From contig PPXM03000007.1 of the NCBI GenBank assembly GCA_003707065.3, positions 372,001 through 436,000 on the forward strand: a stretch of DNA of 64,000 nucleotides, read 5' to 3'. The notes under the pieces were generated by a model. The model was not told the origin of the DNA. It worked only from the letters and a program-made list of their open reading frames with translations, and made no database searches. Both the position numbers and the translations under genes were made by a program. This stretch comes from Trigonopsis variabilis (taxonomy: Eukaryota > Ascomycota > Trigonopsidomycetes > Trigonopsidales > Trigonopsidaceae). Shown piece after piece: positions 1 through 64,000 of this stretch. The stretch's first letter is position 1. Every line of letters starts with the position of its first letter.

Positions 1-1338
1 TGGACGCGACGAATCTCAAGTCTCCGCCCTACACCGTTGAAACTTAACCAGGAAGAGGCTCCGTTGCCTGCCCCAGTTGCACTGGCCGAGTATGATGCTC
101 CGCACAGCGCGGTTGGACGAGTGAACCAAGCTCTTACGCCCATTCTTGAAGATGACGGAGACCTTCCTCCCCCTGTTTCTGTTCATACCGATCATTTCGA
201 CTCTCCTCGTCTCTTTGCCATCCCGCCTTCTGCCATCTCTCAGCCTTCGTCCTCTCGATCTTCCTCTCCAAGCCCTTCTTCTAACCCGTCGGCAGATCCA
301 TCAAGAAATACTTCTCGCGCCGTTTCCCGGTCTGGCTCTCCGTTGATTTCTCCTCGGTCGGGCACCTTTTCAGTATCGGGAACCCCAAGGATCCGAAGCC
401 CTGGACTGCCAGGCAAGGCCGTCCTGTTTCGAACGACTGCTTCGGTGTTCCAGTGGCGCCAGTCAAGCTGGGAGCGCGTTGGGTCTCGAGACTTTCTCAT
501 TGACGTCTTGGAAGGTCCCTCGGTTGAGATCTGGCCAATGTCAAGACCAAACCCCCTTCTCTCTTTTGATGTTTGTGGAGGCGCTCAGGTGCAGCGCACG
601 ACGGCATTAGATATCTCCATCAAGCTATCCAAGCCCGTGAATGGCTGGGAAAACATCATGCTCAGGTCCAAGCTACAGTCTGACGCCGAGCAGCTGCTCC
701 AAGCCATGAAGAGCCAATCTCGGGCTCCCAGCGCATCATCGTCGCCTCGCTCATATTTCTCGGGCTCTCCTCAGCCCAATCGAGAGGAGACTTATTCCTC
801 GTCGTTCAGCATGTCGTCGTTTGCGACCAGCGCCAGCGGGTTCAATTCAAGCAATAGCACCGATAGCAGTGTCTCTTCGTACGCTTCTGACTCCAAGAAG
901 GTCGGTGTGGAAGGCCCTGGAACCGCTTTTCTACCTCTGGCCAGCGATATCAAGTGTCGCCTGCTGAGTCGGCAGAATGCGAGCCAATGGAAAGTTCTGG
1001 GGCAATGTGAAGTGACAATTGAGCTTGTCGTTCCACGATCAAACGGAACCAAGGCCATGTTGAGCCCAGGCATTGCAAGCTCTGGCGGAGAAAGCGCCCG
1101 AAGACGGGTTGTCATTCGCAAGGCTGGGACCCGGGCGATTATAGTGGACGAAGTGGTGAACCCCGAGCAAGTCGAAAAGAGCGGTAAGGTTGGATTGATG
1201 TTTCATGTGATGAAGAACCAGAGGGAACTCCCGGCTGCCATTGCAAGCGATGAAGCCGGACGGCATGAGGTCTACAAGGCCGAGTTCAAAGGCGAGAAGG
1301 ATGCTTACATGATTGGGTGCGTTTTGGGGAAAAAATGA
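1..1338 (+). CDS. Ser/Pro-rich PH-like domain protein, 5' truncated
   Basis: The frame is open from base 1, so the true start lies outside the window; 445 codons are visible and the stop is TGA at 1336. The first third is low-complexity Ser/Pro sequence. It is followed by a compact block (from about FRTTASVFQWRQSSWERVG) that reads like a PH-type fold: short beta strands, an SVEIW strand, and ALDISIK just before a helix with SDAEQLLQAM. A second Ser-rich linker leads to another folded block with IKCRLLSRQNASQWKVLGQ. From memory, filamentous fungi have Ser-rich proteins with this layout, some misnamed as glucosidases, but no function can be assigned. It converges on ATP12 with about 95 bp between stop codons. 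Confidence 0.75.
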   Translation, partial: WTRRISSLRPTPLKLNQEEAPLPAPVALAEYDAPHSAVGRVNQALTPILEDDGDLPPPVSVHTDHFDSPRLFAIPPSAISQPSSSRSSSPSPSSNPSADPSRNTSRAVSRSGSPLISPRSGTFSVSGTPRIRSPGLPGKAVLFRTTASVFQWRQSSWERVGSRDFLIDVLEGPSVEIWPMSRPNPLLSFDVCGGAQVQRTTALDISIKLSKPVNGWENIMLRSKLQSDAEQLLQAMKSQSRAPSASSSPRSYFSGSPQPNREETYSSSFSMSSFATSASGFNSSNSTDSSVSSYASDSKKVGVEGPGTAFLPLASDIKCRLLSRQNASQWKVLGQCEVTIELVVPRSNGTKAMLSPGIASSGGESARRRVVIRKAGTRAIIVDEVVNPEQVEKSGKVGLMFHVMKNQRELPAAIASDEAGRHEVYKAEFKGEKDAYMIGCVLGKK

Positions 1339-1434
1339 ATACTCTAGAATATATACAATAGTATTTTGTAATGAACCAGTGATCGTAGACGGTCGGTGGC
1401 ACAGGCGACTCATCCAACACACAAGTGGACCCAA

Positions 1435-2529
1435 TTACAAGAGAACGAGGGCAGCAGACCCCAGCTGGCGGCGGGTATCGACATACTCGACATCGTGAGT
1501 GTCCTCAACCTCGCCCCACTCACTGGTCTGGAACGTGATTTCCAAGTTGACCAGGTTGGCGATTTTGTCAGCGGCAGACTGGGGATAGTCTGTGAGCTGG
1601 CGTTGCTCGCCGACTTGGGCCGGGAGACAGGAGAAGACAGGCGCTTGGAGGGCAGAAGGGTCGGAGTAGGCCTGTTTCAGCGCTTTCTGGTGGTTCACCA
1701 GCCAGAGACCAGCCAAAAACGATTTGGATGATAAGAGTGTCCGTTCAAACGCCACCAACTCCCAAGCATCCAGCGATTCCAGCCAGTCCACCGCAGCCTG
1801 GACCGTTTCTGGGCTCTGCCGGTTACCGACAAAGCCATGGTCATGGTCGGCCCATGATATAGGGCACCCTAAGAACGTGCTTGCCCACTCTATCAATGGC
1901 CGATACAGGGTCTCTTGCTCCTCTCGCAGCTTGCCCGCGTGGTCAGAATGGGGAGCAAAGATCAGCAGGGTGTCAGTATCGAGGTAGGGCCGGCTTATCG
2001 ACACGATCTGGTCGCGAATGGAGGAAGACTGCTGGTGCTGGGCATCAAGAGACGACGAAGTAGCCGTTGGATCAACTTTATTCCGCGTCACCTGGTCGAG
2101 ATCTTGCACGGTGAGATCAATGGCTCGAGCAGCCAGCGACGTCAACGGGATCTGATGGGGCTTGACTCCTCGAAACCCCTTCATGACGTTCCATTCCTGG
2201 GCGACCAGATGAGCCAGTAGAGACTTTTCTCTCGGCAGCACTAGCGAATGGCCTCCCGGCGTCCGTAGAGGTGACGATCTCAGCTGGACCACCAGCCCGT
2301 CATCTAAGAATCAGTATCCCTTCCATTGCAAAACCTTACCGCCAACAGGGCCGACGTTGGCACTTTTGCTCAGGGCTTGGACGTTCTTGGTCTTGAGGAC
2401 TTCATCGTCCGCTTTGGGAATCCGACTCTGGAGCTGTCGTGGATTGAATGCCAGCCGGGGAAAAGTGTGCAAGGATCGGCATCTTGGAACCAGACGCAAG
2501 CCCAGTCGAGTGGGCGCCAAAGTTTTCAT
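1435..2529 (-). CDS. ATP12: Atp12, mitochondrial F1-ATPase assembly chaperone
   Basis: Two exons, 2529-2340 and 2303-1435, with a 36-nt intron (GTAAGG, ACTGAT branch, TAG) give 352 residues. The N-terminus is rich in Arg and Leu with no acidic residues (MKTLAPTRLGLRLVPRC), as expected of a mitochondrial presequence. After splicing the body begins GDDGLVVQLRSSPLRTPGG, the family's opening strand, followed by LVLPREKSLLAHLVAQEW and PLTSLAARAIDL, which are Atp12 hallmarks. The family binds free F1 alpha subunit in the matrix during ATP synthase assembly. Removing the intron joins the presequence to the conserved domain in frame. The length suits the family. Confidence 0.93.
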
Positions 2530-2703
2530 GGTGCCAGAGCCTGCTGGTGTTACGGTGGGAGCAGGGCGTAGCTGCTGAGGACCGTCACGACGGTGAGGAA
2601 CGACGGCTGAGCTAGAGTGTGAGCAAGATTGAACACGACAATAAGATGTGACTACGATACAAGATATAAACCATGATCCAAGTTCATTCCACTAATAGTA
2701 CAT

Positions 2704-3453
2704 TTAAGCAGTAGTGTCTACCCATTCCTTGTCGCGCTCCTCTTCAAGAGTGGGACTTCTGGTCGGGGATCTTGCAGGCCGGTCGGGCGTAAAGGACTGA
2801 TCATCAGTTGATTTGATCTGGATTCTCAACGGCGCGACCTCTGGTTTGGGGAGCTTGGGAATGGTAAGCTCCAGAACGCCATTAGAGCACTTGGCAGATA
2901 TATTTTGCACATCAGGAGCAGGATCGGACGTCAGCTCGATCTCTTGAGAAAACGATCCCACAGGCCGTTGGCTGACTTTCAGATATTGTTCCAGGTCTTG
3001 ACGACGGCGGGATTCACCCGAGATCTTGATTGCATGAGACTGGGGATCATACTCGACGTTGATGTCGGAAGCAGACAACCCGGGAACGTCGATCTCAACA
3101 ATAGTAGCAGTGTCAGTGTCATAGATATTCATCAAGGGCTCGTATGATTCAGAGCTGCTGGTCTGCGTTGGCTGTTGGGGCTCCTCGGTTTGGCATGGCT
3201 TGCATGTCTCGTCCTTGCACGATCCTTTGGGACACGATTTGCCCTCGCACGAGGTCTGTTTGCAAGATGATTGCCGGCGGCAGCATTTACCCTTGCTGCC
3301 ACAGGCTGAAGATCGGGAGCATCTGCCTTGAGGACAAGACTGCTTTCCAGAGCGTTGAGGGACGTCGACAAACTGGTCGAGATAGGTCTGAGCCAAGGAG
3401 TCGAGGACAGTAAAGAGGTTAGGAGCGTTGTAGGTATATTCGTAGGAAGACAT
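2704..3453 (-). CDS. Small heat-shock protein (Hsp20/alpha-crystallin) with Cys-rich N-terminal arm
   Basis: 249 residues from the ATG at 3453. Residues about 108-215 form the alpha-crystallin domain: EIDVPGLSASDINVEYD, ISGE, and the closing signature NGVLELTIPKLP. This family forms oligomers that hold unfolding proteins. The unusual part is residues 40-87, with 11 cysteines in 48 residues spaced like a metallothionein and mixed with Lys, Ser and Gly. It lies between a short hydrophobic N-terminus (LFTVLDSLAQTYLDQF) and the core. The C-terminal tail is Ser/Pro/charged. A TATA box and a near-consensus heat-shock element lie just upstream. The Hsp20 call is firm; metal or redox sensing by the arm is inference. 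Confidence 0.92.
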   Translation of the reverse strand: MSSYEYTYNAPNLFTVLDSLAQTYLDQFVDVPQRSGKQSCPQGRCSRSSACGSKGKCCRRQSSCKQTSCEGKSCPKGSCKDETCKPCQTEEPQQPTQTSSSESYEPLMNIYDTDTATIVEIDVPGLSASDINVEYDPQSHAIKISGESRRRQDLEQYLKVSQRPVGSFSQEIELTSDPAPDVQNISAKCSNGVLELTIPKLPKPEVAPLRIQIKSTDDQSFTPDRPARSPTRSPTLEEERDKEWVDTTA

Positions 3454-3494
3454 TCTTTGATTCACTGAGATGGGGGACGGGTCACATTCGAACT

Positions 3495-3504
3495 CCTTAT
3501 ATAG
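3495..3504 (-). promoter_or_regulatory. TATA box of the Hsp20 gene
   Basis: On the minus strand the site reads ctatataagg, about 45 bases before the ATG at 3453. Confidence 0.6.
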
Positions 3505-3519
3505 ACAATCTGTCCCATC

Positions 3520-3537
3520 TTCTAGTAGGTTCGAGAC
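3520..3537 (-). promoter_or_regulatory. Probable heat-shock element of the Hsp20 gene
   Basis: Four 5-bp units in the alternating TTCnnGAA pattern are read on the plus strand: TTC at 3520, GTA at 3525, TTC at 3530 and GAC at 3535. Two units are perfect and two have one mismatch. The site lies directly upstream of the TATA box, as expected for an Hsf1 target. Confidence 0.55.
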
Positions 3538-4460
3538 TCAGCTGGGGGGCGGTGATGACGTTGCAATGGATGTTCCCAAACCTTCCATGCCCTGGAGATG
3601 GCGTCGCTACAGGCAGACACATGCCAGAAGGCCATGTTTGCCAGAGTAAATGGATGATTTTTGAAAGATTCAGCCGCCGAGCAAATTTCCAAGTATGTTT
3701 TAGAGCATCTTTTAATGTCCAAAGACCTTGATGTTTTCATCAAAGACTATTCCACCTCGATGGTCTTGCTGACGTAAGTTCGCCTGCACGTTTACTTCCT
3801 GCCTAATTGGGAATATTCTGATCTGCCTTTGTGAAAGAATGGGGTAGCTACTACAGAAGTGCGTGGAAGCTTTCTCTGTAGAAACAGGTGGAAGAAGCTG
3901 GAATGGTTTTCGAGAATCCACCTACTGAGATTTCGCATTGCATTGGTTTACTGGTGGGAAATGAACTGAACACGGCCTGCGCGTGTGTGTCTCTGATTCT
4001 AATTAGTGCTTTAAGGCTACCTCAAGTCCCTCTTGCTGATGAAGCTTTCACAGATATATGGAACTTATTATCAATGCTTCAGAAGGTCAAGGAGCCCTAG
4101 TCTGCTGATAGTGCAAAGGACGACAGTGAATGAACATGGCCCCCTTGATAAGCGACCTGACAAAGAGTCCTGCTAGAGAAAGGGCAGATACTTGTTTGGC
4201 TAAGCTGGTCTGTGCCTTTGGCTAAATTGGTTCGCCTCATCACTGCCAGATAGACATTCTGTCCCTGCTCGGTAAAGAGATGGATGGTACAATGGGACGT
4301 TATAATAACACACATCAAGTATAACTAATGAAAGCTACGTGATATTGTCTGAAATGACGGGGAATGCATGGCTGCAAGAGTGTTTCTACGTCAGACGTTG
4401 TCTATTTCGCATCTAGGCCCTTGCGTGGCGAGCCTATGCTTCAACAAGCACATTGGCTAG
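3538..4460. other. Intergenic, no gene seen
   Basis: Only short, unconserved ORFs occur on either strand, and no spliced frame with family-like sequence was found. It separates the Hsp20 promoter from the 3' end of ATG27. Confidence 0.6.
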
Positions 4461-5366
4461 TCATACAGCACTATAACCCCCTCTTCCTGAACCCAAGAAC
4501 GTGTCAGCAGCCCGCTTGCCAAAGTCTCGGACAAGATAAGGGAAATCTCGGATGGCATCCGCATGAGGGACGAGATCAAAGCCAGTGTTACCGTATCTAT
4601 TGTAGTTCAACCACGACCCTCCAATAATGTACGCAGCCAGGCCGAGGACGACGATGATGAAGAGCCACGTGAACCAGCCCCAACCAGAACTCGAGTGTTC
4701 TGAAGGCGGTGAAGGCGGTGGTTTCGTGTCAGGAGGCTCGGTGCCGCTGGTGTCTTCGCAGGCATCGCTAGTAAACCACTTGAGCTTCAACACGGTTCCC
4801 GACCACAGCTCGTACTCCAATTTAGGTTCCGTCGCTTCGTTTGGGCAAATGAAATCCACAATAGCCATAATATCCCGTCGATCTCCCCACAACCCGCCGT
4901 GAAGCTCCACTCGAAGACCTTCGAGACCCCTGTCGTTTTCGTCTGTCGACGTCTTCAACCGCGTGAGAGTGGGGTCGACCGTCTTTCCCATGAGATCGCC
5001 AGCCACAGGAATGACCTCAACCGTTTCTGGCTCATGGTTAGGTAACTGGACGGTCTGGATGCCGCAAACTATCGTTAGTAAGCGTCGCTCAAGTCATCCT
5101 CCCATGCGTGACTTACTCTGCGTTCCATGGGGACATTGACCCTCTGACGGTATATCGTTCCGTTTCTGGAGCGGGCCACACGGATCAAACGTCCAGGTGG
5201 TATTTGTTATTGATGGGGGAGTATCTTCGATGTAGGACACCGAGTGGGGACCAGCCAGGTCTTTGAAATTGAAATCCACGCCATCGACTCGTAGCTCGCA
5301 TGATAGCGACGCCGTGGCTGATCCAATCAAAGCAGCCAATAAGGCGGTATTGGCGCGGAACAACAT
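4461..5366 (-). CDS. ATG27: Atg27, autophagy-related type I membrane protein
   Basis: Exons 5366-5117 and 5068-4461 are joined across a 48-nt intron (GTAAGT, TACTAAC, ATAG), giving 285 residues. Residues 1-19 are a signal peptide (MLFRANTALLAALIGSATA). The lumenal part has paired cysteines (SLSCELRVDG, DPCGP, QCPHG, VDFICPNE, SDACED) in the mannose-6-phosphate-receptor-like fold of Atg27. A Pro/Ser stalk leads to one membrane span (WFTWLFIIVVLGLAAYIIG). The short tail has NYNRYGNTGFDLVPHADAIRDFPYL, a typical Atg27 C-terminus. The family helps move Atg9 vesicles between the vacuole, Golgi and pre-autophagosomal sites. Splicing is required to join signal peptide and span. Confidence 0.92.
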
Positions 5367-5535
5367 GTTTCCAGGGATTAGACGGGTGACGAGTTGAGAG
5401 TGACGGCGGAGATGGGTGTGGTTGGTAACCGCCTGGTTACTAGGTCTAAGATGCTCCCGTCACCTCGCCAGCCACGAGATGCGCAGGCTGTTCCTGTATG
5501 CTACGCGATTTTAGTCATAACACTGAATGGTTCAT

Positions 5536-6489
5536 CTAAATAACATAAAAGTCGTGCAGTTTTCTATCCTTGGTAATGCCCACCACTGCCTGCCGACCTT
5601 TGGTCTCAAACATCGAGGTCGTAGCGAGGTTATCCTCGTATAGTTCATAAGCAGGCATGTATCCGTCGACAAACTCCTTGACCTCGTCGTCGGTCATGCC
5701 TGAGCCCTTTGATTTGATGAGATCGTGCTCCTGCTGGAGCCGCCACGGATAGACAAAGCCGATATCGTCGGCCTTGAGAGCCACGAGGACGTCAAAGTAA
5801 GGCCAGATCCGGTCCATGTAGCCGATCAGCTGGTTGTTGACGAACTCTATATCGGCCAGCTTGACCGAGCCCAAGATAGGGAACGGATGGGCTGACTTCT
5901 TCTTGTTGGCCTCGTATTCCTTGACGGCGTCCTCCCACTTGTGTCTGAGCTCCAGATGGTCGGTGATGGGAAGCATGCCCACGCACCATCCTTCAAATAA
6001 GACAACGTCCACGGGGGGATCGATCTCGGGCCACTCGTTCACCGGAGCCCGGTCCCCTTGGCCGTTGTGGAGCGATTTGTCATACACCGGAATTCGGGTG
6101 TGGTTTGTCTGGTCCGACAGCTGGTTGAAAACATCAACCGCCAGCTCAACGTCGTGTGTTCCGGGCAATCCTCGACGCTGGATCAATGGATTCAACGGAT
6201 GGGCTTGGGCCAGCTCTTCCTGGTCGACATGAGTCAAGTACACGTCATCTATCGACAGCTCGACCACCTTAAACTTGGATCCATCCGATTCCTTGGCCTG
6301 CGTTCGCAGCCAGTCCGCCAGGATCTTGGTATGGGTCGTCTTTCCGCTTCCCTGGGGCCCACTGATCGCGATTATTGCCGGGCGCCCTTTAGGCGACTGG
6401 CAGTATTTATTGGCGGCCTTCAAGACAAAATCTCGCACTTGCTGATTGGCGTCCATTAGGAGCGTCCTCTTTGACATCACTGCTCCCAT
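5536..6489 (-). CDS. TDA10: P-loop kinase-like protein of the Tda10 / glycerate 3-kinase family
   Basis: 317 residues, single exon, ATG at 6489; a second in-frame ATG four codons on (MSKRTLL) is an alternative start. Walker A is GPQGSGKTT at residues 44-52. IDDVYLTH, the RGLPGTHD loop, the DKSLHNGQGDRAP segment and VVLFEGWCVGM (Walker B region) follow in the order known from yeast Tda10 and plant D-glycerate 3-kinase. The substrate of the yeast protein is not settled, so only ATP-dependent phosphotransfer is predicted. Length matches the yeast family. Confidence 0.88.
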   Translation of the reverse strand: MGAVMSKRTLLMDANQQVRDFVLKAANKYCQSPKGRPAIIAISGPQGSGKTTHTKILADWLRTQAKESDGSKFKVVELSIDDVYLTHVDQEELAQAHPLNPLIQRRGLPGTHDVELAVDVFNQLSDQTNHTRIPVYDKSLHNGQGDRAPVNEWPEIDPPVDVVLFEGWCVGMLPITDHLELRHKWEDAVKEYEANKKKSAHPFPILGSVKLADIEFVNNQLIGYMDRIWPYFDVLVALKADDIGFVYPWRLQQEHDLIKSKGSGMTDDEVKEFVDGYMPAYELYEDNLATTSMFETKGRQAVVGITKDRKLHDFYVI

Positions 6490-7057
6490 GACTTTCAGGG
6501 CTCGTCCGGGTAATCCGTGCCTGGCTCTCTCCGATCGTCTGCAAACCTCGAGGCACGAGATTTGGCACGGGTGAAGATGTTCACGTCTAGAACCGAATCG
6601 GAGGGTTGTTTGTCTCCACGTTTTGATTATCCCCTACAGTGGAGGGAGCTACCCCTCATTTCCCTGTCCCTCCAAACTCATCAAGATATGGCCTCGACCT
6701 TTGCCGCTAGACAACAAGCCTGAGGCCATATCTGTACGATGGCTGGTCGCTGGTGCTTGCGATGGAACTTTGCAAGCAGACTAAGCAAGCAGGAATTAAG
6801 CTGAGACTAGGGTTCGGTAAGTCTAATGCGTAGACTTTATCGTGAGAGTGGAGGTAAATTCAAAGAGTAGAGAGGTCAATGGTGAAGCTGTGGTGACAGA
6901 GCAAAGGAATGTGCTGGTCTTTGTTGTAGCTGGAGGATCTGCTGGATGAGATGATCTTGACGAGAGCCAAAGCGCGTCGACATTGAGCTTGGACGGTTGG
7001 CGTAGGGATTGAACGAGACTACGAGACATGTACCAAACAAACATCCTAATATACATG
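6490..7057. other. Intergenic between TDA10-like gene and NOP1, no gene seen
   Basis: It holds the TDA10-like promoter and the 3' end of NOP1. A 95-codon minus-strand frame across 6823-7110 has no family resemblance and overlaps the NOP1 terminus. Confidence 0.55.
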
Positions 7058-8018
7058 CTACTTACCAGCACGGTTGTATTTTCCAATGACGACGCAATGA
7101 TCTCGTTCAAAAGGTTCCAAGGTCAACTGTTCTTGAGGCTTGATTCGTTCTTCTCGTAGCTTCTGGACTTCTCGGGCGAAAACAGTTTCCGCATCGACGG
7201 TAGAGTCGATACAGTTGGCCTTGATGGAGATAACGACTCCACCGCCGTCTTTGAGGAACATGTGGGCGTTGAGAGCGATGATTCGAGCTTGATCGGGCTG
7301 GGCGACATCGGCAAAGACAACGTCAACCATACCAACCAGCATTCGGTATTTCTGGGGATGTCGGGCGTCTTCAATGATAGGAATGACATTGGGACGTTTC
7401 TTGGCCATGCTGATGAGCTCTCGACCGGGGCGGTGGGAGAACTCGACGGCGTAGACGATTCCTTCCGGTCCGACGATATCAGCCACGTGTGACACCGACG
7501 TTCCTGAAGCAGCACCCAGATAGAGAACTTTCTTTCCGGGACCGATATATAACTCATCAATACCGCCCAAAATGGCAGCAGCCAGCTTGGATCGGAAAGG
7601 ATTCCACACTCTATACTCGACTTTGGTGGGAGGACTGTCTTCGTCCTTGGAAGGAACGTCCACAGCTATTCTCTTCTCGCCATAAACGCTCTCGCCGGGG
7701 GTCAGGTTCTTGGTGACCAGCAGATCTTCTTTTCCTCGGGCAATGAATACACCTGGATGACGATGGGGTTCGATAATCACTTTTGCGCCGCCCTTGGCTC
7801 CTCCTCGTCCTCCTCTGGCTCCTCCTCGGCCTCCTCGAGGGGCACCGCGTCCACCGCGGCCGCCAGGTGCTCCTCCTCGACCTCCTCTAAAGCTTCCTCG
7901 CCCGCCACTTCCTCCTGCAATGTTAGCCCTTCCGTCCCCAGATGTTCTAACCTCTTCCACCTCGTGCACCACCACGTCCTCCGCGCGGAGCTCCTCGTCC
8001 TCGGGGTGTAAATGCCAT
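7058..8018 (-). CDS. NOP1: Fibrillarin, snoRNP rRNA 2'-O-methyltransferase
   Basis: Exons 8018-7952 and 7914-7058 with a 37-nt intron (GTTAGA donor, GCTAAC branch, TTGCAG) give 307 residues. The N-terminal third is a Gly/Arg-rich domain of RGG repeats, and the intron lies inside it. The methyltransferase domain follows: [18 protein letters not shown] (SAM-binding loop), [24 protein letters not shown] and [15 protein letters not shown]. Fibrillarin is the catalytic subunit of box C/D snoRNPs in the nucleolus. The frame stops at GGTAAGTAG, which resembles a donor site, but no downstream exon gives a fibrillarin-like end and YNRAGK is a normal-looking terminus. It is divergent from RPL17. Confidence 0.95.
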
Positions 8019-8629
8019 TGTAAGGATGAATGAAAGAAATTTTTTCGTTGCTACGTTACTAGATACAGCTGGGACCAACCGTCGCAGTAGCGGCCTTGGA
8101 TCAGGCGTCTAGTGTCCATCATATCCATCGTTTACAGCTCCTTGTGTAGTAAATGTATAGAGGGATATTATTATTATCATTCTATCACTCGTTACCAATT
8201 GTCTGTCTGCGGATTGCAGTTCTGGTAAATACGTATGAAACCGCTACACCGTGGTCATGTCCTGGACCCTACTGATCATCATCAACCCGGAGTCCGTACG
8301 AACTTTAAGCTGAATCAAAGATTGAAACAAAGATTGCGTTACTCAAGGCGTTCTTACTGTGCGTGAGAGTTAGTAATCACCAATAGAGAAGCGCACTGCT
8401 ACTGTGGTACCCGTGTACCGCATCTCGTTTCCTTTCTAGAGGATTGCTTTCTTGCCGTCCTCTCTACGCCAGCCCTACTGCACTCCTCACTACGCTCCTC
8501 ACTGTGTGCCGTTACAGCTGGCTGCTGTCGACCAGTCGGGACCTCGATCACGTGCCCTCAAACACCCCCGTCACGCGCAAACCCTTGAAACCTATACGCA
8601 CTCTCGACGCTCTACTCCAAACATCCATC
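8019..8629. other. Divergent promoter region, NOP1 / RPL17
   Basis: About 610 bp separate two ribosome-biogenesis genes on opposite strands, suggesting shared control. The stretch before the RPL17 ATG is pyrimidine-rich. An in-frame extension of RPL17 upstream to 8444 is open but unlike the family, so it is taken as leader. Confidence 0.55.
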
Positions 8630-9184
8630 ATGGTTCGCTACGCTGCCACGCCGTCAAACCCCGCCAAGAGCGCCTCTGCCCGTGGCTCCTATCTCCGGGT
8701 CTCGTTCAAGAACACCCGTGAAACCGCCCAAGCTGTCAACGGCTGGGATCTTCAAAAGGCCCTGGTTTACCTCGGCAACGTCAAGGAGAAGAAGCAAGCC
8801 ATTCCCTTCCGCCGCTTTGCTGGATCCATCGGCCGCACCGGCCAAGGAAAAGAGTTTGGCGTGACCAAGGCCCGCTGGCCCGTCAAGAGCGTCGAGTTCC
8901 TGACCGACTTGCTCAAGAACGCCGAGTCCAACGCCGACGCCAAGGGCCTCGACACCAGCAAGCTGGTCATTTCCCATATCCAAGTCAACCAAGCTCCTCA
9001 CCACCGTCGACGAACCTACCGCGCTCACGGTCGAATCAACCCCTTCCAATCGAGTCCCTGCCATATCGAGGTCATCCTCACCGAGGTCCAAGACGCCGTC
9101 CCCAAGGCTCCTGAAACTGCCGTCGCTCGACTCTCGTCCCGGCAAAAGGCTCGGGCATCTGCTCGCAAGGCGATCACCGCCTAA
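8630..9184 (+). CDS. RPL17: 60S ribosomal protein L17 (uL22)
   Basis: 184 residues, intronless. The ATG at 8630 starts [19 protein letters not shown], the normal eukaryotic uL22 N-terminus. Then come [37 protein letters not shown], and the beta-hairpin segment [27 protein letters not shown] that lines the exit tunnel. It is a cytosolic large-subunit protein. It converges on COY1 with about 116 bp between the stops. Confidence 0.96.
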
Positions 9185-9300
9185 TGTAGTATAGGCTAAA
9201 AATGACTGGTGTTCAATTACTCTTGTAGACTTGCTGCTCGCATTACGTTCTCAGTTTGTAGTACTACTGGCTATACCTGGACAACTACTCATTGCACTTT

Positions 9301-11246
9301 CTATACCGCCATCGATGCCATATGCCACAACATCACCAAGATCAACAAGTGGAGGGCGAGGCAGTATCCTGCAAACGCCTTCCTGCTCATTTGGTTAGAC
9401 AGGACCAATCGCGCGATGCTATAGATGGTTCTGTCAAACGGCCCCAGCTTTCTTAACGCCTGGACCTGCTCTCGGTCCTTGAACCGTTCAAACGGCGAGA
9501 TCTGGGCCTCGTACTCGTCGCGGTACCGGTCGATCGCGCCGCCGGCCTCTCTGGCCGAGGTGACTGGAGCAAACGAGGACAGGTATCGCGACCGCTGGTA
9601 GAGCATCGTGTTGTCTTTCTTCAGCCGCTCGATTTCCGCCTTGAGCGCGCTCAGGTTCTGGCGCTCGCGTCTGATTTCCAGCTCCAGCTCCGAGTTCCTG
9701 GCTCGGAACCGGTCTCGCTGGTGGGTGATGACCGGCAAGAGCGAGTCGCTCGACGAGTCGGACGGACCGCGGCGGCTATCCCAGCCAGAAATGATGGACG
9801 ACGTGGGCGACGTCTTGCCGACCAAGGGCTTGCCCCATTTCGAAAAGACGGTCGGGGTCTTGCCTCCTGCGACGCTGCCTGCCACGCTGAGCGCCGAGTC
9901 CAAGTGCGTCAGGTCTTGCTCCATCTCGGTATTGCGCTTGAGAGCCGAGCGCAGTTCCGAGTCTTTGCGGTTTATTTGGTCTTTGAGCTGCTCCAGCTCG
10001 GTCGCCGTGTGCTGGTGGCTCGTTCGCAGACTGGCAAGACTCTCTGACAGCTTCTTGTTCTTCTCGAGGAGCAGGCTTTCCAGCGACCCTTTGACGGGGG
10101 CAGAGCCGTCGTCTTTGGCGTCGGAAAACTCCATCGCGCGGAGAATCTCGACTTCGTGGGATAGCTCGTCATAGTCAGACACCTTGGACGCTTGTTCTTT
10201 TAGCTTTTCGTTTTCAATCTTACACCGATTGTACTCTTTTTCCAGCGACTTGAGTTTGGACCCCAGCGTCGTCTGCAGGTCCTCGTTCTGGCTCTGCTGC
10301 GCGCTGAGCTGCCGCCCAAGGCTCTGGACCTGCAGTTTAAAGTCGTCGACCTGCTGTCGAAGGTCGTCGTTATCCCGCGCAGGCCCCGACTGGCTCTCGA
10401 CCTGGACTCTCAGCTCCCGGTTGCGATCCTGGAGCTCGACTATGCGCAGATTTGCGCGATCGAGGTCTTTCGTCAGCAGATCAAGCTCCACGGCCTGCTT
10501 GATGTTCTCGCTGGGCTCCATGGCCCGGCTGCCGTCCACCTGCGACTCGTTGACCTGCCTGGCGACCTTGAGCTCGTTGATTTCCTCCCGGGTCTCTTTG
10601 ATTGTCGTCTCCAGCGACTCTTTTTCGGCCTTCCACTCCCGCTCGCGCTCGTCCATCTGCGCCTGCAGCTGTTTTTCCCGCATCCCCTTCTCCTCCTGTG
10701 CCTTGGCCCTTTTCTCGGCCTCGTGTAGTCGTAGCTTCATCTCGTCGTAGTTTTTATACCGCTCCACCTGTTCTTGCAGCGCCCTGTTTTCCTTCTCGAC
10801 CCGCCGAAGCTCGTCGCCTTGGACCACGGCGTCGACGGTGGATTCCAATAGCGGATACGGGTCGGGCGCCTCTGCCAGGACTTTGTAGACCTTCATAAAC
10901 GCCCCTTCGGCCGTCTTGCACCGCTTCGTCAGCTCGTCGATCTCCCCTTGGTACGCTTGTTGCGGTTAATCCTCGTGCCGGCGCCAATCTTACCTTTCAA
11001 CAGCCCCTTGACGGCGGCAAGCTTCTCCTCGTCGCCCAGTTTCTTGAACTCCTTGGTCTGGGAGGCCAGCTCCTTCCGGCTCTGGAGCGACGCCTTCTGG
11101 CTGTCCATCATCTCCATTCCCTGGCTGTCCAGCTGCCGCTGGAGCTCTCCAAACCGGATCTCGTACCATGCTTGCAAAGCCGCCTCGAACGCCGTCTTGT
11201 CCTCTTTACTTTGCCCTTCTTCTTGCTCCTCTGGCGCTGCACTCAT
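9301..11246 (-). CDS. COY1: Coy1/CASP golgin, tail-anchored Golgi coiled-coil protein
   Basis: Exons 11246-10994 and 10955-9301 with a 38-nt intron (GTAAGA, TTAAC, CAAG) give 635 residues. The junction restores LLKAYQGEIDELTKRCK, a CASP hallmark, followed by YKVLAEAPDPYPLLE. Most of the rest is heptad-rich coiled coil. Near the C-terminus come YRDEYEAQISPFERFKDRE, a conserved CASP block, and one membrane span (YCLALHLLILVMLWHMA). CASP/Coy1 acts at Golgi membranes in intra-Golgi tethering and SNARE traffic. The ATG at 11246 is chosen because upstream codons of the open frame lack an ATG. Confidence 0.94.
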
Positions 11247-11394
11247 GATGATCACAAGTCACCGCTACACAAGCGTACCACGTCTGGATCTCGTTCGCGA
11301 CGCTACAGTGGCACCGCAGTATGGCCTGGCCTGGGTATCGTTGCTTGTTTCTTAGACGTTGCCCTGCTGTAGAACTCTGTCTAATGACATTTGC

Positions 11395-11475
11395 AGCGAT
11401 GCTCAGCTATGCTCAGCTATGCTCACCGCAAACTCACGCCTCTGCTCTAACTCACGCCTCCGCTCACGCCTTGCT
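11395..11475. repeat. Short tandem repeats upstream of COY1
   Basis: About 2.5 copies of an 11-base unit (gctcagctatg) are followed by several imperfect copies of ctcacgcctc. No coding potential is seen. Confidence 0.65.
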
Positions 11476-11545
11476 ACGTGGACTGCTGCTACTTACGCCT
11501 CATAGCTAGTATCACTTAGTCATACAGACCCCAACCATGCTCCTC

Positions 11546-14346
11546 CTAGCTCAGATACGTATCATTGATATACTTGGCCACGTTGGGCGGCAGCTTGCTC
11601 ATCACCACCCCGTTCCAGTCGGGCACGATGCCCTTGTAGCCCCGCAGGAGGTTCTGGAACGCGCCGCCAAGCTCGTCGTCGCGGTCGGTGTACAGGCCGA
11701 CCGCGAGCACAAACTGGACAATATCATCCTTGAGGCCTCCAGGGTTCTTGGCGACGATATTGCACATGCCCTTGAACGAGGTCGACTTCTCGCTCGTGTC
11801 GCGGATCTGCATCATGTACTTGCACCAGCTGCCAATGTACTGGGGGAGGTGCGGGCTCAGGACGTCGGCAAAGGACAGCCCCAGCCGCCCGATCGTGATG
11901 TACACGTTCTCCGAGATCGTGGGCAGGAGGTCCTGGTCGAACAGCCGGAACAGCCGCTCGAGCACCGGGGCCACGTAGGGCTGGAAGTCGGGGCCCATCT
12001 TGAGGCAGATCTCGCCGGTGGCCCAGATGGCGTTGTTGCACACCGCCAGCGCGTCCGGGTCCGCCACCGCGATCTCGGGCAGGATCCTCGTCATCAGCGC
12101 CGGCACGTACGGCGCCACCGCAGAAAACGTGTTGATGGCCATGTCGCCCAGCAGCGCGTAGCCCGACTGCCGCACGTCCACGACCCCGTCCTCCAGGCAC
12201 GGCAGCAGCATCGACATGAGCGGGGGGCTGGCGGTGTCTATCAGCTGGGGCGCCAGCGGCCCCATGCCCTGGACCAGCCCGTCGAGCAGATCGAGGGCCG
12301 TGATGCGGAAGTCCTTGTCGGGCGCGTCGGAGAAGGAGGTGGGATTATCGTTGTACTGTTGCTCTGCAACCAGGTTGGTGTGGAGGATGGTGATGGCGCG
12401 CTGGAAGACGGGCGCAGCAAACGGAGCAAACGCCTCGCCCAGAGACGCGGTCACGGTCGACATGCACTCGAGCAGCGGAAAGAGGTCCCGGCTGTCGTCC
12501 TTGAGCTTGCCCCACTTGTAGATCAGCGGCGGCAGCAGCAGGTCGATGTACTCTTTTTTCGCCAGCGCCACGCCCAGCCGGTCCACAAACGTCTGCACCG
12601 CGTCGTACAGGATGATCAGGTTCTTGTGCTGGTACTTTTTGAAGCAGAGCGAGAAGCACTGGAGCACGGGCTCGACGTAGGGCGTCAGCAGCGCGCCCGC
12701 CGGCTCGACCAGCGTCGCAAACGCGCTGCACCCCGACTCTTGGACCTTTTTGTTCCTGTCCAGACAGCAGTCGAGCAAGTTCTTGAGCACCGGCGTGAGA
12801 TAGGGCGTCCCCTGCGGCTGGTCGGCGTAGCCTTTGCCGTGCTCGAACGGGAAGCAGATCCACGAGCTGTACCGGCCCAGCGCCCAGCAGGCGATCTGGC
12901 GCACGGGGGGCTCCGGGTCCTTGAGGCGCTCGGTTAGGTAGGGAACCAGCTCGGGCAGCTGGGGGCTGATGTCGTCCATGCATCCCTCGGAGATCGCGCC
13001 CACGGCCAGGATGGCCGATTCCCGCGTCGGCCAGTCGCTCGAGGCGATGTTCTGCTTGAGATAGGGCAGCACGATGGGCAGCACGACGGCCGGGAACTTG
13101 GACGCAAACACGTCGAGCGACGCCGCGGCACACTTGCGCAGGTTCCAGTCCGACAGTCCCAGCTCGTCGAACTCGTCCTCCTCCTCCTCCTCCTCCTCCT
13201 CGAACTCGGGCTTGCCCTGGTCGATCGAGAAGTTTTTGTTTTCGCGGCTCTTGGCGATAAACGGCCGGACGTCCTCGTCCCGGTCGGCCACGTCCTCGTC
13301 GTCCTCGTTCACCTGCGCCAGGACAAAGATGTCGGTTTCAGAGTAGACCATCTTGGCGATCAGGAGCGGCAGCACCCGGTCGAGGTACCGCTCGACGTGC
13401 AGCGACTCGATGTTGGCCGTCTCGGCCAGGTTCAGGAAGAACTCGCACGCCTCGACCGCCACCAGCTCGTCCTGGTCCTGGATCATGTGGCAGCAGTAGT
13501 CGATCACGCCGTCGAGGTGCGGGAACAGCTTGTCTGGCCGCGCCGAAAAGAGCATCGTGAACGCCAGGCAGATCTGGCGGCGGATGTCCGCGTCGGGGTC
13601 GGCGGCCAGTTTGAACAGGATGGCGAGGAAGTCGTCGATGTAGACAAGCAGGCTCTGGGACTTGAGCGGGATGAACTGGTTGATGCAGGCCAGCGCCTGG
13701 CTCTGCACCCGCGGCGACGGCGACGCCGCCGCCAGGTGGATGAACTTGGGAATCATAAAGTTGAGCGGCCGCTCGCCGCCGTACTCGCGGTCCAGCTCAG
13801 GGCCCATGTCCTCGCAGATCTTGGCCAGCGCGTTGATGGCGCCCTCCTGCACAAACACGTTGGCGTGCTCGGCCTCCGCCAGCAGGCTCGACAGCACCGC
13901 CGGCCAGCTCAGCACGCCGCCCTCGGTGACGAGACTGGTGATGATGTTGCCCGCCAGGTTGCGGATCGAGGGCTCCTTGTCCCGCAGCCCGCCCAGCACA
14001 TGGCGGCGGATATAGTCCAGGCTCGATCCATCCATCTGCACGTAGTTTTTCCGCACCGCGTTCTTCAGCGCGAGCGCTGCGCCCGCGCGCGAGTTCAAAT
14101 CAAACGTCTCTGGCGCGGGACTGAGAAAGATGTAGACAAGGTACCTTCCAATGTCGGGCCGTCCGCTCGCCTGCTCCAGCGCCTAGCGTCAGCGTGCTCC
14201 TTCCATGCGCCGGCCACTGCCTCCTCTGCCTCGTCATCACTCACCTTTTCTGCGTGTTCACGCACACCGGTATCGGCCGACAGGGTGTGGTTAAAAAGCT
14301 GGGCCAGCTGATGAGCCACGCCGCGATCTGGGACCCAATCAGTCAT
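11546..14346 (-). CDS. KAP104: Transportin / karyopherin beta-2
   Basis: Exons 14346-14245 and 14182-11546 with a 62-nt intron (GTGAGT, GCTGAC, GCTAG) give 912 residues, close to yeast Kap104. The N-terminus MTDWVPDRGVAHQLAQLF is the family opening. HEAT repeats run throughout, for example LKNAVRKNYVQMD, EGAINALAKICEDMG and REPPVRQIACWALGRYSSW-like blocks. The acidic loop between helices of HEAT repeat 8 is present as a run of glutamates (about residues 320-335) followed by ELGLSDWNLRKCAAASLD. The family imports PY-NLS cargoes such as mRNA-binding proteins into the nucleus and is regulated by Ran-GTP. Base composition is distinctly GC-rich. Confidence 0.95.
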
Positions 14347-14472
14347 ATCACAGCTCGGTGCAAGAGTTGGTTCTGAAATCAATGGTCTTGCCCTGGCTGG
14401 TAATGGACGATTGTTTACCTGGAAAAATTTCCGTTGCGGATGGTTACCACCGGACAACGTCACTGGGCTGAG

Positions 14473-14499
14473 CGTGGGCGTGGGCGTGGGCGTGGGCGT
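14473..14499. repeat. Hexamer tandem repeat (gtgggc)n
   Basis: About 4.5 copies of gtgggc lie in the KAP104-BUD14 spacer. Confidence 0.85.
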
Positions 14500-14582
14500 C
14501 CTAAGCTGGTTACGTGTATGTACAGGGTGCAGGGCTGTATGGAGCTTGCTGCTGCTGTTTGCTGGCATTTCCACGTCTACTC

Positions 14583-14620
14583 GTCCTTGCGTCTTGCGTC
14601 TTGCGTCTTGCGTCCTTGAC
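14583..14620. repeat. Heptamer tandem repeat (gtcttgc)n
   Basis: About five copies of gtcttgc occur, the end copies diverged. Confidence 0.8.
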
Positions 14621-14665
14621 GTCCCTTTGTGTCTCGTCTCTTTGTTCCTTACTGAGCTCCCGTGG

Positions 14666-14740
14666 TAACGCACAGCTGAGCAACCTAACGCACAGCGAGC
14701 AACCTAACGCACAGCGAGCAACCTGACGCAGCTGAGCAAC
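14666..14740. repeat. 18-20 bp tandem repeat, four copies
   Basis: Four imperfect copies of a unit close to taacgcacagcgagcaacc; the first and last contain gctgagc in place of gcgagc. Confidence 0.8.
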
Positions 14741-14760
14741 CCGATAGAGGCGATCAATAC

Positions 14761-14792
14761 GAGGGCAGAGGGCGAGGGCGAGGGCGAGGGCG
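14761..14792. repeat. Hexamer tandem repeat (gagggc)n
   Basis: Five copies of gagggc, followed by two copies of gatatgcac. Confidence 0.85.
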
Positions 14793-14890
14793 ATATGCAC
14801 GATATGCACGATCATAGACATTACGAGAGCAGTGGACCTACGTCTGTACGATGCCACGCACGCCTCTACTTGTACAGTATTCTGTTAACC

Positions 14891-17314
14891 TCACTGACCC
14901 ATTCCCGCATTCTTCCGTTGCCAGTTCGTCAAGACCTCGTTCAGATGGGCCTCCAGCCGGTCCAGGCTCTGACTCAGATCGCTCCAGCCGACCTCAGCTC
15001 CACTGCTGGGGTCTCGCGGGAGGGTGTCGTACTCCTTGCCGCTGTTCAGATAGTAGCTTGAAAAGACAAGGTTGGACTTGCGGTAGAACCGCCGTCCTCG
15101 CGCTTCCTCCCCAGCATCCGCCACCTTGGGCTCGTGCGCATCCACCACCTTGGGCTCGTGCTCGTCCGCCACCTTGGGCTCGTGCTCGTCCCCTGCGCCG
15201 GCCTCCAGGTCGATCTCGTCGCTCACCAGAGAAGGCGTAGTGCTCACTTCGGGCCCCAGGTGGTTGGATTCCCATCGGTCGTCCTTGCCGTCACCGGTCT
15301 TTGGGGCCTGCGGTGGTGCGTCGCTATGGTCACCCTCAGACTGGGCATCCGTAGCTAGAGCGTTGTGTAGACTTGGAGCCCCTGCGTCCCCAGCATTGCT
15401 TTCCTTTACAGAGACGGGGGTGTCTTGTTCAGCAGAGGTGGGGCTGTCGTGACTGCTATTTTCTTCAGTTGGAGCCTGCTCTTGGGATGGCAGTGGAGCC
15501 TGCTCTTGGGGTGGCAGTGGAGCCTCCTCTTGGGGCAGTGGAGCCTGCTCTTGGGGTGGCAGTGGAGCCTCCTCTTTCGGTTCACTGTGTCCCTCGGCTG
15601 TCTGCGATTCAGGCCTCGCTGGCGACTGAACCGGTCTAGTGGCCCTGATCCTTGGCCTGACCTTGACATCGCCGCCAAAGAAACTGGTCCGCATCGCGTG
15701 GGCGCCAGTGCTCTTTGCCTCGTCGCTGTAGGCAGACCCGTCCGAATCACGGCTGCTCTCAGCCGATCTGGGCTCAGACTCGCTCTCCGTCATGATGGTC
15801 GTCCGCACCGATCTGGGCTCAGACCCGCTCTCTTCCGTCATGATGGTCGTCCGCACCTGCGTGAACGTCGCTGCGGTGGTCAGCGGCGAGTTCTTGTACG
15901 GCCTGCTGGACTCTGGGCTGACCTCTCTTAGACTCGGGTCGTCCGAAGGAGAGAGGGTGACTTGGAAAGGAGAAGAGTTGGGCGTAGCAAGGCCAAAGGG
16001 AGCGGAGCGGGTTGGAGGCGTAAGGGCAGCCTCGCTACTGGGCAGCCTTGGAGTCTCGAGGTCCATGAGGTCGTTGGTCGCCTCGTCGCCCGGAGCCTCG
16101 TCGTCGCCCTGGAAGCTCACCATGGCCGACAGCTTTCGCGTCTGCGTCCGGGGCCGCGCAGATGCAGCGGGAAGCATCGAAATGGCAGGACTGACCGGCG
16201 TGGCTGGGCTGGTGGCGACATATTCAGGCTCGTCGGCTTGGTTGCTTAGCAGCGACTGGTCCTCGTTCCGCCGGCCCTTGATCTTGAAGAACTTCTTGAG
16301 GGTAAACTTGGTCTTTTGCCTGCCATGCTTATCGAGCTCGGACTCTGAGCCAGAGCTGGAGTGGCGGCTGAAGTGGCCTTTGGAACGAAGCGACGACGAC
16401 GACGACGTAGACGCATCAGAGCTTTTTCGACCCACCGAAGCCGCCGACCCGGCGTCCGACGGGTGCTTTCCATGGCCGGCTGGCCTGCTGATATCCGTAT
16501 AAAGCTTGGGCGGGGCGGCTGGGCTTGGATCGGGACTGTCGAGGATCATGGAGGACCCAGCTGCGGGGTCGAGGCTGTCGCTTTCGTGCGACGACTGGGA
16601 AGAAGATCGAGAGAGGTGGGGAAGGTATTGGACGGGCTGGGCGAGAGAGTCGCGGTCGCTCTCTTCATTTTCAGACGCAGAGATGTAGGTAGGACTGGAA
16701 AAGCCAACGTGTTTGTGAAGATTCCGTTTCGGCGTAGGGTTGGGATCCGAGCACACGTACGGCAGGCTGCCGTTTCGCCGCTTGTTTAGGCGTGCCAGCC
16801 GCTCGATCGGCGTCTCGATGTCCTCTGCGGGCAGATAGCCCACCGTCTGGTCCTTGACGTGGCGAATCAGCCACCAGTACGAGTTCGAGTCGTTCAGCAG
16901 AATCATGTGGTCGCCTTTGGTGGCAGAGGCCTGGCCTTCGACGGACGCATCAAACGAGCGCAGGCAGTAGACGAGGTTCTGGTCGATTTCTGGGGTTAGC
17001 GTGGCGCAATGCAGTATACGTACCGTCGTCGATTGGCGGACTCGAAGACACCGCGCTGACGACCTCGTCGTCGAACGGTTCAGGCTCGTCTTGCTGTTCG
17101 TCGTCGTCGAGCTCGTCCTGCGAGCGATTATAGTGCACCTGGGCGTCGACAAACGAATGCGACTGGGGAGGCGAGTCGCGAATGAGCGAGAGGAGGGATC
17201 TAGAGACGTTAGTGCCATCGCGCAAATCGCATACGGTCTCGATTTCGAAGCGGTTATGGCGCCGCTAAGCTCGTCCGACGAAGGACGGTGGAAATATTCA
17301 GACGACCGAGACAT
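14891..17314 (-). CDS. BUD14: Bud14/Tea4-type SH3 cell-polarity protein
   Basis: Three exons, 17314-17235, 17199-17024 and 16989-14891, with introns of 35 and 34 nt (CACTAAC and GCTAAC branches) give 784 residues. The acidic N-terminus leads to VSSSPPIDDEIDQNLVYCLRSF. The SH3 domain at about residues 85-150 ends in the hallmark VGYLPAEDIETPIERLARLNKRRN. The rest is mostly disordered and phospho-site-rich. Two near-identical 15-residue blocks (VRTTIMTE...EPRS) and Pro/Gln/Glu repeats (APLPPQEQ) precede a helical tail. Bud14 and Tea4 recruit type-1 phosphatase and formin regulators to growth sites. Orthology rests on the SH3 block and splicing; the rest diverges. Confidence 0.85.
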   Translation of the reverse strand: MSRSSEYFHRPSSDELSGAITASKSRPYAICAMALTSLDPSSRSFATRLPSRIRLSTPRCTIIARRTSSTTTNSKTSLNRSTTRSSARCLRVRQSTTVRILHCATLTPEIDQNLVYCLRSFDASVEGQASATKGDHMILLNDSNSYWWLIRHVKDQTVGYLPAEDIETPIERLARLNKRRNGSLPYVCSDPNPTPKRNLHKHVGFSSPTYISASENEESDRDSLAQPVQYLPHLSRSSSQSSHESDSLDPAAGSSMILDSPDPSPAAPPKLYTDISRPAGHGKHPSDAGSAASVGRKSSDASTSSSSSLRSKGHFSRHSSSGSESELDKHGRQKTKFTLKKFFKIKGRRNEDQSLLSNQADEPEYVATSPATPVSPAISMLPAASARPRTQTRKLSAMVSFQGDDEAPGDEATNDLMDLETPRLPSSEAALTPPTRSAPFGLATPNSSPFQVTLSPSDDPSLREVSPESSRPYKNSPLTTAATFTQVRTTIMTEESGSEPRSVRTTIMTESESEPRSAESSRDSDGSAYSDEAKSTGAHAMRTSFFGGDVKVRPRIRATRPVQSPARPESQTAEGHSEPKEEAPLPPQEQAPLPQEEAPLPPQEQAPLPSQEQAPTEENSSHDSPTSAEQDTPVSVKESNAGDAGAPSLHNALATDAQSEGDHSDAPPQAPKTGDGKDDRWESNHLGPEVSTTPSLVSDEIDLEAGAGDEHEPKVADEHEPKVVDAHEPKVADAGEEARGRRFYRKSNLVFSSYYLNSGKEYDTLPRDPSSGAEVGWSDLSQSLDRLEAHLNEVLTNWQRKNAGMGQ

Positions 17315-17370
17315 ATTAACCGACAATTCACTCAAAGCCTATTCCTTCAAGGTCATCTCCAGCACTCAGA

Positions 17371-17418
17371 GACAAACAAACAAGGACAAACAAGGGCAAA
17401 CAAGGACAAACAAAAACT
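17371..17418. repeat. Simple repeat (caaacaagga)n
   Basis: Imperfect copies of acaaacaagg lie in the presumed 5' region of the BUD14 gene. Confidence 0.7.
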
Positions 17419-17510
17419 ATCACCACGCGCGATTAGCAAGGGGTGCAGGCAGGGGAATTTTTGTAACACCGCTACGACCTTGGCCGTGCTATCACTGCAG
17501 GCGACAGATG

Positions 17511-17610
17511 ACATAAATGTGGCATAAATGTGGCATAATGTGGCATAATGTGGCATAATGTGGCATAATGTGGCATAATGTGGCATAATGTGGCATAATA
17601 TGGCATAGAT
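17511..17610. repeat. 10-bp minisatellite, unit tggcataatg
   Basis: Two 11-bp variants (tggcataaatg) are followed by about eight 10-bp copies, the last two diverged. A 10-bp period shifts reading frame with each copy, so it does not act as coding sequence despite short open frames across it. Confidence 0.9.
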
Positions 17611-17877
17611 GATATTTCTTGTTCGTCGAGCGTGTCGGTGCGAGACAGGCCATTGGGGTATGTTTGTGGGACTACTGATTGTGACGAGCAGACGTCCACG
17701 CCGATTCGCGCATCACCTGCACTGCCAGATGCTCTTTTTGTCTGAAGAGGCAATAGACTTGTTCCTCGATATGCTGGGCGCTACTACAATGTACCTTCCC
17801 CTCCCGTAGTGTCACCGACTGTGCTGACAGATGAACTAATCGGCCGTTACTCGATACCGTTGTCTAACGTGTTGCGT

Positions 17878-17975
17878 ATGGCACAGTAGACACAGACGCA
17901 TAGACACAGTAGAAGCATAGACGCAGTAGAAGCATAGACGCAGTAGACACAGACGCAGTAGGCGCAGTAATACGA
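17878..17975. repeat. Diffuse repeat of agacgcagtagaagcat-type units
   Basis: Interleaved copies of cacagtagacacagacgcat and gcatagacgcagtaga form a degenerate array. Confidence 0.7.
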
Positions 17976-18019
17976 GTATTGCAAGTGACAGCTCATTTGA
18001 CTGACGTTGCCTGGACATG

Positions 18020-18155
18020 CAACGTTGCCTTGCGGTTGCCCTGTACGTGCCTGCGGTTGCCCTGTACGTGCCTGGCGGTTGCGCCTGGTTGCGCCTGGGG
18101 GCGCCTGGTTGCCCTGGGTTGCGCCTGGTTGCCTGGTTGCCTGGACTTGCTGCTC
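18020..18155. repeat. Degenerate ggttgcgcct / ggttgccctgtacgtgcctg array
   Basis: Two close copies of a 20-bp unit (ggttgccctgtacgtgcctg, with one extra base) are followed by about six copies of a 9-10 bp unit. A short actagcgta triplication follows at about 18174-18197. Confidence 0.7.
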
Positions 18156-18380
18156 TGCGACCCAGAACGACAACTAGCGTAACTAGCGTACTAGCGTAGA
18201 CACAACAGTCAAGACTCTGTTGGATATACATCGTCCTGGCTGGCGCCCAGCGTTCTTCACCCGTCCTGCTCGCAGCCGTCCTGCTCGCAGCCGAGTCTGA
18301 GCGCTGGCGCCTGACTCACCAGGACGTTGCCATGGCTCGAGCAAGCGTTACTCTGCAGCTCATCGCCCATCGCACCGACA

Positions 18381-20066
18381 ATGACCGCAGGATCGACCAG
18401 GATGGATGGCGACTCGTCCCCTTCGTCGTCGCCGTCGTCGTCTGTGTTTTCTTCTGCCCAGGCGCCGTCCGCGCTGCTGGACAGCGCCGTGTTTCGCGAC
18501 CCCGCCCACGAACCCAGCGAGCCTGCTGTTCCGACCGACCTCATGACCATCGACTCGAACCCAGACCGGTCTATTTCGGCGATCCTGACCTCGGCCGAGT
18601 CGCCGTCGTCAGAACGAGGTCCTCTTTTCACCCAGGCCGGCCCTGCCACTTACTCTCCCCAGTCTCGCTCCCGCTCGTTTGTTTCTCCTTCAGGATCGTA
18701 CTCGCCCCACTCCAACCCTCGTCTGCACGTTGTCATTCCCTCAGCCATCAGCTCCGACCCGCTTGCGAGATCCAACCCCTTCAATATCGCTAATAACTCC
18801 TTTTCTGCTCGGTCGTCTCTGCCAGACCGCCCCTCTGGCGCCCGCCCGATTCCTTCTCGGCGATCCAGCCGGGGCGGGCGGCCAAGGTCGATCTCGTCGG
18901 TGCCGGTGGACGCATCGTCGTACGACGGGCTCCCATCGAGCCCTGCGTCGCGGTTCCTGGGCATGTTTGCTGCGGCCACGGCGCCGGCGGGAAAGGCAGA
19001 CGACGAAGGCATGGAGATTGGCGACTACGTGCTGGGCAGGACGGTCGGGTACGGCGCCAGCTCCCAGATCAGAGAGGCGCGCACGATTGCAAACGGGCAC
19101 GAGGTCTGCGTGGCGGTCAAGATCCTGCGGAGGCGAACGAGCGACGACCCAACCGAGTCGGACGACCGCCTGGCCGACTACGAGCGCGAGGTGGCCATCT
19201 GGAAAAGCCTCGAGAACCGATACATCCTGCCCCTGCTCGACGTCCACGACCGCCCAGGCATGACCTTCTGCTTCATGCCGCTGGTCCGGTCCAGCCTCTT
19301 TGCCCTCGTGCGCTCGAGTGCTCGCCGCGGCCTCCGACCGCGCCTGGGCTATCGCTACTGCCGCCAGCTGGCCGAGGCCCTGAGCTATCTCCACAACATT
19401 GCCGAAATCGCCCACTGCGACGTCAAGCTGGAGAACTGCCTGGTCGACGACGCGACCGAGCACCTGTTCCTCACCGACTTTGGCCTGTCTGACTTTGTGA
19501 GCGAGAGCACGAAAACGCCCCACGTTTCCATCTCCGACAGCGGCTCCAGCACCCCTCGCGAGCCTCGAGAAGGCGGCCTAGGGCCCATGACCCCGCTTGA
19601 AGCGCAGCGCACCGGCAGCAGCACGTCCCTCTCCGGCGAGCGAGGCGTCTTCATGGCAGGCTCGCTGCCCTACGCGGCTCCCGAGATGTTCAGCGACGAC
19701 AGCGCCGGCCAGGGGTCTGGCGAGCCGGTTCTGTTTGCCCTCGACGCCTGGGCCTACGGCGTGGTCGTCTATGCTGCCGTGATGGGTGCTCTGCCGTTCT
19801 ACCACAGCTTTGCGCCGAAACTGCGGCGCCTGATTGTCCAGGGAGCCTGGGACCAGGAGGCGCTGGTGCGCCGGCTGCGGGGCTCCGAATGGAGTGCCTA
19901 CGACGAAAAGGCCCAAGCCCGCGTGTCGAGCGCCATGCTGCAGGTCGCCCAGGGGTGTCTCAGCCAGCGGGACGCCCGGTTCACGACGCGCAAGGTCATC
20001 ACCGTCCTCGACGAGGTGGGGGCGAGGACGGGGGCGCTGGAAGATTCGGGGAATAATTACGACTAA
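18381..20066 (+). CDS. Fungal Ser/Thr protein kinase with non-canonical HCD catalytic loop
   Basis: 561 residues from the ATG at 18381; a second ATG at 18402 is possible. The first 210 residues are Ser/Pro-rich and disordered. The kinase domain begins GDYVLGRTVGYGASSQ (about residue 218), with VAVKIL for the ATP-binding lysine and an ADYEREVAIWK helix C. The catalytic loop is HCDVKLEN (about residue 345) instead of HRD. DFGLSD, GSLPYAAPEMF and DAWAYGVVVYAAVMGALPF follow. There is a Ser-rich insert between DFG and APE. All catalytic residues (Lys, Asp, Asn, DFG Asp) are present, so it should be active. The Arg-to-Cys change suggests activation not relying on the usual HRD-phosphate contact. 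I cannot assign an ortholog. Confidence 0.88.
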   Translation: MTAGSTRMDGDSSPSSSPSSSVFSSAQAPSALLDSAVFRDPAHEPSEPAVPTDLMTIDSNPDRSISAILTSAESPSSERGPLFTQAGPATYSPQSRSRSFVSPSGSYSPHSNPRLHVVIPSAISSDPLARSNPFNIANNSFSARSSLPDRPSGARPIPSRRSSRGGRPRSISSVPVDASSYDGLPSSPASRFLGMFAAATAPAGKADDEGMEIGDYVLGRTVGYGASSQIREARTIANGHEVCVAVKILRRRTSDDPTESDDRLADYEREVAIWKSLENRYILPLLDVHDRPGMTFCFMPLVRSSLFALVRSSARRGLRPRLGYRYCRQLAEALSYLHNIAEIAHCDVKLENCLVDDATEHLFLTDFGLSDFVSESTKTPHVSISDSGSSTPREPREGGLGPMTPLEAQRTGSSTSLSGERGVFMAGSLPYAAPEMFSDDSAGQGSGEPVLFALDAWAYGVVVYAAVMGALPFYHSFAPKLRRLIVQGAWDQEALVRRLRGSEWSAYDEKAQARVSSAMLQVAQGCLSQRDARFTTRKVITVLDEVGARTGALEDSGNNYD

Positions 20067-20093
20067 TGAGTTACGAGCAGGACGTGTATGGTG

Positions 20094-20175
20094 CACGTGT
20101 ATGATGGTGCACTACGTTTATGATGATCACGTGTATGATGGTGCACTACGTTTATGATGATCACGTGTAGATGAT
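20094..20175. repeat. 34-bp direct repeat, two perfect copies plus partial
   Basis: Copies at 20094-20127 and 20128-20161 look identical and start cacgtgtatgatggtgcac. A partial third copy starts at 20162. They lie in the 3' spacer between the kinase and the Mpv17 family gene. Confidence 0.9.
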
Positions 20176-20296
20176 TTCAGTCATCGCGTTTGGAGGGTTT
20201 ATGTTGTCACGACTCGCTTTGAGGAAGGCCACGATGAGATGTACACGCTAGCATAGAAAATATTGCCGATGGCGACTAGCCTCGTCGTAGCTCAGC

Positions 20297-21080
20297 TCAG
20301 TCCTCCTTAGCTTCTGCCTCTTGCTCAGCCGCCACTTCCCGCTCGATCTGGGCCGCCACCTCCTGCTCGATCTCGGCGACGATTTCCTCCTCCAGCTCCT
20401 CCTCCAGCTCCTCCTCGACCTGTCTTTTCTCAAACTCCTCCGCCAGCTCCACCATCGTCTTTGCAGACTTGCCCTCCTTGTCGTCGTCTTTGCGCAGCCG
20501 GCGCTGGCGTCCTTTGGCCAGGACGTTGTTGTACGTGCCCACCAGGAAGCCCACCAGGCTAAAGTACGGCGTCCACGCGTACTGCGGGACAAAGGCCTGC
20601 GCAAACGCCAGCGCAATGGGAGACAGGGTCCAGTTGACCCGCAGAATGGGCCAGAACGTGATCTTGAGGCTGCGCTTGACGACCTCCCACGACCGGGCGC
20701 CGGCGATGACGGCCATGGACGTAGTAAACGCGCCCACCACGAGGGGCGAGTAGATCAGCAGGTGCAAGACCAGCCTGGCGATCCCTCTGGAACGCGCGCC
20801 CTGGAGCCTCGACTTGTCGAGAAGCCTGGCGATCAGGTCAAAGGCCACGTGCGACACCGGCGCAGACACAAGAAAACCGTAGAGAGCCATCTTGTACACG
20901 CGAGACGTGAGCCACTGCGCCTGGTCACCAGACGAGATGCGCGTCGCGAGCGCCTCCTGGAGCGAACACAGAAACGCCGAGGTCAGAGCCTTGGTTCTGC
21001 GATTAGACCGTGCCTGTGCCGTCTTACCTGAGCGGATGGGCTCTCAATTGCTCGCTATAGCGCTGGCTGAGACTCGGCAT
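20297..21080 (-). CDS. Mpv17/PMP22 family membrane protein with acidic C-terminal tail
   Basis: Exons 21080-21028 and 20996-20297 with a 31-nt intron (GTAAGA, TCTAAT, CGCAG) give 250 residues. Splicing makes EQLRAHPLRTKALTSAFLCSLQEAL, the standard Mpv17 opening, from a 17-codon first exon. Four membrane spans follow, with YGFLVSAPVSHVAFDLI and the family block LRVNWTLSPIALAFAQAFVPQYAWTPYFSLVGFLVGTYNN in modified form (WP and NF motifs). Members sit in the peroxisomal or inner mitochondrial membrane and may form channels. Unusually, the last 55 residues are a Glu-rich predicted helix that the core family lacks. Which paralogue (Sym1-like or peroxisomal) is not clear. Confidence 0.9.
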
Positions 21081-21219
21081 GTGGGGAAGTGTAGCAGGTG
21101 ACAACGAGGCGAGGTTGGCGAGGGTAAGGTCGACGTGGATGACGAGGTCGACGAGACAGCAAGGTCGACGTGGATTACGAGGTCAGCGTACAATCTGCGA
21201 CCGAGTAGACAATTGCGCA

Positions 21220-21380
21220 GTGGATGACGGCGGATGACGGCGGATGACAGCTGGGTTAACGCATGTTGCTGCCTACGCTGGCTGCCTACACTGGCTGCCC
21301 ACACTGGCTGCCCACACGAGACGCTACACGGCTGCTACACGGCTGCTACACCCCCACGGCCGCTACGCCCACGCCCTACA
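21220..21380. repeat. Clustered short repeats downstream of FOL1
   Basis: Three copies of ggatgacggc, then three of ctggctgcc(t/c)acac, then three of ctacacggctg lie in the spacer between the Mpv17 family start and the FOL1 stop. Confidence 0.75.
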
Positions 21381-21409
21381 CCCACTGCTAATGACCCTAT
21401 TAACCATAT

Positions 21410-23764
21410 TTAATAAACACTCCGGTAGATAGCATCAGCCATCAATGCCACCTTCTTCATCTCATTGACGTCGTGGACTCGCACAATATCGGCGCCCTTA
21501 CTAATACTGGCAGTCACCACGGCGGCCGTGCCCCACGAGCGCTCGGCGGGCTCCGACACGCCGGTGATGGTGCCTATGAACTTCTTGCGGCTGGCGGCGA
21601 CCAGCCACGGCAAGCCCCGCAGCTTGGGGCGCGCAAGGAGCCGGTCGAGATGGCGCAGGATCTCGACGTTGTGCTGGGCGGTCTTTGCAAACCCCAGCCC
21701 CGGGTCGAGCACGATGTTCCAGCGCCGGATGCCCGCGCTGAGCGCAGCCTCGACCCGCGCCTCGAGCTCCTGGCCGACCTCCTCGACCACGTCCTTGTAC
21801 TGGCAGTGCTGGCCCATGGTCTGGGGCGTGCCCCGCATGTGCATCAGAATGACCGGCACGTCCTTCTCCTTGACCAGGCGCAGCATGTCCGCGTCCATCG
21901 CGCCGGCGCTCACGTCGTTGACCATGTCGGCGCCGGCGTCGAGCGCAGCGCGCGCCACCTGGGCGTCGAACGTGTCGATCGAGAGCGGCACGTCGAGCTC
22001 GGCGCTGCGGATCCGCTCAATCACCGGCACAACCCGCGCCATTTCCTCGTCGATCGACACCCGCGCCGACGCCGGGCGCGTGGACTGGCCGCCAATGTCG
22101 ACGATGTCGGCGCCGTGGGCAATCATCGCGCGCACGGCCGCCACCGCGTTCGACTGGTCCACCGTGCCGCCGTCCGAAAACGAGTCCGGCGTGACGTTCA
22201 CGATGCCCATGATGTGCGTCTTGCGGCCGTCGAACTTGAGACTCGCGCCCCGCCGGAGCGGCATGAGCTTGGACATGCCCGTGCTGCGCAGCCGCCGGAG
22301 ATGGCTCTCCATGGTCAGGCACGTCAGCGGGTGCAGCTTGTCGGGGGCGATGTCGGCCAGCGGGCGCAGCACAAACTCGCGCTCGACGATGCCCATGTGC
22401 GGGATGCTCAGCTCGGGCAGGTCGATCAGCTCGTTGTCGTAAAAGAGGATGTCGAGGTCGATCGACCGCGGGCCTTTGTCGACCGTCTTGACGCGGCCGA
22501 GCACCTCTGACTCGCATTTCTGGAGCAGCCGGAGCAGGTTCATGGGGCTCAGGCGCGTCTGCACCCGGGCGACGCCGTTGAGGAAGTCCGCCTGGTCGGT
22601 GACGTACATTGCCTTTGTGTCGTACAGGCACGACGTGTCGACGACGCGCACGCCGTTGGCGTCGAGCCAGCCCAGCGCGTCCGCGATGTTCCTGGCCCGG
22701 TCGCCGACGTTGCTGCCGAGGCCCACAAAGACGTCGTGCAAGTCGGGGTTGGTGAGTTTCATTTTATCGAAAAAGGCCTGGTCTCGCGACACCTCGACGC
22801 CGGCGGCCTGGGCAAACGCCAGCGCGCAGGGCTTTTCGATTCTCACGGTGGCCTTGGAGACGCCAAAGTTGGTGCAGATCAGCTTGCAGGCGGCGCTGGC
22901 AAACGCCTCGACGGTGAGGTAGTCGGTGCGCTCGGCCCACTCGGCCAGCTCTGAGGTGATGCGCCGGTAGTCGTACGGGGAGCCCGAGGCCTTGACGTCG
23001 CGGTAGAGCCACAGCGTCAGGCGGATGCGCTGTTTCTCGAGGCGCTCCCAGGGGTGGACGCCAATGACCGTGCTGAGATCCATGTCGTGCACCTGCAGCA
23101 CGTCCTCGCTCTCGATGAGGCCGTCGATCCGGCGCGTGATCTCGATCGAGGCGCTCCCGGCTCGCAGCAGCCCTTTGGACTTCTCGACCCGCACCTTGGC
23201 CCACGCGCCGGCCTGGTCGCCCAGGCACGCGCTGGCGATGCGCTCGGCCACGTCCTGGAGGCTCTTGAACTGTTCTTTTTCCATCAGGCCGACGATCCGC
23301 TCGCTCACGTCGCCGTAGTGGATCGTGTGCGCGATGAAGTCCGTCTGGGCCACCAGCGAGATGTTGGTCTTGAGCCACACCGAGATCGTCAGCGGCTGGG
23401 GAGCGTCCTGTTTCCAGGCGTCGAGGCCGGCGCGGGCCTTGACGACCAGGTCCTTGACAAACACAATGTCGGTGTCGCGGTCATAGTTCCAGTTGTGGCG
23501 CGAGTAGGAGCGCGTATGCATCAGCGAGCCCGTCGGAGACACCAGGTATCCGGGACGGCCTCCACTGGGCGTCAGCGGCCGGCGAGGACTGCCAAAGCTG
23601 GATTCGGTGGGCGTTTCCGGCGACAGCGGGCGGGCAAAGGCGCGGGGCCGCTTGGCTGGCGGGCACTCGGGGCAGTCGAAGCTCAGCGGCGATTGGGCTT
23701 TGCGGTGATGGGCGAGCGCGGGCGGAGGAGGAGGCACCGAGCTCGAGTCGAGGTCCAAAGGCAT
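21410..23764 (-). CDS. FOL1: Trifunctional folate enzyme (DHNA aldolase, HPPK, DHPS)
   Basis: 784 residues from the ATG at 23764. An 80-residue Pro/Ser-rich leader precedes two tandem DHNA aldolase repeats (DIVFVKDLVVKARAGLDAW; VHDMDLSTVIGVHPWERLEKQ). HPPK follows (VFVGLGSNVGDRARNI, and GPRSIDLDILFYD for metal and ATP binding). The C-terminus is dihydropteroate synthase (IMGIVNVTPDSFSDGG, DIVDIGGQSTRP, LSIDTFDA, ILMHMRGTPQ, LDPGLGFAKT, VAASRKKFIG, VRVHDV). It makes dihydropteroate from dihydroneopterin and p-aminobenzoate; DHPS is the sulfonamide target. All three activities look intact. A short upstream exon coding a targeting signal cannot be excluded. Confidence 0.95.
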   Translation of the reverse strand: MPLDLDSSSVPPPPPALAHHRKAQSPLSFDCPECPPAKRPRAFARPLSPETPTESSFGSPRRPLTPSGGRPGYLVSPTGSLMHTRSYSRHNWNYDRDTDIVFVKDLVVKARAGLDAWKQDAPQPLTISVWLKTNISLVAQTDFIAHTIHYGDVSERIVGLMEKEQFKSLQDVAERIASACLGDQAGAWAKVRVEKSKGLLRAGSASIEITRRIDGLIESEDVLQVHDMDLSTVIGVHPWERLEKQRIRLTLWLYRDVKASGSPYDYRRITSELAEWAERTDYLTVEAFASAACKLICTNFGVSKATVRIEKPCALAFAQAAGVEVSRDQAFFDKMKLTNPDLHDVFVGLGSNVGDRARNIADALGWLDANGVRVVDTSCLYDTKAMYVTDQADFLNGVARVQTRLSPMNLLRLLQKCESEVLGRVKTVDKGPRSIDLDILFYDNELIDLPELSIPHMGIVEREFVLRPLADIAPDKLHPLTCLTMESHLRRLRSTGMSKLMPLRRGASLKFDGRKTHIMGIVNVTPDSFSDGGTVDQSNAVAAVRAMIAHGADIVDIGGQSTRPASARVSIDEEMARVVPVIERIRSAELDVPLSIDTFDAQVARAALDAGADMVNDVSAGAMDADMLRLVKEKDVPVILMHMRGTPQTMGQHCQYKDVVEEVGQELEARVEAALSAGIRRWNIVLDPGLGFAKTAQHNVEILRHLDRLLARPKLRGLPWLVAASRKKFIGTITGVSEPAERSWGTAAVVTASISKGADIVRVHDVNEMKKVALMADAIYRSVY

Positions 23765-24505
23765 GAATGGCTTCAAGCCCAAACAGATGCGTCGCTTAGC
23801 GGTGTAGACGAGGAGGATAGAAGGAGGACGGGCCCTGGACCCTCGCTGATAACCGGATGACAGTAGACGACTAATGATGCGCTGTCCGCCTCGCGGTAGT
23901 CTAATAAGGCCAAGGGGTCCAGGCTGATCTGGTTGGGCCAGGGTGGTCTAGGCTGTTACCCGGCCGCCTTCAGGGCCTAGAAACGGTCCCCCAGGCGGGC
24001 GTACGTAAGGGCGCCCGGGAGCGACACCGTTTTGGGGGACTCTGGTGATGGCCTGCGCGCACTGGCGAGATACGATTGTCTTGGTGTGGAGCTGGATCTG
24101 AGTCGACTGAGTTACGGCACGCTGTGCACATCTTATCGCTGGCACAAGCTCGCCAGCGACAAGCTCCCAGGGTGACTGTGCAGGCTAGTGCCGGCTGACG
24201 GCGCAGAGGTTAGTGCCAGGACAGCTAAGCGGTTTGGCTCTGGTCGTTACGCTGCCATCGCAGCTCGTACGGGCGGAATGTACGACGTGCGATGGCCAGT
24301 TTTGGCACCGTTCATTCCTCGGACTTGCTCGATTGGGATGGAGTGGAGTGGAATTCATCGTATATGGGGATCTGGCTACCAGAGCAGACGCTATACGCCG
24401 AGCAGACGCTATACGCAGAGAGACGCTGTCTTGTGCAGGGAATCGTGTCACTACGAGGGCTTGCCATAATGGTTCATCTGATGATTCAATCAGGTCACCG
24501 ATCCA
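23765..24505. other. Intergenic between FOL1 and oxidoreductase gene, no gene seen
   Basis: It contains a small hairpin (cgctggc...gccagcg, about 24139-24160) and two copies of gagcagacgctatacgc at about 24392-24420. Small ORFs have no recognisable features. Confidence 0.55.
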
Positions 24506-24509
24506 CGGT

Positions 24510-24557
24510 GAATCACCTCGCCACTGAATACCTCGCCACTGAATCACCTCGTCACTC
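24510..24557. repeat. 16-bp tandem repeat reaching into the oxidoreductase stop codon
   Basis: Three copies of a unit close to gaatcacctcgccact occur. The last copy (about 24541-24556) includes the reverse-strand stop codon at 24552-24554. Confidence 0.8.
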
Positions 24558-25684
24558 GAGGGCCTCGACAAAGTCGGGATAGACAAAGTCGTTTTGGCGG
24601 CGGACGGTGTCCATCACCTGCGCGACCTCGACGCTGTCCTTCCACGTCCACGACGGGTCCTGGTCAAGATTTTTGGCCAGGTCTCTGGCGACCGCATCGG
24701 CTTCCCAGAACAGGCCTTTGCCAGGGACGTCAAAGTCGACCTTGCGCGGCGGCTGGCCGTCGAGGTGGACTGTGTATGCGGTGGGACGGGAGCACGGCCC
24801 CTGGACGGTGATCTGTCCTTTGTCGCCGTGGATGACGACCGACGCCTGGTCCCACGACTCAAAGGTCATGTGGCAGCTGGCGATGGCGATGGCCTGGTGG
24901 GGCGGGGGGTAGGTGAGGACCACGGTCGACGAGGCATCGACCCCAGTCTCAGTCTTGATCATGCTCGAGACGACGTGGGGGCGCTGGCCCTGGTAGAGGA
25001 GTAAGTGGCACCATGTGATGGCGTAGACGCCAATGTCGAGCAGGGATCCGCCTGCCAGGTCGGGGTTGTAGCCTCTGTGCTTTGGGTCGGGGGGAAAGAC
25101 CTCTCCATACGAGGCGCAGACTTTGTGGATGGATCCAAGGATGCCCTGGGCCAGCTTCTCGCGGAGACTGAGCATCAACGGGAAGAAGCGAATCCACATG
25201 GCCTCCATGAGGAATACCTGGTTGCCTTGCGCCAGGGCAATCAGAGCCTTGGACTGCTCTGCGTTCACTGCAAGCGGTTTCTCGCACAAGACGTGCTTGC
25301 CTGCCTCTAGGGCGCTCTTGGCTACCTTGTAGTGCAAGTTATGGGGCACCTGCCGTTAGCAAGCAAGCCAGGCATCGTACCGCTATATAAACCACATCCA
25401 CTGCAGCGTCGTCAAACAGATCCTGGTAGTTTGCGTAGATCGACACTCCCGCGGCCTCGCTGTGCCTGCCGGCAGTCGCAAAGCAGTCCTCGACGAACTT
25501 TTGGGCTCGTTCGGCCGAGGACGAGGAAGCGACGGCCCTGACACGGTGGTCGATATCGTCGACCTGGCGAAGCTTCGGATCAGCCAGTAAATCGACCACG
25601 AACGCTTTGGCGATCTGCCGTCAGCTTCACCTTGCATTTTCATACATTTCCTGGCCCTGCTATGCCCCAATTGGTGGTTATCAT
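24552..25684 (-). CDS. Gfo/Idh/MocA oxidoreductase, dihydrodiol dehydrogenase-like
   Basis: Three exons, 25684-25646, 25614-25381 and 25349-24552, give 356 residues; both introns are 31 nt (CTGAC and CTAAC branches). Exon 1 encodes only MITTNWGIAGPGN. Joined to IAKAFVVDLLAD it forms the Rossmann dinucleotide-binding motif. [61 protein letters not shown] and the C-terminal domain (GGSLLDIGVYAITW) follow. The catalytic Lys of the EKP motif is present. The family includes trans-1,2-dihydrobenzene-1,2-diol dehydrogenase and sugar dehydrogenases using NAD(P). The substrate cannot be told from sequence. Confidence 0.92.
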
Positions 25685-26693
25685 TAGGAAGCATTAGACT
25701 CACTCGATGGAGTAACGTTACATTGGCTCATGTAACCTGGGGTCCATCAGCAGCGAGACAGAGAGATGTGCTAGAGCAGCAAGACAGGAGGAGGATTTGG
25801 ACGTGTTTGGTATGTGGGTATTTCTGGAGTAACTACCGTCATAAAGGAAAGAGATGGAGTTTTTTTCGCATTATTACGACGCGTAGACAAACGAAGACGG
25901 GCCGCTTGGTCTGCCACAAAGAAGAAATCTCTTCCTTCGTTTAGAAGGCCACACTAATTCAATAAGACGACAGACTTAGACCAGCATGCAATAGAATCAT
26001 CTATAGAAAGGATATACTGCCGGAGATTAGTCGGGAATAAGACCAGAAGCGAACCAGTTGGGACAGCGTGCGGCTGAAAATATTTTCCTCAAATGTCCTC
26101 ACCACTTGGCTTGGAACGTTTTGGTTTATAAGCTGAACCACGCGAGCGATAGAGCTGGAGTGGATCTTGCACGGGTTGCATAACAAATAGATCCACAATG
26201 TCTCCACCGGAACTACCTTGGAACCACGTATCATATGCAGACACAGTATGTTTTGATCTACGGCGGATTTTGTTATTCTCCGAGCTTCGGGCAATTATCA
26301 GATCCGACGGATCCCAGCGATCAGCCCGCAGAACACTATCACCGCTGCTCATGAAATACATCCACTTCCACCTTGGCCGCTCTCGGATCGGCATTTTAAT
26401 CCACCGATTGTCCGCTCGGGAGAAGCTCACATGACCAAAGTCCACTAGTCGGAGAACGGCGACACCAGCTTAGACCCAGAGCGCCATGCCATCCACAGAT
26501 CCAGCTCGGGCACTGATAAACTATCCAGCGCTGGAACGTAGAAACCGTCGCTTGTCCTTGTTATGGCGACATTGGTCGGCGAATAATGGCCGGCTGGCCC
26601 GTTACGTTATCTATCCTGACTGCCCTGTAGCGTTGATTCAATCTCTCCAACCTTGTCTCCAACCGCCTCGTGGTAAACCGCCGACAGTCCATC
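25685..26693. other. Intergenic, promoters of oxidoreductase and transporter genes
   Basis: About 1 kb with no convincing gene. A 118-codon minus-strand frame at 26089-26445 shows no family resemblance. The composition is more AT-rich than the flanking genes. Confidence 0.5.
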
Positions 26694-28319
26694 ATGAACG
26701 ACCCGCAGATCGAACAAGAAGTCGCTCAAGTGGTAGACGAGGTCACTCCTTTACTGCCTCCCACCAGCGAGGAGGCTGGGACGCCGGCGGCGAGCGACAA
26801 GACGTCGCTCGAGACCTGGGTGGTCTTGTTGTCCATGTACATTGGGGTGTTTTTGGCTGCCATGGACTCGACGGTCGTTGCTGCTCTGCTGGGGCACATT
26901 GCCTCCGAGTTCAAGGAGTTCAAGGCCGTGGCATGGATCGCGACGGGGTATTTGATCTCGACGGCCGCGTTCCAGCCCTTGTTCGGCAAGCTGACTGACA
27001 TCTTTGGCCGCAAGTCGGGGCTGCTCTCGTGTAACATTCTGTTTGGCGTTGGATGCTTGATCTGCGCGCTTTCGTCGTCGCTGAGGACGCTGGTCATTGC
27101 CCGAGTCATCCAGGGTATCGGCGGCGGAGGCTTGACTGCGATTTCGACCATCACCGTCAGCGACATCATTCCCGTCAGGAAGCGCGGTGTGTACCAGGGA
27201 ATCGGCAATCTGTTCTTTGGCGTCGGCGCAGCGCTGGGAGGAGTGCTGGGCGGCTTTGTCAGCGACCATTTTGGCTGGAGATGGGTGTTCCATATCCAGA
27301 TCCCGGTGATTGCGCTTTCCATCTTCATGATCCAGTGGAAGCTGCACGTGCCAGTGCCCGAGAGCCAGGTCAAGCTGACCCTCAAGCAGAAGCTGGCCCG
27401 CGTCGACTTTGGCGGCTCGTTTGCGCTGTCGACCAGCTTGATTCTGCTGCTTAGCGCCCTGAGTCTCGGCGGCTCCTATATTCCATGGTCTTCCTGGACC
27501 ATCGTCTCCCTCTTCGTCGGCTTTGCAGTCACCTTTGCCCTGTTTTTCTACATCGAGGCAAAGGTGGCCAAGGAGCCGGTCCTGCCGCTTCACTTGTTCA
27601 AAGAGCCCACCATCCTCGGCTGTGCCCTGGCCAACTGGTTCGCTACAATGTCTGTGTACGCGTCCTTGTTCTACTTTCCCATCTACCTCGAAGCCATCCT
27701 GGCCTACACGCCGACCCAGGCGGGTTCGAGCTTGGTGTTTAACTTTGTGGGAGCCTCGTCGGGCTCTTTCTTTGCCGGCATCTACATGAGAACGACGGGC
27801 AAGTACAAGACGCTCCTCCGCCTGAGCTCGCTCCAGTACCTGGTCGGCGTCGGCATCCTCTGCACCGTGGGCTACTCGTTTCCCATCTGGCAGCAGTTCC
27901 TGGCCATGGTCCTGAGCGGGTTTGGCTACGCCAACGTGCTCACCATCACCCTCATTGCGCTGATCGCCGCGGTGCCGTACGAGTTCCAGGCCATCACCAC
28001 GTCGATCCAGTACGCCTTCCGAGGAACCGGCTCGACCATGGGCGTGGCTCTTGTGTCGTCCTTGTTCCAGAACGTCCTCGACTCCAAGCTCCGACTGCTG
28101 GTGCAAGGACCAGACGCCGCCGAGATCATCAAGCTGGTCGAGGGATCGGTCGAAGCGATTGCCCAGGTCCCCGACGAGTACAAGCCTGCCGTGCTCCAGA
28201 GCTACCTGATTGCCTCGCGCTTCGCCTTTTATCTTATAACGGCTCTCGCGGGTGGCATCATTGGCGGCTGTTTCATGGTCCAGGAGCACGTCCTGCAAAC
28301 AAACATCTCTCGTGAATAA
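26694..28319 (+). CDS. MFS transporter, Vba/Fnx1-like vacuolar amino-acid family
   Basis: 541 residues from the ATG at 26694, intronless. The N-terminus carries a dileucine-like VTPLLPPTSEE, plausible for vacuolar sorting. MFS motifs are in order: FLAAMDSTVVAALLGHIASEF, GKLTDIFGRKSGLL (motif A), RVIQGIGGGG (motif B) and GVGAALGGVLGGFVSDHFGWRWVF (antiporter motif C). Fourteen spans are likely. Yeast Vba1/2 and S. pombe Fnx1 take basic amino acids into the vacuole, and the MDSTVVAALLGHI block fits them best. Drug/H+ antiport is the alternative. Its 3' end faces another MFS gene. Confidence 0.85.
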   Translation: MNDPQIEQEVAQVVDEVTPLLPPTSEEAGTPAASDKTSLETWVVLLSMYIGVFLAAMDSTVVAALLGHIASEFKEFKAVAWIATGYLISTAAFQPLFGKLTDIFGRKSGLLSCNILFGVGCLICALSSSLRTLVIARVIQGIGGGGLTAISTITVSDIIPVRKRGVYQGIGNLFFGVGAALGGVLGGFVSDHFGWRWVFHIQIPVIALSIFMIQWKLHVPVPESQVKLTLKQKLARVDFGGSFALSTSLILLLSALSLGGSYIPWSSWTIVSLFVGFAVTFALFFYIEAKVAKEPVLPLHLFKEPTILGCALANWFATMSVYASLFYFPIYLEAILAYTPTQAGSSLVFNFVGASSGSFFAGIYMRTTGKYKTLLRLSSLQYLVGVGILCTVGYSFPIWQQFLAMVLSGFGYANVLTITLIALIAAVPYEFQAITTSIQYAFRGTGSTMGVALVSSLFQNVLDSKLRLLVQGPDAAEIIKLVEGSVEAIAQVPDEYKPAVLQSYLIASRFAFYLITALAGGIIGGCFMVQEHVLQTNISRE

Positions 28320-28411
28320 TAGACGTGCCAGGACTGGCGTCAGAAAAGTGTAGACTCTTGATTGATACAGTATATAGTGGGGTGGTGTGTTGAGACTTGT
28401 AGTTCATCTAG

Positions 28412-28490
28412 CGTTCCAGACATGGCAGACAGGTTCCAGACGTGGCAGACAGGTTCCAGACATGGCAGACAGCGTTCAGAACTCTAGCTG
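28412..28490. repeat. 20-bp tandem repeat, three copies plus outlier
   Basis: Three copies of gttccagacatggcagacag (one with g for a) occur, with a fourth at about 28539-28560. Confidence 0.85.
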
Positions 28491-28577
28491 GGGTAAATAG
28501 CTGGGGTTAGTATGTGGGATGTGGTGTGGTTCATAGCGTTCCAGACATGGCAGACAGGTTCCAAGACTCTAGTTCAC

Positions 28578-28745
28578 AGTTCATACGCACACGTTCACGT
28601 TCACGTTCATACGTTCACATTCACACGCTTCCATGTAATCATACGTACATCAGACCTTTTCGCCTCCATGTAATCATACGACATCACACCTTTATTCCAT
28701 AATCATACGACATCAGACCTTTTTTCCATAATCACATGATCAGAC
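28578..28745. repeat. Composite repeats running into the stop codon of the DHA1 transporter gene
   Basis: A (cgttca)n stretch at about 28580-28625 is followed by about four degenerate copies of a 30-35 bp unit containing ccatgtaatcatacgacatc and agacctttt. The final copy, tgatcagacctttt, contains the reverse-strand stop codon at 28740-28742 and the last codons. Confidence 0.75.
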
Positions 28746-30437
28746 CTTTTCGCTTTCTTCCAGCTCCCGTTCCTTGCGCGCCATCTCTTTGCGCTCCTCG
28801 CGCTCGCGAAACCGCCGCCGGTAGTCGCGGCCAGAATGCAGAACCCAAAACACAGACGGCCCGTCGAGGACCACGAGAATCAAAGCAAACATGGTAAAAC
28901 ACCACCCGGTGCCCATGGCGTCGCAGATGTACTCGATCAGCGCCGTTCCCGCTGCGCCAAACAGACAGCGAATGAGGTTGTTGACGGCAATGATGGACGC
29001 GGTGCTGTGGGGATAGAGGTCGACCAGGATGACGCTGGTCGACGAGAAGATGCAGGTGCTCAGCGCCCCGGTGATGCACAGAAACACAATCGACGGCACA
29101 ATCGTCCAGCCGGGGCGGAAGGACCAGCCAAAGATGACAAGCGAGGGCGCGTAGATGGAGAGGTAGATAAAGAAGAGACTGAGGCGAGCCTCCTCGTAGG
29201 GAAAATCGGGGTCCATGCGCTTCGACGACCGGCCGTAGTTGTCGGGATACCCGTACTTTTGCGCGGTTTTGCGGAAAAAGTGGTCGAGCAGGCGCCCGTT
29301 GATCAGACTGCCGACTGCGCAGCCGGTGCCGGCCGAAATAAACACTACCCCAATCAGCAGGGGACTGAGGCTGTAGCGGGAGGCGTACTCGAGCGACGCC
29401 TGGGTCATGACGCAGTAGAAGGACGTGTACACGAGCGCGTTGGCAAACAGAATCACAAAGATCTCTGCCTGGCGCAGGGTGTAGAAGGGCGTGAGAAAGG
29501 CGGTCCAGTGGAACGTCTTGGGGGGACTGAGCGTCTGTTTGGTGGCGAGATCGACCTGGTCGAGCGGCCTGGGGAGGCCTGAGCTGTCCTTGCCGAGCTT
29601 CATAAAGTCAATCAGGCTCCAGCTGTACCAGTCGGTGGGCGCAATGGCGCCGTTGCCGACAATGCTCCGCGACGTCTCGCGCACGTACAGGATGTGCATG
29701 GCCAGCAGGACGACGGAGAAGGCTGACAGAAAGTAAAAGCACGCGTGGTAGCCCGACGCCGTGATGCTGAGCGCGCCTCCCAGCAGGGGGCCGATGGCAG
29801 TGGCAATCATGACGCCGGCCTGGAAAATGCCCATGTACTTGCCTCGCTCGGCCGACGCTGACACGTCCGCGATGGTGCCCGCGCCAATCGCGATGGAGCT
29901 GGCCGCTCCGGTGCTCTGCAGCATGCGGAAGACCAGCAGGAGCGGATACGAGTTCTGCACGCTCAAGACGATGTTGGCAGCCAGGAAGACGCCGATGGTG
30001 ATGACATACAGCGGCCGTCGCCCGTAGCAGTCGCCCAGAGGGCCCCAGAAACTGGGGCTGACGGCCTGCATGATCATGTAGAGCGTGATTGTGAGGTTGA
30101 TGTTCTCCTGCGACGTGCTGAGGTCGCGCGCGACCTCTGAAATGACCGGGAAATAGATGCTCGTGCCCAGCGGACTGGCGTACCCGGTCGCCGTCGCAGC
30201 AAACACGACAAAGATCTTTCTGCCCGGCGTGAGGGCCGAATACGGAGCCAGAGCCGACGTGGACACGTTCGTCGCCAGCTGCAGATCGTCAATCGCCGGC
30301 CTTTCCTCTTCAATCGACTCTCCCGTCACCACGGTGTAGATGTCATTGTCGAGCTCGTCCTCGGGACTGGATCCCTGGCCGCTCCACTGCACAGGGTCCT
30401 CTGCTCTGTCTGAGTCGGAGGATTTGGCTTGGTGCAT
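28740..30437 (-). CDS. MFS multidrug transporter, DHA1 (12-span) family
   Basis: 565 residues, intronless, ATG at 30437. After an acidic 70-residue N-terminus come YASPLGTSIYFPVISEVARDL (first span), GPLGDCYGRRPLYV (motif A), FRMLQSTGAASSIAIGAGTIAD and GVMIATAIGPLLGGAL (antiporter motif C). A charged central loop and the second six-span half (ISAGTGCAVGSLINGRLLD) follow. It resembles the Qdr/Aqr1/Dtr1 branch, plasma-membrane H+ antiporters for drugs, weak acids or polyamines. The C-terminus is a charged coiled stretch ending EESEKV, whose last codons belong to a downstream tandem repeat. Substrate unknown. Confidence 0.87.
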   Translation of the reverse strand: MHQAKSSDSDRAEDPVQWSGQGSSPEDELDNDIYTVVTGESIEEERPAIDDLQLATNVSTSALAPYSALTPGRKIFVVFAATATGYASPLGTSIYFPVISEVARDLSTSQENINLTITLYMIMQAVSPSFWGPLGDCYGRRPLYVITIGVFLAANIVLSVQNSYPLLLVFRMLQSTGAASSIAIGAGTIADVSASAERGKYMGIFQAGVMIATAIGPLLGGALSITASGYHACFYFLSAFSVVLLAMHILYVRETSRSIVGNGAIAPTDWYSWSLIDFMKLGKDSSGLPRPLDQVDLATKQTLSPPKTFHWTAFLTPFYTLRQAEIFVILFANALVYTSFYCVMTQASLEYASRYSLSPLLIGVVFISAGTGCAVGSLINGRLLDHFFRKTAQKYGYPDNYGRSSKRMDPDFPYEEARLSLFFIYLSIYAPSLVIFGWSFRPGWTIVPSIVFLCITGALSTCIFSSTSVILVDLYPHSTASIIAVNNLIRCLFGAAGTALIEYICDAMGTGWCFTMFALILVVLDGPSVFWVLHSGRDYRRRFREREERKEMARKERELEESEKV

Positions 30438-30625
30438 TCTGTGCGAAGAGGAACAGCGCTCAGCAGCGCATGCGCGTTTGAATATATTTAATCATCATCC
30501 CCAGGCTTTGCCGATATCGGCAAGGGCGTTGCCATGGTGATTATCCGCCTACCGTCCAAAGCTTGGCCTGCTCGCCAGCCCACCGGGCCATAATACAGGA
30601 GAGGTCATTGGCTGGCACAAGGGGT

Positions 30626-30664
30626 TTGGTTCTAGTACTGCTTGGTCTAGTACTACTTGGTCTG
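30626..30664. repeat. Short tandem repeat (tggtctagtactac)n
   Basis: Nearly three copies of tggt(t/c)tagtactgct lie between the DHA1 promoter and the end of the methyltransferase gene. The rest of the 330-bp spacer shows nothing else. Confidence 0.7.
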
Positions 30665-30769
30665 TCGCTGTGCGGGAGCCATCAGCATCACCAAGACATC
30701 AATTCGTGGCGTATTTGGAACACTTTGGGGGTTTCTTAGTTGAACCGGTACCGGGATGGCGAGCGTAAC

Positions 30770-31799
30770 CTAGGTGCTAAGACCGAACAGACGGCGTATT
30801 TCCGAGATGTGTCTGGGGCCCGTTTGGCAGCATCCGCCTATAATTAGACGGTTAAATAGAGGCATCGCCGGCTCGAGCGCCGATTTCAGACTCGAGGCCC
30901 ACCGGCTGGGGGTGAGGGCGTCACCGTCCGACCACGTCTGGCTCGTCCCATCGTACACCCGTCCTCCGTCTGGATACACGACGAGACCCAGGGGACGATC
31001 CAGGAAATGGCCCTTGTAGGTTTCGCAGTAGGCCGCTACAACCTGGGCGATCAGGAACGGCTTGGTACAGTTGCATCCTACGGCCCACGGCTTGACTGTG
31101 CCGCTCAAGGCAGCAGTGAAGGCGGCCCTGGGACTCGATCCGTCTGGCAGGCGAGCAACAGGATCCTGGCCATGCGCGATAAACACAAACGACAGCCAGA
31201 AAGGCTTGGGAGGATGGACTGCAAACAGGCGCTCGAGCGCGGCCAGGATGGCTTGGGCCTCGACTGCGGCCGGGATCGTCTCGAACGCGAGATAGTCGAT
31301 TGCTTGCCATGTCTGGCGGTCCGTAGCAAAAACAGACAAGCGCTCGAGGTGCCACTGCGTGAGAGCATCGCGCGCACTTTGGCTGGTGACTGTGAAAGGC
31401 GCAGGATAAGAGGCAGTGAACTCTTGAGCGCCAGCAAGAGTCGCACCGTAGGGGCCAAGTGACAGGGCCAGCTTCCTGCCGCTTGGGCTTGTCGCCTGAT
31501 AGGTTAACCTGACCAGGTCTCTCATGGCACCAGCAGCCTGACCAGGCGCAAGTCCCAGCGACTCGTACCCGCCAATTGACGCTTGATACGTAGGTGTCTC
31601 GATCACTGCAGATCCAGCTGCGATAAAAGCCTGGTGGGCCTCGGTGAGAACCTCTGGGCGATCCCGCGCACACGCTGCCGACCACAGAGGTCCAGCCACA
31701 GCATCCTTTCCGGCCAGCTGTTCGACATATGTTCCCTCAAGTCAGCGAGCCTCTTTTCAGACATACAAATCCGCCATCGAGAACCACAACGTCCGGCAT
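30770..31799 (-). CDS. Homocysteine S-methyltransferase (Mht1/Sam4-like)
   Basis: Exons 31799-31767 and 31735-30770 with a 31-nt intron (GTATGT, GCTGAC, TTGAG) give 332 residues. The 11-codon first exon MPDVVVLDGGF joins GTYVEQLAGKDAVAGPLWSA, producing the family's LDGG-GT start. VIETPTYQASIGGY, SLGPYGATL, AFETIPAAVEAQAI, VGCNCTKP and GGCCQTGPRHI follow. The Cys of VGCNC and the GGCC pair are the three zinc ligands that activate homocysteine. It transfers a methyl group from S-methylmethionine or S-adenosylmethionine to make methionine. Mht1 cannot be separated from Sam4 by eye. Confidence 0.93.
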
Positions 31800-31923
31800 G
31801 GCACAAGTCAGATCCACGGTCACGTGGGGATGCCCTGGTGGCACGGTGCACTGCCAAGTCCACCTAGCACTCGTGGAGCTGTTTGCACCGCCCGACTAGA
31901 GGAGAATATAACTAGCCCAGCTT

Positions 31924-32015
31924 CTACCAGTGCCTCGTCTGTCGCTCTGGGGACAATCCGTTCCAGCTGTCTACCAGTGCCTCGACTCCGCTCTGGGACA
32001 ATCCGTTCCAGCTAG
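31924..32015. repeat. About 46-bp direct duplication
   Basis: Two near-identical copies (ctaccagtgcctcg ... gacaatccgttccagct) at about 31924-31969 and 31971-32014 differ by a few bases. Confidence 0.85.
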
Positions 32016-32208
32016 CACTGCTGCTCTCTGCTTCTCCGCATCCGTGGAACAACGAATATCCTCTCTTATCATGCCTTATTCATATGGCTCTCTACACTCG
32101 GCACTGGACCAGACCTTATAAGCTACAAGCACGCGTATGTTTCAGAACCCATCTTGGTACATTTCTAGCCTGCACTCGTAAACTAGCAAACATGCAGCCA
32201 TACACCAG

Positions 32209-32277
32209 CAACAGCTCTTGCAACAGCTCTTGCAACAGCTCCTCTTGCAGTCTCTCCTCTTGCAACCTCTCCTCTTT
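32209..32277. repeat. Tandem (cttgcaacagct)n and (ctcctcttgca)n repeat
   Basis: Three copies of a 12-bp unit merge into a pyrimidine-rich variant in the presumed PAC1 leader. Confidence 0.75.
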
Positions 32278-32399
32278 ACCAGAGCTATATCTACTCCAGC
32301 CATCAGCTCACCAACCGCGTCTTGCTCCCTCTGCTCTCTTTGTGCCTTAGATCCCAACTGGCCTAGCAACCACCATCAGCATAAACCGACGACGGGGCC

Positions 32400-33677
32400 A
32401 TGAGTTCGGGTGGCATTGGCCTCCTTAGTGAAAGGCAGCAAAGAGACCTCAATCTGGCAATCTTATCGTATCTGTCGGCGCATGGGTTGACCAACGCGCG
32501 GGACGGTCTAATCAAGGATTTGCAGCTCGACCCCGGGGACGAGGCCACGAGCGGGCAGCTGGAGAAAGCCGCCAATCTGCTGGAGAAGAAGTGGGGCAGC
32601 GTCGTCCGGCTGCAGAAAAAAGTGCTGGATCTGGAGGCCCGTTTGACCAAGACCCAGCAGGAGGTGTCGTCTTCGGCGCTCAACGGGCGAAGAGCAGCCA
32701 AAGATCCCACGAACTGGCTGCCCAGCGACAGTCCCAGCTTCACCCTGCGCGGGCACCGCCTTCCGGTGACTGCAGTGGCGTTCCACGATACGTATTCGCT
32801 GGTGGCTTCGTCGTCGGAAGACAGCACGATCAAGATCTGGGATTGGGAGCTGAACGAGCTCGAGCGGACGCTGAAAGGACACACGCGGTCAGTGCTGGAT
32901 CTTGACTTTTCGGGAAGGTCGGCAAATTGCGATCTCCTGGCTTCGTGCTCGTCCGATCTCAGCATCAAGATCTGGGCCTGCAACGACGAATTCAAAAACA
33001 TAAAGACGCTGATCGGGCACGACCATACAGTCAGCGCTGTGCGGTTTGTTCCTACGTCGTCCGGGCAGACGCTGATCTCGGCGTCGCGCGACAAGACGCT
33101 GCGGATCTGGGACGTGGGGTCTGGCTACTGCGTCAACGTTTTGAGTGGACATGTCGAGTGGGTGAGGACGATCGCGCTGAGCTTGGACGGAAAGTGGTTG
33201 TTATCAGCTGGCTCTGACCAAACCGCCCGGCTGTGGAGGACGGAGAACTGGGAAACGAGGGCCACCTGCGTGGGACACCAACATGTGATTGAATGCTGCG
33301 CTCTGTCTCCCCCTGGCGCAGCCAAGACACTATCCAAAGCGTGCAGCCGGCCTGACTGTGACTTGTTTCTCGTCACGGGATCCAGAGACAAGACCATCCG
33401 CGTCTGGGACTCGAGGGGGACCGTGGTCAAAGTCCTATCTGGCCACGACAACTGGGTCAGAGCCGTGGTCTTTCACCCCGGCGGCAAATACCTCCTTTCA
33501 GCCTCGGACGACCGCACAATCCGGATCTGGGACCTGTCGTCTGGCCGCTGCATCCGCACCATCGAGGCAGCTACTCATTTTGTGTCTTGTCTGGCCTGGC
33601 CGCCTTGTCCTGAAAGGATAAAATGTGTCATTGCGGCAGGAAGTGTCGACACCGAGGTGCGAGTCTGGTCCCATTAG
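32400..33677 (+). CDS. PAC1: Lis1/NudF homologue, dynein regulator (LisH + WD40)
   Basis: 425 residues, intronless. The LisH dimerisation motif is at residues about 9-40 (QQRDLNLAILSYLSAHGLTNARDGL). A short coiled coil follows (KKWGSVVRLQKKVLDLEARLTKTQQE), then seven WD repeats from about residue 110, each closing in IKIWD, IRIWD or VRVW. The WD40 block RGHRLPVTAVAFH and the top-face residues match Lis1. Lis1 binds dynein at plus ends to position nuclei and spindles. A small insert in repeat 5 (SKACSRPDCD) is typical of fungal Pac1. Length is normal for the family. Confidence 0.96.
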   Translation: MSSGGIGLLSERQQRDLNLAILSYLSAHGLTNARDGLIKDLQLDPGDEATSGQLEKAANLLEKKWGSVVRLQKKVLDLEARLTKTQQEVSSSALNGRRAAKDPTNWLPSDSPSFTLRGHRLPVTAVAFHDTYSLVASSSEDSTIKIWDWELNELERTLKGHTRSVLDLDFSGRSANCDLLASCSSDLSIKIWACNDEFKNIKTLIGHDHTVSAVRFVPTSSGQTLISASRDKTLRIWDVGSGYCVNVLSGHVEWVRTIALSLDGKWLLSAGSDQTARLWRTENWETRATCVGHQHVIECCALSPPGAAKTLSKACSRPDCDLFLVTGSRDKTIRVWDSRGTVVKVLSGHDNWVRAVVFHPGGKYLLSASDDRTIRIWDLSSGRCIRTIEAATHFVSCLAWPPCPERIKCVIAAGSVDTEVRVWSH

Positions 33678-34080
33678 CCCTCTACTACCCATCCTGTCCT
33701 TGATCCGTATTCGCGCCCTTCTGTCTATCTACCTGTCCTTACCATCTCGTCTCTTGCCTGGACTAAGCTCCCCTTTACTCTTCCTCGATGGAACTTTCCC
33801 CTTCATCCTCCGCAGCCAAGTCTTGTAAATTAGAGCATATGTATCAATACTTTGTCACCATCTACAGCACAGCACTACAGCACTGTTCCACTGTACCACT
33901 GTACCACTACACTCTGTACCACACACTGTTCCTCGCCAGTGCCAGTGCCGCCGCTAAGTTACCGATAAGCTGTCTTTGCAACGGTGTATTGCCTTCGAGT
34001 CGGCAACGCCCGCTCTGGTGTAACGTTGCCGTCCAAGTCTCATCAACCTCGCCATCTCGTCGTCTCAAACCCAGGAAGCA
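33678..34080. other. Spacer between PAC1 and ING gene with short repeats
   Basis: CT-rich sequence with (cactgtac)n repeats at about 33868-33930. It includes the probable ING promoter and leader. No gene seen. Confidence 0.55.
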
Positions 34081-35045
34081 ATGCCTTTCCGCTCATCCGA
34101 ACCGCTCTATCCTGGTCTGAACGACCTCTCGGATGCGCTGGATGCGCTTCCCCAAGCCCTCATCCGCCAGTTCACTCTCTTGCGCGAGGTCGAGGCAAAG
34201 TACTGCAACACCTATCCTCTCCTAGTGTCGTCCATCGCCCGCCTGCTGGACCTGGATCTCAAGGACCCTGGCAGGGAAGCGCTGTCGCTGGAAATCCGGC
34301 AGCTCTTGACCGAGCTGCTCCCAACGTTCGAGGAAAAGATCCATGTTGCGGGAAACGCTGCCCAGCTGGTCTCGAAGCATTTGGCTCGAATAGACGACGA
34401 CTTTGACCGAATTATGGCCAACGAGCTGCCCCAGTCGGTCCTGTTTGGCCCGGCAAACCACCCAGCGCTCATTGTCGAAGGAGCCAAACAACACGAGCCC
34501 AGCCCGGCGGCGTCACGGTCAGAGACTCGCCGCGAAGCCATAGCGGCCAAGAAGGCGGCCGCTGCCGCTGCTGCAGCCGAGCGGCGGCAGGAAGAAAGCA
34601 GGAGGAACGGGTCGCGGACGGCGGCCAGTGAAGAGCGCAGCGAGGCCGGCCAGGCGTCAAAGCGAAGGAGAGTGACTGCCAACAAGAAAGAAGGACCAGG
34701 GCGGACGGCAGACTACGAGTTCTCGGCCGGGAGCGTGCGTGTGACCGAGGAAGGGTCGCGGGTACGGACTCGGATTGAAACGGGACGGAAAAGGTACGCA
34801 GGGGTGGTGATCTTTACTTACGTTCTAGACCAACCGAAGTGGGCTCTCCATCGCAGGACGACGAGGGAGAACCAGTCTATTGCTACTGTCAACAGGTGTC
34901 TTATGGAGACATGGTGGGGTGCGACGGCCCCGACTGCAAGCGGGAGTGGTTCCATCTTCCCTGCGTCGGGCTCAGTGCTCCTCCCAAGGGCCAATGGTTT
35001 TGTGATGAATGCGCGGCCAAGTACCAAAAGAAAAAGAGGGTTTAG
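34081..35045 (+). CDS. ING family chromatin reader with C-terminal PHD finger
   Basis: Exons 34081-34793 and 34829-35045 with a 35-nt intron give 309 residues. The N-terminal ING domain (PGLNDLSDALDALPQALIRQFTLLREVEAK) is followed by a helical bundle. An Ala/Arg/Lys-rich nuclear linker (KKAAAAAAAAERR; KRRRVTANKK) comes next. The PHD finger at about residues 250-300 reads YCYCQQVSYGDMVGCDGPDC, WFHLPCVGL and WFCDECAAK. The Tyr, Gly-Asp-Met and Trp positions of the H3K4me3 cage are present. ING proteins are subunits of NuA4, NuA3 or Rpd3L. The assignment among Yng1, Yng2 and Pho23 is open. The stop is 35 bp from the stop of the opposing gene. Confidence 0.93.
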
Positions 35046-35080
35046 CTTGCGGTGTCTTGTGTATATTAGGAACTCTGGTC

Positions 35081-36664
35081 TTAGATTGCGCCTTCGGGCA
35101 GGGGCTCCCACCCCACCACCTCGACCACGTCGCCCGTCTTTCGGCGGTGCTCAACCACCCAGCCCTGGTCTCCTCGGACGTAGGCGACCATCTCCTCCCG
35201 GCGCTCGGGCGACGTGCTCAGCGTGAGATGAGACGGGACCGTCGAGATCTGGCTGGCGCCTGGGAACGGCGAGTCTTCGACGCTCCGCTCCGAGATCGGG
35301 CTCATGTTGGCGGTGTGGCGGTACGAGTAAAACGCAGGAGCCCGGGGAGGGGCGAGGTCGTCGAGATCGGCTTCGGTGGGGATCGCATTGATCTCGTCGA
35401 GCATGCCGTCGTAGTCGTAGTCTTCTTCGAAAATGTCTGAGTTCCCATAGTCGTCAATGGCCGACTCGAAGCGGTTGGCGAACTCGGGCGAGGTATCGGG
35501 AAAGACAGTGAGAGGCTGGAGCCCTGGGGACCGCCGGGAGGAGAAGCTGGACTGTGGAGACGAAAAAGGAGGCGTTCCAGGAGGAGTAGACTGCAGCGAT
35601 TGAGAGCGCTCGTGGGAAGAGGTCGACCTGACCGACGAGCGACGAGGAGAGGTGGGGAAGCTGGCGTCTTTGAGAGATTTCTGGGATGACAACGACTGCG
35701 ATCGACGGGACGACCGCGACGGTATTGAGGGATGCCTAGAGGGCGATTCTGACGGTGGCGAGAGATATCTGCTGGGGGGCGAGCTTGAGAGGTGGCTTTG
35801 AGGAGACAGCGTCTGTTCACGAAGCGAAGGAGAGCGGGCGGGAATATCAAGGGGCTGAGGGCTGGAGATGTCCAGAGGTTGGCGGCTGGGGATATCAAGA
35901 GGCTGCACAGAAGGGTCAAGGGGCTGCACAGGGTCACCAAGAGAGGCAAGGGCCAGTTCGAGTTTGTCGACCTGTTCCGACACATGGTTGCGCTTCCCAG
36001 AGATAATATCTTCGACCGACTGCTTGCGCGAGTGCGACGATTTGGCTGGCCTGTCTGCTTTCGCTGGAGGGATCCAGATCCGAGGCTCTTCAGGCAGCGA
36101 GGGAAGCGCCTTGTCGTGAATGCTGTAGCCCAGGTCGTTTCTGGGAGGGTGGTCCCAACACCGCGCTCCCAGCGTAGGATCGCTGCTCTTGTGGCCAAGT
36201 CTAAGCGACCGGTGGGACTCGCTTATAGGCGGGAGCTCGTAGGGCTGGAGCGAGAGTCCCAGCCCGATTGAATCCTGCTTCGAATGCTCCAAGTGGAAAT
36301 CTGAATAAGCTCTGGAGAAGGGAGGATGGCGAGGGTCGGCAGAAACCAGCGACGGGCTGGTGTGCCCCCATTCTGGCCGTCGAGTGGCCTTGATCACACC
36401 CAGCTCGGCCAGATCTTGATCTGCCGACAGGCCCGAGGCGCTGCGCTCGTGGACGGGACGCGGCCGCTTTTTGAACGACGCCAGGAACTTGTTCAGCGCC
36501 GCCTTGGACTGGGACTCTGTCCCACTGACGCGACCCTGCGAGTCGGTCGTCCATGGCGGCAGCGGCGACGAGTCGAGGCCCGCATTCGACACGGAATTAT
36601 CCAGCGACGAGACCGAAGACGTCGACGAAGATCGCTTATGGCCAAACAGGCGCGATTTCATCAT
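35081..36664 (-). CDS. Ser/Pro-rich protein of unknown function
   Basis: 527 residues, intronless; tandem ATGs open the frame (36664 and 36661). Most of it is low-complexity Ser/Pro/Arg sequence with SP and RSxS sites suited to kinases. A four-fold repeat of QPLDIPS-type units lies near residues 250-275. More ordered, acidic segments come late: FESAIDDYGNSDIFEEDYDYDGMLDEINAIPTEADLDDL, and a C-terminal module MVAYVRGDQGWVVEHRRKTGDVVEVVGWEPLP that looks like a small beta-fold. No family was recognised. It is divergent from ERG27 with 146 bp between the ATGs. Confidence 0.7.
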   Translation of the reverse strand: MMKSRLFGHKRSSSTSSVSSLDNSVSNAGLDSSPLPPWTTDSQGRVSGTESQSKAALNKFLASFKKRPRPVHERSASGLSADQDLAELGVIKATRRPEWGHTSPSLVSADPRHPPFSRAYSDFHLEHSKQDSIGLGLSLQPYELPPISESHRSLRLGHKSSDPTLGARCWDHPPRNDLGYSIHDKALPSLPEEPRIWIPPAKADRPAKSSHSRKQSVEDIISGKRNHVSEQVDKLELALASLGDPVQPLDPSVQPLDIPSRQPLDISSPQPLDIPARSPSLREQTLSPQSHLSSSPPSRYLSPPSESPSRHPSIPSRSSRRSQSLSSQKSLKDASFPTSPRRSSVRSTSSHERSQSLQSTPPGTPPFSSPQSSFSSRRSPGLQPLTVFPDTSPEFANRFESAIDDYGNSDIFEEDYDYDGMLDEINAIPTEADLDDLAPPRAPAFYSYRHTANMSPISERSVEDSPFPGASQISTVPSHLTLSTSPERREEMVAYVRGDQGWVVEHRRKTGDVVEVVGWEPLPEGAI

Positions 36665-36810
36665 CAGACTCGCCCCGAGTTGGCTGTTTAATTGGGAGCG
36701 ATGGCGTTACGACGAGGCGAACCATCCTCGTGGGACGTTGTCGGGTCGACGTCAGGAGCCAGCGCTACAGGCCCCCCTCTGCACCGTTGGATCCACGACA
36801 GCACACGACA

Positions 36811-37854
36811 ATGCCAGTCGCCGTCATCACTGGAGCCAATGGCGGCCTAGGCTATGGGATTGCGTGTAGATTGATCGATTCGACTGCGCCAGACGTTCCA
36901 CTGACGGTCGTGGTGACCACTCGCACGCTGAGAAAAGCAACCGAGACCATAGGCCGGCTGGTGAAGCGGTACATAGGACGCAAGCCGAACCGGCTGACGT
37001 TTGACTACGTCTTGCTCGATCTCTCCAGTCTACAGAGTGTAGCGCTTGCTGCGGTGGAACTTAAACGACGATACAGCCACATAGACTACTACTTTGCCAA
37101 CGCGGCGGCAGGCGACTTCAAGGGCGTGGACTGGTTCAAGGTCGCCAGCCAGATGATCACGCATCCCATCCGAGGAATGACGGTGGGCGATCAGAAGATC
37201 CAGGGCGTGGGCAAGCTGTCCCGCGACGGGCTGGGCTATGTGTTTGAGTGCAACGTCTTTGCCCACTGGTACCTGATCAACGAGCTGATTCCGGTCATGA
37301 GAGCATCCAAACCGTCGGGTGCAGGAGGCAGGGTCATCTTTATCTCCAGCTTGGTGTCCAGACCCGACGCCATCTCGCTGGACGACATCCAGCTCCTCCA
37401 CAGCCCCATTTCCTACGAGGGATCCAAGCAGCTCGAAGAAATGGTCCGGGACGCTGCGCGCGACAAAATGCAAAGCGAATACGGCATCTCGCTGATCGTC
37501 ACCCATCCTGGCATCGCCCAAACGAGCATGTTTGCGCAGTACCTCAACTGCGTCACCTGGTTCCTCATGTGGCTGGGATTCGTCTTTGTCAGGCTCATAG
37601 GAAGCTACTGGCACACCATCGACCCCTACAAGGCTGCCATAGCGCCTGTATGGGCCGCCCTTGCCCCGCTCGACCAGATCGACCTCACCAAAAAATATGG
37701 CTCGGCGATAAACCGCTGGGGCACGCATTCTTATGTCCGTGAAACGAAACCAGAAATCGACCACCAGGCTGCGCAGATGGCCCTGGACCAGATCGAGCAG
37801 CTGCGGAAGGAGTGGCAAACCAAACTAAATGAGAAGCTTCATCTTGTAGATTAG
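36811..37854 (+). CDS. ERG27: 3-keto-steroid reductase, ergosterol pathway
   Basis: 347 residues. The frame is open further upstream, but [18 protein letters not shown] (ATG 36811) is the true short-chain dehydrogenase start: TGANGGLG binds NADP(H). The LDLSSLQSV segment, the FANAAAG variant of [13 protein letters not shown] and YEGSK (catalytic Tyr and Lys) follow. Erg27-specific features are a long lipid-facing insert after the NNAG strand and a hydrophobic segment [19 protein letters not shown] near the C-terminus. The enzyme reduces the C-3 ketone in sterol C-4 demethylation at the ER or lipid droplets. Its stop codon overlaps that of NCS6. Confidence 0.92.
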
Positions 37855-38915
37855 AATTCAAGTGCATGGACCTGTTTAGATATAGCGGCCAGGGACGGAG
37901 TGGCGGGCTCAGACGACTCGCTCACCTCGGCTGATTCATGGCTCAAGACGACCTTTGCGCGCGATTGATGTAGACCTGACAACAGCACGCAGGCCTTGCA
38001 GATGCGATTGCTCGATATGTAGCCACACTTCTCACACGTCTGCTGGGGCTTGGCTCGCTTGTTGCGGTGATGGTTCAGCGCCAGCGACTCGCCAGAGTAG
38101 ATGATATCGATGATGGACGACGGGCGGATGGCCTCGAGGTTCTTGATCAGCGTCCGCGCAGTCCCGCGAAACGCCTCGGGCGAGTACGTGCACTCGGTGG
38201 AAAAGTAGTCGAGGGTTTTGAAATGGGCGTAAAGGACGATTTCCTTCTCGTAGGCGTACTTGAACGGTTTGGACCGCTTGACGGGCGACTCATCCGACGC
38301 AGTCACGATAGACGTGCACCGATCCAACCTCGACGTGTCTCCCCGTAGTATGTTCATGAGAATTGTCTCGGCCATGTCGTCTGCGTTGTGCCCAGTCACT
38401 ATATGATTGATGCCCATCTTCATTGCGCCTCGATCCAACGCCTGCCGGCGGAAAACGCCACAGAATGTACAGTTGTTCTTGGGCCCGATCTCGGCCACGA
38501 TCTCGTCCATCGTCCAGTCGTAGAGCTCTTTATAGCTGACAATCTCTAGATCCATTCTGTACTCCTCGCTGTTTCGCTTCACGGTCTCGAGCGAGTCATC
38601 GCGATAGCCCTTGATCCCCTCGTCTATCGACAGCAACACAAACTCAACTCCATAGTTGTATCGCTCGTTAAGCGTCTTCATCACCGAAGCGAGCACGGTC
38701 GAGTCTTTGCCGCCACTGGCTCCAATGGCCACTCGCTCGCCCGGAAAGAACAGCTTGTTTTCGCTGATGGTGTTGTGGATCTCGGTCTCAAACACATAAT
38801 AGAAGCATTCCTGGCACAGTTTCTCGCCAGTCTTGGGCCGCTTGAGAACGGTCTTGCGAGTCTTGCACAGCTCGCACCGCCGATTCAAGGGAATCTCTGC
38901 AGTCGACTGCGTCAT
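37851..38915 (-). CDS. NCS6: Ncs6/Ctu1, cytosolic tRNA 2-thiolation enzyme
   Basis: 354 residues, intronless. An N-terminal zinc finger ([10 protein letters not shown]...LCQECFYY) precedes the PP-loop SGGKDST (residues 67-73). [14 protein letters not shown] carries the CxxC catalytic cysteines, and [23 protein letters not shown] closes the active site. A C-terminal zinc ribbon ([19 protein letters not shown]) completes the family layout. With Ncs2 it thiolates U34 of Lys, Glu and Gln tRNAs, using sulfur from Urm1. Its stop codon (37851-37853) lies within the last 4 bp of ERG27 on the other strand. Confidence 0.96.
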
Positions 38916-41900
38916 TGAGTACGAGACTTTAAATGGACAAACTTAGTCTTCCCAGAGTGCTATCTTGCGCCTGAGAAAGAGCCCTTGTCTGCTGCCTGAG
39001 ATTTTTTCTATCGTGTAACAGTTGGGCGTTACATTGGGATAGAGACTCCCAAGACAAGCTTGATTGATCTCGCTGGTGTAGAGTAATACGGATTCTTCAT
39101 CTCAAGTGAAATGGCATAAGTGACAAGGCTTTTGCAATACGTTTTAGACGCTGTGTGAGGTATTCTGATGGCTACCTTTGTGGCCCGATTGTCAACCGAT
39201 CTGGCTCAGCTGCGATTGGTTGCGTTGCTTTGGCACAACTAGTCCCTACGCAGAAGACCGCCCGCCTTTGCTCACAGACATGATCGATCGAGTGCAGTGA
39301 TCATTCTGAAAATGATAGATCTGAGCATCTTGTTAAAGACCTTGCGAGATCGAACGACTCTTCTTTGAGACGTATTCTACCACTTTTGCCCTGTGGAAAG
39401 ATATGACTCTATCCCCTTACCTGGTGGTTGGGTTGGACAAGCAACTGCGGACGATCAGTTTGTACTGCAATCATTTACAGAGCCACAAGTCTATCTGATC
39501 GGGCAACCATTTTTTTGCACAGACTTGGCTTGAATGAGACACAGAAAGAGACAAGACTGGACGCTGATTCCAATAGTCGATGGAGTGTCTCTTTGTTAAC
39601 CCATGATCCCGTCGCGGTGCATTGGTACCCGTTATGGAAGGATTGTGTGTGCAAGACTGATTGATCACCGGAAGTACAATATTCAACGGAGGTCGGAAAT
39701 GAAGGTCAGAACGAAGACAAGTCGGGCTCCTGGGGCTCGCTCCCTTCACGTGACAGGAGCGACTCGTCGCAGAGATGATGAAGCAAGACGGATAAGCGGC
39801 AAGATATCTGACAGAGACAGAGTGGCGGGAAAGAGGATGATTAATAAACCATGCATGGCGTTAGTAGGATCGAGTAGATTTATTGACGCTGGCCAGGAAC
39901 AAACTAAGCATCACGCTGCCCATTCTGGGCGTTGACGGGGCCCGTCAACATGTCACATTGATCCCCTGTCGCTCAGTATTTGAGCCCACGATAACGAAAA
40001 CGCGCACGCGGTGGGATCAACATTTTCTGCCGTTTTCAAGCGAGAAAGGTACATCAAGTCAAGAAGCTGCTTCTGCCGCCTACGGCGGGCAAAAGAGCCT
40101 CGATCCAGACAATCCAGTAGGTGCTAGAACACATAGTCTCCAGAAGTGGTAGTATGACGCATGGATGGCTAGAATTAAGAGAAATGGCACAACATCCAAG
40201 CGGTTCGAAATTTATATCCGAAAACACGCACCCTGTCTACTGTCACGTCTTGCTATCTGTTGCCCTTGTGAACCATACTCGACACTTTTAGCAACAAAGT
40301 TGACCATTTCTGCCACTTCTATCCATCTATCCAGATTGCCTTTGCAAGTCTCAGACTTGGCCTTGTCGCGAGACTGGTGAAGAAAAAATATTCTAGAAGC
40401 AGCAGCGAAAGTTCCACTGTGATTCAGTATTCTACAGCCGAAATAATCAGTCCATTGTTATTCTTTTGTCTTTCCCAATTGGGCAGTCGTTCGAGTCCCT
40501 CGACCATGTAGCGGCTCGTAGATCCTCTTCAACGGGCAAGGCCTCTCAATCTAGACCAAACTCGGCTTGATGATATATCAAATTCCAAGAAATCTAGTTA
40601 TATACTCGAGATTCCTGGACACTCTCTTGTAGATCAGTTCTTTTGCGGGAAGAGCCAAAGATGGGCCCATTTTCCCACTGTCAACAGTCAGCCGTACAAC
40701 AATCACTGTCTACCTATCTGGCCATTGGCCGTTCTTGCCGCTCCTTAAAAGAGAAGAAATTTTTCTAAAGTGCCTTGAAATGACGCATGGCCACCAGCGT
40801 GGAGAATTCCTAAACAGGCGCCGTCCAAGACGAAAATCTACTGAATTGATGGCTTATATGGCTATCGCTTGAAAGGCTCGGTTGGATTGCAGACTTGCAT
40901 GCCAATTGCTAGTATTCACATGGGATCATTAAATGGTGCCCAAAGAACAATCAAAGGAGCAGATCCATTACGTAGCCGATGGCATGATCGCTGCCATTAA
41001 CCCAAAAGAAGAGCACTATTCCCAAACTATCAGCGCCGTTTGTCCCTGGTCGACTCGGTTACGCCCTGGACATGGACTGGTAAATAAATATTTCCAATCT
41101 AGGGCGTCCAGACGAGTGTACCGCGCCAACGTGATTCTGGGGAGATTCTAGCTCAATTAAAGTAATTACTGGCAAAGCGTGGGAACGACTTGTTTGTAGA
41201 ACTGCAGGAGTCTACAGTAGCACTAACAAAGGTCAATTGATGCAGCACAGGACCAGATAAGCATTGCTTGATAGGACAGGCGAATCAGACAGGACAGCCC
41301 GACGAACGAGGATATTTTGATGAGCAAATATGTCAAGTCTTAGATGCACGAGTATCCCTGCATTCGGATTGTTCAGTCCATCCATTAGGCTGGATTCCCC
41401 ATTAGACGCCGACTCGGAATCGAGTTGCCGTGCGTAGGCAGGAGCTCGGGAAATGACAGGACGGGACGCAGACCGGTCAGGACGATCCATCATGCTCTCA
41501 AGAAGGACTTCTTGAAGTGCTTGTTTTGTAATACATTTTAATTCAGTTTTCTGCTGTAAAATTCGACTACACGAGCGTTTCTACCTTGGTCGTGCTCGGC
41601 TCGAGAGTTGCCGTGCCGTAATTTATCCTTGCTTGCTGTTACTCGTTTGGGAAATTACTCGGTCAGTGTGCCGGCGAGGACGATGAGGGCATAAACAACG
41701 ACACCGTCCTGTCATTGACAAGCCAGAATCCGGGCCAAGAGCGAAGAATTGTATAATCCTTGGCCCATACCGATGGATTAGGCCCAAGAACGCGCCAAGT
41801 GACGGTGGACGTACGGGTGAGGATGAGAAAAAATTGCCATCACTACGAGGGTAAATATCCAAAACAATAATATTGACCGATAAAGACAAATCTAGCATAT

Positions 41901-42118
41901 TTTAATTATTAGAAACCCCGATCCCAAATTAAAAAGCAAACATCACAAGCACTTCATTCATTCAATCATGATCCTATGGCCAGCTGAACCTAGCAGATGA
42001 ACATCGCGACCGTCAATATGTACAGTTCTCCATCATTGGCCGCGGGTACGGGAAATAACCAGTCCTGCATCGAAATTCAACAAACCGCCTCGAGCGAACC
42101 CAATCGATTCGCTGAGCT
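38916..42118. other. 3.2-kb gene-poor stretch
   Basis: No conserved reading frame was found on either strand; the longest ATG frames are about 110 codons or shorter and look random. The composition is more AT-rich than the flanking gene-dense part. It holds the NCS6 promoter and the 3' flank of the zinc-cluster gene. A B-box-like gttcgagtccc at 40489-40499 has no tRNA around it. Confidence 0.55.
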
Positions 42119-43247
42119 CTAATAATCAGTAAGCCATAGGTTCCCTAGATCAGCCATTGGCCGGATCGACGAGGAAATCGATGATTGACAAGTGAGATTG
42201 GCAGGCATATTGGGGTCAAACGGAGAAACAATCAAAGGATCGACAATCAAGTTTGATTCCATGGGCTCGCCCGAGTAGAAAAACTGGGGGCTCTTATTGT
42301 TACTGTTGGGCTGGAACGGATCATTCATTAACGACAATGCCTCGGTGGCCTCGAAAACGGCGGCGCTGGGCTCGATGGGAGACTCGTCGACAGACGTAGT
42401 CGAGTGGCCAGAGAGATCAAACGAGTCCAAGCTCGCCATCTCGCTGTCATTATCTAGGTTTGGCGAGTCTGACGAGCGCGGCTCCGAATGATGACCGCAA
42501 GATTCGGAGCAGTTCTCATGATGACTGTGTTGACAGGATTTATCGGAGCTTTCGTCGGAGTGACTGGGAGTTAGACCCGGCATTTACTAAGCAACGCAGA
42601 TGGGAGAAAAGGATTTTGCGGAATGAGGGATTTATGAATCGCAAACGACAAAAATAGTAGCGTGTTTTTTTAAAACTTACCTCGATCCTGGATCAGAGTA
42701 GCCAGGGACATGCATATTCCCGGAGACATGGTTCCCGGTCAGCTGTTCAATGACATGGTTGATATTGATGTGGCCCTCTCCTCCTTGAAGATTGTCGACT
42801 TTTTCTCCTCGTAAGACGCGATTGATGACCTCTTCGAGAGCCACTTGAAGGATTTCGATTCGGTTCTCTAGTAGATCAACGTATCTAAGACGTCAGCATA
42901 CCCTAAGACAAAAAACACTCACCCGCCAGGATAGGTCTTTTCCTTGGTTCTCTTGCGTTCTGTAAATGTACAGATCTTGTTATCGAGAATGCACCTGCTG
43001 CAGGGTTTTCTGCCGTCGCACTAGCGGTTAGATTGCTGCTCCGAGGGAAGGAGTAAACATACTTTGGATTTCTTGATTCTAAACCGAGTTAGACAAATCG
43101 ATAAGGTTCAAAAACATACCTGCAGCAATCGCATGCTTTGCCAACCCGCTTTCTCTGTCCAGACTCCATGTGAGACGAGTGTAAAGGAGAATGGACGGAA
43201 GGGTGGTGGGAAGCCGAATGTAAAGAAGAAGCTGCCAATGGAGCCAT
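42119..43247 (-). CDS. Zn(II)2Cys6 transcription factor, five exons
   Basis: Exons 43247-43120, 43078-43063, 43020-42923, 42884-42681 and 42563-42119 give 296 residues. Introns are 41, 42, 38 and 117 nt, each with a CTAAC or CTGAC branch. The zinc cluster has C39, C42, C49, C55, C58 and C65 in the canonical C-x2-C-x6-C-x5-C-x2-C-x6-C spacing. It is followed by TERKRTKEKTYPGGYVDLLENRIEIL, a linker and dimerising coil shared by a fungal subgroup. No fungal_trans middle domain is present. The last exon begins with a Ser/His/Cys-rich stretch (CQHSHHENCSESCGHH), then an acidic Ser/Pro tail that may activate. Target genes unknown. Very long non-coding flanks suggest complex control. Confidence 0.9.
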
Positions 43248-46200
43248 TATGAATAAAAGGAGAAGCAAGATTAATTATCTAAGTGCAAAACGGAACAAAT
43301 TAACAATGAAGACCAAGGATGACCGATTCGGTCGTAGAGGGATCACCTTAGGTATTTATTTCAAAAGGTTGACGGCAGTCATCCGAGGGACAGAACTCTA
43401 GACGGAAAAACGGCAGCCCAGCCCATATCCTAGTCGGTCAAAAGTTACAAATGGGAAAGACAAGAGGACAGAACTTTCGGTCCCATGTGGCGGATACTAA
43501 TGGCTAGTGCGTCTAGCGAGAATATTTGGACTGCGAGCGAAGGAGGTCGACTAAATAGCAGGACAAGCGGCCTTTCTTGCTGCTTCTTTTCTCTTTCCAC
43601 AAAAACGTTATATTTTATTTCTTTATTTTCGCCCATTGATCATCGTCTGACGGCTTGTCTTACCTGTCACAACCACGTCTGGTTCCTGTGACGTAATTAC
43701 TTATGGCTTCAACTGTCTTCTGGGCCTCAAAGGTCCAACATCAGGTCTGAGGACATGATTCAATAGTCACGTCTCTGTAGGACGACTCTATCGGAAAACG
43801 GGAGGACAACTCTCGTTACGTCCAAAAAGGAAAAGAACTTCTATGTCATCATCTGTCACAGACCCGGTTTGGTTTAGAATTAGCATCTTGTGCTTATTTG
43901 GTTTTTCATGGCCGTCAGGATATCTTGGCACGCTTTCCTGGCTGGACTTTAACATGTATCTGACCATTTATCCGTCATCGCAGCCTCGAGCCGTCGCAAT
44001 GGCGCGATGGACCTGCTGCAGATCTCTAGATGGGATGATGCTTCTAGATGACGTTGTTCCATTCTATTCCACTTCCCATCTCTCTTTGTTACTCTGGGCT
44101 CGTCCTTCTGGTCTCATCATCATCCTCGACGTTCAAAACTACACTCTATTTGCTCTCGTCAGCTTGGGCTTTCCCAACGACACTAGGTCCACTCTCGTCG
44201 TACCGCGGTCGCAGAAACACACCACCAAGCCAGCACTGAGGTTTGATAACATGATCACAACCTCCCCCGAAATCATCTCTTTTTACTTTCACCCCAATCG
44301 TCTTTTGCCGTTCCCTTTCTCCCCGCCACTCACTGGCCGTTATTCATCCGCTCCACTGCTATTTTCTTGACCAATTCTAGCGGCCACTTTTCCAGAACAA
44401 TTTTGTCTGACTAGAGACCTTTTCGTATCTGAAACCCTTGCTACAGACGTGCTTTTTCATCACGACCTTTATAGTCCCTTGCGCTTGGATGGCCTTGTCT
44501 GGCAACTCGACTGGCCTCGACGAGCTGACTTGGCAACCGAGGGTCGTATCACCCCGACGAGCGCTACCTGTTTGGCTGCTTCTACCAATAGCTCAATCTT
44601 AGACTACGATCAGATGTTCCTAATTCAAAAAAGTCCCTCTCCCACCTTCCATTTTCGTGCTTATTATTCCAATAACCGAACCCTTTTCCGTTCATCCGCA
44701 TCGTTCTAGCGCGTCGATCATCCTCTTATTCTTTCAATCTTCGCCCTTATTTTTTCTTTTTGTGGTTTCAGAAATGGTTTGTTGTCGAAAGTGTAGAGAT
44801 AATATTCAAAAGACGCCTCGCATCGTCTTATCAACTAGGCTTTCCACACTCTTTCTCTTTTAGCACTCGGACGCAGACTTGTGGCCTTGGAATCCTTTGT
44901 CTCTTTCGAGCCCAGGATTGACGCATTACATAACGCCGTTCGCGCAGTCAAGCAATCTTATCTCTCGATCACCGATCAGACTTTACGCTATTTTCTATTC
45001 ATTTGGGCTTTGGCTCTTGTGCACTGCCAGCAGAGCATCTTAACCCGATCTTGGTCAACTTTGGCCTGCAGGTGATGGCAGCGGCGCAATCTTCTTCGAC
45101 CAGCAGGCATAACGCAACTAGAAACAATGCAAATCGTGCTGTCATCGATCGGTTGCTAACGCTGCATACAACGCCATGTTTTGTTTTTTCCTTTCTCATC
45201 CTCGCCGCCGGGTCCCTCCGTCGTCTTGTGTATGTTGACGCTCGCTTGAGCTTGCACGGCTGGACTCGCGAGGCCAAGCCTTGTGCCATCCTCATCCTGC
45301 TCTGACTAGGTTTTCCTAGCGGCTTCTCCGTACTCTACTCTTCAGGCGGGCTTGCCGATAAATCTTTCTCTCGAGCTTATTCAACTCTGTTCTTCTCAAT
45401 CACGCCCATTATCTTGTTATCACCAACCTTCCGTTTATTTAGTTCGCCTTGACTAGAGATGTTTGCATTCTAGAATAGTCTTCATGGCGCTAAGCAAGCC
45501 CGATACGGTTTTAACTCCGAGCAGAATACCAGCCACAATCACCGTCTTTGACGTTGTCCAAACAATCTTATCAGTCCAAGGGTTTGGATATTTGGCGCCC
45601 CTGCTAAACCAGTCTCACTACTGCAAAGGTTCCTAATTCATCCAAACTGGAATTGTCGACTGATGGTCCAGCAGTGGCTCCACTTTGTCGTTCGACGTGT
45701 ACTCTGCGACGCATGCCGCGATGAAGCAATCCGACCTGTTGAGACATTAGCGCTGACCAGAGACGTCATATGCCACGGCTGAACCTTTCTAGCCTCGTGA
45801 TGAATATGGTGTCTGATAGCACGAGTCCTAGCGAAGGCGTCGACTAATGGACTGGGGCTTGATGTCTACGGGACATAACTCAACATTTTCCAGAAGCGAT
45901 GAGATGATGGCATAACTCGGGCCGGCGATGGAAGAAGCACTTCCAAGATAATGAACATGAGCAGCAATGGTGCCATAAGCAGCTTAACAAAAATTGCTGG
46001 AATTTCGCTGGTTTTTCTTTCAAGTCTCCCTTTAGTATGCCCATCTGGTCTATAGCTTGGGTCCATATTTGGCACGCCAACCAGCTCCCGAGCCAAAACT
46101 TTCCACCACGTCGATATGGTACTCGTCAAGCGATGATTCTTAAAATAAATCCATGCATAAACTCTATCGAGCGGTTATCATGCAGCAGACCCCTTGAATA

Positions 46201-48451
46201 TCAGCGAGCAAGACGGCTTTGGCTGCATTGTGGACTGGGGCAATTGGTTGATGCGTTCCATCATACTTGCCCACACGTGCCTGACTACACACCGCATCCT
46301 CGACGAGTCGAGCCAGAAAATCAAACTTCACATAAACCTTTGCAGGTTTTGGCACTAAGCGCTGAATACGTAAAACAGATCTCCCACCTCAAATATAGTT
46401 CAAGCACGCTTCTCTACTGCACGTTTCTGAACGATCGACATATCCTAATCGAGAAGAGAGTTGTTGACGGTAGCGGGTTGTGTAGATGGAGCGCTGGCGG
46501 AGGAGGAGTTAGCGGGCGAAACGCACCAAATGCTAGGAACCAAATCGCCCTACGGAACGCTACTTACCCAGAAAGGAGAGTGATTTCGACCCGTTTATCT
46601 GAACTTGGATTACGAATAAGGCAAGTATGATGAGACGATCCTTCCAGTTGGGGCGTGGTCAGAATTGGCTCTGTCCCGTCTGACAGCTATCAAAGAGACT
46701 CAGCGATCGCGATCTTTTCTTATCTGCAATCGTGTGCAGATGAGTAGGTTTCCAGAGTACGGGGAACCCGTTTTCTCAATTCCGTGAGTGTGACCATGTC
46801 TCTCTTAGTACCCCCACGGTTCCCTTTCTAACCCATCTTGGATTATCGAGCGGTAGCTAATACCAAACGGGTAGTGACCATAAGGTAGGTAGTCAATATT
46901 GGGAGGCAAACCCATATTTGAATGCACCACGTTTGGACATGAAAAAGGGTGCCTGGATTGTCTGATCGACATGTTATTTATGTCTTTGTGAGAATGAAAG
47001 CAAACGAAGTGGACGGGACAGATGGGTCGACAACAATATCATCAGACGGTCAATATAGTCAGGCCATGTCATTACTTTGTCTCGTACCATTCTCAAACTG
47101 CGCTAGTCCGAATGGTGACTTATTGTGAGGTCACGCATGGGTTAGCAGGGGAAAGTTAATCAGTCTCGTTGCCCCACGAGCTCGTATAACGGGAAAGGCA
47201 TGATTAGTCAATATCGACAATGCAGATAACAGCACAAGAGAGCCCAGCGGTATGGCTCTTGCTTTTCAAAGAACATTAATAAGGAAACATCGATTGGCAA
47301 ATGAAAGCGTAGGGGCGCTTCAATGGCTCGACCTCCTTCCTTTCTTGACCAACCGGGAAACTTGGTCACATCTCATCTCGAGACAAAATGCCATAATTAC
47401 CCGTCGAGGTCTTATTTGTGGTAATGACAGGCCTGACATAACGTACATCATCGTCAGCTTCTGATTTCTTCCTTAAGCGGCCAATCCCTCGACTTTCGCT
47501 CGTCCCACCTGGCCACGCAGAAAGTTGTCGATTTTGCCCTCGCGCAGCATTTTGATGCTGATATCTCATCTCACGCAAGCAATCTGTCCATTTTCTAGTT
47601 TAAACATTTCTCAAAAGATGTTTTTATATCTTTCATCAACCAGAACTGTTTGTATTGCCAGACAGATCACACATTGGCGGAGCTACTAGAACCATCTCTG
47701 TATTGTCATACTGCCTATTCCATACACCAGCTAGAACTGTTATATTGTCAAACTGACCGTTCCAGCACCCCTAATAGACATCTAGCTCTTGTTCATAGTC
47801 TAGGTGGAACAGCTTTTTGACCCATTCCTAGTCACGTCTCTCTTCCACCAGCAGGCGTTGCGTCTGGGCACCTAGACGTTGCAAGGTCCGCTGGTCTTCG
47901 AGACCCTAATGATCACTGTAGACAAATACGGACTAACAGCCACAGCTAGCGAGGCCAAATGGACACTTGTCTCCAGCAGATGATCTAGACGATGAGCGCT
48001 CTCTACGCTCTGAGCTGTGATCCTGTAATCTGTTGCAGGCTTGTACATAGGTTATATCTGATCCTTTCCATGGCACGTACTTCTTTAGCAAGCAAAATAG
48101 CTTGATACATCATGCTTTATACGTTTGAAGTATCATACAGTCTCAACTCTGCTCGACCTCAATATACTTGGCCAGAAAAGTTAAAAGCAAGTCAGAGTCG
48201 TTTTTCTACTACATGATCAACACGTTTTCTACACGCTCTTCTCTTTCAAGTTGAAAAACCGCATCGCACCAGAGACGCACCCTCTCTGCTGTTGCGTTGT
48301 CGCTGCTGCATCGCTGCTTTGGCGTTGCTTCGTTGCTCTGTTGCTGCTTCAGACACAGTGACACCAGGATACACACCACTTTGTGGAGTAGGGAGGTTGA
48401 GTCGACAACGCCTTAGTAACAACCACACCCTCAGTGGCAATCATTCCCGTC
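43248..48451. other. 5.2-kb divergent intergenic region, zinc-cluster gene / SDS23
   Basis: No conserved coding frame was recognised. ORFs at 43843-44370 and 46037-46630 lack family features. Much of 44000-45480 and 47600-48430 is pyrimidine-rich on the plus strand, like fungal promoters and leaders. A possible spliced non-coding segment on the minus strand (donor 46567, CTAAC branch, acceptor 46494) would suit a long 5' leader of the zinc-cluster gene. Confidence 0.5.
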
Positions 48452-49809
48452 ATGGAGACTCCTGGGAAATCATCAACCCAGAATCGATCATCTGTTTCAC
48501 CGCTACCGCCTAGAGACAGGCAAAGTATTATTGCTGATGTTATTGCTTCTTCCACCCAAGGCTCTCCTCTCGCCAAGGCACAAGAGCCTCCGACTCCTCG
48601 ACGAGACTGGAGAACAATCCGGCTGGCAGAATTAGTGGAAAAGAGCAAATTGGTCTTTGTTGAGGGCGATACTCCGGTAGAGAAAGCCTTTGAGGTAAGT
48701 TTGTGCCGGTTGCGGGTTGGCTAATGGTCTAGGTGCTCGAAAATCACAACTTCACCTCAATTCCTCTGCGCGTCAGCCCGGAGGATACCACAGTTTCAGA
48801 CACGTTTGACTACGCAGACTTGAATGCGTACCTCTTGTTGGTGCTTGGTCAGTACACGCCTTCCAACCTGTCTCCCCAGTTCCAGCAGTATGTGCAAGAC
48901 GCCCGGGCTGGAAAGCAGGTTCCGGTTAAGTTCGCTGCTACTCTTGGTCCAAAGGACCCGTTTATTGTCTTGCCAGAGTCGCAGACTTTACTTAAGGCGG
49001 TCGAGATTCTAGGGAGCGGAGTACACCGGTTCTGTATCACCAAGGACGATTCTTCAGAAGTTGTCGGCATGCTTTCGCAACGACGATTGGTGCGATACTT
49101 TTGGGATAATCTGAAATCCCTGTCTGGGTTGGATGAATGGTTACAAGCGACAGTGTCGTCGCTGGGGTTGGGCACCCGGAGCGTTGTTTCGATTCGAGGC
49201 GATCAGAAAGTAATCGAGGCTCTGAAACTCATGAACCAAGAAGGCATGTCGTCGCTTGCGGTTGTGGATCATTTCAATAACCTTTTGGGTAACATTTCCG
49301 CGGTCGACACTCAGTATCTAACCAAATCTTCTTCTGCTCATCTCCTTTCTTCTTCTTGCCAAGCGTTTGTTTCTGTCATTCTTACCAACCGCGGTGTCCG
49401 CGACGGAAAAGACTCCTTCCCCGTCTTCCACGTCACCCGCAATGCCAGCATGGCCACCACCGTCGCCAAGCTGGTCGCTACCAAAGCCCACCGACTATGG
49501 GTGGTCGACCCCTCTGCGTCCAAAGACAGCCTGCCTTCGTCGGGAGATGCAGTGCCTCCGCTTACCAGCGGCCATGTCGCTGGCTGCGTGTCTCTCACAG
49601 ATGTCCTCAATTCGCTTTTCCGCTCGGCTGGAGAAGGCCACATAGACCCTCTCCTGGCTCGTCGCCAGCGTCGGAGGTCCTCGTCTTCGGCCTCGTCGGT
49701 GTCCACCAACACCATAGGCTCCATTTCCGCCGTCGACCGCAGAAGCTCGTCAATTGATCGAGGCTCAATTGATCGCGGCATAGGGCGTCCTGACGCTCCG
49801 CGCCCTTGA
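48452..49809 (+). CDS. SDS23: Sds23-type CBS-domain protein, phosphatase/nutrient regulator
   Basis: Exons 48452-48694 and 48733-49809 with a 38-nt intron (GTAAGT, GCTAAT, TCTAG) give 439 residues. A Ser/Pro N-terminus is followed by four CBS motifs: KLVFVEGDTPVEKAFEVLENHNFTSIPL (spliced), PFIVLPESQTLLKAVEIL, VSIRGDQKVIEALKLMNQEGMSSLAVVD and FPVFHVTRNASMATTVAKLVATKAHRLWVVD. The last block and the Ser-rich C-terminus match Sds23/Moc1 better than the AMPK gamma subunit Snf4. Sds23 inhibits PP2A-type phosphatases and links nutrient signals to mitosis and cytokinesis. It ends in a GSIDRGIGRP-type Arg/Ser tail. Confidence 0.86.
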
Positions 49810-50017
49810 TTTATCTCAAAATTTGTGTTATATTTTAATCTCAATGTTCTCTTGGTTGTGTATCTGCCGTGCAGTCGTAGCTCCATCCTTCGCCGCGGTT
49901 GCCATCCTGCTGGCTCGACACCAACGCTACACAAAATTTCTCCCTCACCAATGCTGAGTCGGATGATCAGCCGGAGACCGATGCGGTCGACGCGAATGAT
50001 ACGTAAGGACGAGCGAA

Positions 50018-51316
50018 ATGACACGAATAATTAATCCACTAGTGAGGCGGTTCCAATCGACGACTGTGAAGCAGATCGAGACCGAGACCGTTCCTCGGAT
50101 GCTTGGGCGGAGACTGGTTGTGAAAAAGACGGCGGAAGACGTCGCAGTCGACGACAAAAGCATGGAGCAGCTGGCCCAGGAAATACGAGAGTTTATTAAT
50201 CAAGAGCTGAGCGTTGATGGCGAGGAATTGGAGAAGATTTCTCGGACGAACGAGCGACTTTATGTGCCTTCAGAGGAAGGGCAGCGATACAAGTTTCGAG
50301 AGCGGCTGGCTCGGGACGCCCATTTCCGTGAAGTCAGTGGCAGGCTGGGCAGCCACGTGGAGGATGTCTATAGGCCGTATAAAGATCTGAATCATCCCCC
50401 CTCGCCCAGCCAGATCACGGCTGAGCTGCTCATGTCGGCTGGAGCCCACCTGGGGCACTCGACTGGGCTATGGAGGCCCAGTAACCAAGGGTTCATTCTG
50501 GGAGTTCGCAAGGGGCTCCATATCATTGATCTCGACATCACGGTTGCCAGGCTCCGACGAGCATGCAACGTTGTATCTGGGGTGTGTGAGCGAGGAGGAA
50601 TAGTGCTATTTGTGGGCACAAGAGAGGGGATGGCGCCTTATGTGATTAATGCAGCCCAGCGGAGTAAAGCGTGTTACGTTACCAGTCGGTGGATTCCAGG
50701 AACAATCACCAATGGGGCCAACATTCTGACTGGAGAAAAGCTTCTGGCGGTCAACATGGCTGATGAGGTTGTCGAAGATGCCGATTCGGGCAAAGTCGAA
50801 GACGATCTGAAGAACCCGTTCAACAACACTCAGTACCTCAAGTATCTGACGCTCGAAGGCGATCAGGCTCGAAAGGTGGTTGCGCCTGACCTGGTCATCA
50901 TTCTCAATCCGGTGGAGAACAGAGTGCTGCTGAAGGAATGCGCTCAGCACTGCATTCCTACCATCGGTATCATTGACACTGACGTCGAGCCGTCGCTGGT
51001 TACGTACCCCATTCCCGCGAGTGATGATTCTCTACGATCCACTGGATTGATTGTGGGTATGCTTGGCAAGGCGGGAGAAGAAGGACGGGAGCGACGAGTG
51101 GCGCGGTGGTACGAGCAAAAGGAGATAGTGCCCAAGGAGGTGGAAGAGAGGAACGAGAGAGCCAAGGAGGCTGCAGACAAGACCCTCGATGTGGATCGAC
51201 GGTTGCTTGAAGAATGGTACCGACTTACTGAAAATATGGAAGGACAGACTGAAGAGGAGATCATGGATGCCTTTGTCCAGCGTCTTGAAGAGGCCAAGGC
51301 CAACTTGGGTTTATAG
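50018..51316 (+). CDS. MRP4: Mitochondrial ribosomal protein uS2m
   Basis: 432 residues, intronless. The N-terminus MTRIINPLVRRFQSTTVKQ is a typical mitochondrial presequence. The uS2 domain includes LLMSAGAHLGHSTGLWRPSNQGFILGVRKGLHIIDLDITVARLRRA, ILFVGTREGMAPYV, WIPGTITNG, APDLVIILNPVENRVLLKE and IPTIGIIDTDVEPSLVTYPIPASDDS, all in bacterial S2 order. It belongs to the mitochondrial small subunit. The C-terminal 100 residues are a charged helical extension usual in fungi. It converges on YMC1 with 79 bp between the stops. Confidence 0.95.
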   Translation: MTRIINPLVRRFQSTTVKQIETETVPRMLGRRLVVKKTAEDVAVDDKSMEQLAQEIREFINQELSVDGEELEKISRTNERLYVPSEEGQRYKFRERLARDAHFREVSGRLGSHVEDVYRPYKDLNHPPSPSQITAELLMSAGAHLGHSTGLWRPSNQGFILGVRKGLHIIDLDITVARLRRACNVVSGVCERGGIVLFVGTREGMAPYVINAAQRSKACYVTSRWIPGTITNGANILTGEKLLAVNMADEVVEDADSGKVEDDLKNPFNNTQYLKYLTLEGDQARKVVAPDLVIILNPVENRVLLKECAQHCIPTIGIIDTDVEPSLVTYPIPASDDSLRSTGLIVGMLGKAGEEGRERRVARWYEQKEIVPKEVEERNERAKEAADKTLDVDRRLLEEWYRLTENMEGQTEEEIMDAFVQRLEEAKANLGL

Positions 51317-51395
51317 ACGTCATTGTAAATAGTTTTGATAATATACAAGAACCACAGCGACTCGAGAGTCCATGAAAGCAGTAAATGCCCACCAT

Positions 51396-52280
51396 CTAGC
51401 CCATCAGTCGAAGCGCTAGCTCGACCGACGCAAACGTAGACGCGCTTGCTGGAATGGCTCGAAGAAGAGTCGGGGTCAACCCTCTCCAGAAGCCAGCCAT
51501 GCCCTGCTGGGCCCATGTCTGCTTGGTGGCATCCCACGCCCCTTTGTATTGCGCCTGCGACCCAAACCGGTCACTCTGGACCTTGGATTTGATCACGTCG
51601 AGCGGATAGGAAGCCAGCCATAACGCTTCGCCCGCCAGGGCTCCAAAAACGACCAATTGCCATGTGGGAACATCTTTTCGCTCTTTGGATGCCAGTCGCT
51701 TGGTCGCCTGGTCCATCAGAAACTCATAGGTCAAGAACCACACGCCGTAGGCCTGGGCCTCGCGAAGTAATGTGACTGTCTGGCCTCGAAACAGCCCCTT
51801 TCCAACGCCATAGTTGGACGAGATCTTGCGGATTGCGTCCAACGGGCCCTGGTACCTCCTGTTCTCGCCGGTTCCTTGGGTCTGGAGCAGGATCCTGATC
51901 TGCTCGACAGGCCCTGAAATGGGGGAATTGGCGATCCCCGCAATGGCCCCGGCGACGTAGAACTCGGGATAGGTCAGGTTTCCCGGCCTCGGGTTGCGGT
52001 GAAGAATTTGTCGGCGGGCTTCGTGGAATCCATAGAACTGGACCGACACACAGGCCCCAACGCCGACTAGAGGAGTGGCTGTTCCTTTATAGAACGCAGC
52101 GATGCCTTCATTTCGTAAAGCTCGGCGGGCAACTTCGAGCGCCGAGTGGGAGTCGGACGTCTGCAGTCGAACCTTGACCAAGTCAAACGGCTGGCCCACG
52201 AGAACCTGGACGGCTCCTCCAATAAATCCGGCCGAGGTATCCTTGACCTTTCTAGTGATCGAATGATCTACAGGCTGCAT
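51396..52280 (-). CDS. YMC1: Mitochondrial carrier, Ymc1/Crc1-like
   Basis: 294 residues, intronless, ATG at 52280. There are three repeats of two spans each. The carrier signatures are QPFDLVKVRLQ, GPVEQIRILLQ and YPLDVIKSKVQ, each followed by an amphipathic matrix helix. The GPVEQIR form in repeat 2 and ACVSVQFYGFHEARR are characteristic of the Ymc1/Ymc2/Crc1 branch of inner-membrane amino-acid and carnitine carriers. Ymc1 is linked to glutamate or glycine transport in yeast. The substrate is not decided by sequence alone. Confidence 0.87.
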   Translation of the reverse strand: MQPVDHSITRKVKDTSAGFIGGAVQVLVGQPFDLVKVRLQTSDSHSALEVARRALRNEGIAAFYKGTATPLVGVGACVSVQFYGFHEARRQILHRNPRPGNLTYPEFYVAGAIAGIANSPISGPVEQIRILLQTQGTGENRRYQGPLDAIRKISSNYGVGKGLFRGQTVTLLREAQAYGVWFLTYEFLMDQATKRLASKERKDVPTWQLVVFGALAGEALWLASYPLDVIKSKVQSDRFGSQAQYKGAWDATKQTWAQQGMAGFWRGLTPTLLRAIPASASTFASVELALRLMG

Positions 52281-53005
52281 CAACAAGTCAGGAGTTCAGT
52301 CCAAGCACGCCATCGGTACTGGCCCATTACACGCTGAGCGGGCTACACGAGAGATAGGCATGGCACAACGATCTGCCGGCTTGGCTGCTCTTCCACGGGC
52401 TGTGGACAGGGAATATCGATGGCAGGTTCCAGAGATGCTGATAGATGCTGGTGAGTGTCTTGTTCTTGCTTTGTAGAGTTTATAAACGGTATGCAGACAT
52501 CCTCGAAAGGTGGACTTTTGGTATGGTTCTTGACCAAGGTGAGACTCAGGTACATTCTAAGAATATGAGTCCTATTTGTGTTTCACTATAGGATATCTTG
52601 GAGATTGGCGGTGGTCGCACGAGCTCGACGTTTTACTCGTAGACTATAATAGATACAATGTGATGGCAATTGGCTGTCAAATAGCATCTCTTGTGCCTCG
52701 TGCTGTGTGTAGCTACTCGAGTCAATTATCTTGCGCCTAGTTAGCTGGAATTATGCCAGATGATATAGTGTATTCCAGCGTAAATCGCCTGCACTTGAGA
52801 CATGTGACGGCATCTCTAGGCAATTCACGCAATGGAAATCTTACATAATTCTGATAGCATCGTCTTTCTTCAGTAGTTTTGGTTAGCCACCAGCGTCCAG
52901 ACATAAGGAGCTGAGGGAGCTCCACTTAAAGCTGACTGTGACTACATGTTGCCGTACGCATTGCATTTATTGCATTCTAGGATCCCCAAGACAAAATATT
53001 TATAT
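52281..53005. other. Intergenic, no gene seen
   Basis: It holds the YMC1 promoter and the 3' flank of the AMMECR1 gene. Short frames only, AT-rich. Confidence 0.55.
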
Positions 53006-53634
53006 TCATTGTGACAGCGCGAGATAATCCTGGTACGAGCATTCACAGGTCGAGCTCTGGTAGCGCGACAAGGTGAGATCTGAGAGCGACTTCCAAGATC
53101 CACCGTAGCCCGCCTTTCTAACTAGATGGTCTAGAGTTTCTTCTTTCGTCCAGCCGTATTCTTTGGCAACCGAAGGAAGGAAGGTGGCGCTCTGCCTGGC
53201 CCCATACGAGCCCGTGAACGAGATGCGCACGCCATGGACCCCGACCGTCCAGTCAAGCGGGTTGTCTGCTTGCTCGAACGAGTGCAGCAGGTTCACATCA
53301 CAATACAATCGTGGAACTTCCCGCAGCTGGATGGGAGCAAATCTAGTATCACGGAAGGCCCTAGCAAGTTAGATAGACCTGACTCGTCATCTTACGCATA
53401 TTCCGCGAATTCTTTCAGTCCCTTCTCAATAGGCAGCGACTCGTAAGTACCAATACAGCCCCGCAAGTCTTTGCTCTTGCCCTCGCTGATCTCCCACGTC
53501 ACAAAAAGAGGAGTCGAAACATCTAGATTCTCCTTGCAGAAATGGGATAAAGGCCTCGGCGGTTGAGAATTGAGGTCCTTGATCAAGACTTCAAAGCAGT
53601 AAGCACAATGTCCTTTGGTCGCCCGGATGCTCAT
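53006..53634 (-). CDS. AMMECR1-domain protein
   Basis: Exons 53634-53396 and 53360-53006 with a 35-nt intron (GTAAGA, TCTAAC, GCTAG) give 197 residues. GHCAYCFEVLIKDL opens the domain. The invariant motif LRGCIGTYESLPIEKGLKEFAEYAAFRDTRF spans the splice junction. EADNPLDW-like and GVHGVRISF strands and a C-terminal AGYGGSWKSLSDLTLSRYQSS block complete it. The family is found in all domains. The pocket around RGCIG suggests an enzyme, but the function is not established. It is divergent from the DnaJ gene. Confidence 0.93.
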
Positions 53635-53987
53635 GACGATGACGTTGGGAGTTCCCGTTGGGACTTGTCTGGGCCTCTTGAACCATTCAGTCGCGGCAAG
53701 TGCCCGAGATAAAGCGCTGTGGATAGGATAGATCCAGGCACAACAGCGTTAACTAGTGTCGTCTCGAGAGACAGCTCGCTGTGTCGGGTGCGCTGCGTCC
53801 AGAATCGACCTTACTGTGGGACCTTGCCCTTATAGAAGGGATCTGCAACACAGATTTAACCCCTGTCGTATTTATCATGTCGTGCATAATAGAAAGCCAC
53901 AGAGTATAATTTTCGTGTTTTCCCTATTAAGAATTACTTCTGTGGGTTTACCAGTGAAACCCTGATATTTATTATGACTATCGAGTT

Positions 53988-54023
53988 GTGCCTCGCTGTG
54001 TGCCTTGCTGTGTGCCTCGCTGA
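53988..54023. repeat. 12-bp tandem repeat (tgtgcctcgctg)n
   Basis: Three copies lie in the 500-bp divergent spacer between the AMMECR1 and DnaJ genes; the rest of that spacer has no gene. Confidence 0.75.
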
Positions 54024-54137
54024 GCACGTTCCCTTACTGGAGCCGTCTCTGTAATGCATGGACGGTGCTGGAACGTTTAGCCGTTACATCCACCCTCCCA
54101 CGACACCTCCCATTTCTCAGATAAGCTGCGTCGTGCC

Positions 54138-55658
54138 ATGCTGATTTGGATTCTACTGCTCGGCTTAGCTGCTGCTCTGGATAGAGGATCCCAGTTACTG
54201 TCGGCTGGAGAAAACGCAGCCGCTATAGAAGCGTTTAATGAGGCTTTAACCAACGACCCCAACGACTACATCTCTCTCTACAAACGAGGACTCGCCCAGC
54301 TTTCGTCTGGCAAATCCCAGCTGGCAGTGAAGGACTTTGATTCGGTTATCTCTCTCTATCCGGACTTTACCCCTGCATATCTCCAAAAGGCCAAGATCCA
54401 TCTCCACCAAGGCCAGTGGGACCTGGCTCGATCTGATCTCAAGTCGGTCGACAGTTCCGAGGCAAAATCGCTTGGTAAATCTATAGATCAATCTGAGAAG
54501 GACTGGAAGGCTGCTCAGAAAGCTGGAGAGAAGAATGTAGACCAGTGCCTCGACCTGTGCTCTTCTGTTCTGGATACATGTCCCTTTTTCCCGGCTGCCC
54601 ATGATCTCAAGGCTAGCTGTTTGCTACGCTCTTCTAGCACGACTGACTCTTACGAAGGGGCTCTTTTCCATTGGTCGCAAGCGTCAAAAACTGCTCCCTC
54701 GGACTCGCGGTATGCCAACATGGCAAGGCTGGCCTATCTTTTGCTGGGCGATCAGACCAGGGCAAAAGCGGTTATCCGGCAATGCATGCACTTTGATCCC
54801 GATAGTAAGGCATGTCGACAGGCCTTCAAGATGATCAAAGATCTGTCTAAACCGCTAGATGAAGCTGCAAGACAGGCGTCTCAAAACCATCTGGGTTCGC
54901 TGGAGAAAACGCTGCTGGATACAAAATCCAACGACCAGTCAGTGGTGGAGCGCTTGGATGCTCAGATCAAGTCCCTGGCAAGCGATCTTAGTCTTCACGA
55001 TCCAAACTCCTTGCTCTGGTACGACACTCTGGAAAACGTGTGTCTTGCTACAGGACGCAAGGCTTCTCCTCGGTTTGGTGAAGCGTCCACTTGGTGCCAG
55101 CCTCTGCTCGACCATCGTCCCGAATGCACACCCGGAAACCTGTGGATCGCCACGGTCGAACTGGAAGCTCAGGATTACGAGCAGGTTGTGCGACGCCTGG
55201 AAAAAGTCACAAACGGCGAAAATGCTAACAGAGATACCCGGCTGCTGGAACTGCTCAAGAAGGCTCAGGTTCTCCTCAAGCAGTCTCAGACCAAAGACTA
55301 CTACGCCATCCTTGGCGTTCCTCGAGATGCCGACGAAAAGACCATCAGAGCGGCCCACCGTCGGCTGGTCAAAGAATACCATCCAGACAAATACCGCGGA
55401 TCGCTGTCGAACGAAGAGGTTGAGCGGAAAGTTGCCGGAATCAATGAAGCATATGAAGTGCTCAAAGATCCCGAGCTCCGCCGGCGATTCGATGCTGGCG
55501 ATGACCCCAACGATCCTACCGGAGGCCACCAGAACCAGCAAAACTTCCAACAAGGATTCCAAGGCGGCTTCCCTCCCGGATTCCAGCAACGAGGGTTCCC
55601 CGGAGGATTCCCTGGAGGATTCTTCCAACAAGGCGGGTTTAATGTGCGCTTCAATTAG
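54138..55658 (+). CDS. ER-lumenal TPR-DnaJ co-chaperone (DNAJC3/p58IPK-like)
   Basis: 506 residues, intronless. Residues 1-15 (MLIWILLLGLAAALD) are a signal peptide. TPR units fill residues 15-370 (GENAAAIEAFNEALTNDPNDYISLYKRGLAQLSSGKSQLAVKDF and repeats). The J domain begins at about residue 385 (KDYYAILGVPRDADEKTIRAAHRRL) with HPD at about 415-417 and ends with INEAYEVLKDPELRRRFDAGDDPND. The C-terminus is a Gly/Phe/Gln-rich tail with PGGFPGGFFQQGG repeats. The layout is that of DNAJC3, which binds unfolded clients and BiP/Kar2 in the ER. No HDEL-type retention signal is seen; it ends GFNVRFN. Confidence 0.93.
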   Translation: MLIWILLLGLAAALDRGSQLLSAGENAAAIEAFNEALTNDPNDYISLYKRGLAQLSSGKSQLAVKDFDSVISLYPDFTPAYLQKAKIHLHQGQWDLARSDLKSVDSSEAKSLGKSIDQSEKDWKAAQKAGEKNVDQCLDLCSSVLDTCPFFPAAHDLKASCLLRSSSTTDSYEGALFHWSQASKTAPSDSRYANMARLAYLLLGDQTRAKAVIRQCMHFDPDSKACRQAFKMIKDLSKPLDEAARQASQNHLGSLEKTLLDTKSNDQSVVERLDAQIKSLASDLSLHDPNSLLWYDTLENVCLATGRKASPRFGEASTWCQPLLDHRPECTPGNLWIATVELEAQDYEQVVRRLEKVTNGENANRDTRLLELLKKAQVLLKQSQTKDYYAILGVPRDADEKTIRAAHRRLVKEYHPDKYRGSLSNEEVERKVAGINEAYEVLKDPELRRRFDAGDDPNDPTGGHQNQQNFQQGFQGGFPPGFQQRGFPGGFPGGFFQQGGFNVRFN

Positions 55659-55766
55659 ATATTGAAGCTTACGAGGAAATAATATAAAATGTACGATAAG
55701 ATGATGATATTAGCTGTTCTTGTAGAACTTCATACTGTACATTGATGAACCCATTAGGGAGCGGGT

Positions 55767-57939
55767 CTATGATTGGAAGCGGTTTTTGCTAGGAGAGAGA
55801 ATATCAACGCCATTCAACTGGCACTTTTTGAACGAATAGTAGGACCGCATTATCTTCCAGAGCTCCTCGACCCCGATTCGTTGGGGAGGAAGCATTGAAT
55901 ACAACAGACTATAGAGCCTACTGCGCTGGATTGAGATGAAACGGCCGGTTAACAGGCGGGTAAGCACTGTCCAGGATAAGTAGTGGATTCTGATCCGCTC
56001 ACTCAGCGCAAAGAACTGAGTGAACATAGCATTAGGGGACAATGACAAGGGTTCAAGCATAAAGTAAACGGTAGAAGCTGTCTGGTCGGATGCAGTTGAA
56101 GATTGCGGGTGAGTAAGAGCGAGCGGATTGATCTTTATGCCTCCCGGGAGACGGCGGGGGTCCTTTAACCGGAGCATCAGGGCAAATAAAGGGAAATGGT
56201 TGAGGAAAGCCAGACAGCACTCGAGAAAGATATTGGTAAGGATGATGGAAAAGCGGGCGAATGCAAATGCCAAATAAAAGACCATTACCGTTGGCAGCAG
56301 GAAGATCAACACGGTAAAGAGGATGGTGCCGACGAGGAGCTGGTCAAGATCGTAGTCACACGAGTCGATCCGATTTCTGAGGACGTTTCGACGCTTTCCG
56401 CGAAAGAGATGGAACAGCGAAATGAGGATTGACAGCTGCCAGTGGTAAATGCGGGCAGCAGTGACATAAAAGGCGTAGATATGAAGGGTCACCAACGAGA
56501 TGAAGTCGTTGAACACCGAGATAGAAAACGTGGCTCCAAAGAAGCCGGAAAGGGCGATGAAATGGACTATACAGGGTAGATATGGTTTCCACACCAGGTA
56601 CAACTGGGACCAGAAATCAATGACCCAAAGAAAAAGCTCGCCAATGAAGGCTGCGAGCTCATTGTTGAGTTTCAATCCACCCGGCCAGTCCATCAGCCAC
56701 TCTATCGTTTTGCTCAGGCCTTTATTGAGCAGCTCATCGAAGAAAAACTCCAACAGTCCCACCATTCGATCTGTATTCTCAACTATAAACCCACTTAGGG
56801 CCATACCGATAATGATATCATTCGCCACCAGCCAGATGTTGTTGTAGAAGCGAATGTACTCGGAATGGATCGCAGTGGTCGACTGTGCTGTTCCGTGTCG
56901 GGAAAGGATTCGAAGGTACTGGAGAGGCCAGAAACAAGCCTGCTGCAACCGCAAGTCTAACTGAAGGGCAGTTGCCGACAGTTGCTTTAAGGATCCCAGA
57001 GCAGGGCTTATTTTCCATTCAACCACAATAAGGATAACCTCTGCCAGGACCCGGATGACCATGCAGAGAAGAAGAAACGTCCATGCCATCAAGGTGGATT
57101 CGAATTCCCAGATCCGTTCCGCCACCTGACTAACGCTATTGAACACAAGAGTAGCCAGCGAATGAGCCCAGTATCGAATCTCTGATATGGTTGATCCAGC
57201 GCGAGACAATTCCAGCTCGGAAATGAGGGGTAAAGTTGCATTTCTGATCTTCAAAGATACTTGCTTGGTTTGATTGATTTTGATAATTATGTCGTATATT
57301 CGTCGTTCCTTCGTTAGATCTGGACTGTCGACCATGTGTTGATGGATTTTCGATGCCAGTTCTTCTTGCGTTTTCTGGGCTTGGATAAGGCCCTGCTCAT
57401 GCTCTTCACCGATAATTGATAGTTCAGAGCTGTCGACCAGCTCGAGAGACATGGGGATGAGGGAGTAATACTGGAGCCTTTGGGGGCTTGGGGGAGTGAA
57501 GAAGATCACATGAAAGGCCACGTAACTCCGTCGACTTTTGATCACAGGAATGGTGACCTTGGACTCATTCAGATAAGATTCACTTAGACTGACCGATAGA
57601 TCAAACAGCTCGGGGACTTTCTTTTCATCGCTGTCGGGAGCAAAAGTGCCCAGGATATCGAGCTCTGCAGAGCCATTACTATGGACACTATTCCTCAGAG
57701 ATTCTTTAATAAAGGATACAAAAACATTCCACTGTTTGGTGCCGTAAGACTAAAAGAAGGTCAGACATTGATTCACAGACAACAATAGTCAGTTTACTTA
57801 CATGTCTTGGGCAAGGTAAGATAGTCAAGACAAAGTATATATCGTCATCATATCTCCAGCCAATTAAAATGCCGTTGTTTCTGGAGTAGTCTATGTCCTT
57901 GGACCAAAACACAATCCCTGGTGATTGTTTGACTCCCAT
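55767..57939 (-). CDS. GPI1: Gpi1/PIG-Q, subunit of GPI N-acetylglucosaminyltransferase
   Basis: Exons 57939-57802 and 57749-55767 with a 52-nt intron give 706 residues. The N-terminal soluble region (GVKQSPGIVFWSKDIDYSRNNGILIGW; then SYGTKQWNVFVSFIKES) is followed by a multi-span domain. That domain contains IRFYNNIWLVANDIIIGMALSGF, LNNELAAFIGELFLWVIDFWSQL and FGATFSISVFNDFISLVTLHIYAFYV, the signature of Gpi1/PIG-Q. The complex makes GlcNAc-PI at the ER, the first step of GPI anchors. Length is normal. It converges on the DnaJ gene. A candidate small membrane-protein gene ends 75 bp before its ATG. Confidence 0.94.
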
Positions 57940-58013
57940 CTCAGAAACTTCCTCGTCGTCTCAATTGGTCTCGTGCTGATAGGGCTCCTATTCTTCCCGA
58001 GTGCTAAATCAGG

Positions 58014-58293
58014 TCAGCTCACTGTTTTCTGTCGCGCACAAACACTGATGGACTCTTGGTAGGCTATGACCCACAGTAGCCCAGTTAATCCGCAAAGGAT
58101 CACTAATATAATACTAACTACTTGAGATATTCGTAACTAGGGTCAGTCTCACGTCTCGTCTGGCTCTTACAAACACTCCGCGACTAGATGCTTCCACCAG
58201 GAATCCCCAAATAGTCTCGATGCCTTTGAACACAGACGAGTAGTCAGTGAAAAATAGAGCGACAGCACTGATTATGAGCCAGCCAGTTGCCAT
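58014..58293 (-). CDS. Candidate small two-helix membrane protein
   Basis: Exons 58293-58171 and 58136-58014 (41 codons each, the second including the stop) with a 34-nt intron (GTAAGA, ACTGAC, CCTAG) would encode 81 residues. The intron has the same geometry as the confirmed ones. The product has a hydrophobic N-terminal segment (WLIISAVALFF) and a strong span (VVSIILVILCGLTGLLWVIAY) with a short basic-polar tail. The frame stays open only with splicing. No family was recognised. Same strand as GPI1 and directly upstream of it. Chance cannot be excluded for so short a product. Confidence 0.45.
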
Positions 58294-58568
58294 ATACTCG
58301 ACTGAGACCTCCGTTCACTCGTTTTCTTCTTTCCTGCTGCCGTCTCCACCAAATCGTGACCGTCAGTGTAACAACATGGCCTGGTGACCAAACCCGAGAT
58401 CAGCAGCCAGCGAGCGATCACTACTGGTATAAAGGTGCGCTATTAGCTAATAAATTATTCCTATAATACAATTTGCGACACCAGACTCCTTTTACCCTGT
58501 TTATTGCCAATGAAACGAGCCATTACTTGCTGCATATAATCTCAAAAGATGAGCTCACCTCTCACTCA

Positions 58569-60500
58569 CTACGGGATCAGAAAATCACGCGTGGCATCGT
58601 CCCATACGGTCCAGTTGAAATTGATCTCATCTTCAGGAAACTCCAACGACTCTAGAAAACCGGCGTCGAACCCACAGTCGTTGGCAGTTTGAGCAATTGC
58701 ACTGCTAGGCGTACCTTTTGACTTGGCCGGCATCCACTCAAGAAACCTCGGCGGTTTGAGATGTCCTTTACTTATTGCCTTGTGTTCTTCCCAACACTTG
58801 GGTGCGAGGACTTGCAGGATCAGTGAAAGAGGTCGAAGAGAGGTGGTTGTTGAGAAACACTCGAATAGGTTGTCCAACTCATCCCATGCGTGCTGGGTCA
58901 ATGGGCAAGATGGCCTGTGGCGAAGTTGACCCAAAAGCATGAGCGACAAATCGGCGGGAAAGTTTTCTGTCGCTTGCCATAGATATTTTTCGAGCGCAGG
59001 GAGGCTGCGGAGAGATGAACCGTACTCGAGACACTTGATTCCATGACTAAAAAGGAAATCAGCATCCTGCTTGGGAATAGGTTCCTTCTCTAAGAAAAAC
59101 TGGCGAGGATGTCGACTCATTATTTTCAAGTTGGAGATCATAGTATGGACTATCAGGGAAGCAAGAGTATGCAGGGGGTTGAGCGGGTCGCAATGACGGA
59201 CAACCTCGTCTCGAAGCAACTGACTATACTTTTCCACCAGATCATCACCATCCTTGAGACGCGAAGCGGTCTTTCCGTTCGAGCTATCTGGTTTCAGCTT
59301 TTTCTCGCCGTGGAAAAATCCCCTGATAAGGTATCTACTCCTGGATATAGTCATTGCGGTGAAGCACTGCCTGTTTGGGGGTAGCTCTTTCATTTCGGGG
59401 TACAAGTCCTCGTCATGAACATTCAATGGCAGTCGTTTCCAAGGCGAAGGAGGGTTATCAGCACTCCCTGGCTTTGAGCTCATAGACAGAAACCCATCAA
59501 TCCACATGATACTACAGTAGACGCGCAGCCTGATTTCCTGTTCAAACAAGGGCAACGTACAGGAGGGCCCACCGCTTTCACTCAAGCCCATTCGGTTAGC
59601 AATTCGAAACAACACTCCCACAGCTGCCCACGTAGATTCAGCCCGTACACATGGCCTTGTCGCATGCAGATAAAACAGAAACGCCTGTAAGACCGACAAT
59701 GACGATGTGCTGAGGACATGGGCATTCATTAGAGCTCTTTTTGCTAGCAGCTTGTAGCGATCCTGATATCCTTGCTTGTCTTGAATCCCAAGAAACTTCA
59801 ATTGCTCCTTTGATAGGGACGATATCGTTATAAAAAATATGCAAAAGTATAGCGCTTCGGATTCCGGAGAGACCGTCTGAAAGTCCATGCGAAGGTCCGA
59901 GCTCAGCTGGTTCCAGACAGAAGGAGCGTGGATTACCTTAACCAGGGGATCGACATTCTCGAGGAATAATAGCCATAGTTGCTGAACCTGGGTTTCAGAC
60001 GGGTAGGCATCAGTTAACCGTGCCCTTCTGGGTTCGAGGTCGAGTACCAGTTCGTCGATATCTTGATCTTGAGTTCCCCTAGCAGCATAGTCTTTCTCTA
60101 GCGTTTCAACGTCATTCTTCACGGTCGACCATAAACTCTTATCCACGTATCTACTCACTCTTAGCCTTTCCCATCCTGAATTCACTTCCTCTCCATGACT
60201 GCCATTCTTATCGATTATATCAGTTCCGTTATCGGTAACTGAGGTTTTTGCCTTATGCTGCCATCCACTCAATCGATCTTTGGTCGTAGAAACGAACCCT
60301 TTTCCCCTCTCTTCGCCCTTTATATTCGGGCTCGACATCTCATCGATATTCCTTTTGCGGCCCCTTTTCTCCGGGCTTCTGTATTCACATGTAATGTTTA
60401 ATTTTTTACATTGTCCGCATGGGTTCTCACGATCGCATCTGACCTTTCGTTTTCGACAACACAGACACGCGGCACCCGGATAGACCGTGCTCTCTACCAT
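58569..60500 (-). CDS. Zn(II)2Cys6 transcription factor with fungal_trans domain
   Basis: 643 residues, intronless, ATG at 60500. The zinc cluster has C12, C15, C22, C28, C31 and C38 (ACLCCRKRKVRCDRENPCGQCKKLNITCEY), followed by a basic linker (EKRGRKRN). From about residue 180 the middle homology region reads AYPSETQVQQLWLLFLENVDPLVKVIHAPSVW, with SALYFCIFFITISSLS-like and LVLQAFLFYLHATRPC-like helices and RIANRMGLSESGG. The C-terminus ends in an acidic segment with aromatic residues (EFPEDEINFNWTVWDDATRDFL), a likely activation region. It resembles filamentous-ascomycete regulators of accessory metabolism; targets unknown. Confidence 0.92.
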   Translation of the reverse strand: MVESTVYPGAACLCCRKRKVRCDRENPCGQCKKLNITCEYRSPEKRGRKRNIDEMSSPNIKGEERGKGFVSTTKDRLSGWQHKAKTSVTDNGTDIIDKNGSHGEEVNSGWERLRVSRYVDKSLWSTVKNDVETLEKDYAARGTQDQDIDELVLDLEPRRARLTDAYPSETQVQQLWLLFLENVDPLVKVIHAPSVWNQLSSDLRMDFQTVSPESEALYFCIFFITISSLSKEQLKFLGIQDKQGYQDRYKLLAKRALMNAHVLSTSSLSVLQAFLFYLHATRPCVRAESTWAAVGVLFRIANRMGLSESGGPSCTLPLFEQEIRLRVYCSIMWIDGFLSMSSKPGSADNPPSPWKRLPLNVHDEDLYPEMKELPPNRQCFTAMTISRSRYLIRGFFHGEKKLKPDSSNGKTASRLKDGDDLVEKYSQLLRDEVVRHCDPLNPLHTLASLIVHTMISNLKIMSRHPRQFFLEKEPIPKQDADFLFSHGIKCLEYGSSLRSLPALEKYLWQATENFPADLSLMLLGQLRHRPSCPLTQHAWDELDNLFECFSTTTSLRPLSLILQVLAPKCWEEHKAISKGHLKPPRFLEWMPAKSKGTPSSAIAQTANDCGFDAGFLESLEFPEDEINFNWTVWDDATRDFLIP

Positions 60501-61643
60501 TCACCGCTATCTTTCTCTTTTTCTTTGGTGCTATTATAGAATATCACCTCTTCTAGGCACTGAAAGGTACATATAGACCTGGTTGAAGCTCTTTCCCGAT
60601 GATGGTTGAGACGATGACCTTCTGACGACACGACTCAAGTCACTAGTCTCCCCGGTTACCCTTCTTCAAGCTCGAAAAGACTTGCCTGTCTCTGCAGGAA
60701 TCCCTTCTTTACTCTAGCCTTTCTCGTTGTGCAATTGAGCCAATTCTTTGTGTGATCGCCCTATATCTTTGAAGTTGTTTTCGTTCTTCGCCCTAAGCCT
60801 TTAGACACTGAGTACCACTTATAGGATGTGAACGCGCTCTTAATATCCAGTGGAACCCTCGAGCTGCAGAGCCATCGCTTGTAGGTCGTTGATGCAGTCT
60901 ACTTCAATAGGCAGAGTGTGACCGTATATTGTGCTATCTCACAGTCATATCGTTCGTGTACTTCTTCTGATAAACTATCAGGTTAATTAGTCTCGTTACG
61001 GATCTCTACGTTTTAGAGATGTAGGGATTCCCTTGGGTCTGACAAGACGAGATGAGGACATTCACTCGGTTACTGGGGACAGTGTATAACATCTATCGTA
61101 CGTTGGCCTCTTTGTTCTTTCTAGAAACACTTGCATGATGAGTGCCACGATTCATGGTATAACTGTAAGGTAAGATACTCGTGTTAGTGTTAGAAAGTCA
61201 CGTTCGACGCCCAAAGACAATAGTTTCATCAATTTGGTCGATATCACAGAATAAAATACTTTCGAGGTAAGAGCAAAAGGGCAAACCCCAGGAACAGGAA
61301 TTCGAAAGATAAGCAACGAGAAAGATATATAAAATTCAATATTATAACTTTCAGTGGCCAAGAGCTGCCGCAGATTCACGCCCTGAAGCTATAACCGAGA
61401 TATAGGGGACTACGAGCCAGTCTATGGATTCAAACACCCCAATAAAGAAGACAGTACAAGGATGAACGAGGGCAGGCTTCGTAGCGAAGCCCTGGACAAT
61501 CATGACCTGGCTGGGACGACCTCGATAGCATCGTTGCTCACAAATATATCAGCAGCCGGACCTCTATTACAGAAAAAAGCGTCATTAACCTAGAAGAATT
61601 ATAGACTTGATATATACACAAAAGTCCAAGTCACAGGAGAGAT
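60501..61643. other. Intergenic, promoter of zinc-cluster gene
   Basis: No convincing gene. A perfect 7-bp stem with 3-base loop (ggcttcg tag cgaagcc) lies at 61475-61491. A short ATG frame at about 61051 followed by a Cys-rich stretch was considered and rejected. Confidence 0.5.
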
Positions 61644-61958
61644 CTAGTTTGGCATCAATTTTTTCAGTTTAGATATATGATTTCCATGACCCTTATTTAA
61701 AGCAAATCTTGGCGATCTTTTTCCAGCGAGCAATCGGGTAGACCATCCAGCATTACCGTGATTAAGACCAGTTTGAGCCTAAAGTCAGTCATCGGTCGTC
61801 AGATCACCTACCCTTTTGAATTTCCCATCAGCAGTTTTCTTGAATCGAGCCTTGACACTCTGATGCGTCTTCAACAGACCCCTAGAAAAATAATATGAGC
61901 CGAGATGCTGGGACTGTCGGACAGGAGCAATGAGTGCTCGTAAAAAGGCCAGGCTCAT
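61644..61958 (-). CDS. MRP35: Mitochondrial ribosomal protein bL35m
   Basis: Exons 61958-61812 and 61778-61644 with a 33-nt intron (GTAGGT, ACTGAC, TTTAG) give 93 residues. The N-terminus MSLAFLRALIAPVRQSQHLG is a mitochondrial presequence. The core LLKTHQSVKARFKKTADGKFKRAQTGLNHGNAG is the bL35 signature (KTH...KRFK.T..GK.KR...G..H), then SPRFALNKGHGNHISKLKKLMPN. The protein is small, and the intron splits it so that neither exon stands out as an ORF. It is a large-subunit protein of the mitochondrial ribosome. Confidence 0.9.
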
Positions 61959-62216
61959 GATGGGGATGGACGTTGCTAGGAGCGAAGTTAACTACGGTCG
62001 AGCCAAGGTGAAGTCGGTTCCACCTCTCTCTGGCCTCTTGTGACTCTCTGCGTAATCTTTTTGATGTTTCAATGAGCTTTTATACAGGTGCGTAAGCTGT
62101 CAACGAATAAACCTCGAAAAAGGAGAAGATCGGGCAAAGTAGAGCTAGTGTGTCAGCGATCCTGTGCGATAAGATCCATTGATTTGATTATTTACAGATA
62201 GTGCATAGTGCATGGA

Positions 62217-62546
62217 TTAGTTCTTGTCATTTTTCTCAATAGGAATTCCTCCATTCTCAAAAGGAGCTTCTTTCCGGGCCTCGTCGAGCATATTTCGGAT
62301 TCCGTTTCGATCCAGAGCCACCTGAATACATGATTGATACTGTTCCCATACGTCCTGACAAGGATTTTCCAGCTAAAAGTCAGTACTCCAAACGCAGCAC
62401 CACTAATTACCCCTTTTCCGGCTAAGAATTCTGGAGTTAGTGGAATGAACAACAAGAAGCGCCTTACTAGTACTATACCACTCATTAAAACATTCATCAT
62501 AAGCCTTTTTCTTGTCCGTACATTCCGGGGCAAAGCTTGAGCTCAT
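62217..62546 (-). CDS. MDM35: Mdm35/TRIAP1, intermembrane-space partner of Ups proteins
   Basis: Three exons, 62546-62468, 62430-62411 and 62372-62217, with introns of 37 and 38 nt, give 84 residues. MSSSFAPECTDKKKAYDECFNEWYS, then KFLAGKG (from a 20-nt exon), then NPCQDVWEQYQSCIQVALDRNGI and EARKEAPFENGG follow Mdm35 closely. The twin CX9C motif (ECTDKKKAYDEC and CQDVWEQYQSC) directs Mia40-dependent import. Mdm35 stabilises Ups1 and Ups2, which move phosphatidic acid and phosphatidylserine between mitochondrial membranes. It is divergent from RRP6, with 181 bp between the ATGs. Confidence 0.93.
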
Positions 62547-62727
62547 TGTGAAGACCTTTGGCGAACGATAAAGTGCGACTCGTAGCTTGTTGGAGTTACG
62601 CAAGTCAGCTGCTCAATTTAGAGAGGCAACGAAATTGAAAGCAGAGCGAGACGTCGGTTGCACTGCAATTAGAAAGGAACTCTGCAAAAACTAAACTCCC
62701 AACCACACTACCAAATTTTTCGTCCCA

Positions 62728-64000
62728 ATGGACCCCGACCACCTTGTTAAAAGCGTGGCCAAAGTGGTCAAGGATGTCAATACACTGGCATCTAATGATA
62801 TCCGTTTCAACAAGACAGTCGACAAGACCTACACCTCTCTCATCGACCAGTCTAGCTTTGATCTATCGGGACTAATTAAGGAGTTTGCTCATTATATCAA
62901 GCCAAATTCGTCCTTTCCCGATGATATTGAGGCAAATTGGAATCAGGTTCAGGAGATGACTGATTTACTACTTGAGAAGACGGTAAGATCAAACAAGCGG
63001 CCCCTGATGCTAACCAGTAGGACATTATACTAGATAATTTAACCAACAAGAACAAGACGGCAGCTGTATCAAACACTAGTCACTATCAAGGCTTAGCTCC
63101 GCACCTCAGGAAGGCTAATATTTTGAGGCCTCAGCTTCGATTCCGTCGACGATTCGATAACCGATTAAACGTACCGTTCCGGCCTGTCTTGACTGAGAAA
63201 CCGAACGGAGTAGTAAATCTAGACTCGTCTCTCAATATAATTCGACCTGATGAAGGAATAGAATACTACGAAAACCCTTACAAGAACGAAATAATGACGT
63301 TGGACTACCCAGACCAAGTTTTCAAGATAAAATCGTCCCAATCACCTCAGCCTTGGGGAAAGACAAAGCCAATGTGGGTCGATGATTTAGACAAACTTGG
63401 GGAGATGCTCCAAGACTTGCGCCAAGCTACTGAGCTAGCGGTGGATCTGGAACACCATGACTATCGATCTTACGAAGGAATTGTATGTCTAATGCAAATA
63501 AGCACAAGAGAAAATGACTACCTTATCGACACGCTCGCTCTTCACGACGACCTCGAGTGCCTGAATGAAGTTTTCACTGACCCTAAGATTCTCAAAGTCT
63601 TCCATGGTGCTTTTATGGATATTATGTGGCTCCAGCGTGACTTTGGATTGTACATCGTCAGCTTGTTCGATACGTTTGTTGCGTCGAAGGCTTTAGGATT
63701 ACCTGGCCATGGCCTTGCCTTCTTGTTGACGCATTATGCCAACTTTGAGACGTCCAAAAAGTACCAATTGGCAGACTGGAGGATCCGTCCTTTACCGGAG
63801 GAGATGTCAAGCTATGCCCAGAGCGATACGCACTTTCTACTCTATATCTACGACCAAATGCGAAACGAGATCCTTAACAAGGAGAAAACTGGCAAGAACG
63901 ACCCCGAGAAAATGCGACGGGTTCTGGCGCAGTCTCGCAAAGTGGCCGCTCAACATTTTGTACCCAGCCAATACGATGAGCAGAATGGCCTCTATGGTAA
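62728..64000 (+). CDS. RRP6: Rrp6, nuclear exosome 3'-5' exonuclease, 3' truncated
   Basis: Exon 1 is 62728-62982, a 38-nt intron follows (GTAAGA, GCTAAC, AGTAG), and exon 2 runs from 63021 off the window end, still open. 411 complete codons are visible. The PMC2NT region (exon 1 and the junction LLEKTDIILDNL) binds Rrp47. The exonuclease domain shows the DEDD-Y residues: AVDLEHHDYRSYEG (Exo I), FHGAFMDIMWLQRDFGLYIVSLFDT (Exo II) and YAQSDTHFLLYIYD (Exo III). The start of the HRDC domain should lie at or beyond the window edge. It trims nuclear RNAs with the exosome. Confidence 0.95.

Follow-up and report, generated by a model that had tools for sequence, protein, structure and literature searches.

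In the yeast Trigonopsis variabilis, the size of compact introns is probably set by two floors: the branch A lies no earlier than base 24-25 of the intron, and a tail of at least 6 nt separates it from the intron end. The minimum of 31 nt arises because the approximately 25 nt leading to the branch and the 6 nt following it add up. A sequence-only reading of a window of 64,000 nucleotides (contig C7, positions 372001-436000) had proposed 31 nt as the smallest intron and 6-11 nt as the distance from branch to intron end. Both proposals hold across 264 kb in a gene-finder run with flat priors, in which none of 87 introns was shorter than 31 nt, artificial introns of 20-30 nt being recoverable, and in which 75 of the 87 have a branch-to-end distance of 6-11 nt.

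Methods

The window carries fungal genes and belongs to a genome of 11.35 Mb in 15 contigs. Introns were surveyed in the window together with 200 kb of contig C2 (positions 100001-300000), so that the 264 kb sampled represent about 2.3% of the 11.35 Mb. The gene finder was self-trained, with coding statistics and splice signals learned from the sequence, and required a branch motif in every intron. In the flat-prior run, no preference was given to intron length (12-150 nt) or to branch-to-end distance (3-45 nt). In the learned-spacing run, the prior for the branch-to-end distance was taken from the flat-prior run and favours 6-15 nt. A finder that allowed introns of up to 400 nt was dropped, as false long introns fused neighbouring genes, and its 159 introns were not used. 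A compact set (n = 68) was obtained from the 87 introns of the flat-prior run by removing 12 introns longer than 70 nt and then seven with a branch-to-end distance above 12 nt. In a frame-free scan, pairs of donor-like and branch-like patterns were counted for each spacing, with an AG 6-11 nt past the branch. Introns of the sequence-only reading were matched by length, since it gave lengths and, for most introns, no coordinates.

Results

The flat-prior run placed its 87 introns in 137 genes of the window and the 200 kb of contig C2. The lengths of 54 of them fall at 31-42 nt, and the branch-to-end distance is below 6 nt in one and above 11 nt in 11. The learned-spacing run gave 106 introns, 78 of them 31-42 nt long, and all 106 have a branch-to-end distance of 6-11 nt, a figure that is partly built in because the spacing prior of this run favours 6-15 nt. 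For a yeast, introns are moderately common, as the 106 calls of the learned-spacing run were made among 139 genes, 72 of which contain at least one.

Three sets of decoy signals yielded 31, 16, and 26 calls with spread lengths, compared with 87 calls with the real signals. Because decoys still yield 16-31 calls, some of the 87 calls are false, above all long ones. The decoy runs also included a few calls of 23-28 nt, so the finder is able to call introns shorter than 31 nt. When artificial introns of 20-30 nt were placed in 43 intron-free genes, exact recovery was obtained in 27-41 of the 43, and for artificial introns of 31-80 nt in the same genes in 33-40. In 15 other loci (48,912 bases) ten introns were called, none shorter than 31 nt, with a spacing of 6-11 nt in only six of the ten. 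The length is a multiple of three in 20 of the 68 compact introns, and multiples of three are not depleted. Introns of 39 nt are absent from both runs (0/87 and 0/106), though lengths of 38 and 40 nt are common, a post hoc observation that is possibly due to chance.

The sequence-only reading had listed 24 introns in the window. Of these lengths, 22 recur in the learned-spacing run and 16 in the flat-prior run, the lower figure arising mostly because neighbouring introns were merged or a later acceptor was taken. The 23 calls of the learned-spacing run in the window comprise the 22 matches and one call of 20 nt (63483-63502), which has its branch at base 10, lies near the window end, and is absent from the flat-prior run. 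This call falls below the floor and was judged, rather than proved, to be false.

All four 31-nt introns of that list were located within positions 20297-31799, each on the minus strand and, as had been described, each with base 25 as its branch A and six bases following it. Three of them were called in both runs: one in an Mpv17/PMP22 gene (20997-21027; branch CTAAT, acceptor CAG), where frame continuity is kept, and two in a Gfo/Idh/MocA oxidoreductase gene (intron 1, 25615-25645, branch CTGAC; intron 2, 25350-25380, branch CTAAC; acceptor CAG in both). The fourth, in a homocysteine S-methyltransferase gene (31736-31766; branch CTGAC, acceptor GAG), was called in the learned-spacing run; in the flat-prior run it measures 49 nt (31718-31766), a later CAG acceptor being preferred. 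All four lie in or near the G+C-rich part of the window, at 21-32 kb; window positions 12001-24000 have a G+C content of 61-63%, as against 45% for the 200 kb taken from contig C2.

Nine further introns on the minus strand were called in both runs. Those at lower coordinates than the 31-nt group measure 36 nt (2304-2339, branch-to-end distance 7 nt), 48 nt (5069-5116, 6 nt), 37 nt (7915-7951, 8 nt), 62 nt (14183-14244, 6 nt), 34 nt (16990-17023, 6 nt), and 35 nt (17200-17234, 9 nt). Farther along the window are introns of 117 nt (42564-42680, 7 nt), the longest of the 24, 38 nt (42885-42922, 8 nt), and 35 nt (53361-53395, 8 nt). On the plus strand, both runs called introns of 35 nt (34794-34828, 8 nt) and 38 nt (48695-48732, 8 nt), as well as another of 38 nt (62983-63020), in which the TAG 7 nt past the branch is used in preference to an AG at 4 nt.

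Six minus-strand introns were called as listed in the learned-spacing run and were handled differently in the flat-prior run. The 38-nt intron at 10956-10993 (branch-to-end distance 10 nt) becomes 47 nt, and the 52-nt intron at 57750-57801 (11 nt) keeps its ends but has its branch assigned to an earlier CTGAC. The introns of 42 nt (43021-43062, 7 nt), 41 nt (43079-43119, 10 nt), 38 nt (62373-62410, 7 nt), and 37 nt (62431-62467, 6 nt) were merged with their neighbours. Between these paired short introns, the learned-spacing run leaves very small internal exons, 43063-43078 (16 nt) and 62411-62430 (20 nt); in the flat-prior run each pair forms one longer intron. The two lengths left unmatched, 34 and 33 nt, fit minus-strand stretches that the finder did not call, both with a branch-to-end distance of 6 nt by eye. 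The 34-nt candidate (58137-58170) shows an open frame on joining only, and its spliced product gave no match to any Pfam family. The 33-nt candidate (61779-61811) lies in a gene for ribosomal protein L35, the spliced protein matching PF01632 (E 8.7e-10) across the junction.

Protein homology was also compared at the junctions of the 31-nt introns. The joined exons of the oxidoreductase align without gaps to eight homologues both between N13 and I14 (intron 25615-25645) and between A91 and V92 (intron 25350-25380), with I14, Y89, P93, and H94 invariant in the nine-row alignment, and splicing raises the PF01408 score from 45.2 to 83.2 bits. In the methyltransferase, removal of 31736-31766 raises the PF02574 score from 170.6 to 183.3 bits (+12.7), and the alignment of the spliced protein to a solved enzyme runs through the junction. 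The Mpv17 intron has its basis in the frame alone, as its Pfam score (47.5 versus 47.4 bits) does not rise because the domain sits downstream of the intron. It could be argued that such stretches are coding insertions or frameshift errors rather than introns. However, protein homology resumes exactly at the junctions of the oxidoreductase, the methyltransferase, and L35, and the signals and lengths recur far above the decoys, which makes an artefact hardly credible. The listed stretches are presumably spliced out in the cell.

The predicted introns have U2-type features, namely GT...AG ends, a 5′ site able to pair with U1, and a branch motif that fits U2. Among the 68 compact introns the branch motif is CTAAC in 43, CTGAC in 11, and CTAAT in five, with others in the remainder. 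In the 75 introns of at most 70 nt, the branch profile has T at 100%, A at 100%, and C at 93%, as found with a finder that requires the motif; the branch signal is independent of the finder in that it is also visible in the frame-free scan.

As the sequence-only reading had held, no pyrimidine tract lies between the branch and the AG, and none was found upstream of the branch either (n = 68). The 252 bases between the branch motif and the last three bases consist of 37% T and 24% C, a short T-leaning stretch and no tract, because the tail is too short to hold one. The interior between the 5′ site and the branch contains 28% A, 19% C, 25% G, and 28% T, thus 47% C+T, and pyrimidine runs upstream of the branch are not enriched, with a mean longest run of 3.7 versus 3.5 ± 0.13 in shuffles. 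A branch-to-AG distance held within a few nucleotides and the lack of a 3′ pyrimidine tract mark these sequences as compact introns of the kind seen in several hemiascomycetes.

In the compact set the median branch position is 30 (range 25-56) and the median tail 7 nt (range 6-11), 6 nt being the commonest branch-to-end distance. The distance from the 5′ site to the branch is not significantly correlated with the tail length (Spearman 0.16, P 0.19, n = 68). A single call has the branch at position 24. The sequence-only reading had put forward a fixed internal ruler, by which the branch would be measured from the 5′ site. In its favour, base 25 carries the branch A in each of the four 31-nt introns, and the learned set contains four introns with that branch position, each with a tail of 6 nt. 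However, the branch position spreads from 25 to 56 while the branch-to-end distance stays at 6-11 nt, so that the ruler has to be abandoned as very improbable. The branch at base 25 in the 31-nt introns is found because the two minima coincide, without a ruler of fixed length.

The cleanest sign of a lower edge at branch position 25 is the frame-free scan. Branch positions 25-31 account for 68 donor-branch pairs in it, compared with a background of about 15 (2.1 per position), and branch positions 22, 23, and 24 for 1, 2, and 2 pairs; two decoy patterns gave flat profiles. In the absence of a steric floor, deletion pressure may shorten introns until selection for room for the three signals sets the lower edge. 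Intron length does vary, the learned-spacing run including introns of 117 nt and more. However, the signals (5′ site 6, branch motif 7, and tail 5) need just 18-20 nt, implants of this size are readily detected, and the edge at branch position 25 is sharp. Deletion without a steric floor is thus an unlikely explanation, and two floors are preferred.

The AG used as 3′ splice site is the first to lie 6 nt or more beyond the branch. In the compact set (n = 68), seven AGs occur between the branch and the AG used, all at 3-4 nt and none at 5 nt or more; six of them are out of frame with the AG used, and the seventh directly precedes a stop TAG. The learned set (n = 106) contains 11 skipped AGs, nine at 3 nt and two at 4 nt, of which seven are out of frame. 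An AG at 6 nt or more past the branch is never passed over in either set. A blind zone thus follows the branch, firm to 4 nt and likely extending to 5 nt, as no intron uses or passes over an AG at 5 nt, apart from one doubtful 118-nt call of the flat-prior run with a 5-nt tail. The compact introns end in TAG (34), CAG (22), AAG (11), or GAG (1).

The sequence-only reading had proposed that U2AF and SF1 be inspected for changes. A changed core 3′ splice-site machinery found no support: the two U2AF subunits and SF1 can all be recognised in the genome, the only change noticed being the loss of a conserved Phe from RRM1 of U2AF65. SF1 was found in the genome, U2AF35 lies on contig C2 (3.6e-91 to the fission yeast subunit), and U2AF65 lies on contig C7, where its match to human U2AF65 covers RRM1-RRM2 as well as the UHM. 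In RRM1 of U2AF65, a Leu stands in place of the RNP1 Phe that is kept in all ten homologues (eight fungal and two plant; 11-row alignment). We take this Phe to be among the RNA-binding residues of the domain. Its loss fits a species without pyrimidine tracts, ten homologues being few. The RNP2 stretch of the same domain is unlike that of the ten compared homologues.

SF3B1, Slu7, Prp18, and Cactin are present in the genome, as is RED, whose match is weak, yet above the cut-off. SDE2 was missed by PF13019 and found by PF22782. A search of the genome with PF07052 gave no match for Tls1/Hep59, a result that is no proof of absence. U2 snRNA was found, and its branch-binding stretch is ordinary and carries GTAGTA. 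Two candidate explanations were ruled out by this inventory: a missing or broken U2AF, as U2AF35 and U2AF65 were both found, and a loss of factors for branch-distant 3′ sites, as Slu7, Prp18, and Cactin were found and SDE2 too. Slu7 and Prp18 are dispensable at short branch-to-AG distances in other yeasts, according to PMC10711555; both are kept here despite such distances.

Protein searches returned distant fungal sequences as best matches (44% identity for the oxidoreductase and 40% for U2AF65), and the search with SF3B1 gave no near relative. The SF3B1 core shows 82.1% identity with Dipodascopsis uninucleata, the values being 79.5-81.6% for other members of the Lipomycetaceae and 73-76% for the rest of the named rows. 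In a tree of 24 SF3B1 rows, among which Saccharomyces, Candida, and Yarrowia are not represented, the query joins a Blastobotrys-like group (support 80/83), a position that is unsure because the query branch is long. From these protein comparisons, the organism is probably a deep-branching Saccharomycotina yeast.

Discussion

We consider it likely that the account as a whole, with compact U2-type introns, a blind zone, and no tract, is correct. The introns would be ordinary U2-type introns that have shrunk close to what this spliceosome tolerates. One floor would hold the branch A about 24-25 nt or more away from the 5′ splice site, and the other would keep it at least 6 nt ahead of the intron end; an intron of 31 nt would be one in which both minima are reached. 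Recognition would proceed via the 5′ site GTRNG, the branch CTRAY, and a nearby AG, with no use of a pyrimidine tract. About five bases after the branch would form a blind zone, in which AGs at 3-4 nt are passed over, and the first AG beyond it would serve as the 3′ site. That the spliceosome imposes these floors sterically is our inference.

Other organisms are known to have short introns or a short branch-to-AG spacing; the notable point here is that a single yeast with a full set of factors combines the two minima. Yarrowia lipolytica, a saccharomycotine as this organism probably is, resembles the present case in having the branch motif nearly joined to the 3′ site and no 3′ pyrimidine tract (PMC2483917, PMC2911113, PMC13309789). 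Its spacing is shorter still, with 2 nt from TACTAAC to AG, which equals 5 in the present count (PMC2483917), whereas its introns are long, with a median of about 200 nt and a dominant peak at 41-60 nt (PMC2483917, PMC2911113, PMC13309789). A constrained branch-to-AG distance of several origins is described for Debaryomyces hansenii, Eremothecium gossypii, Candida guilliermondii, and C. lusitaniae, and the 3 nt preferred in C. guilliermondii equal the modal 6 of the present count (PMC2483917). However, these four yeasts have few introns, and passages of PMC2483917 on them gave no mention of a floor at 31 nt.

Schizosaccharomyces pombe shares many short introns, a degenerate branch motif, U2AF and SF1, and Cactin and Sde2, but the branch lies 12 nt from the intron end in the mean or median (PMC9508853, PMC4079972), compared with a commonest distance of 6 nt here. 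In S. pombe, reporters with a 6-nt branch-to-end distance splice poorly, for which a possible steric clash has been blamed (PMC9508853). In Saccharomyces cerevisiae, AGs too close to the branch are likewise unused; its natural minimum is 10 nt in the present count, and the cryptic minimum without Prp18 is 7 (PMC10711555). Introns of about 25-36 nt are reported from microsporidia, ciliates, and Trichomonas (PMC2483917, PMC5014332). Paramecium and Bigelowiella, as described in PMC2483917, have no branch signature, in contrast to the strong branch motif here. With a detectable branch motif, the present introns do not belong to that ultra-short type. Encephalitozoon, with a mean of 35.8 nt and a conserved branch motif, is nearer in form, but is intron-poor (PMC2483917).

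Human extracts require about 50 nt between the 5′ site and the branch, and in humans splicing depends on Smu1 and RED when this distance is short (PMC6692369), RED being present here too. The extended helices of the human B complex, 17 nt of U6/5′ site and 14 nt of U2/branch, amount to 31 nt and are separated by a bridge of roughly 21 nt (PMC6692369). A bolder reading, which we offer only tentatively, is that the spliceosome of this yeast may routinely work with a minimum of about 25 nt and usually 26-31 nt between 5′ site and branch, no more than the 31 nt of the two human helices and without room for the bridge. It may also choose 3′ sites by distance alone, with a U2AF65 RRM1 that no longer binds a tract. 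If this were true, the B complex would be arranged more tightly than the known ones.

There is also a consequence for gene annotation. Many automatic annotation pipelines set larger minimum intron lengths. In genomes of this kind, an AG should be expected 6-11 nt past CTRAY, and introns of 31 nt should be accepted.

The minimum intron size is informative about the reach of the early spliceosome from 5′ site to branch. In a yeast that has U2AF, SF1, Slu7, Prp18, and RED, and in which most introns are close to 31-42 nt, both floors would be separately measurable, and structures of a compact early complex could naturally be sought in such a yeast.
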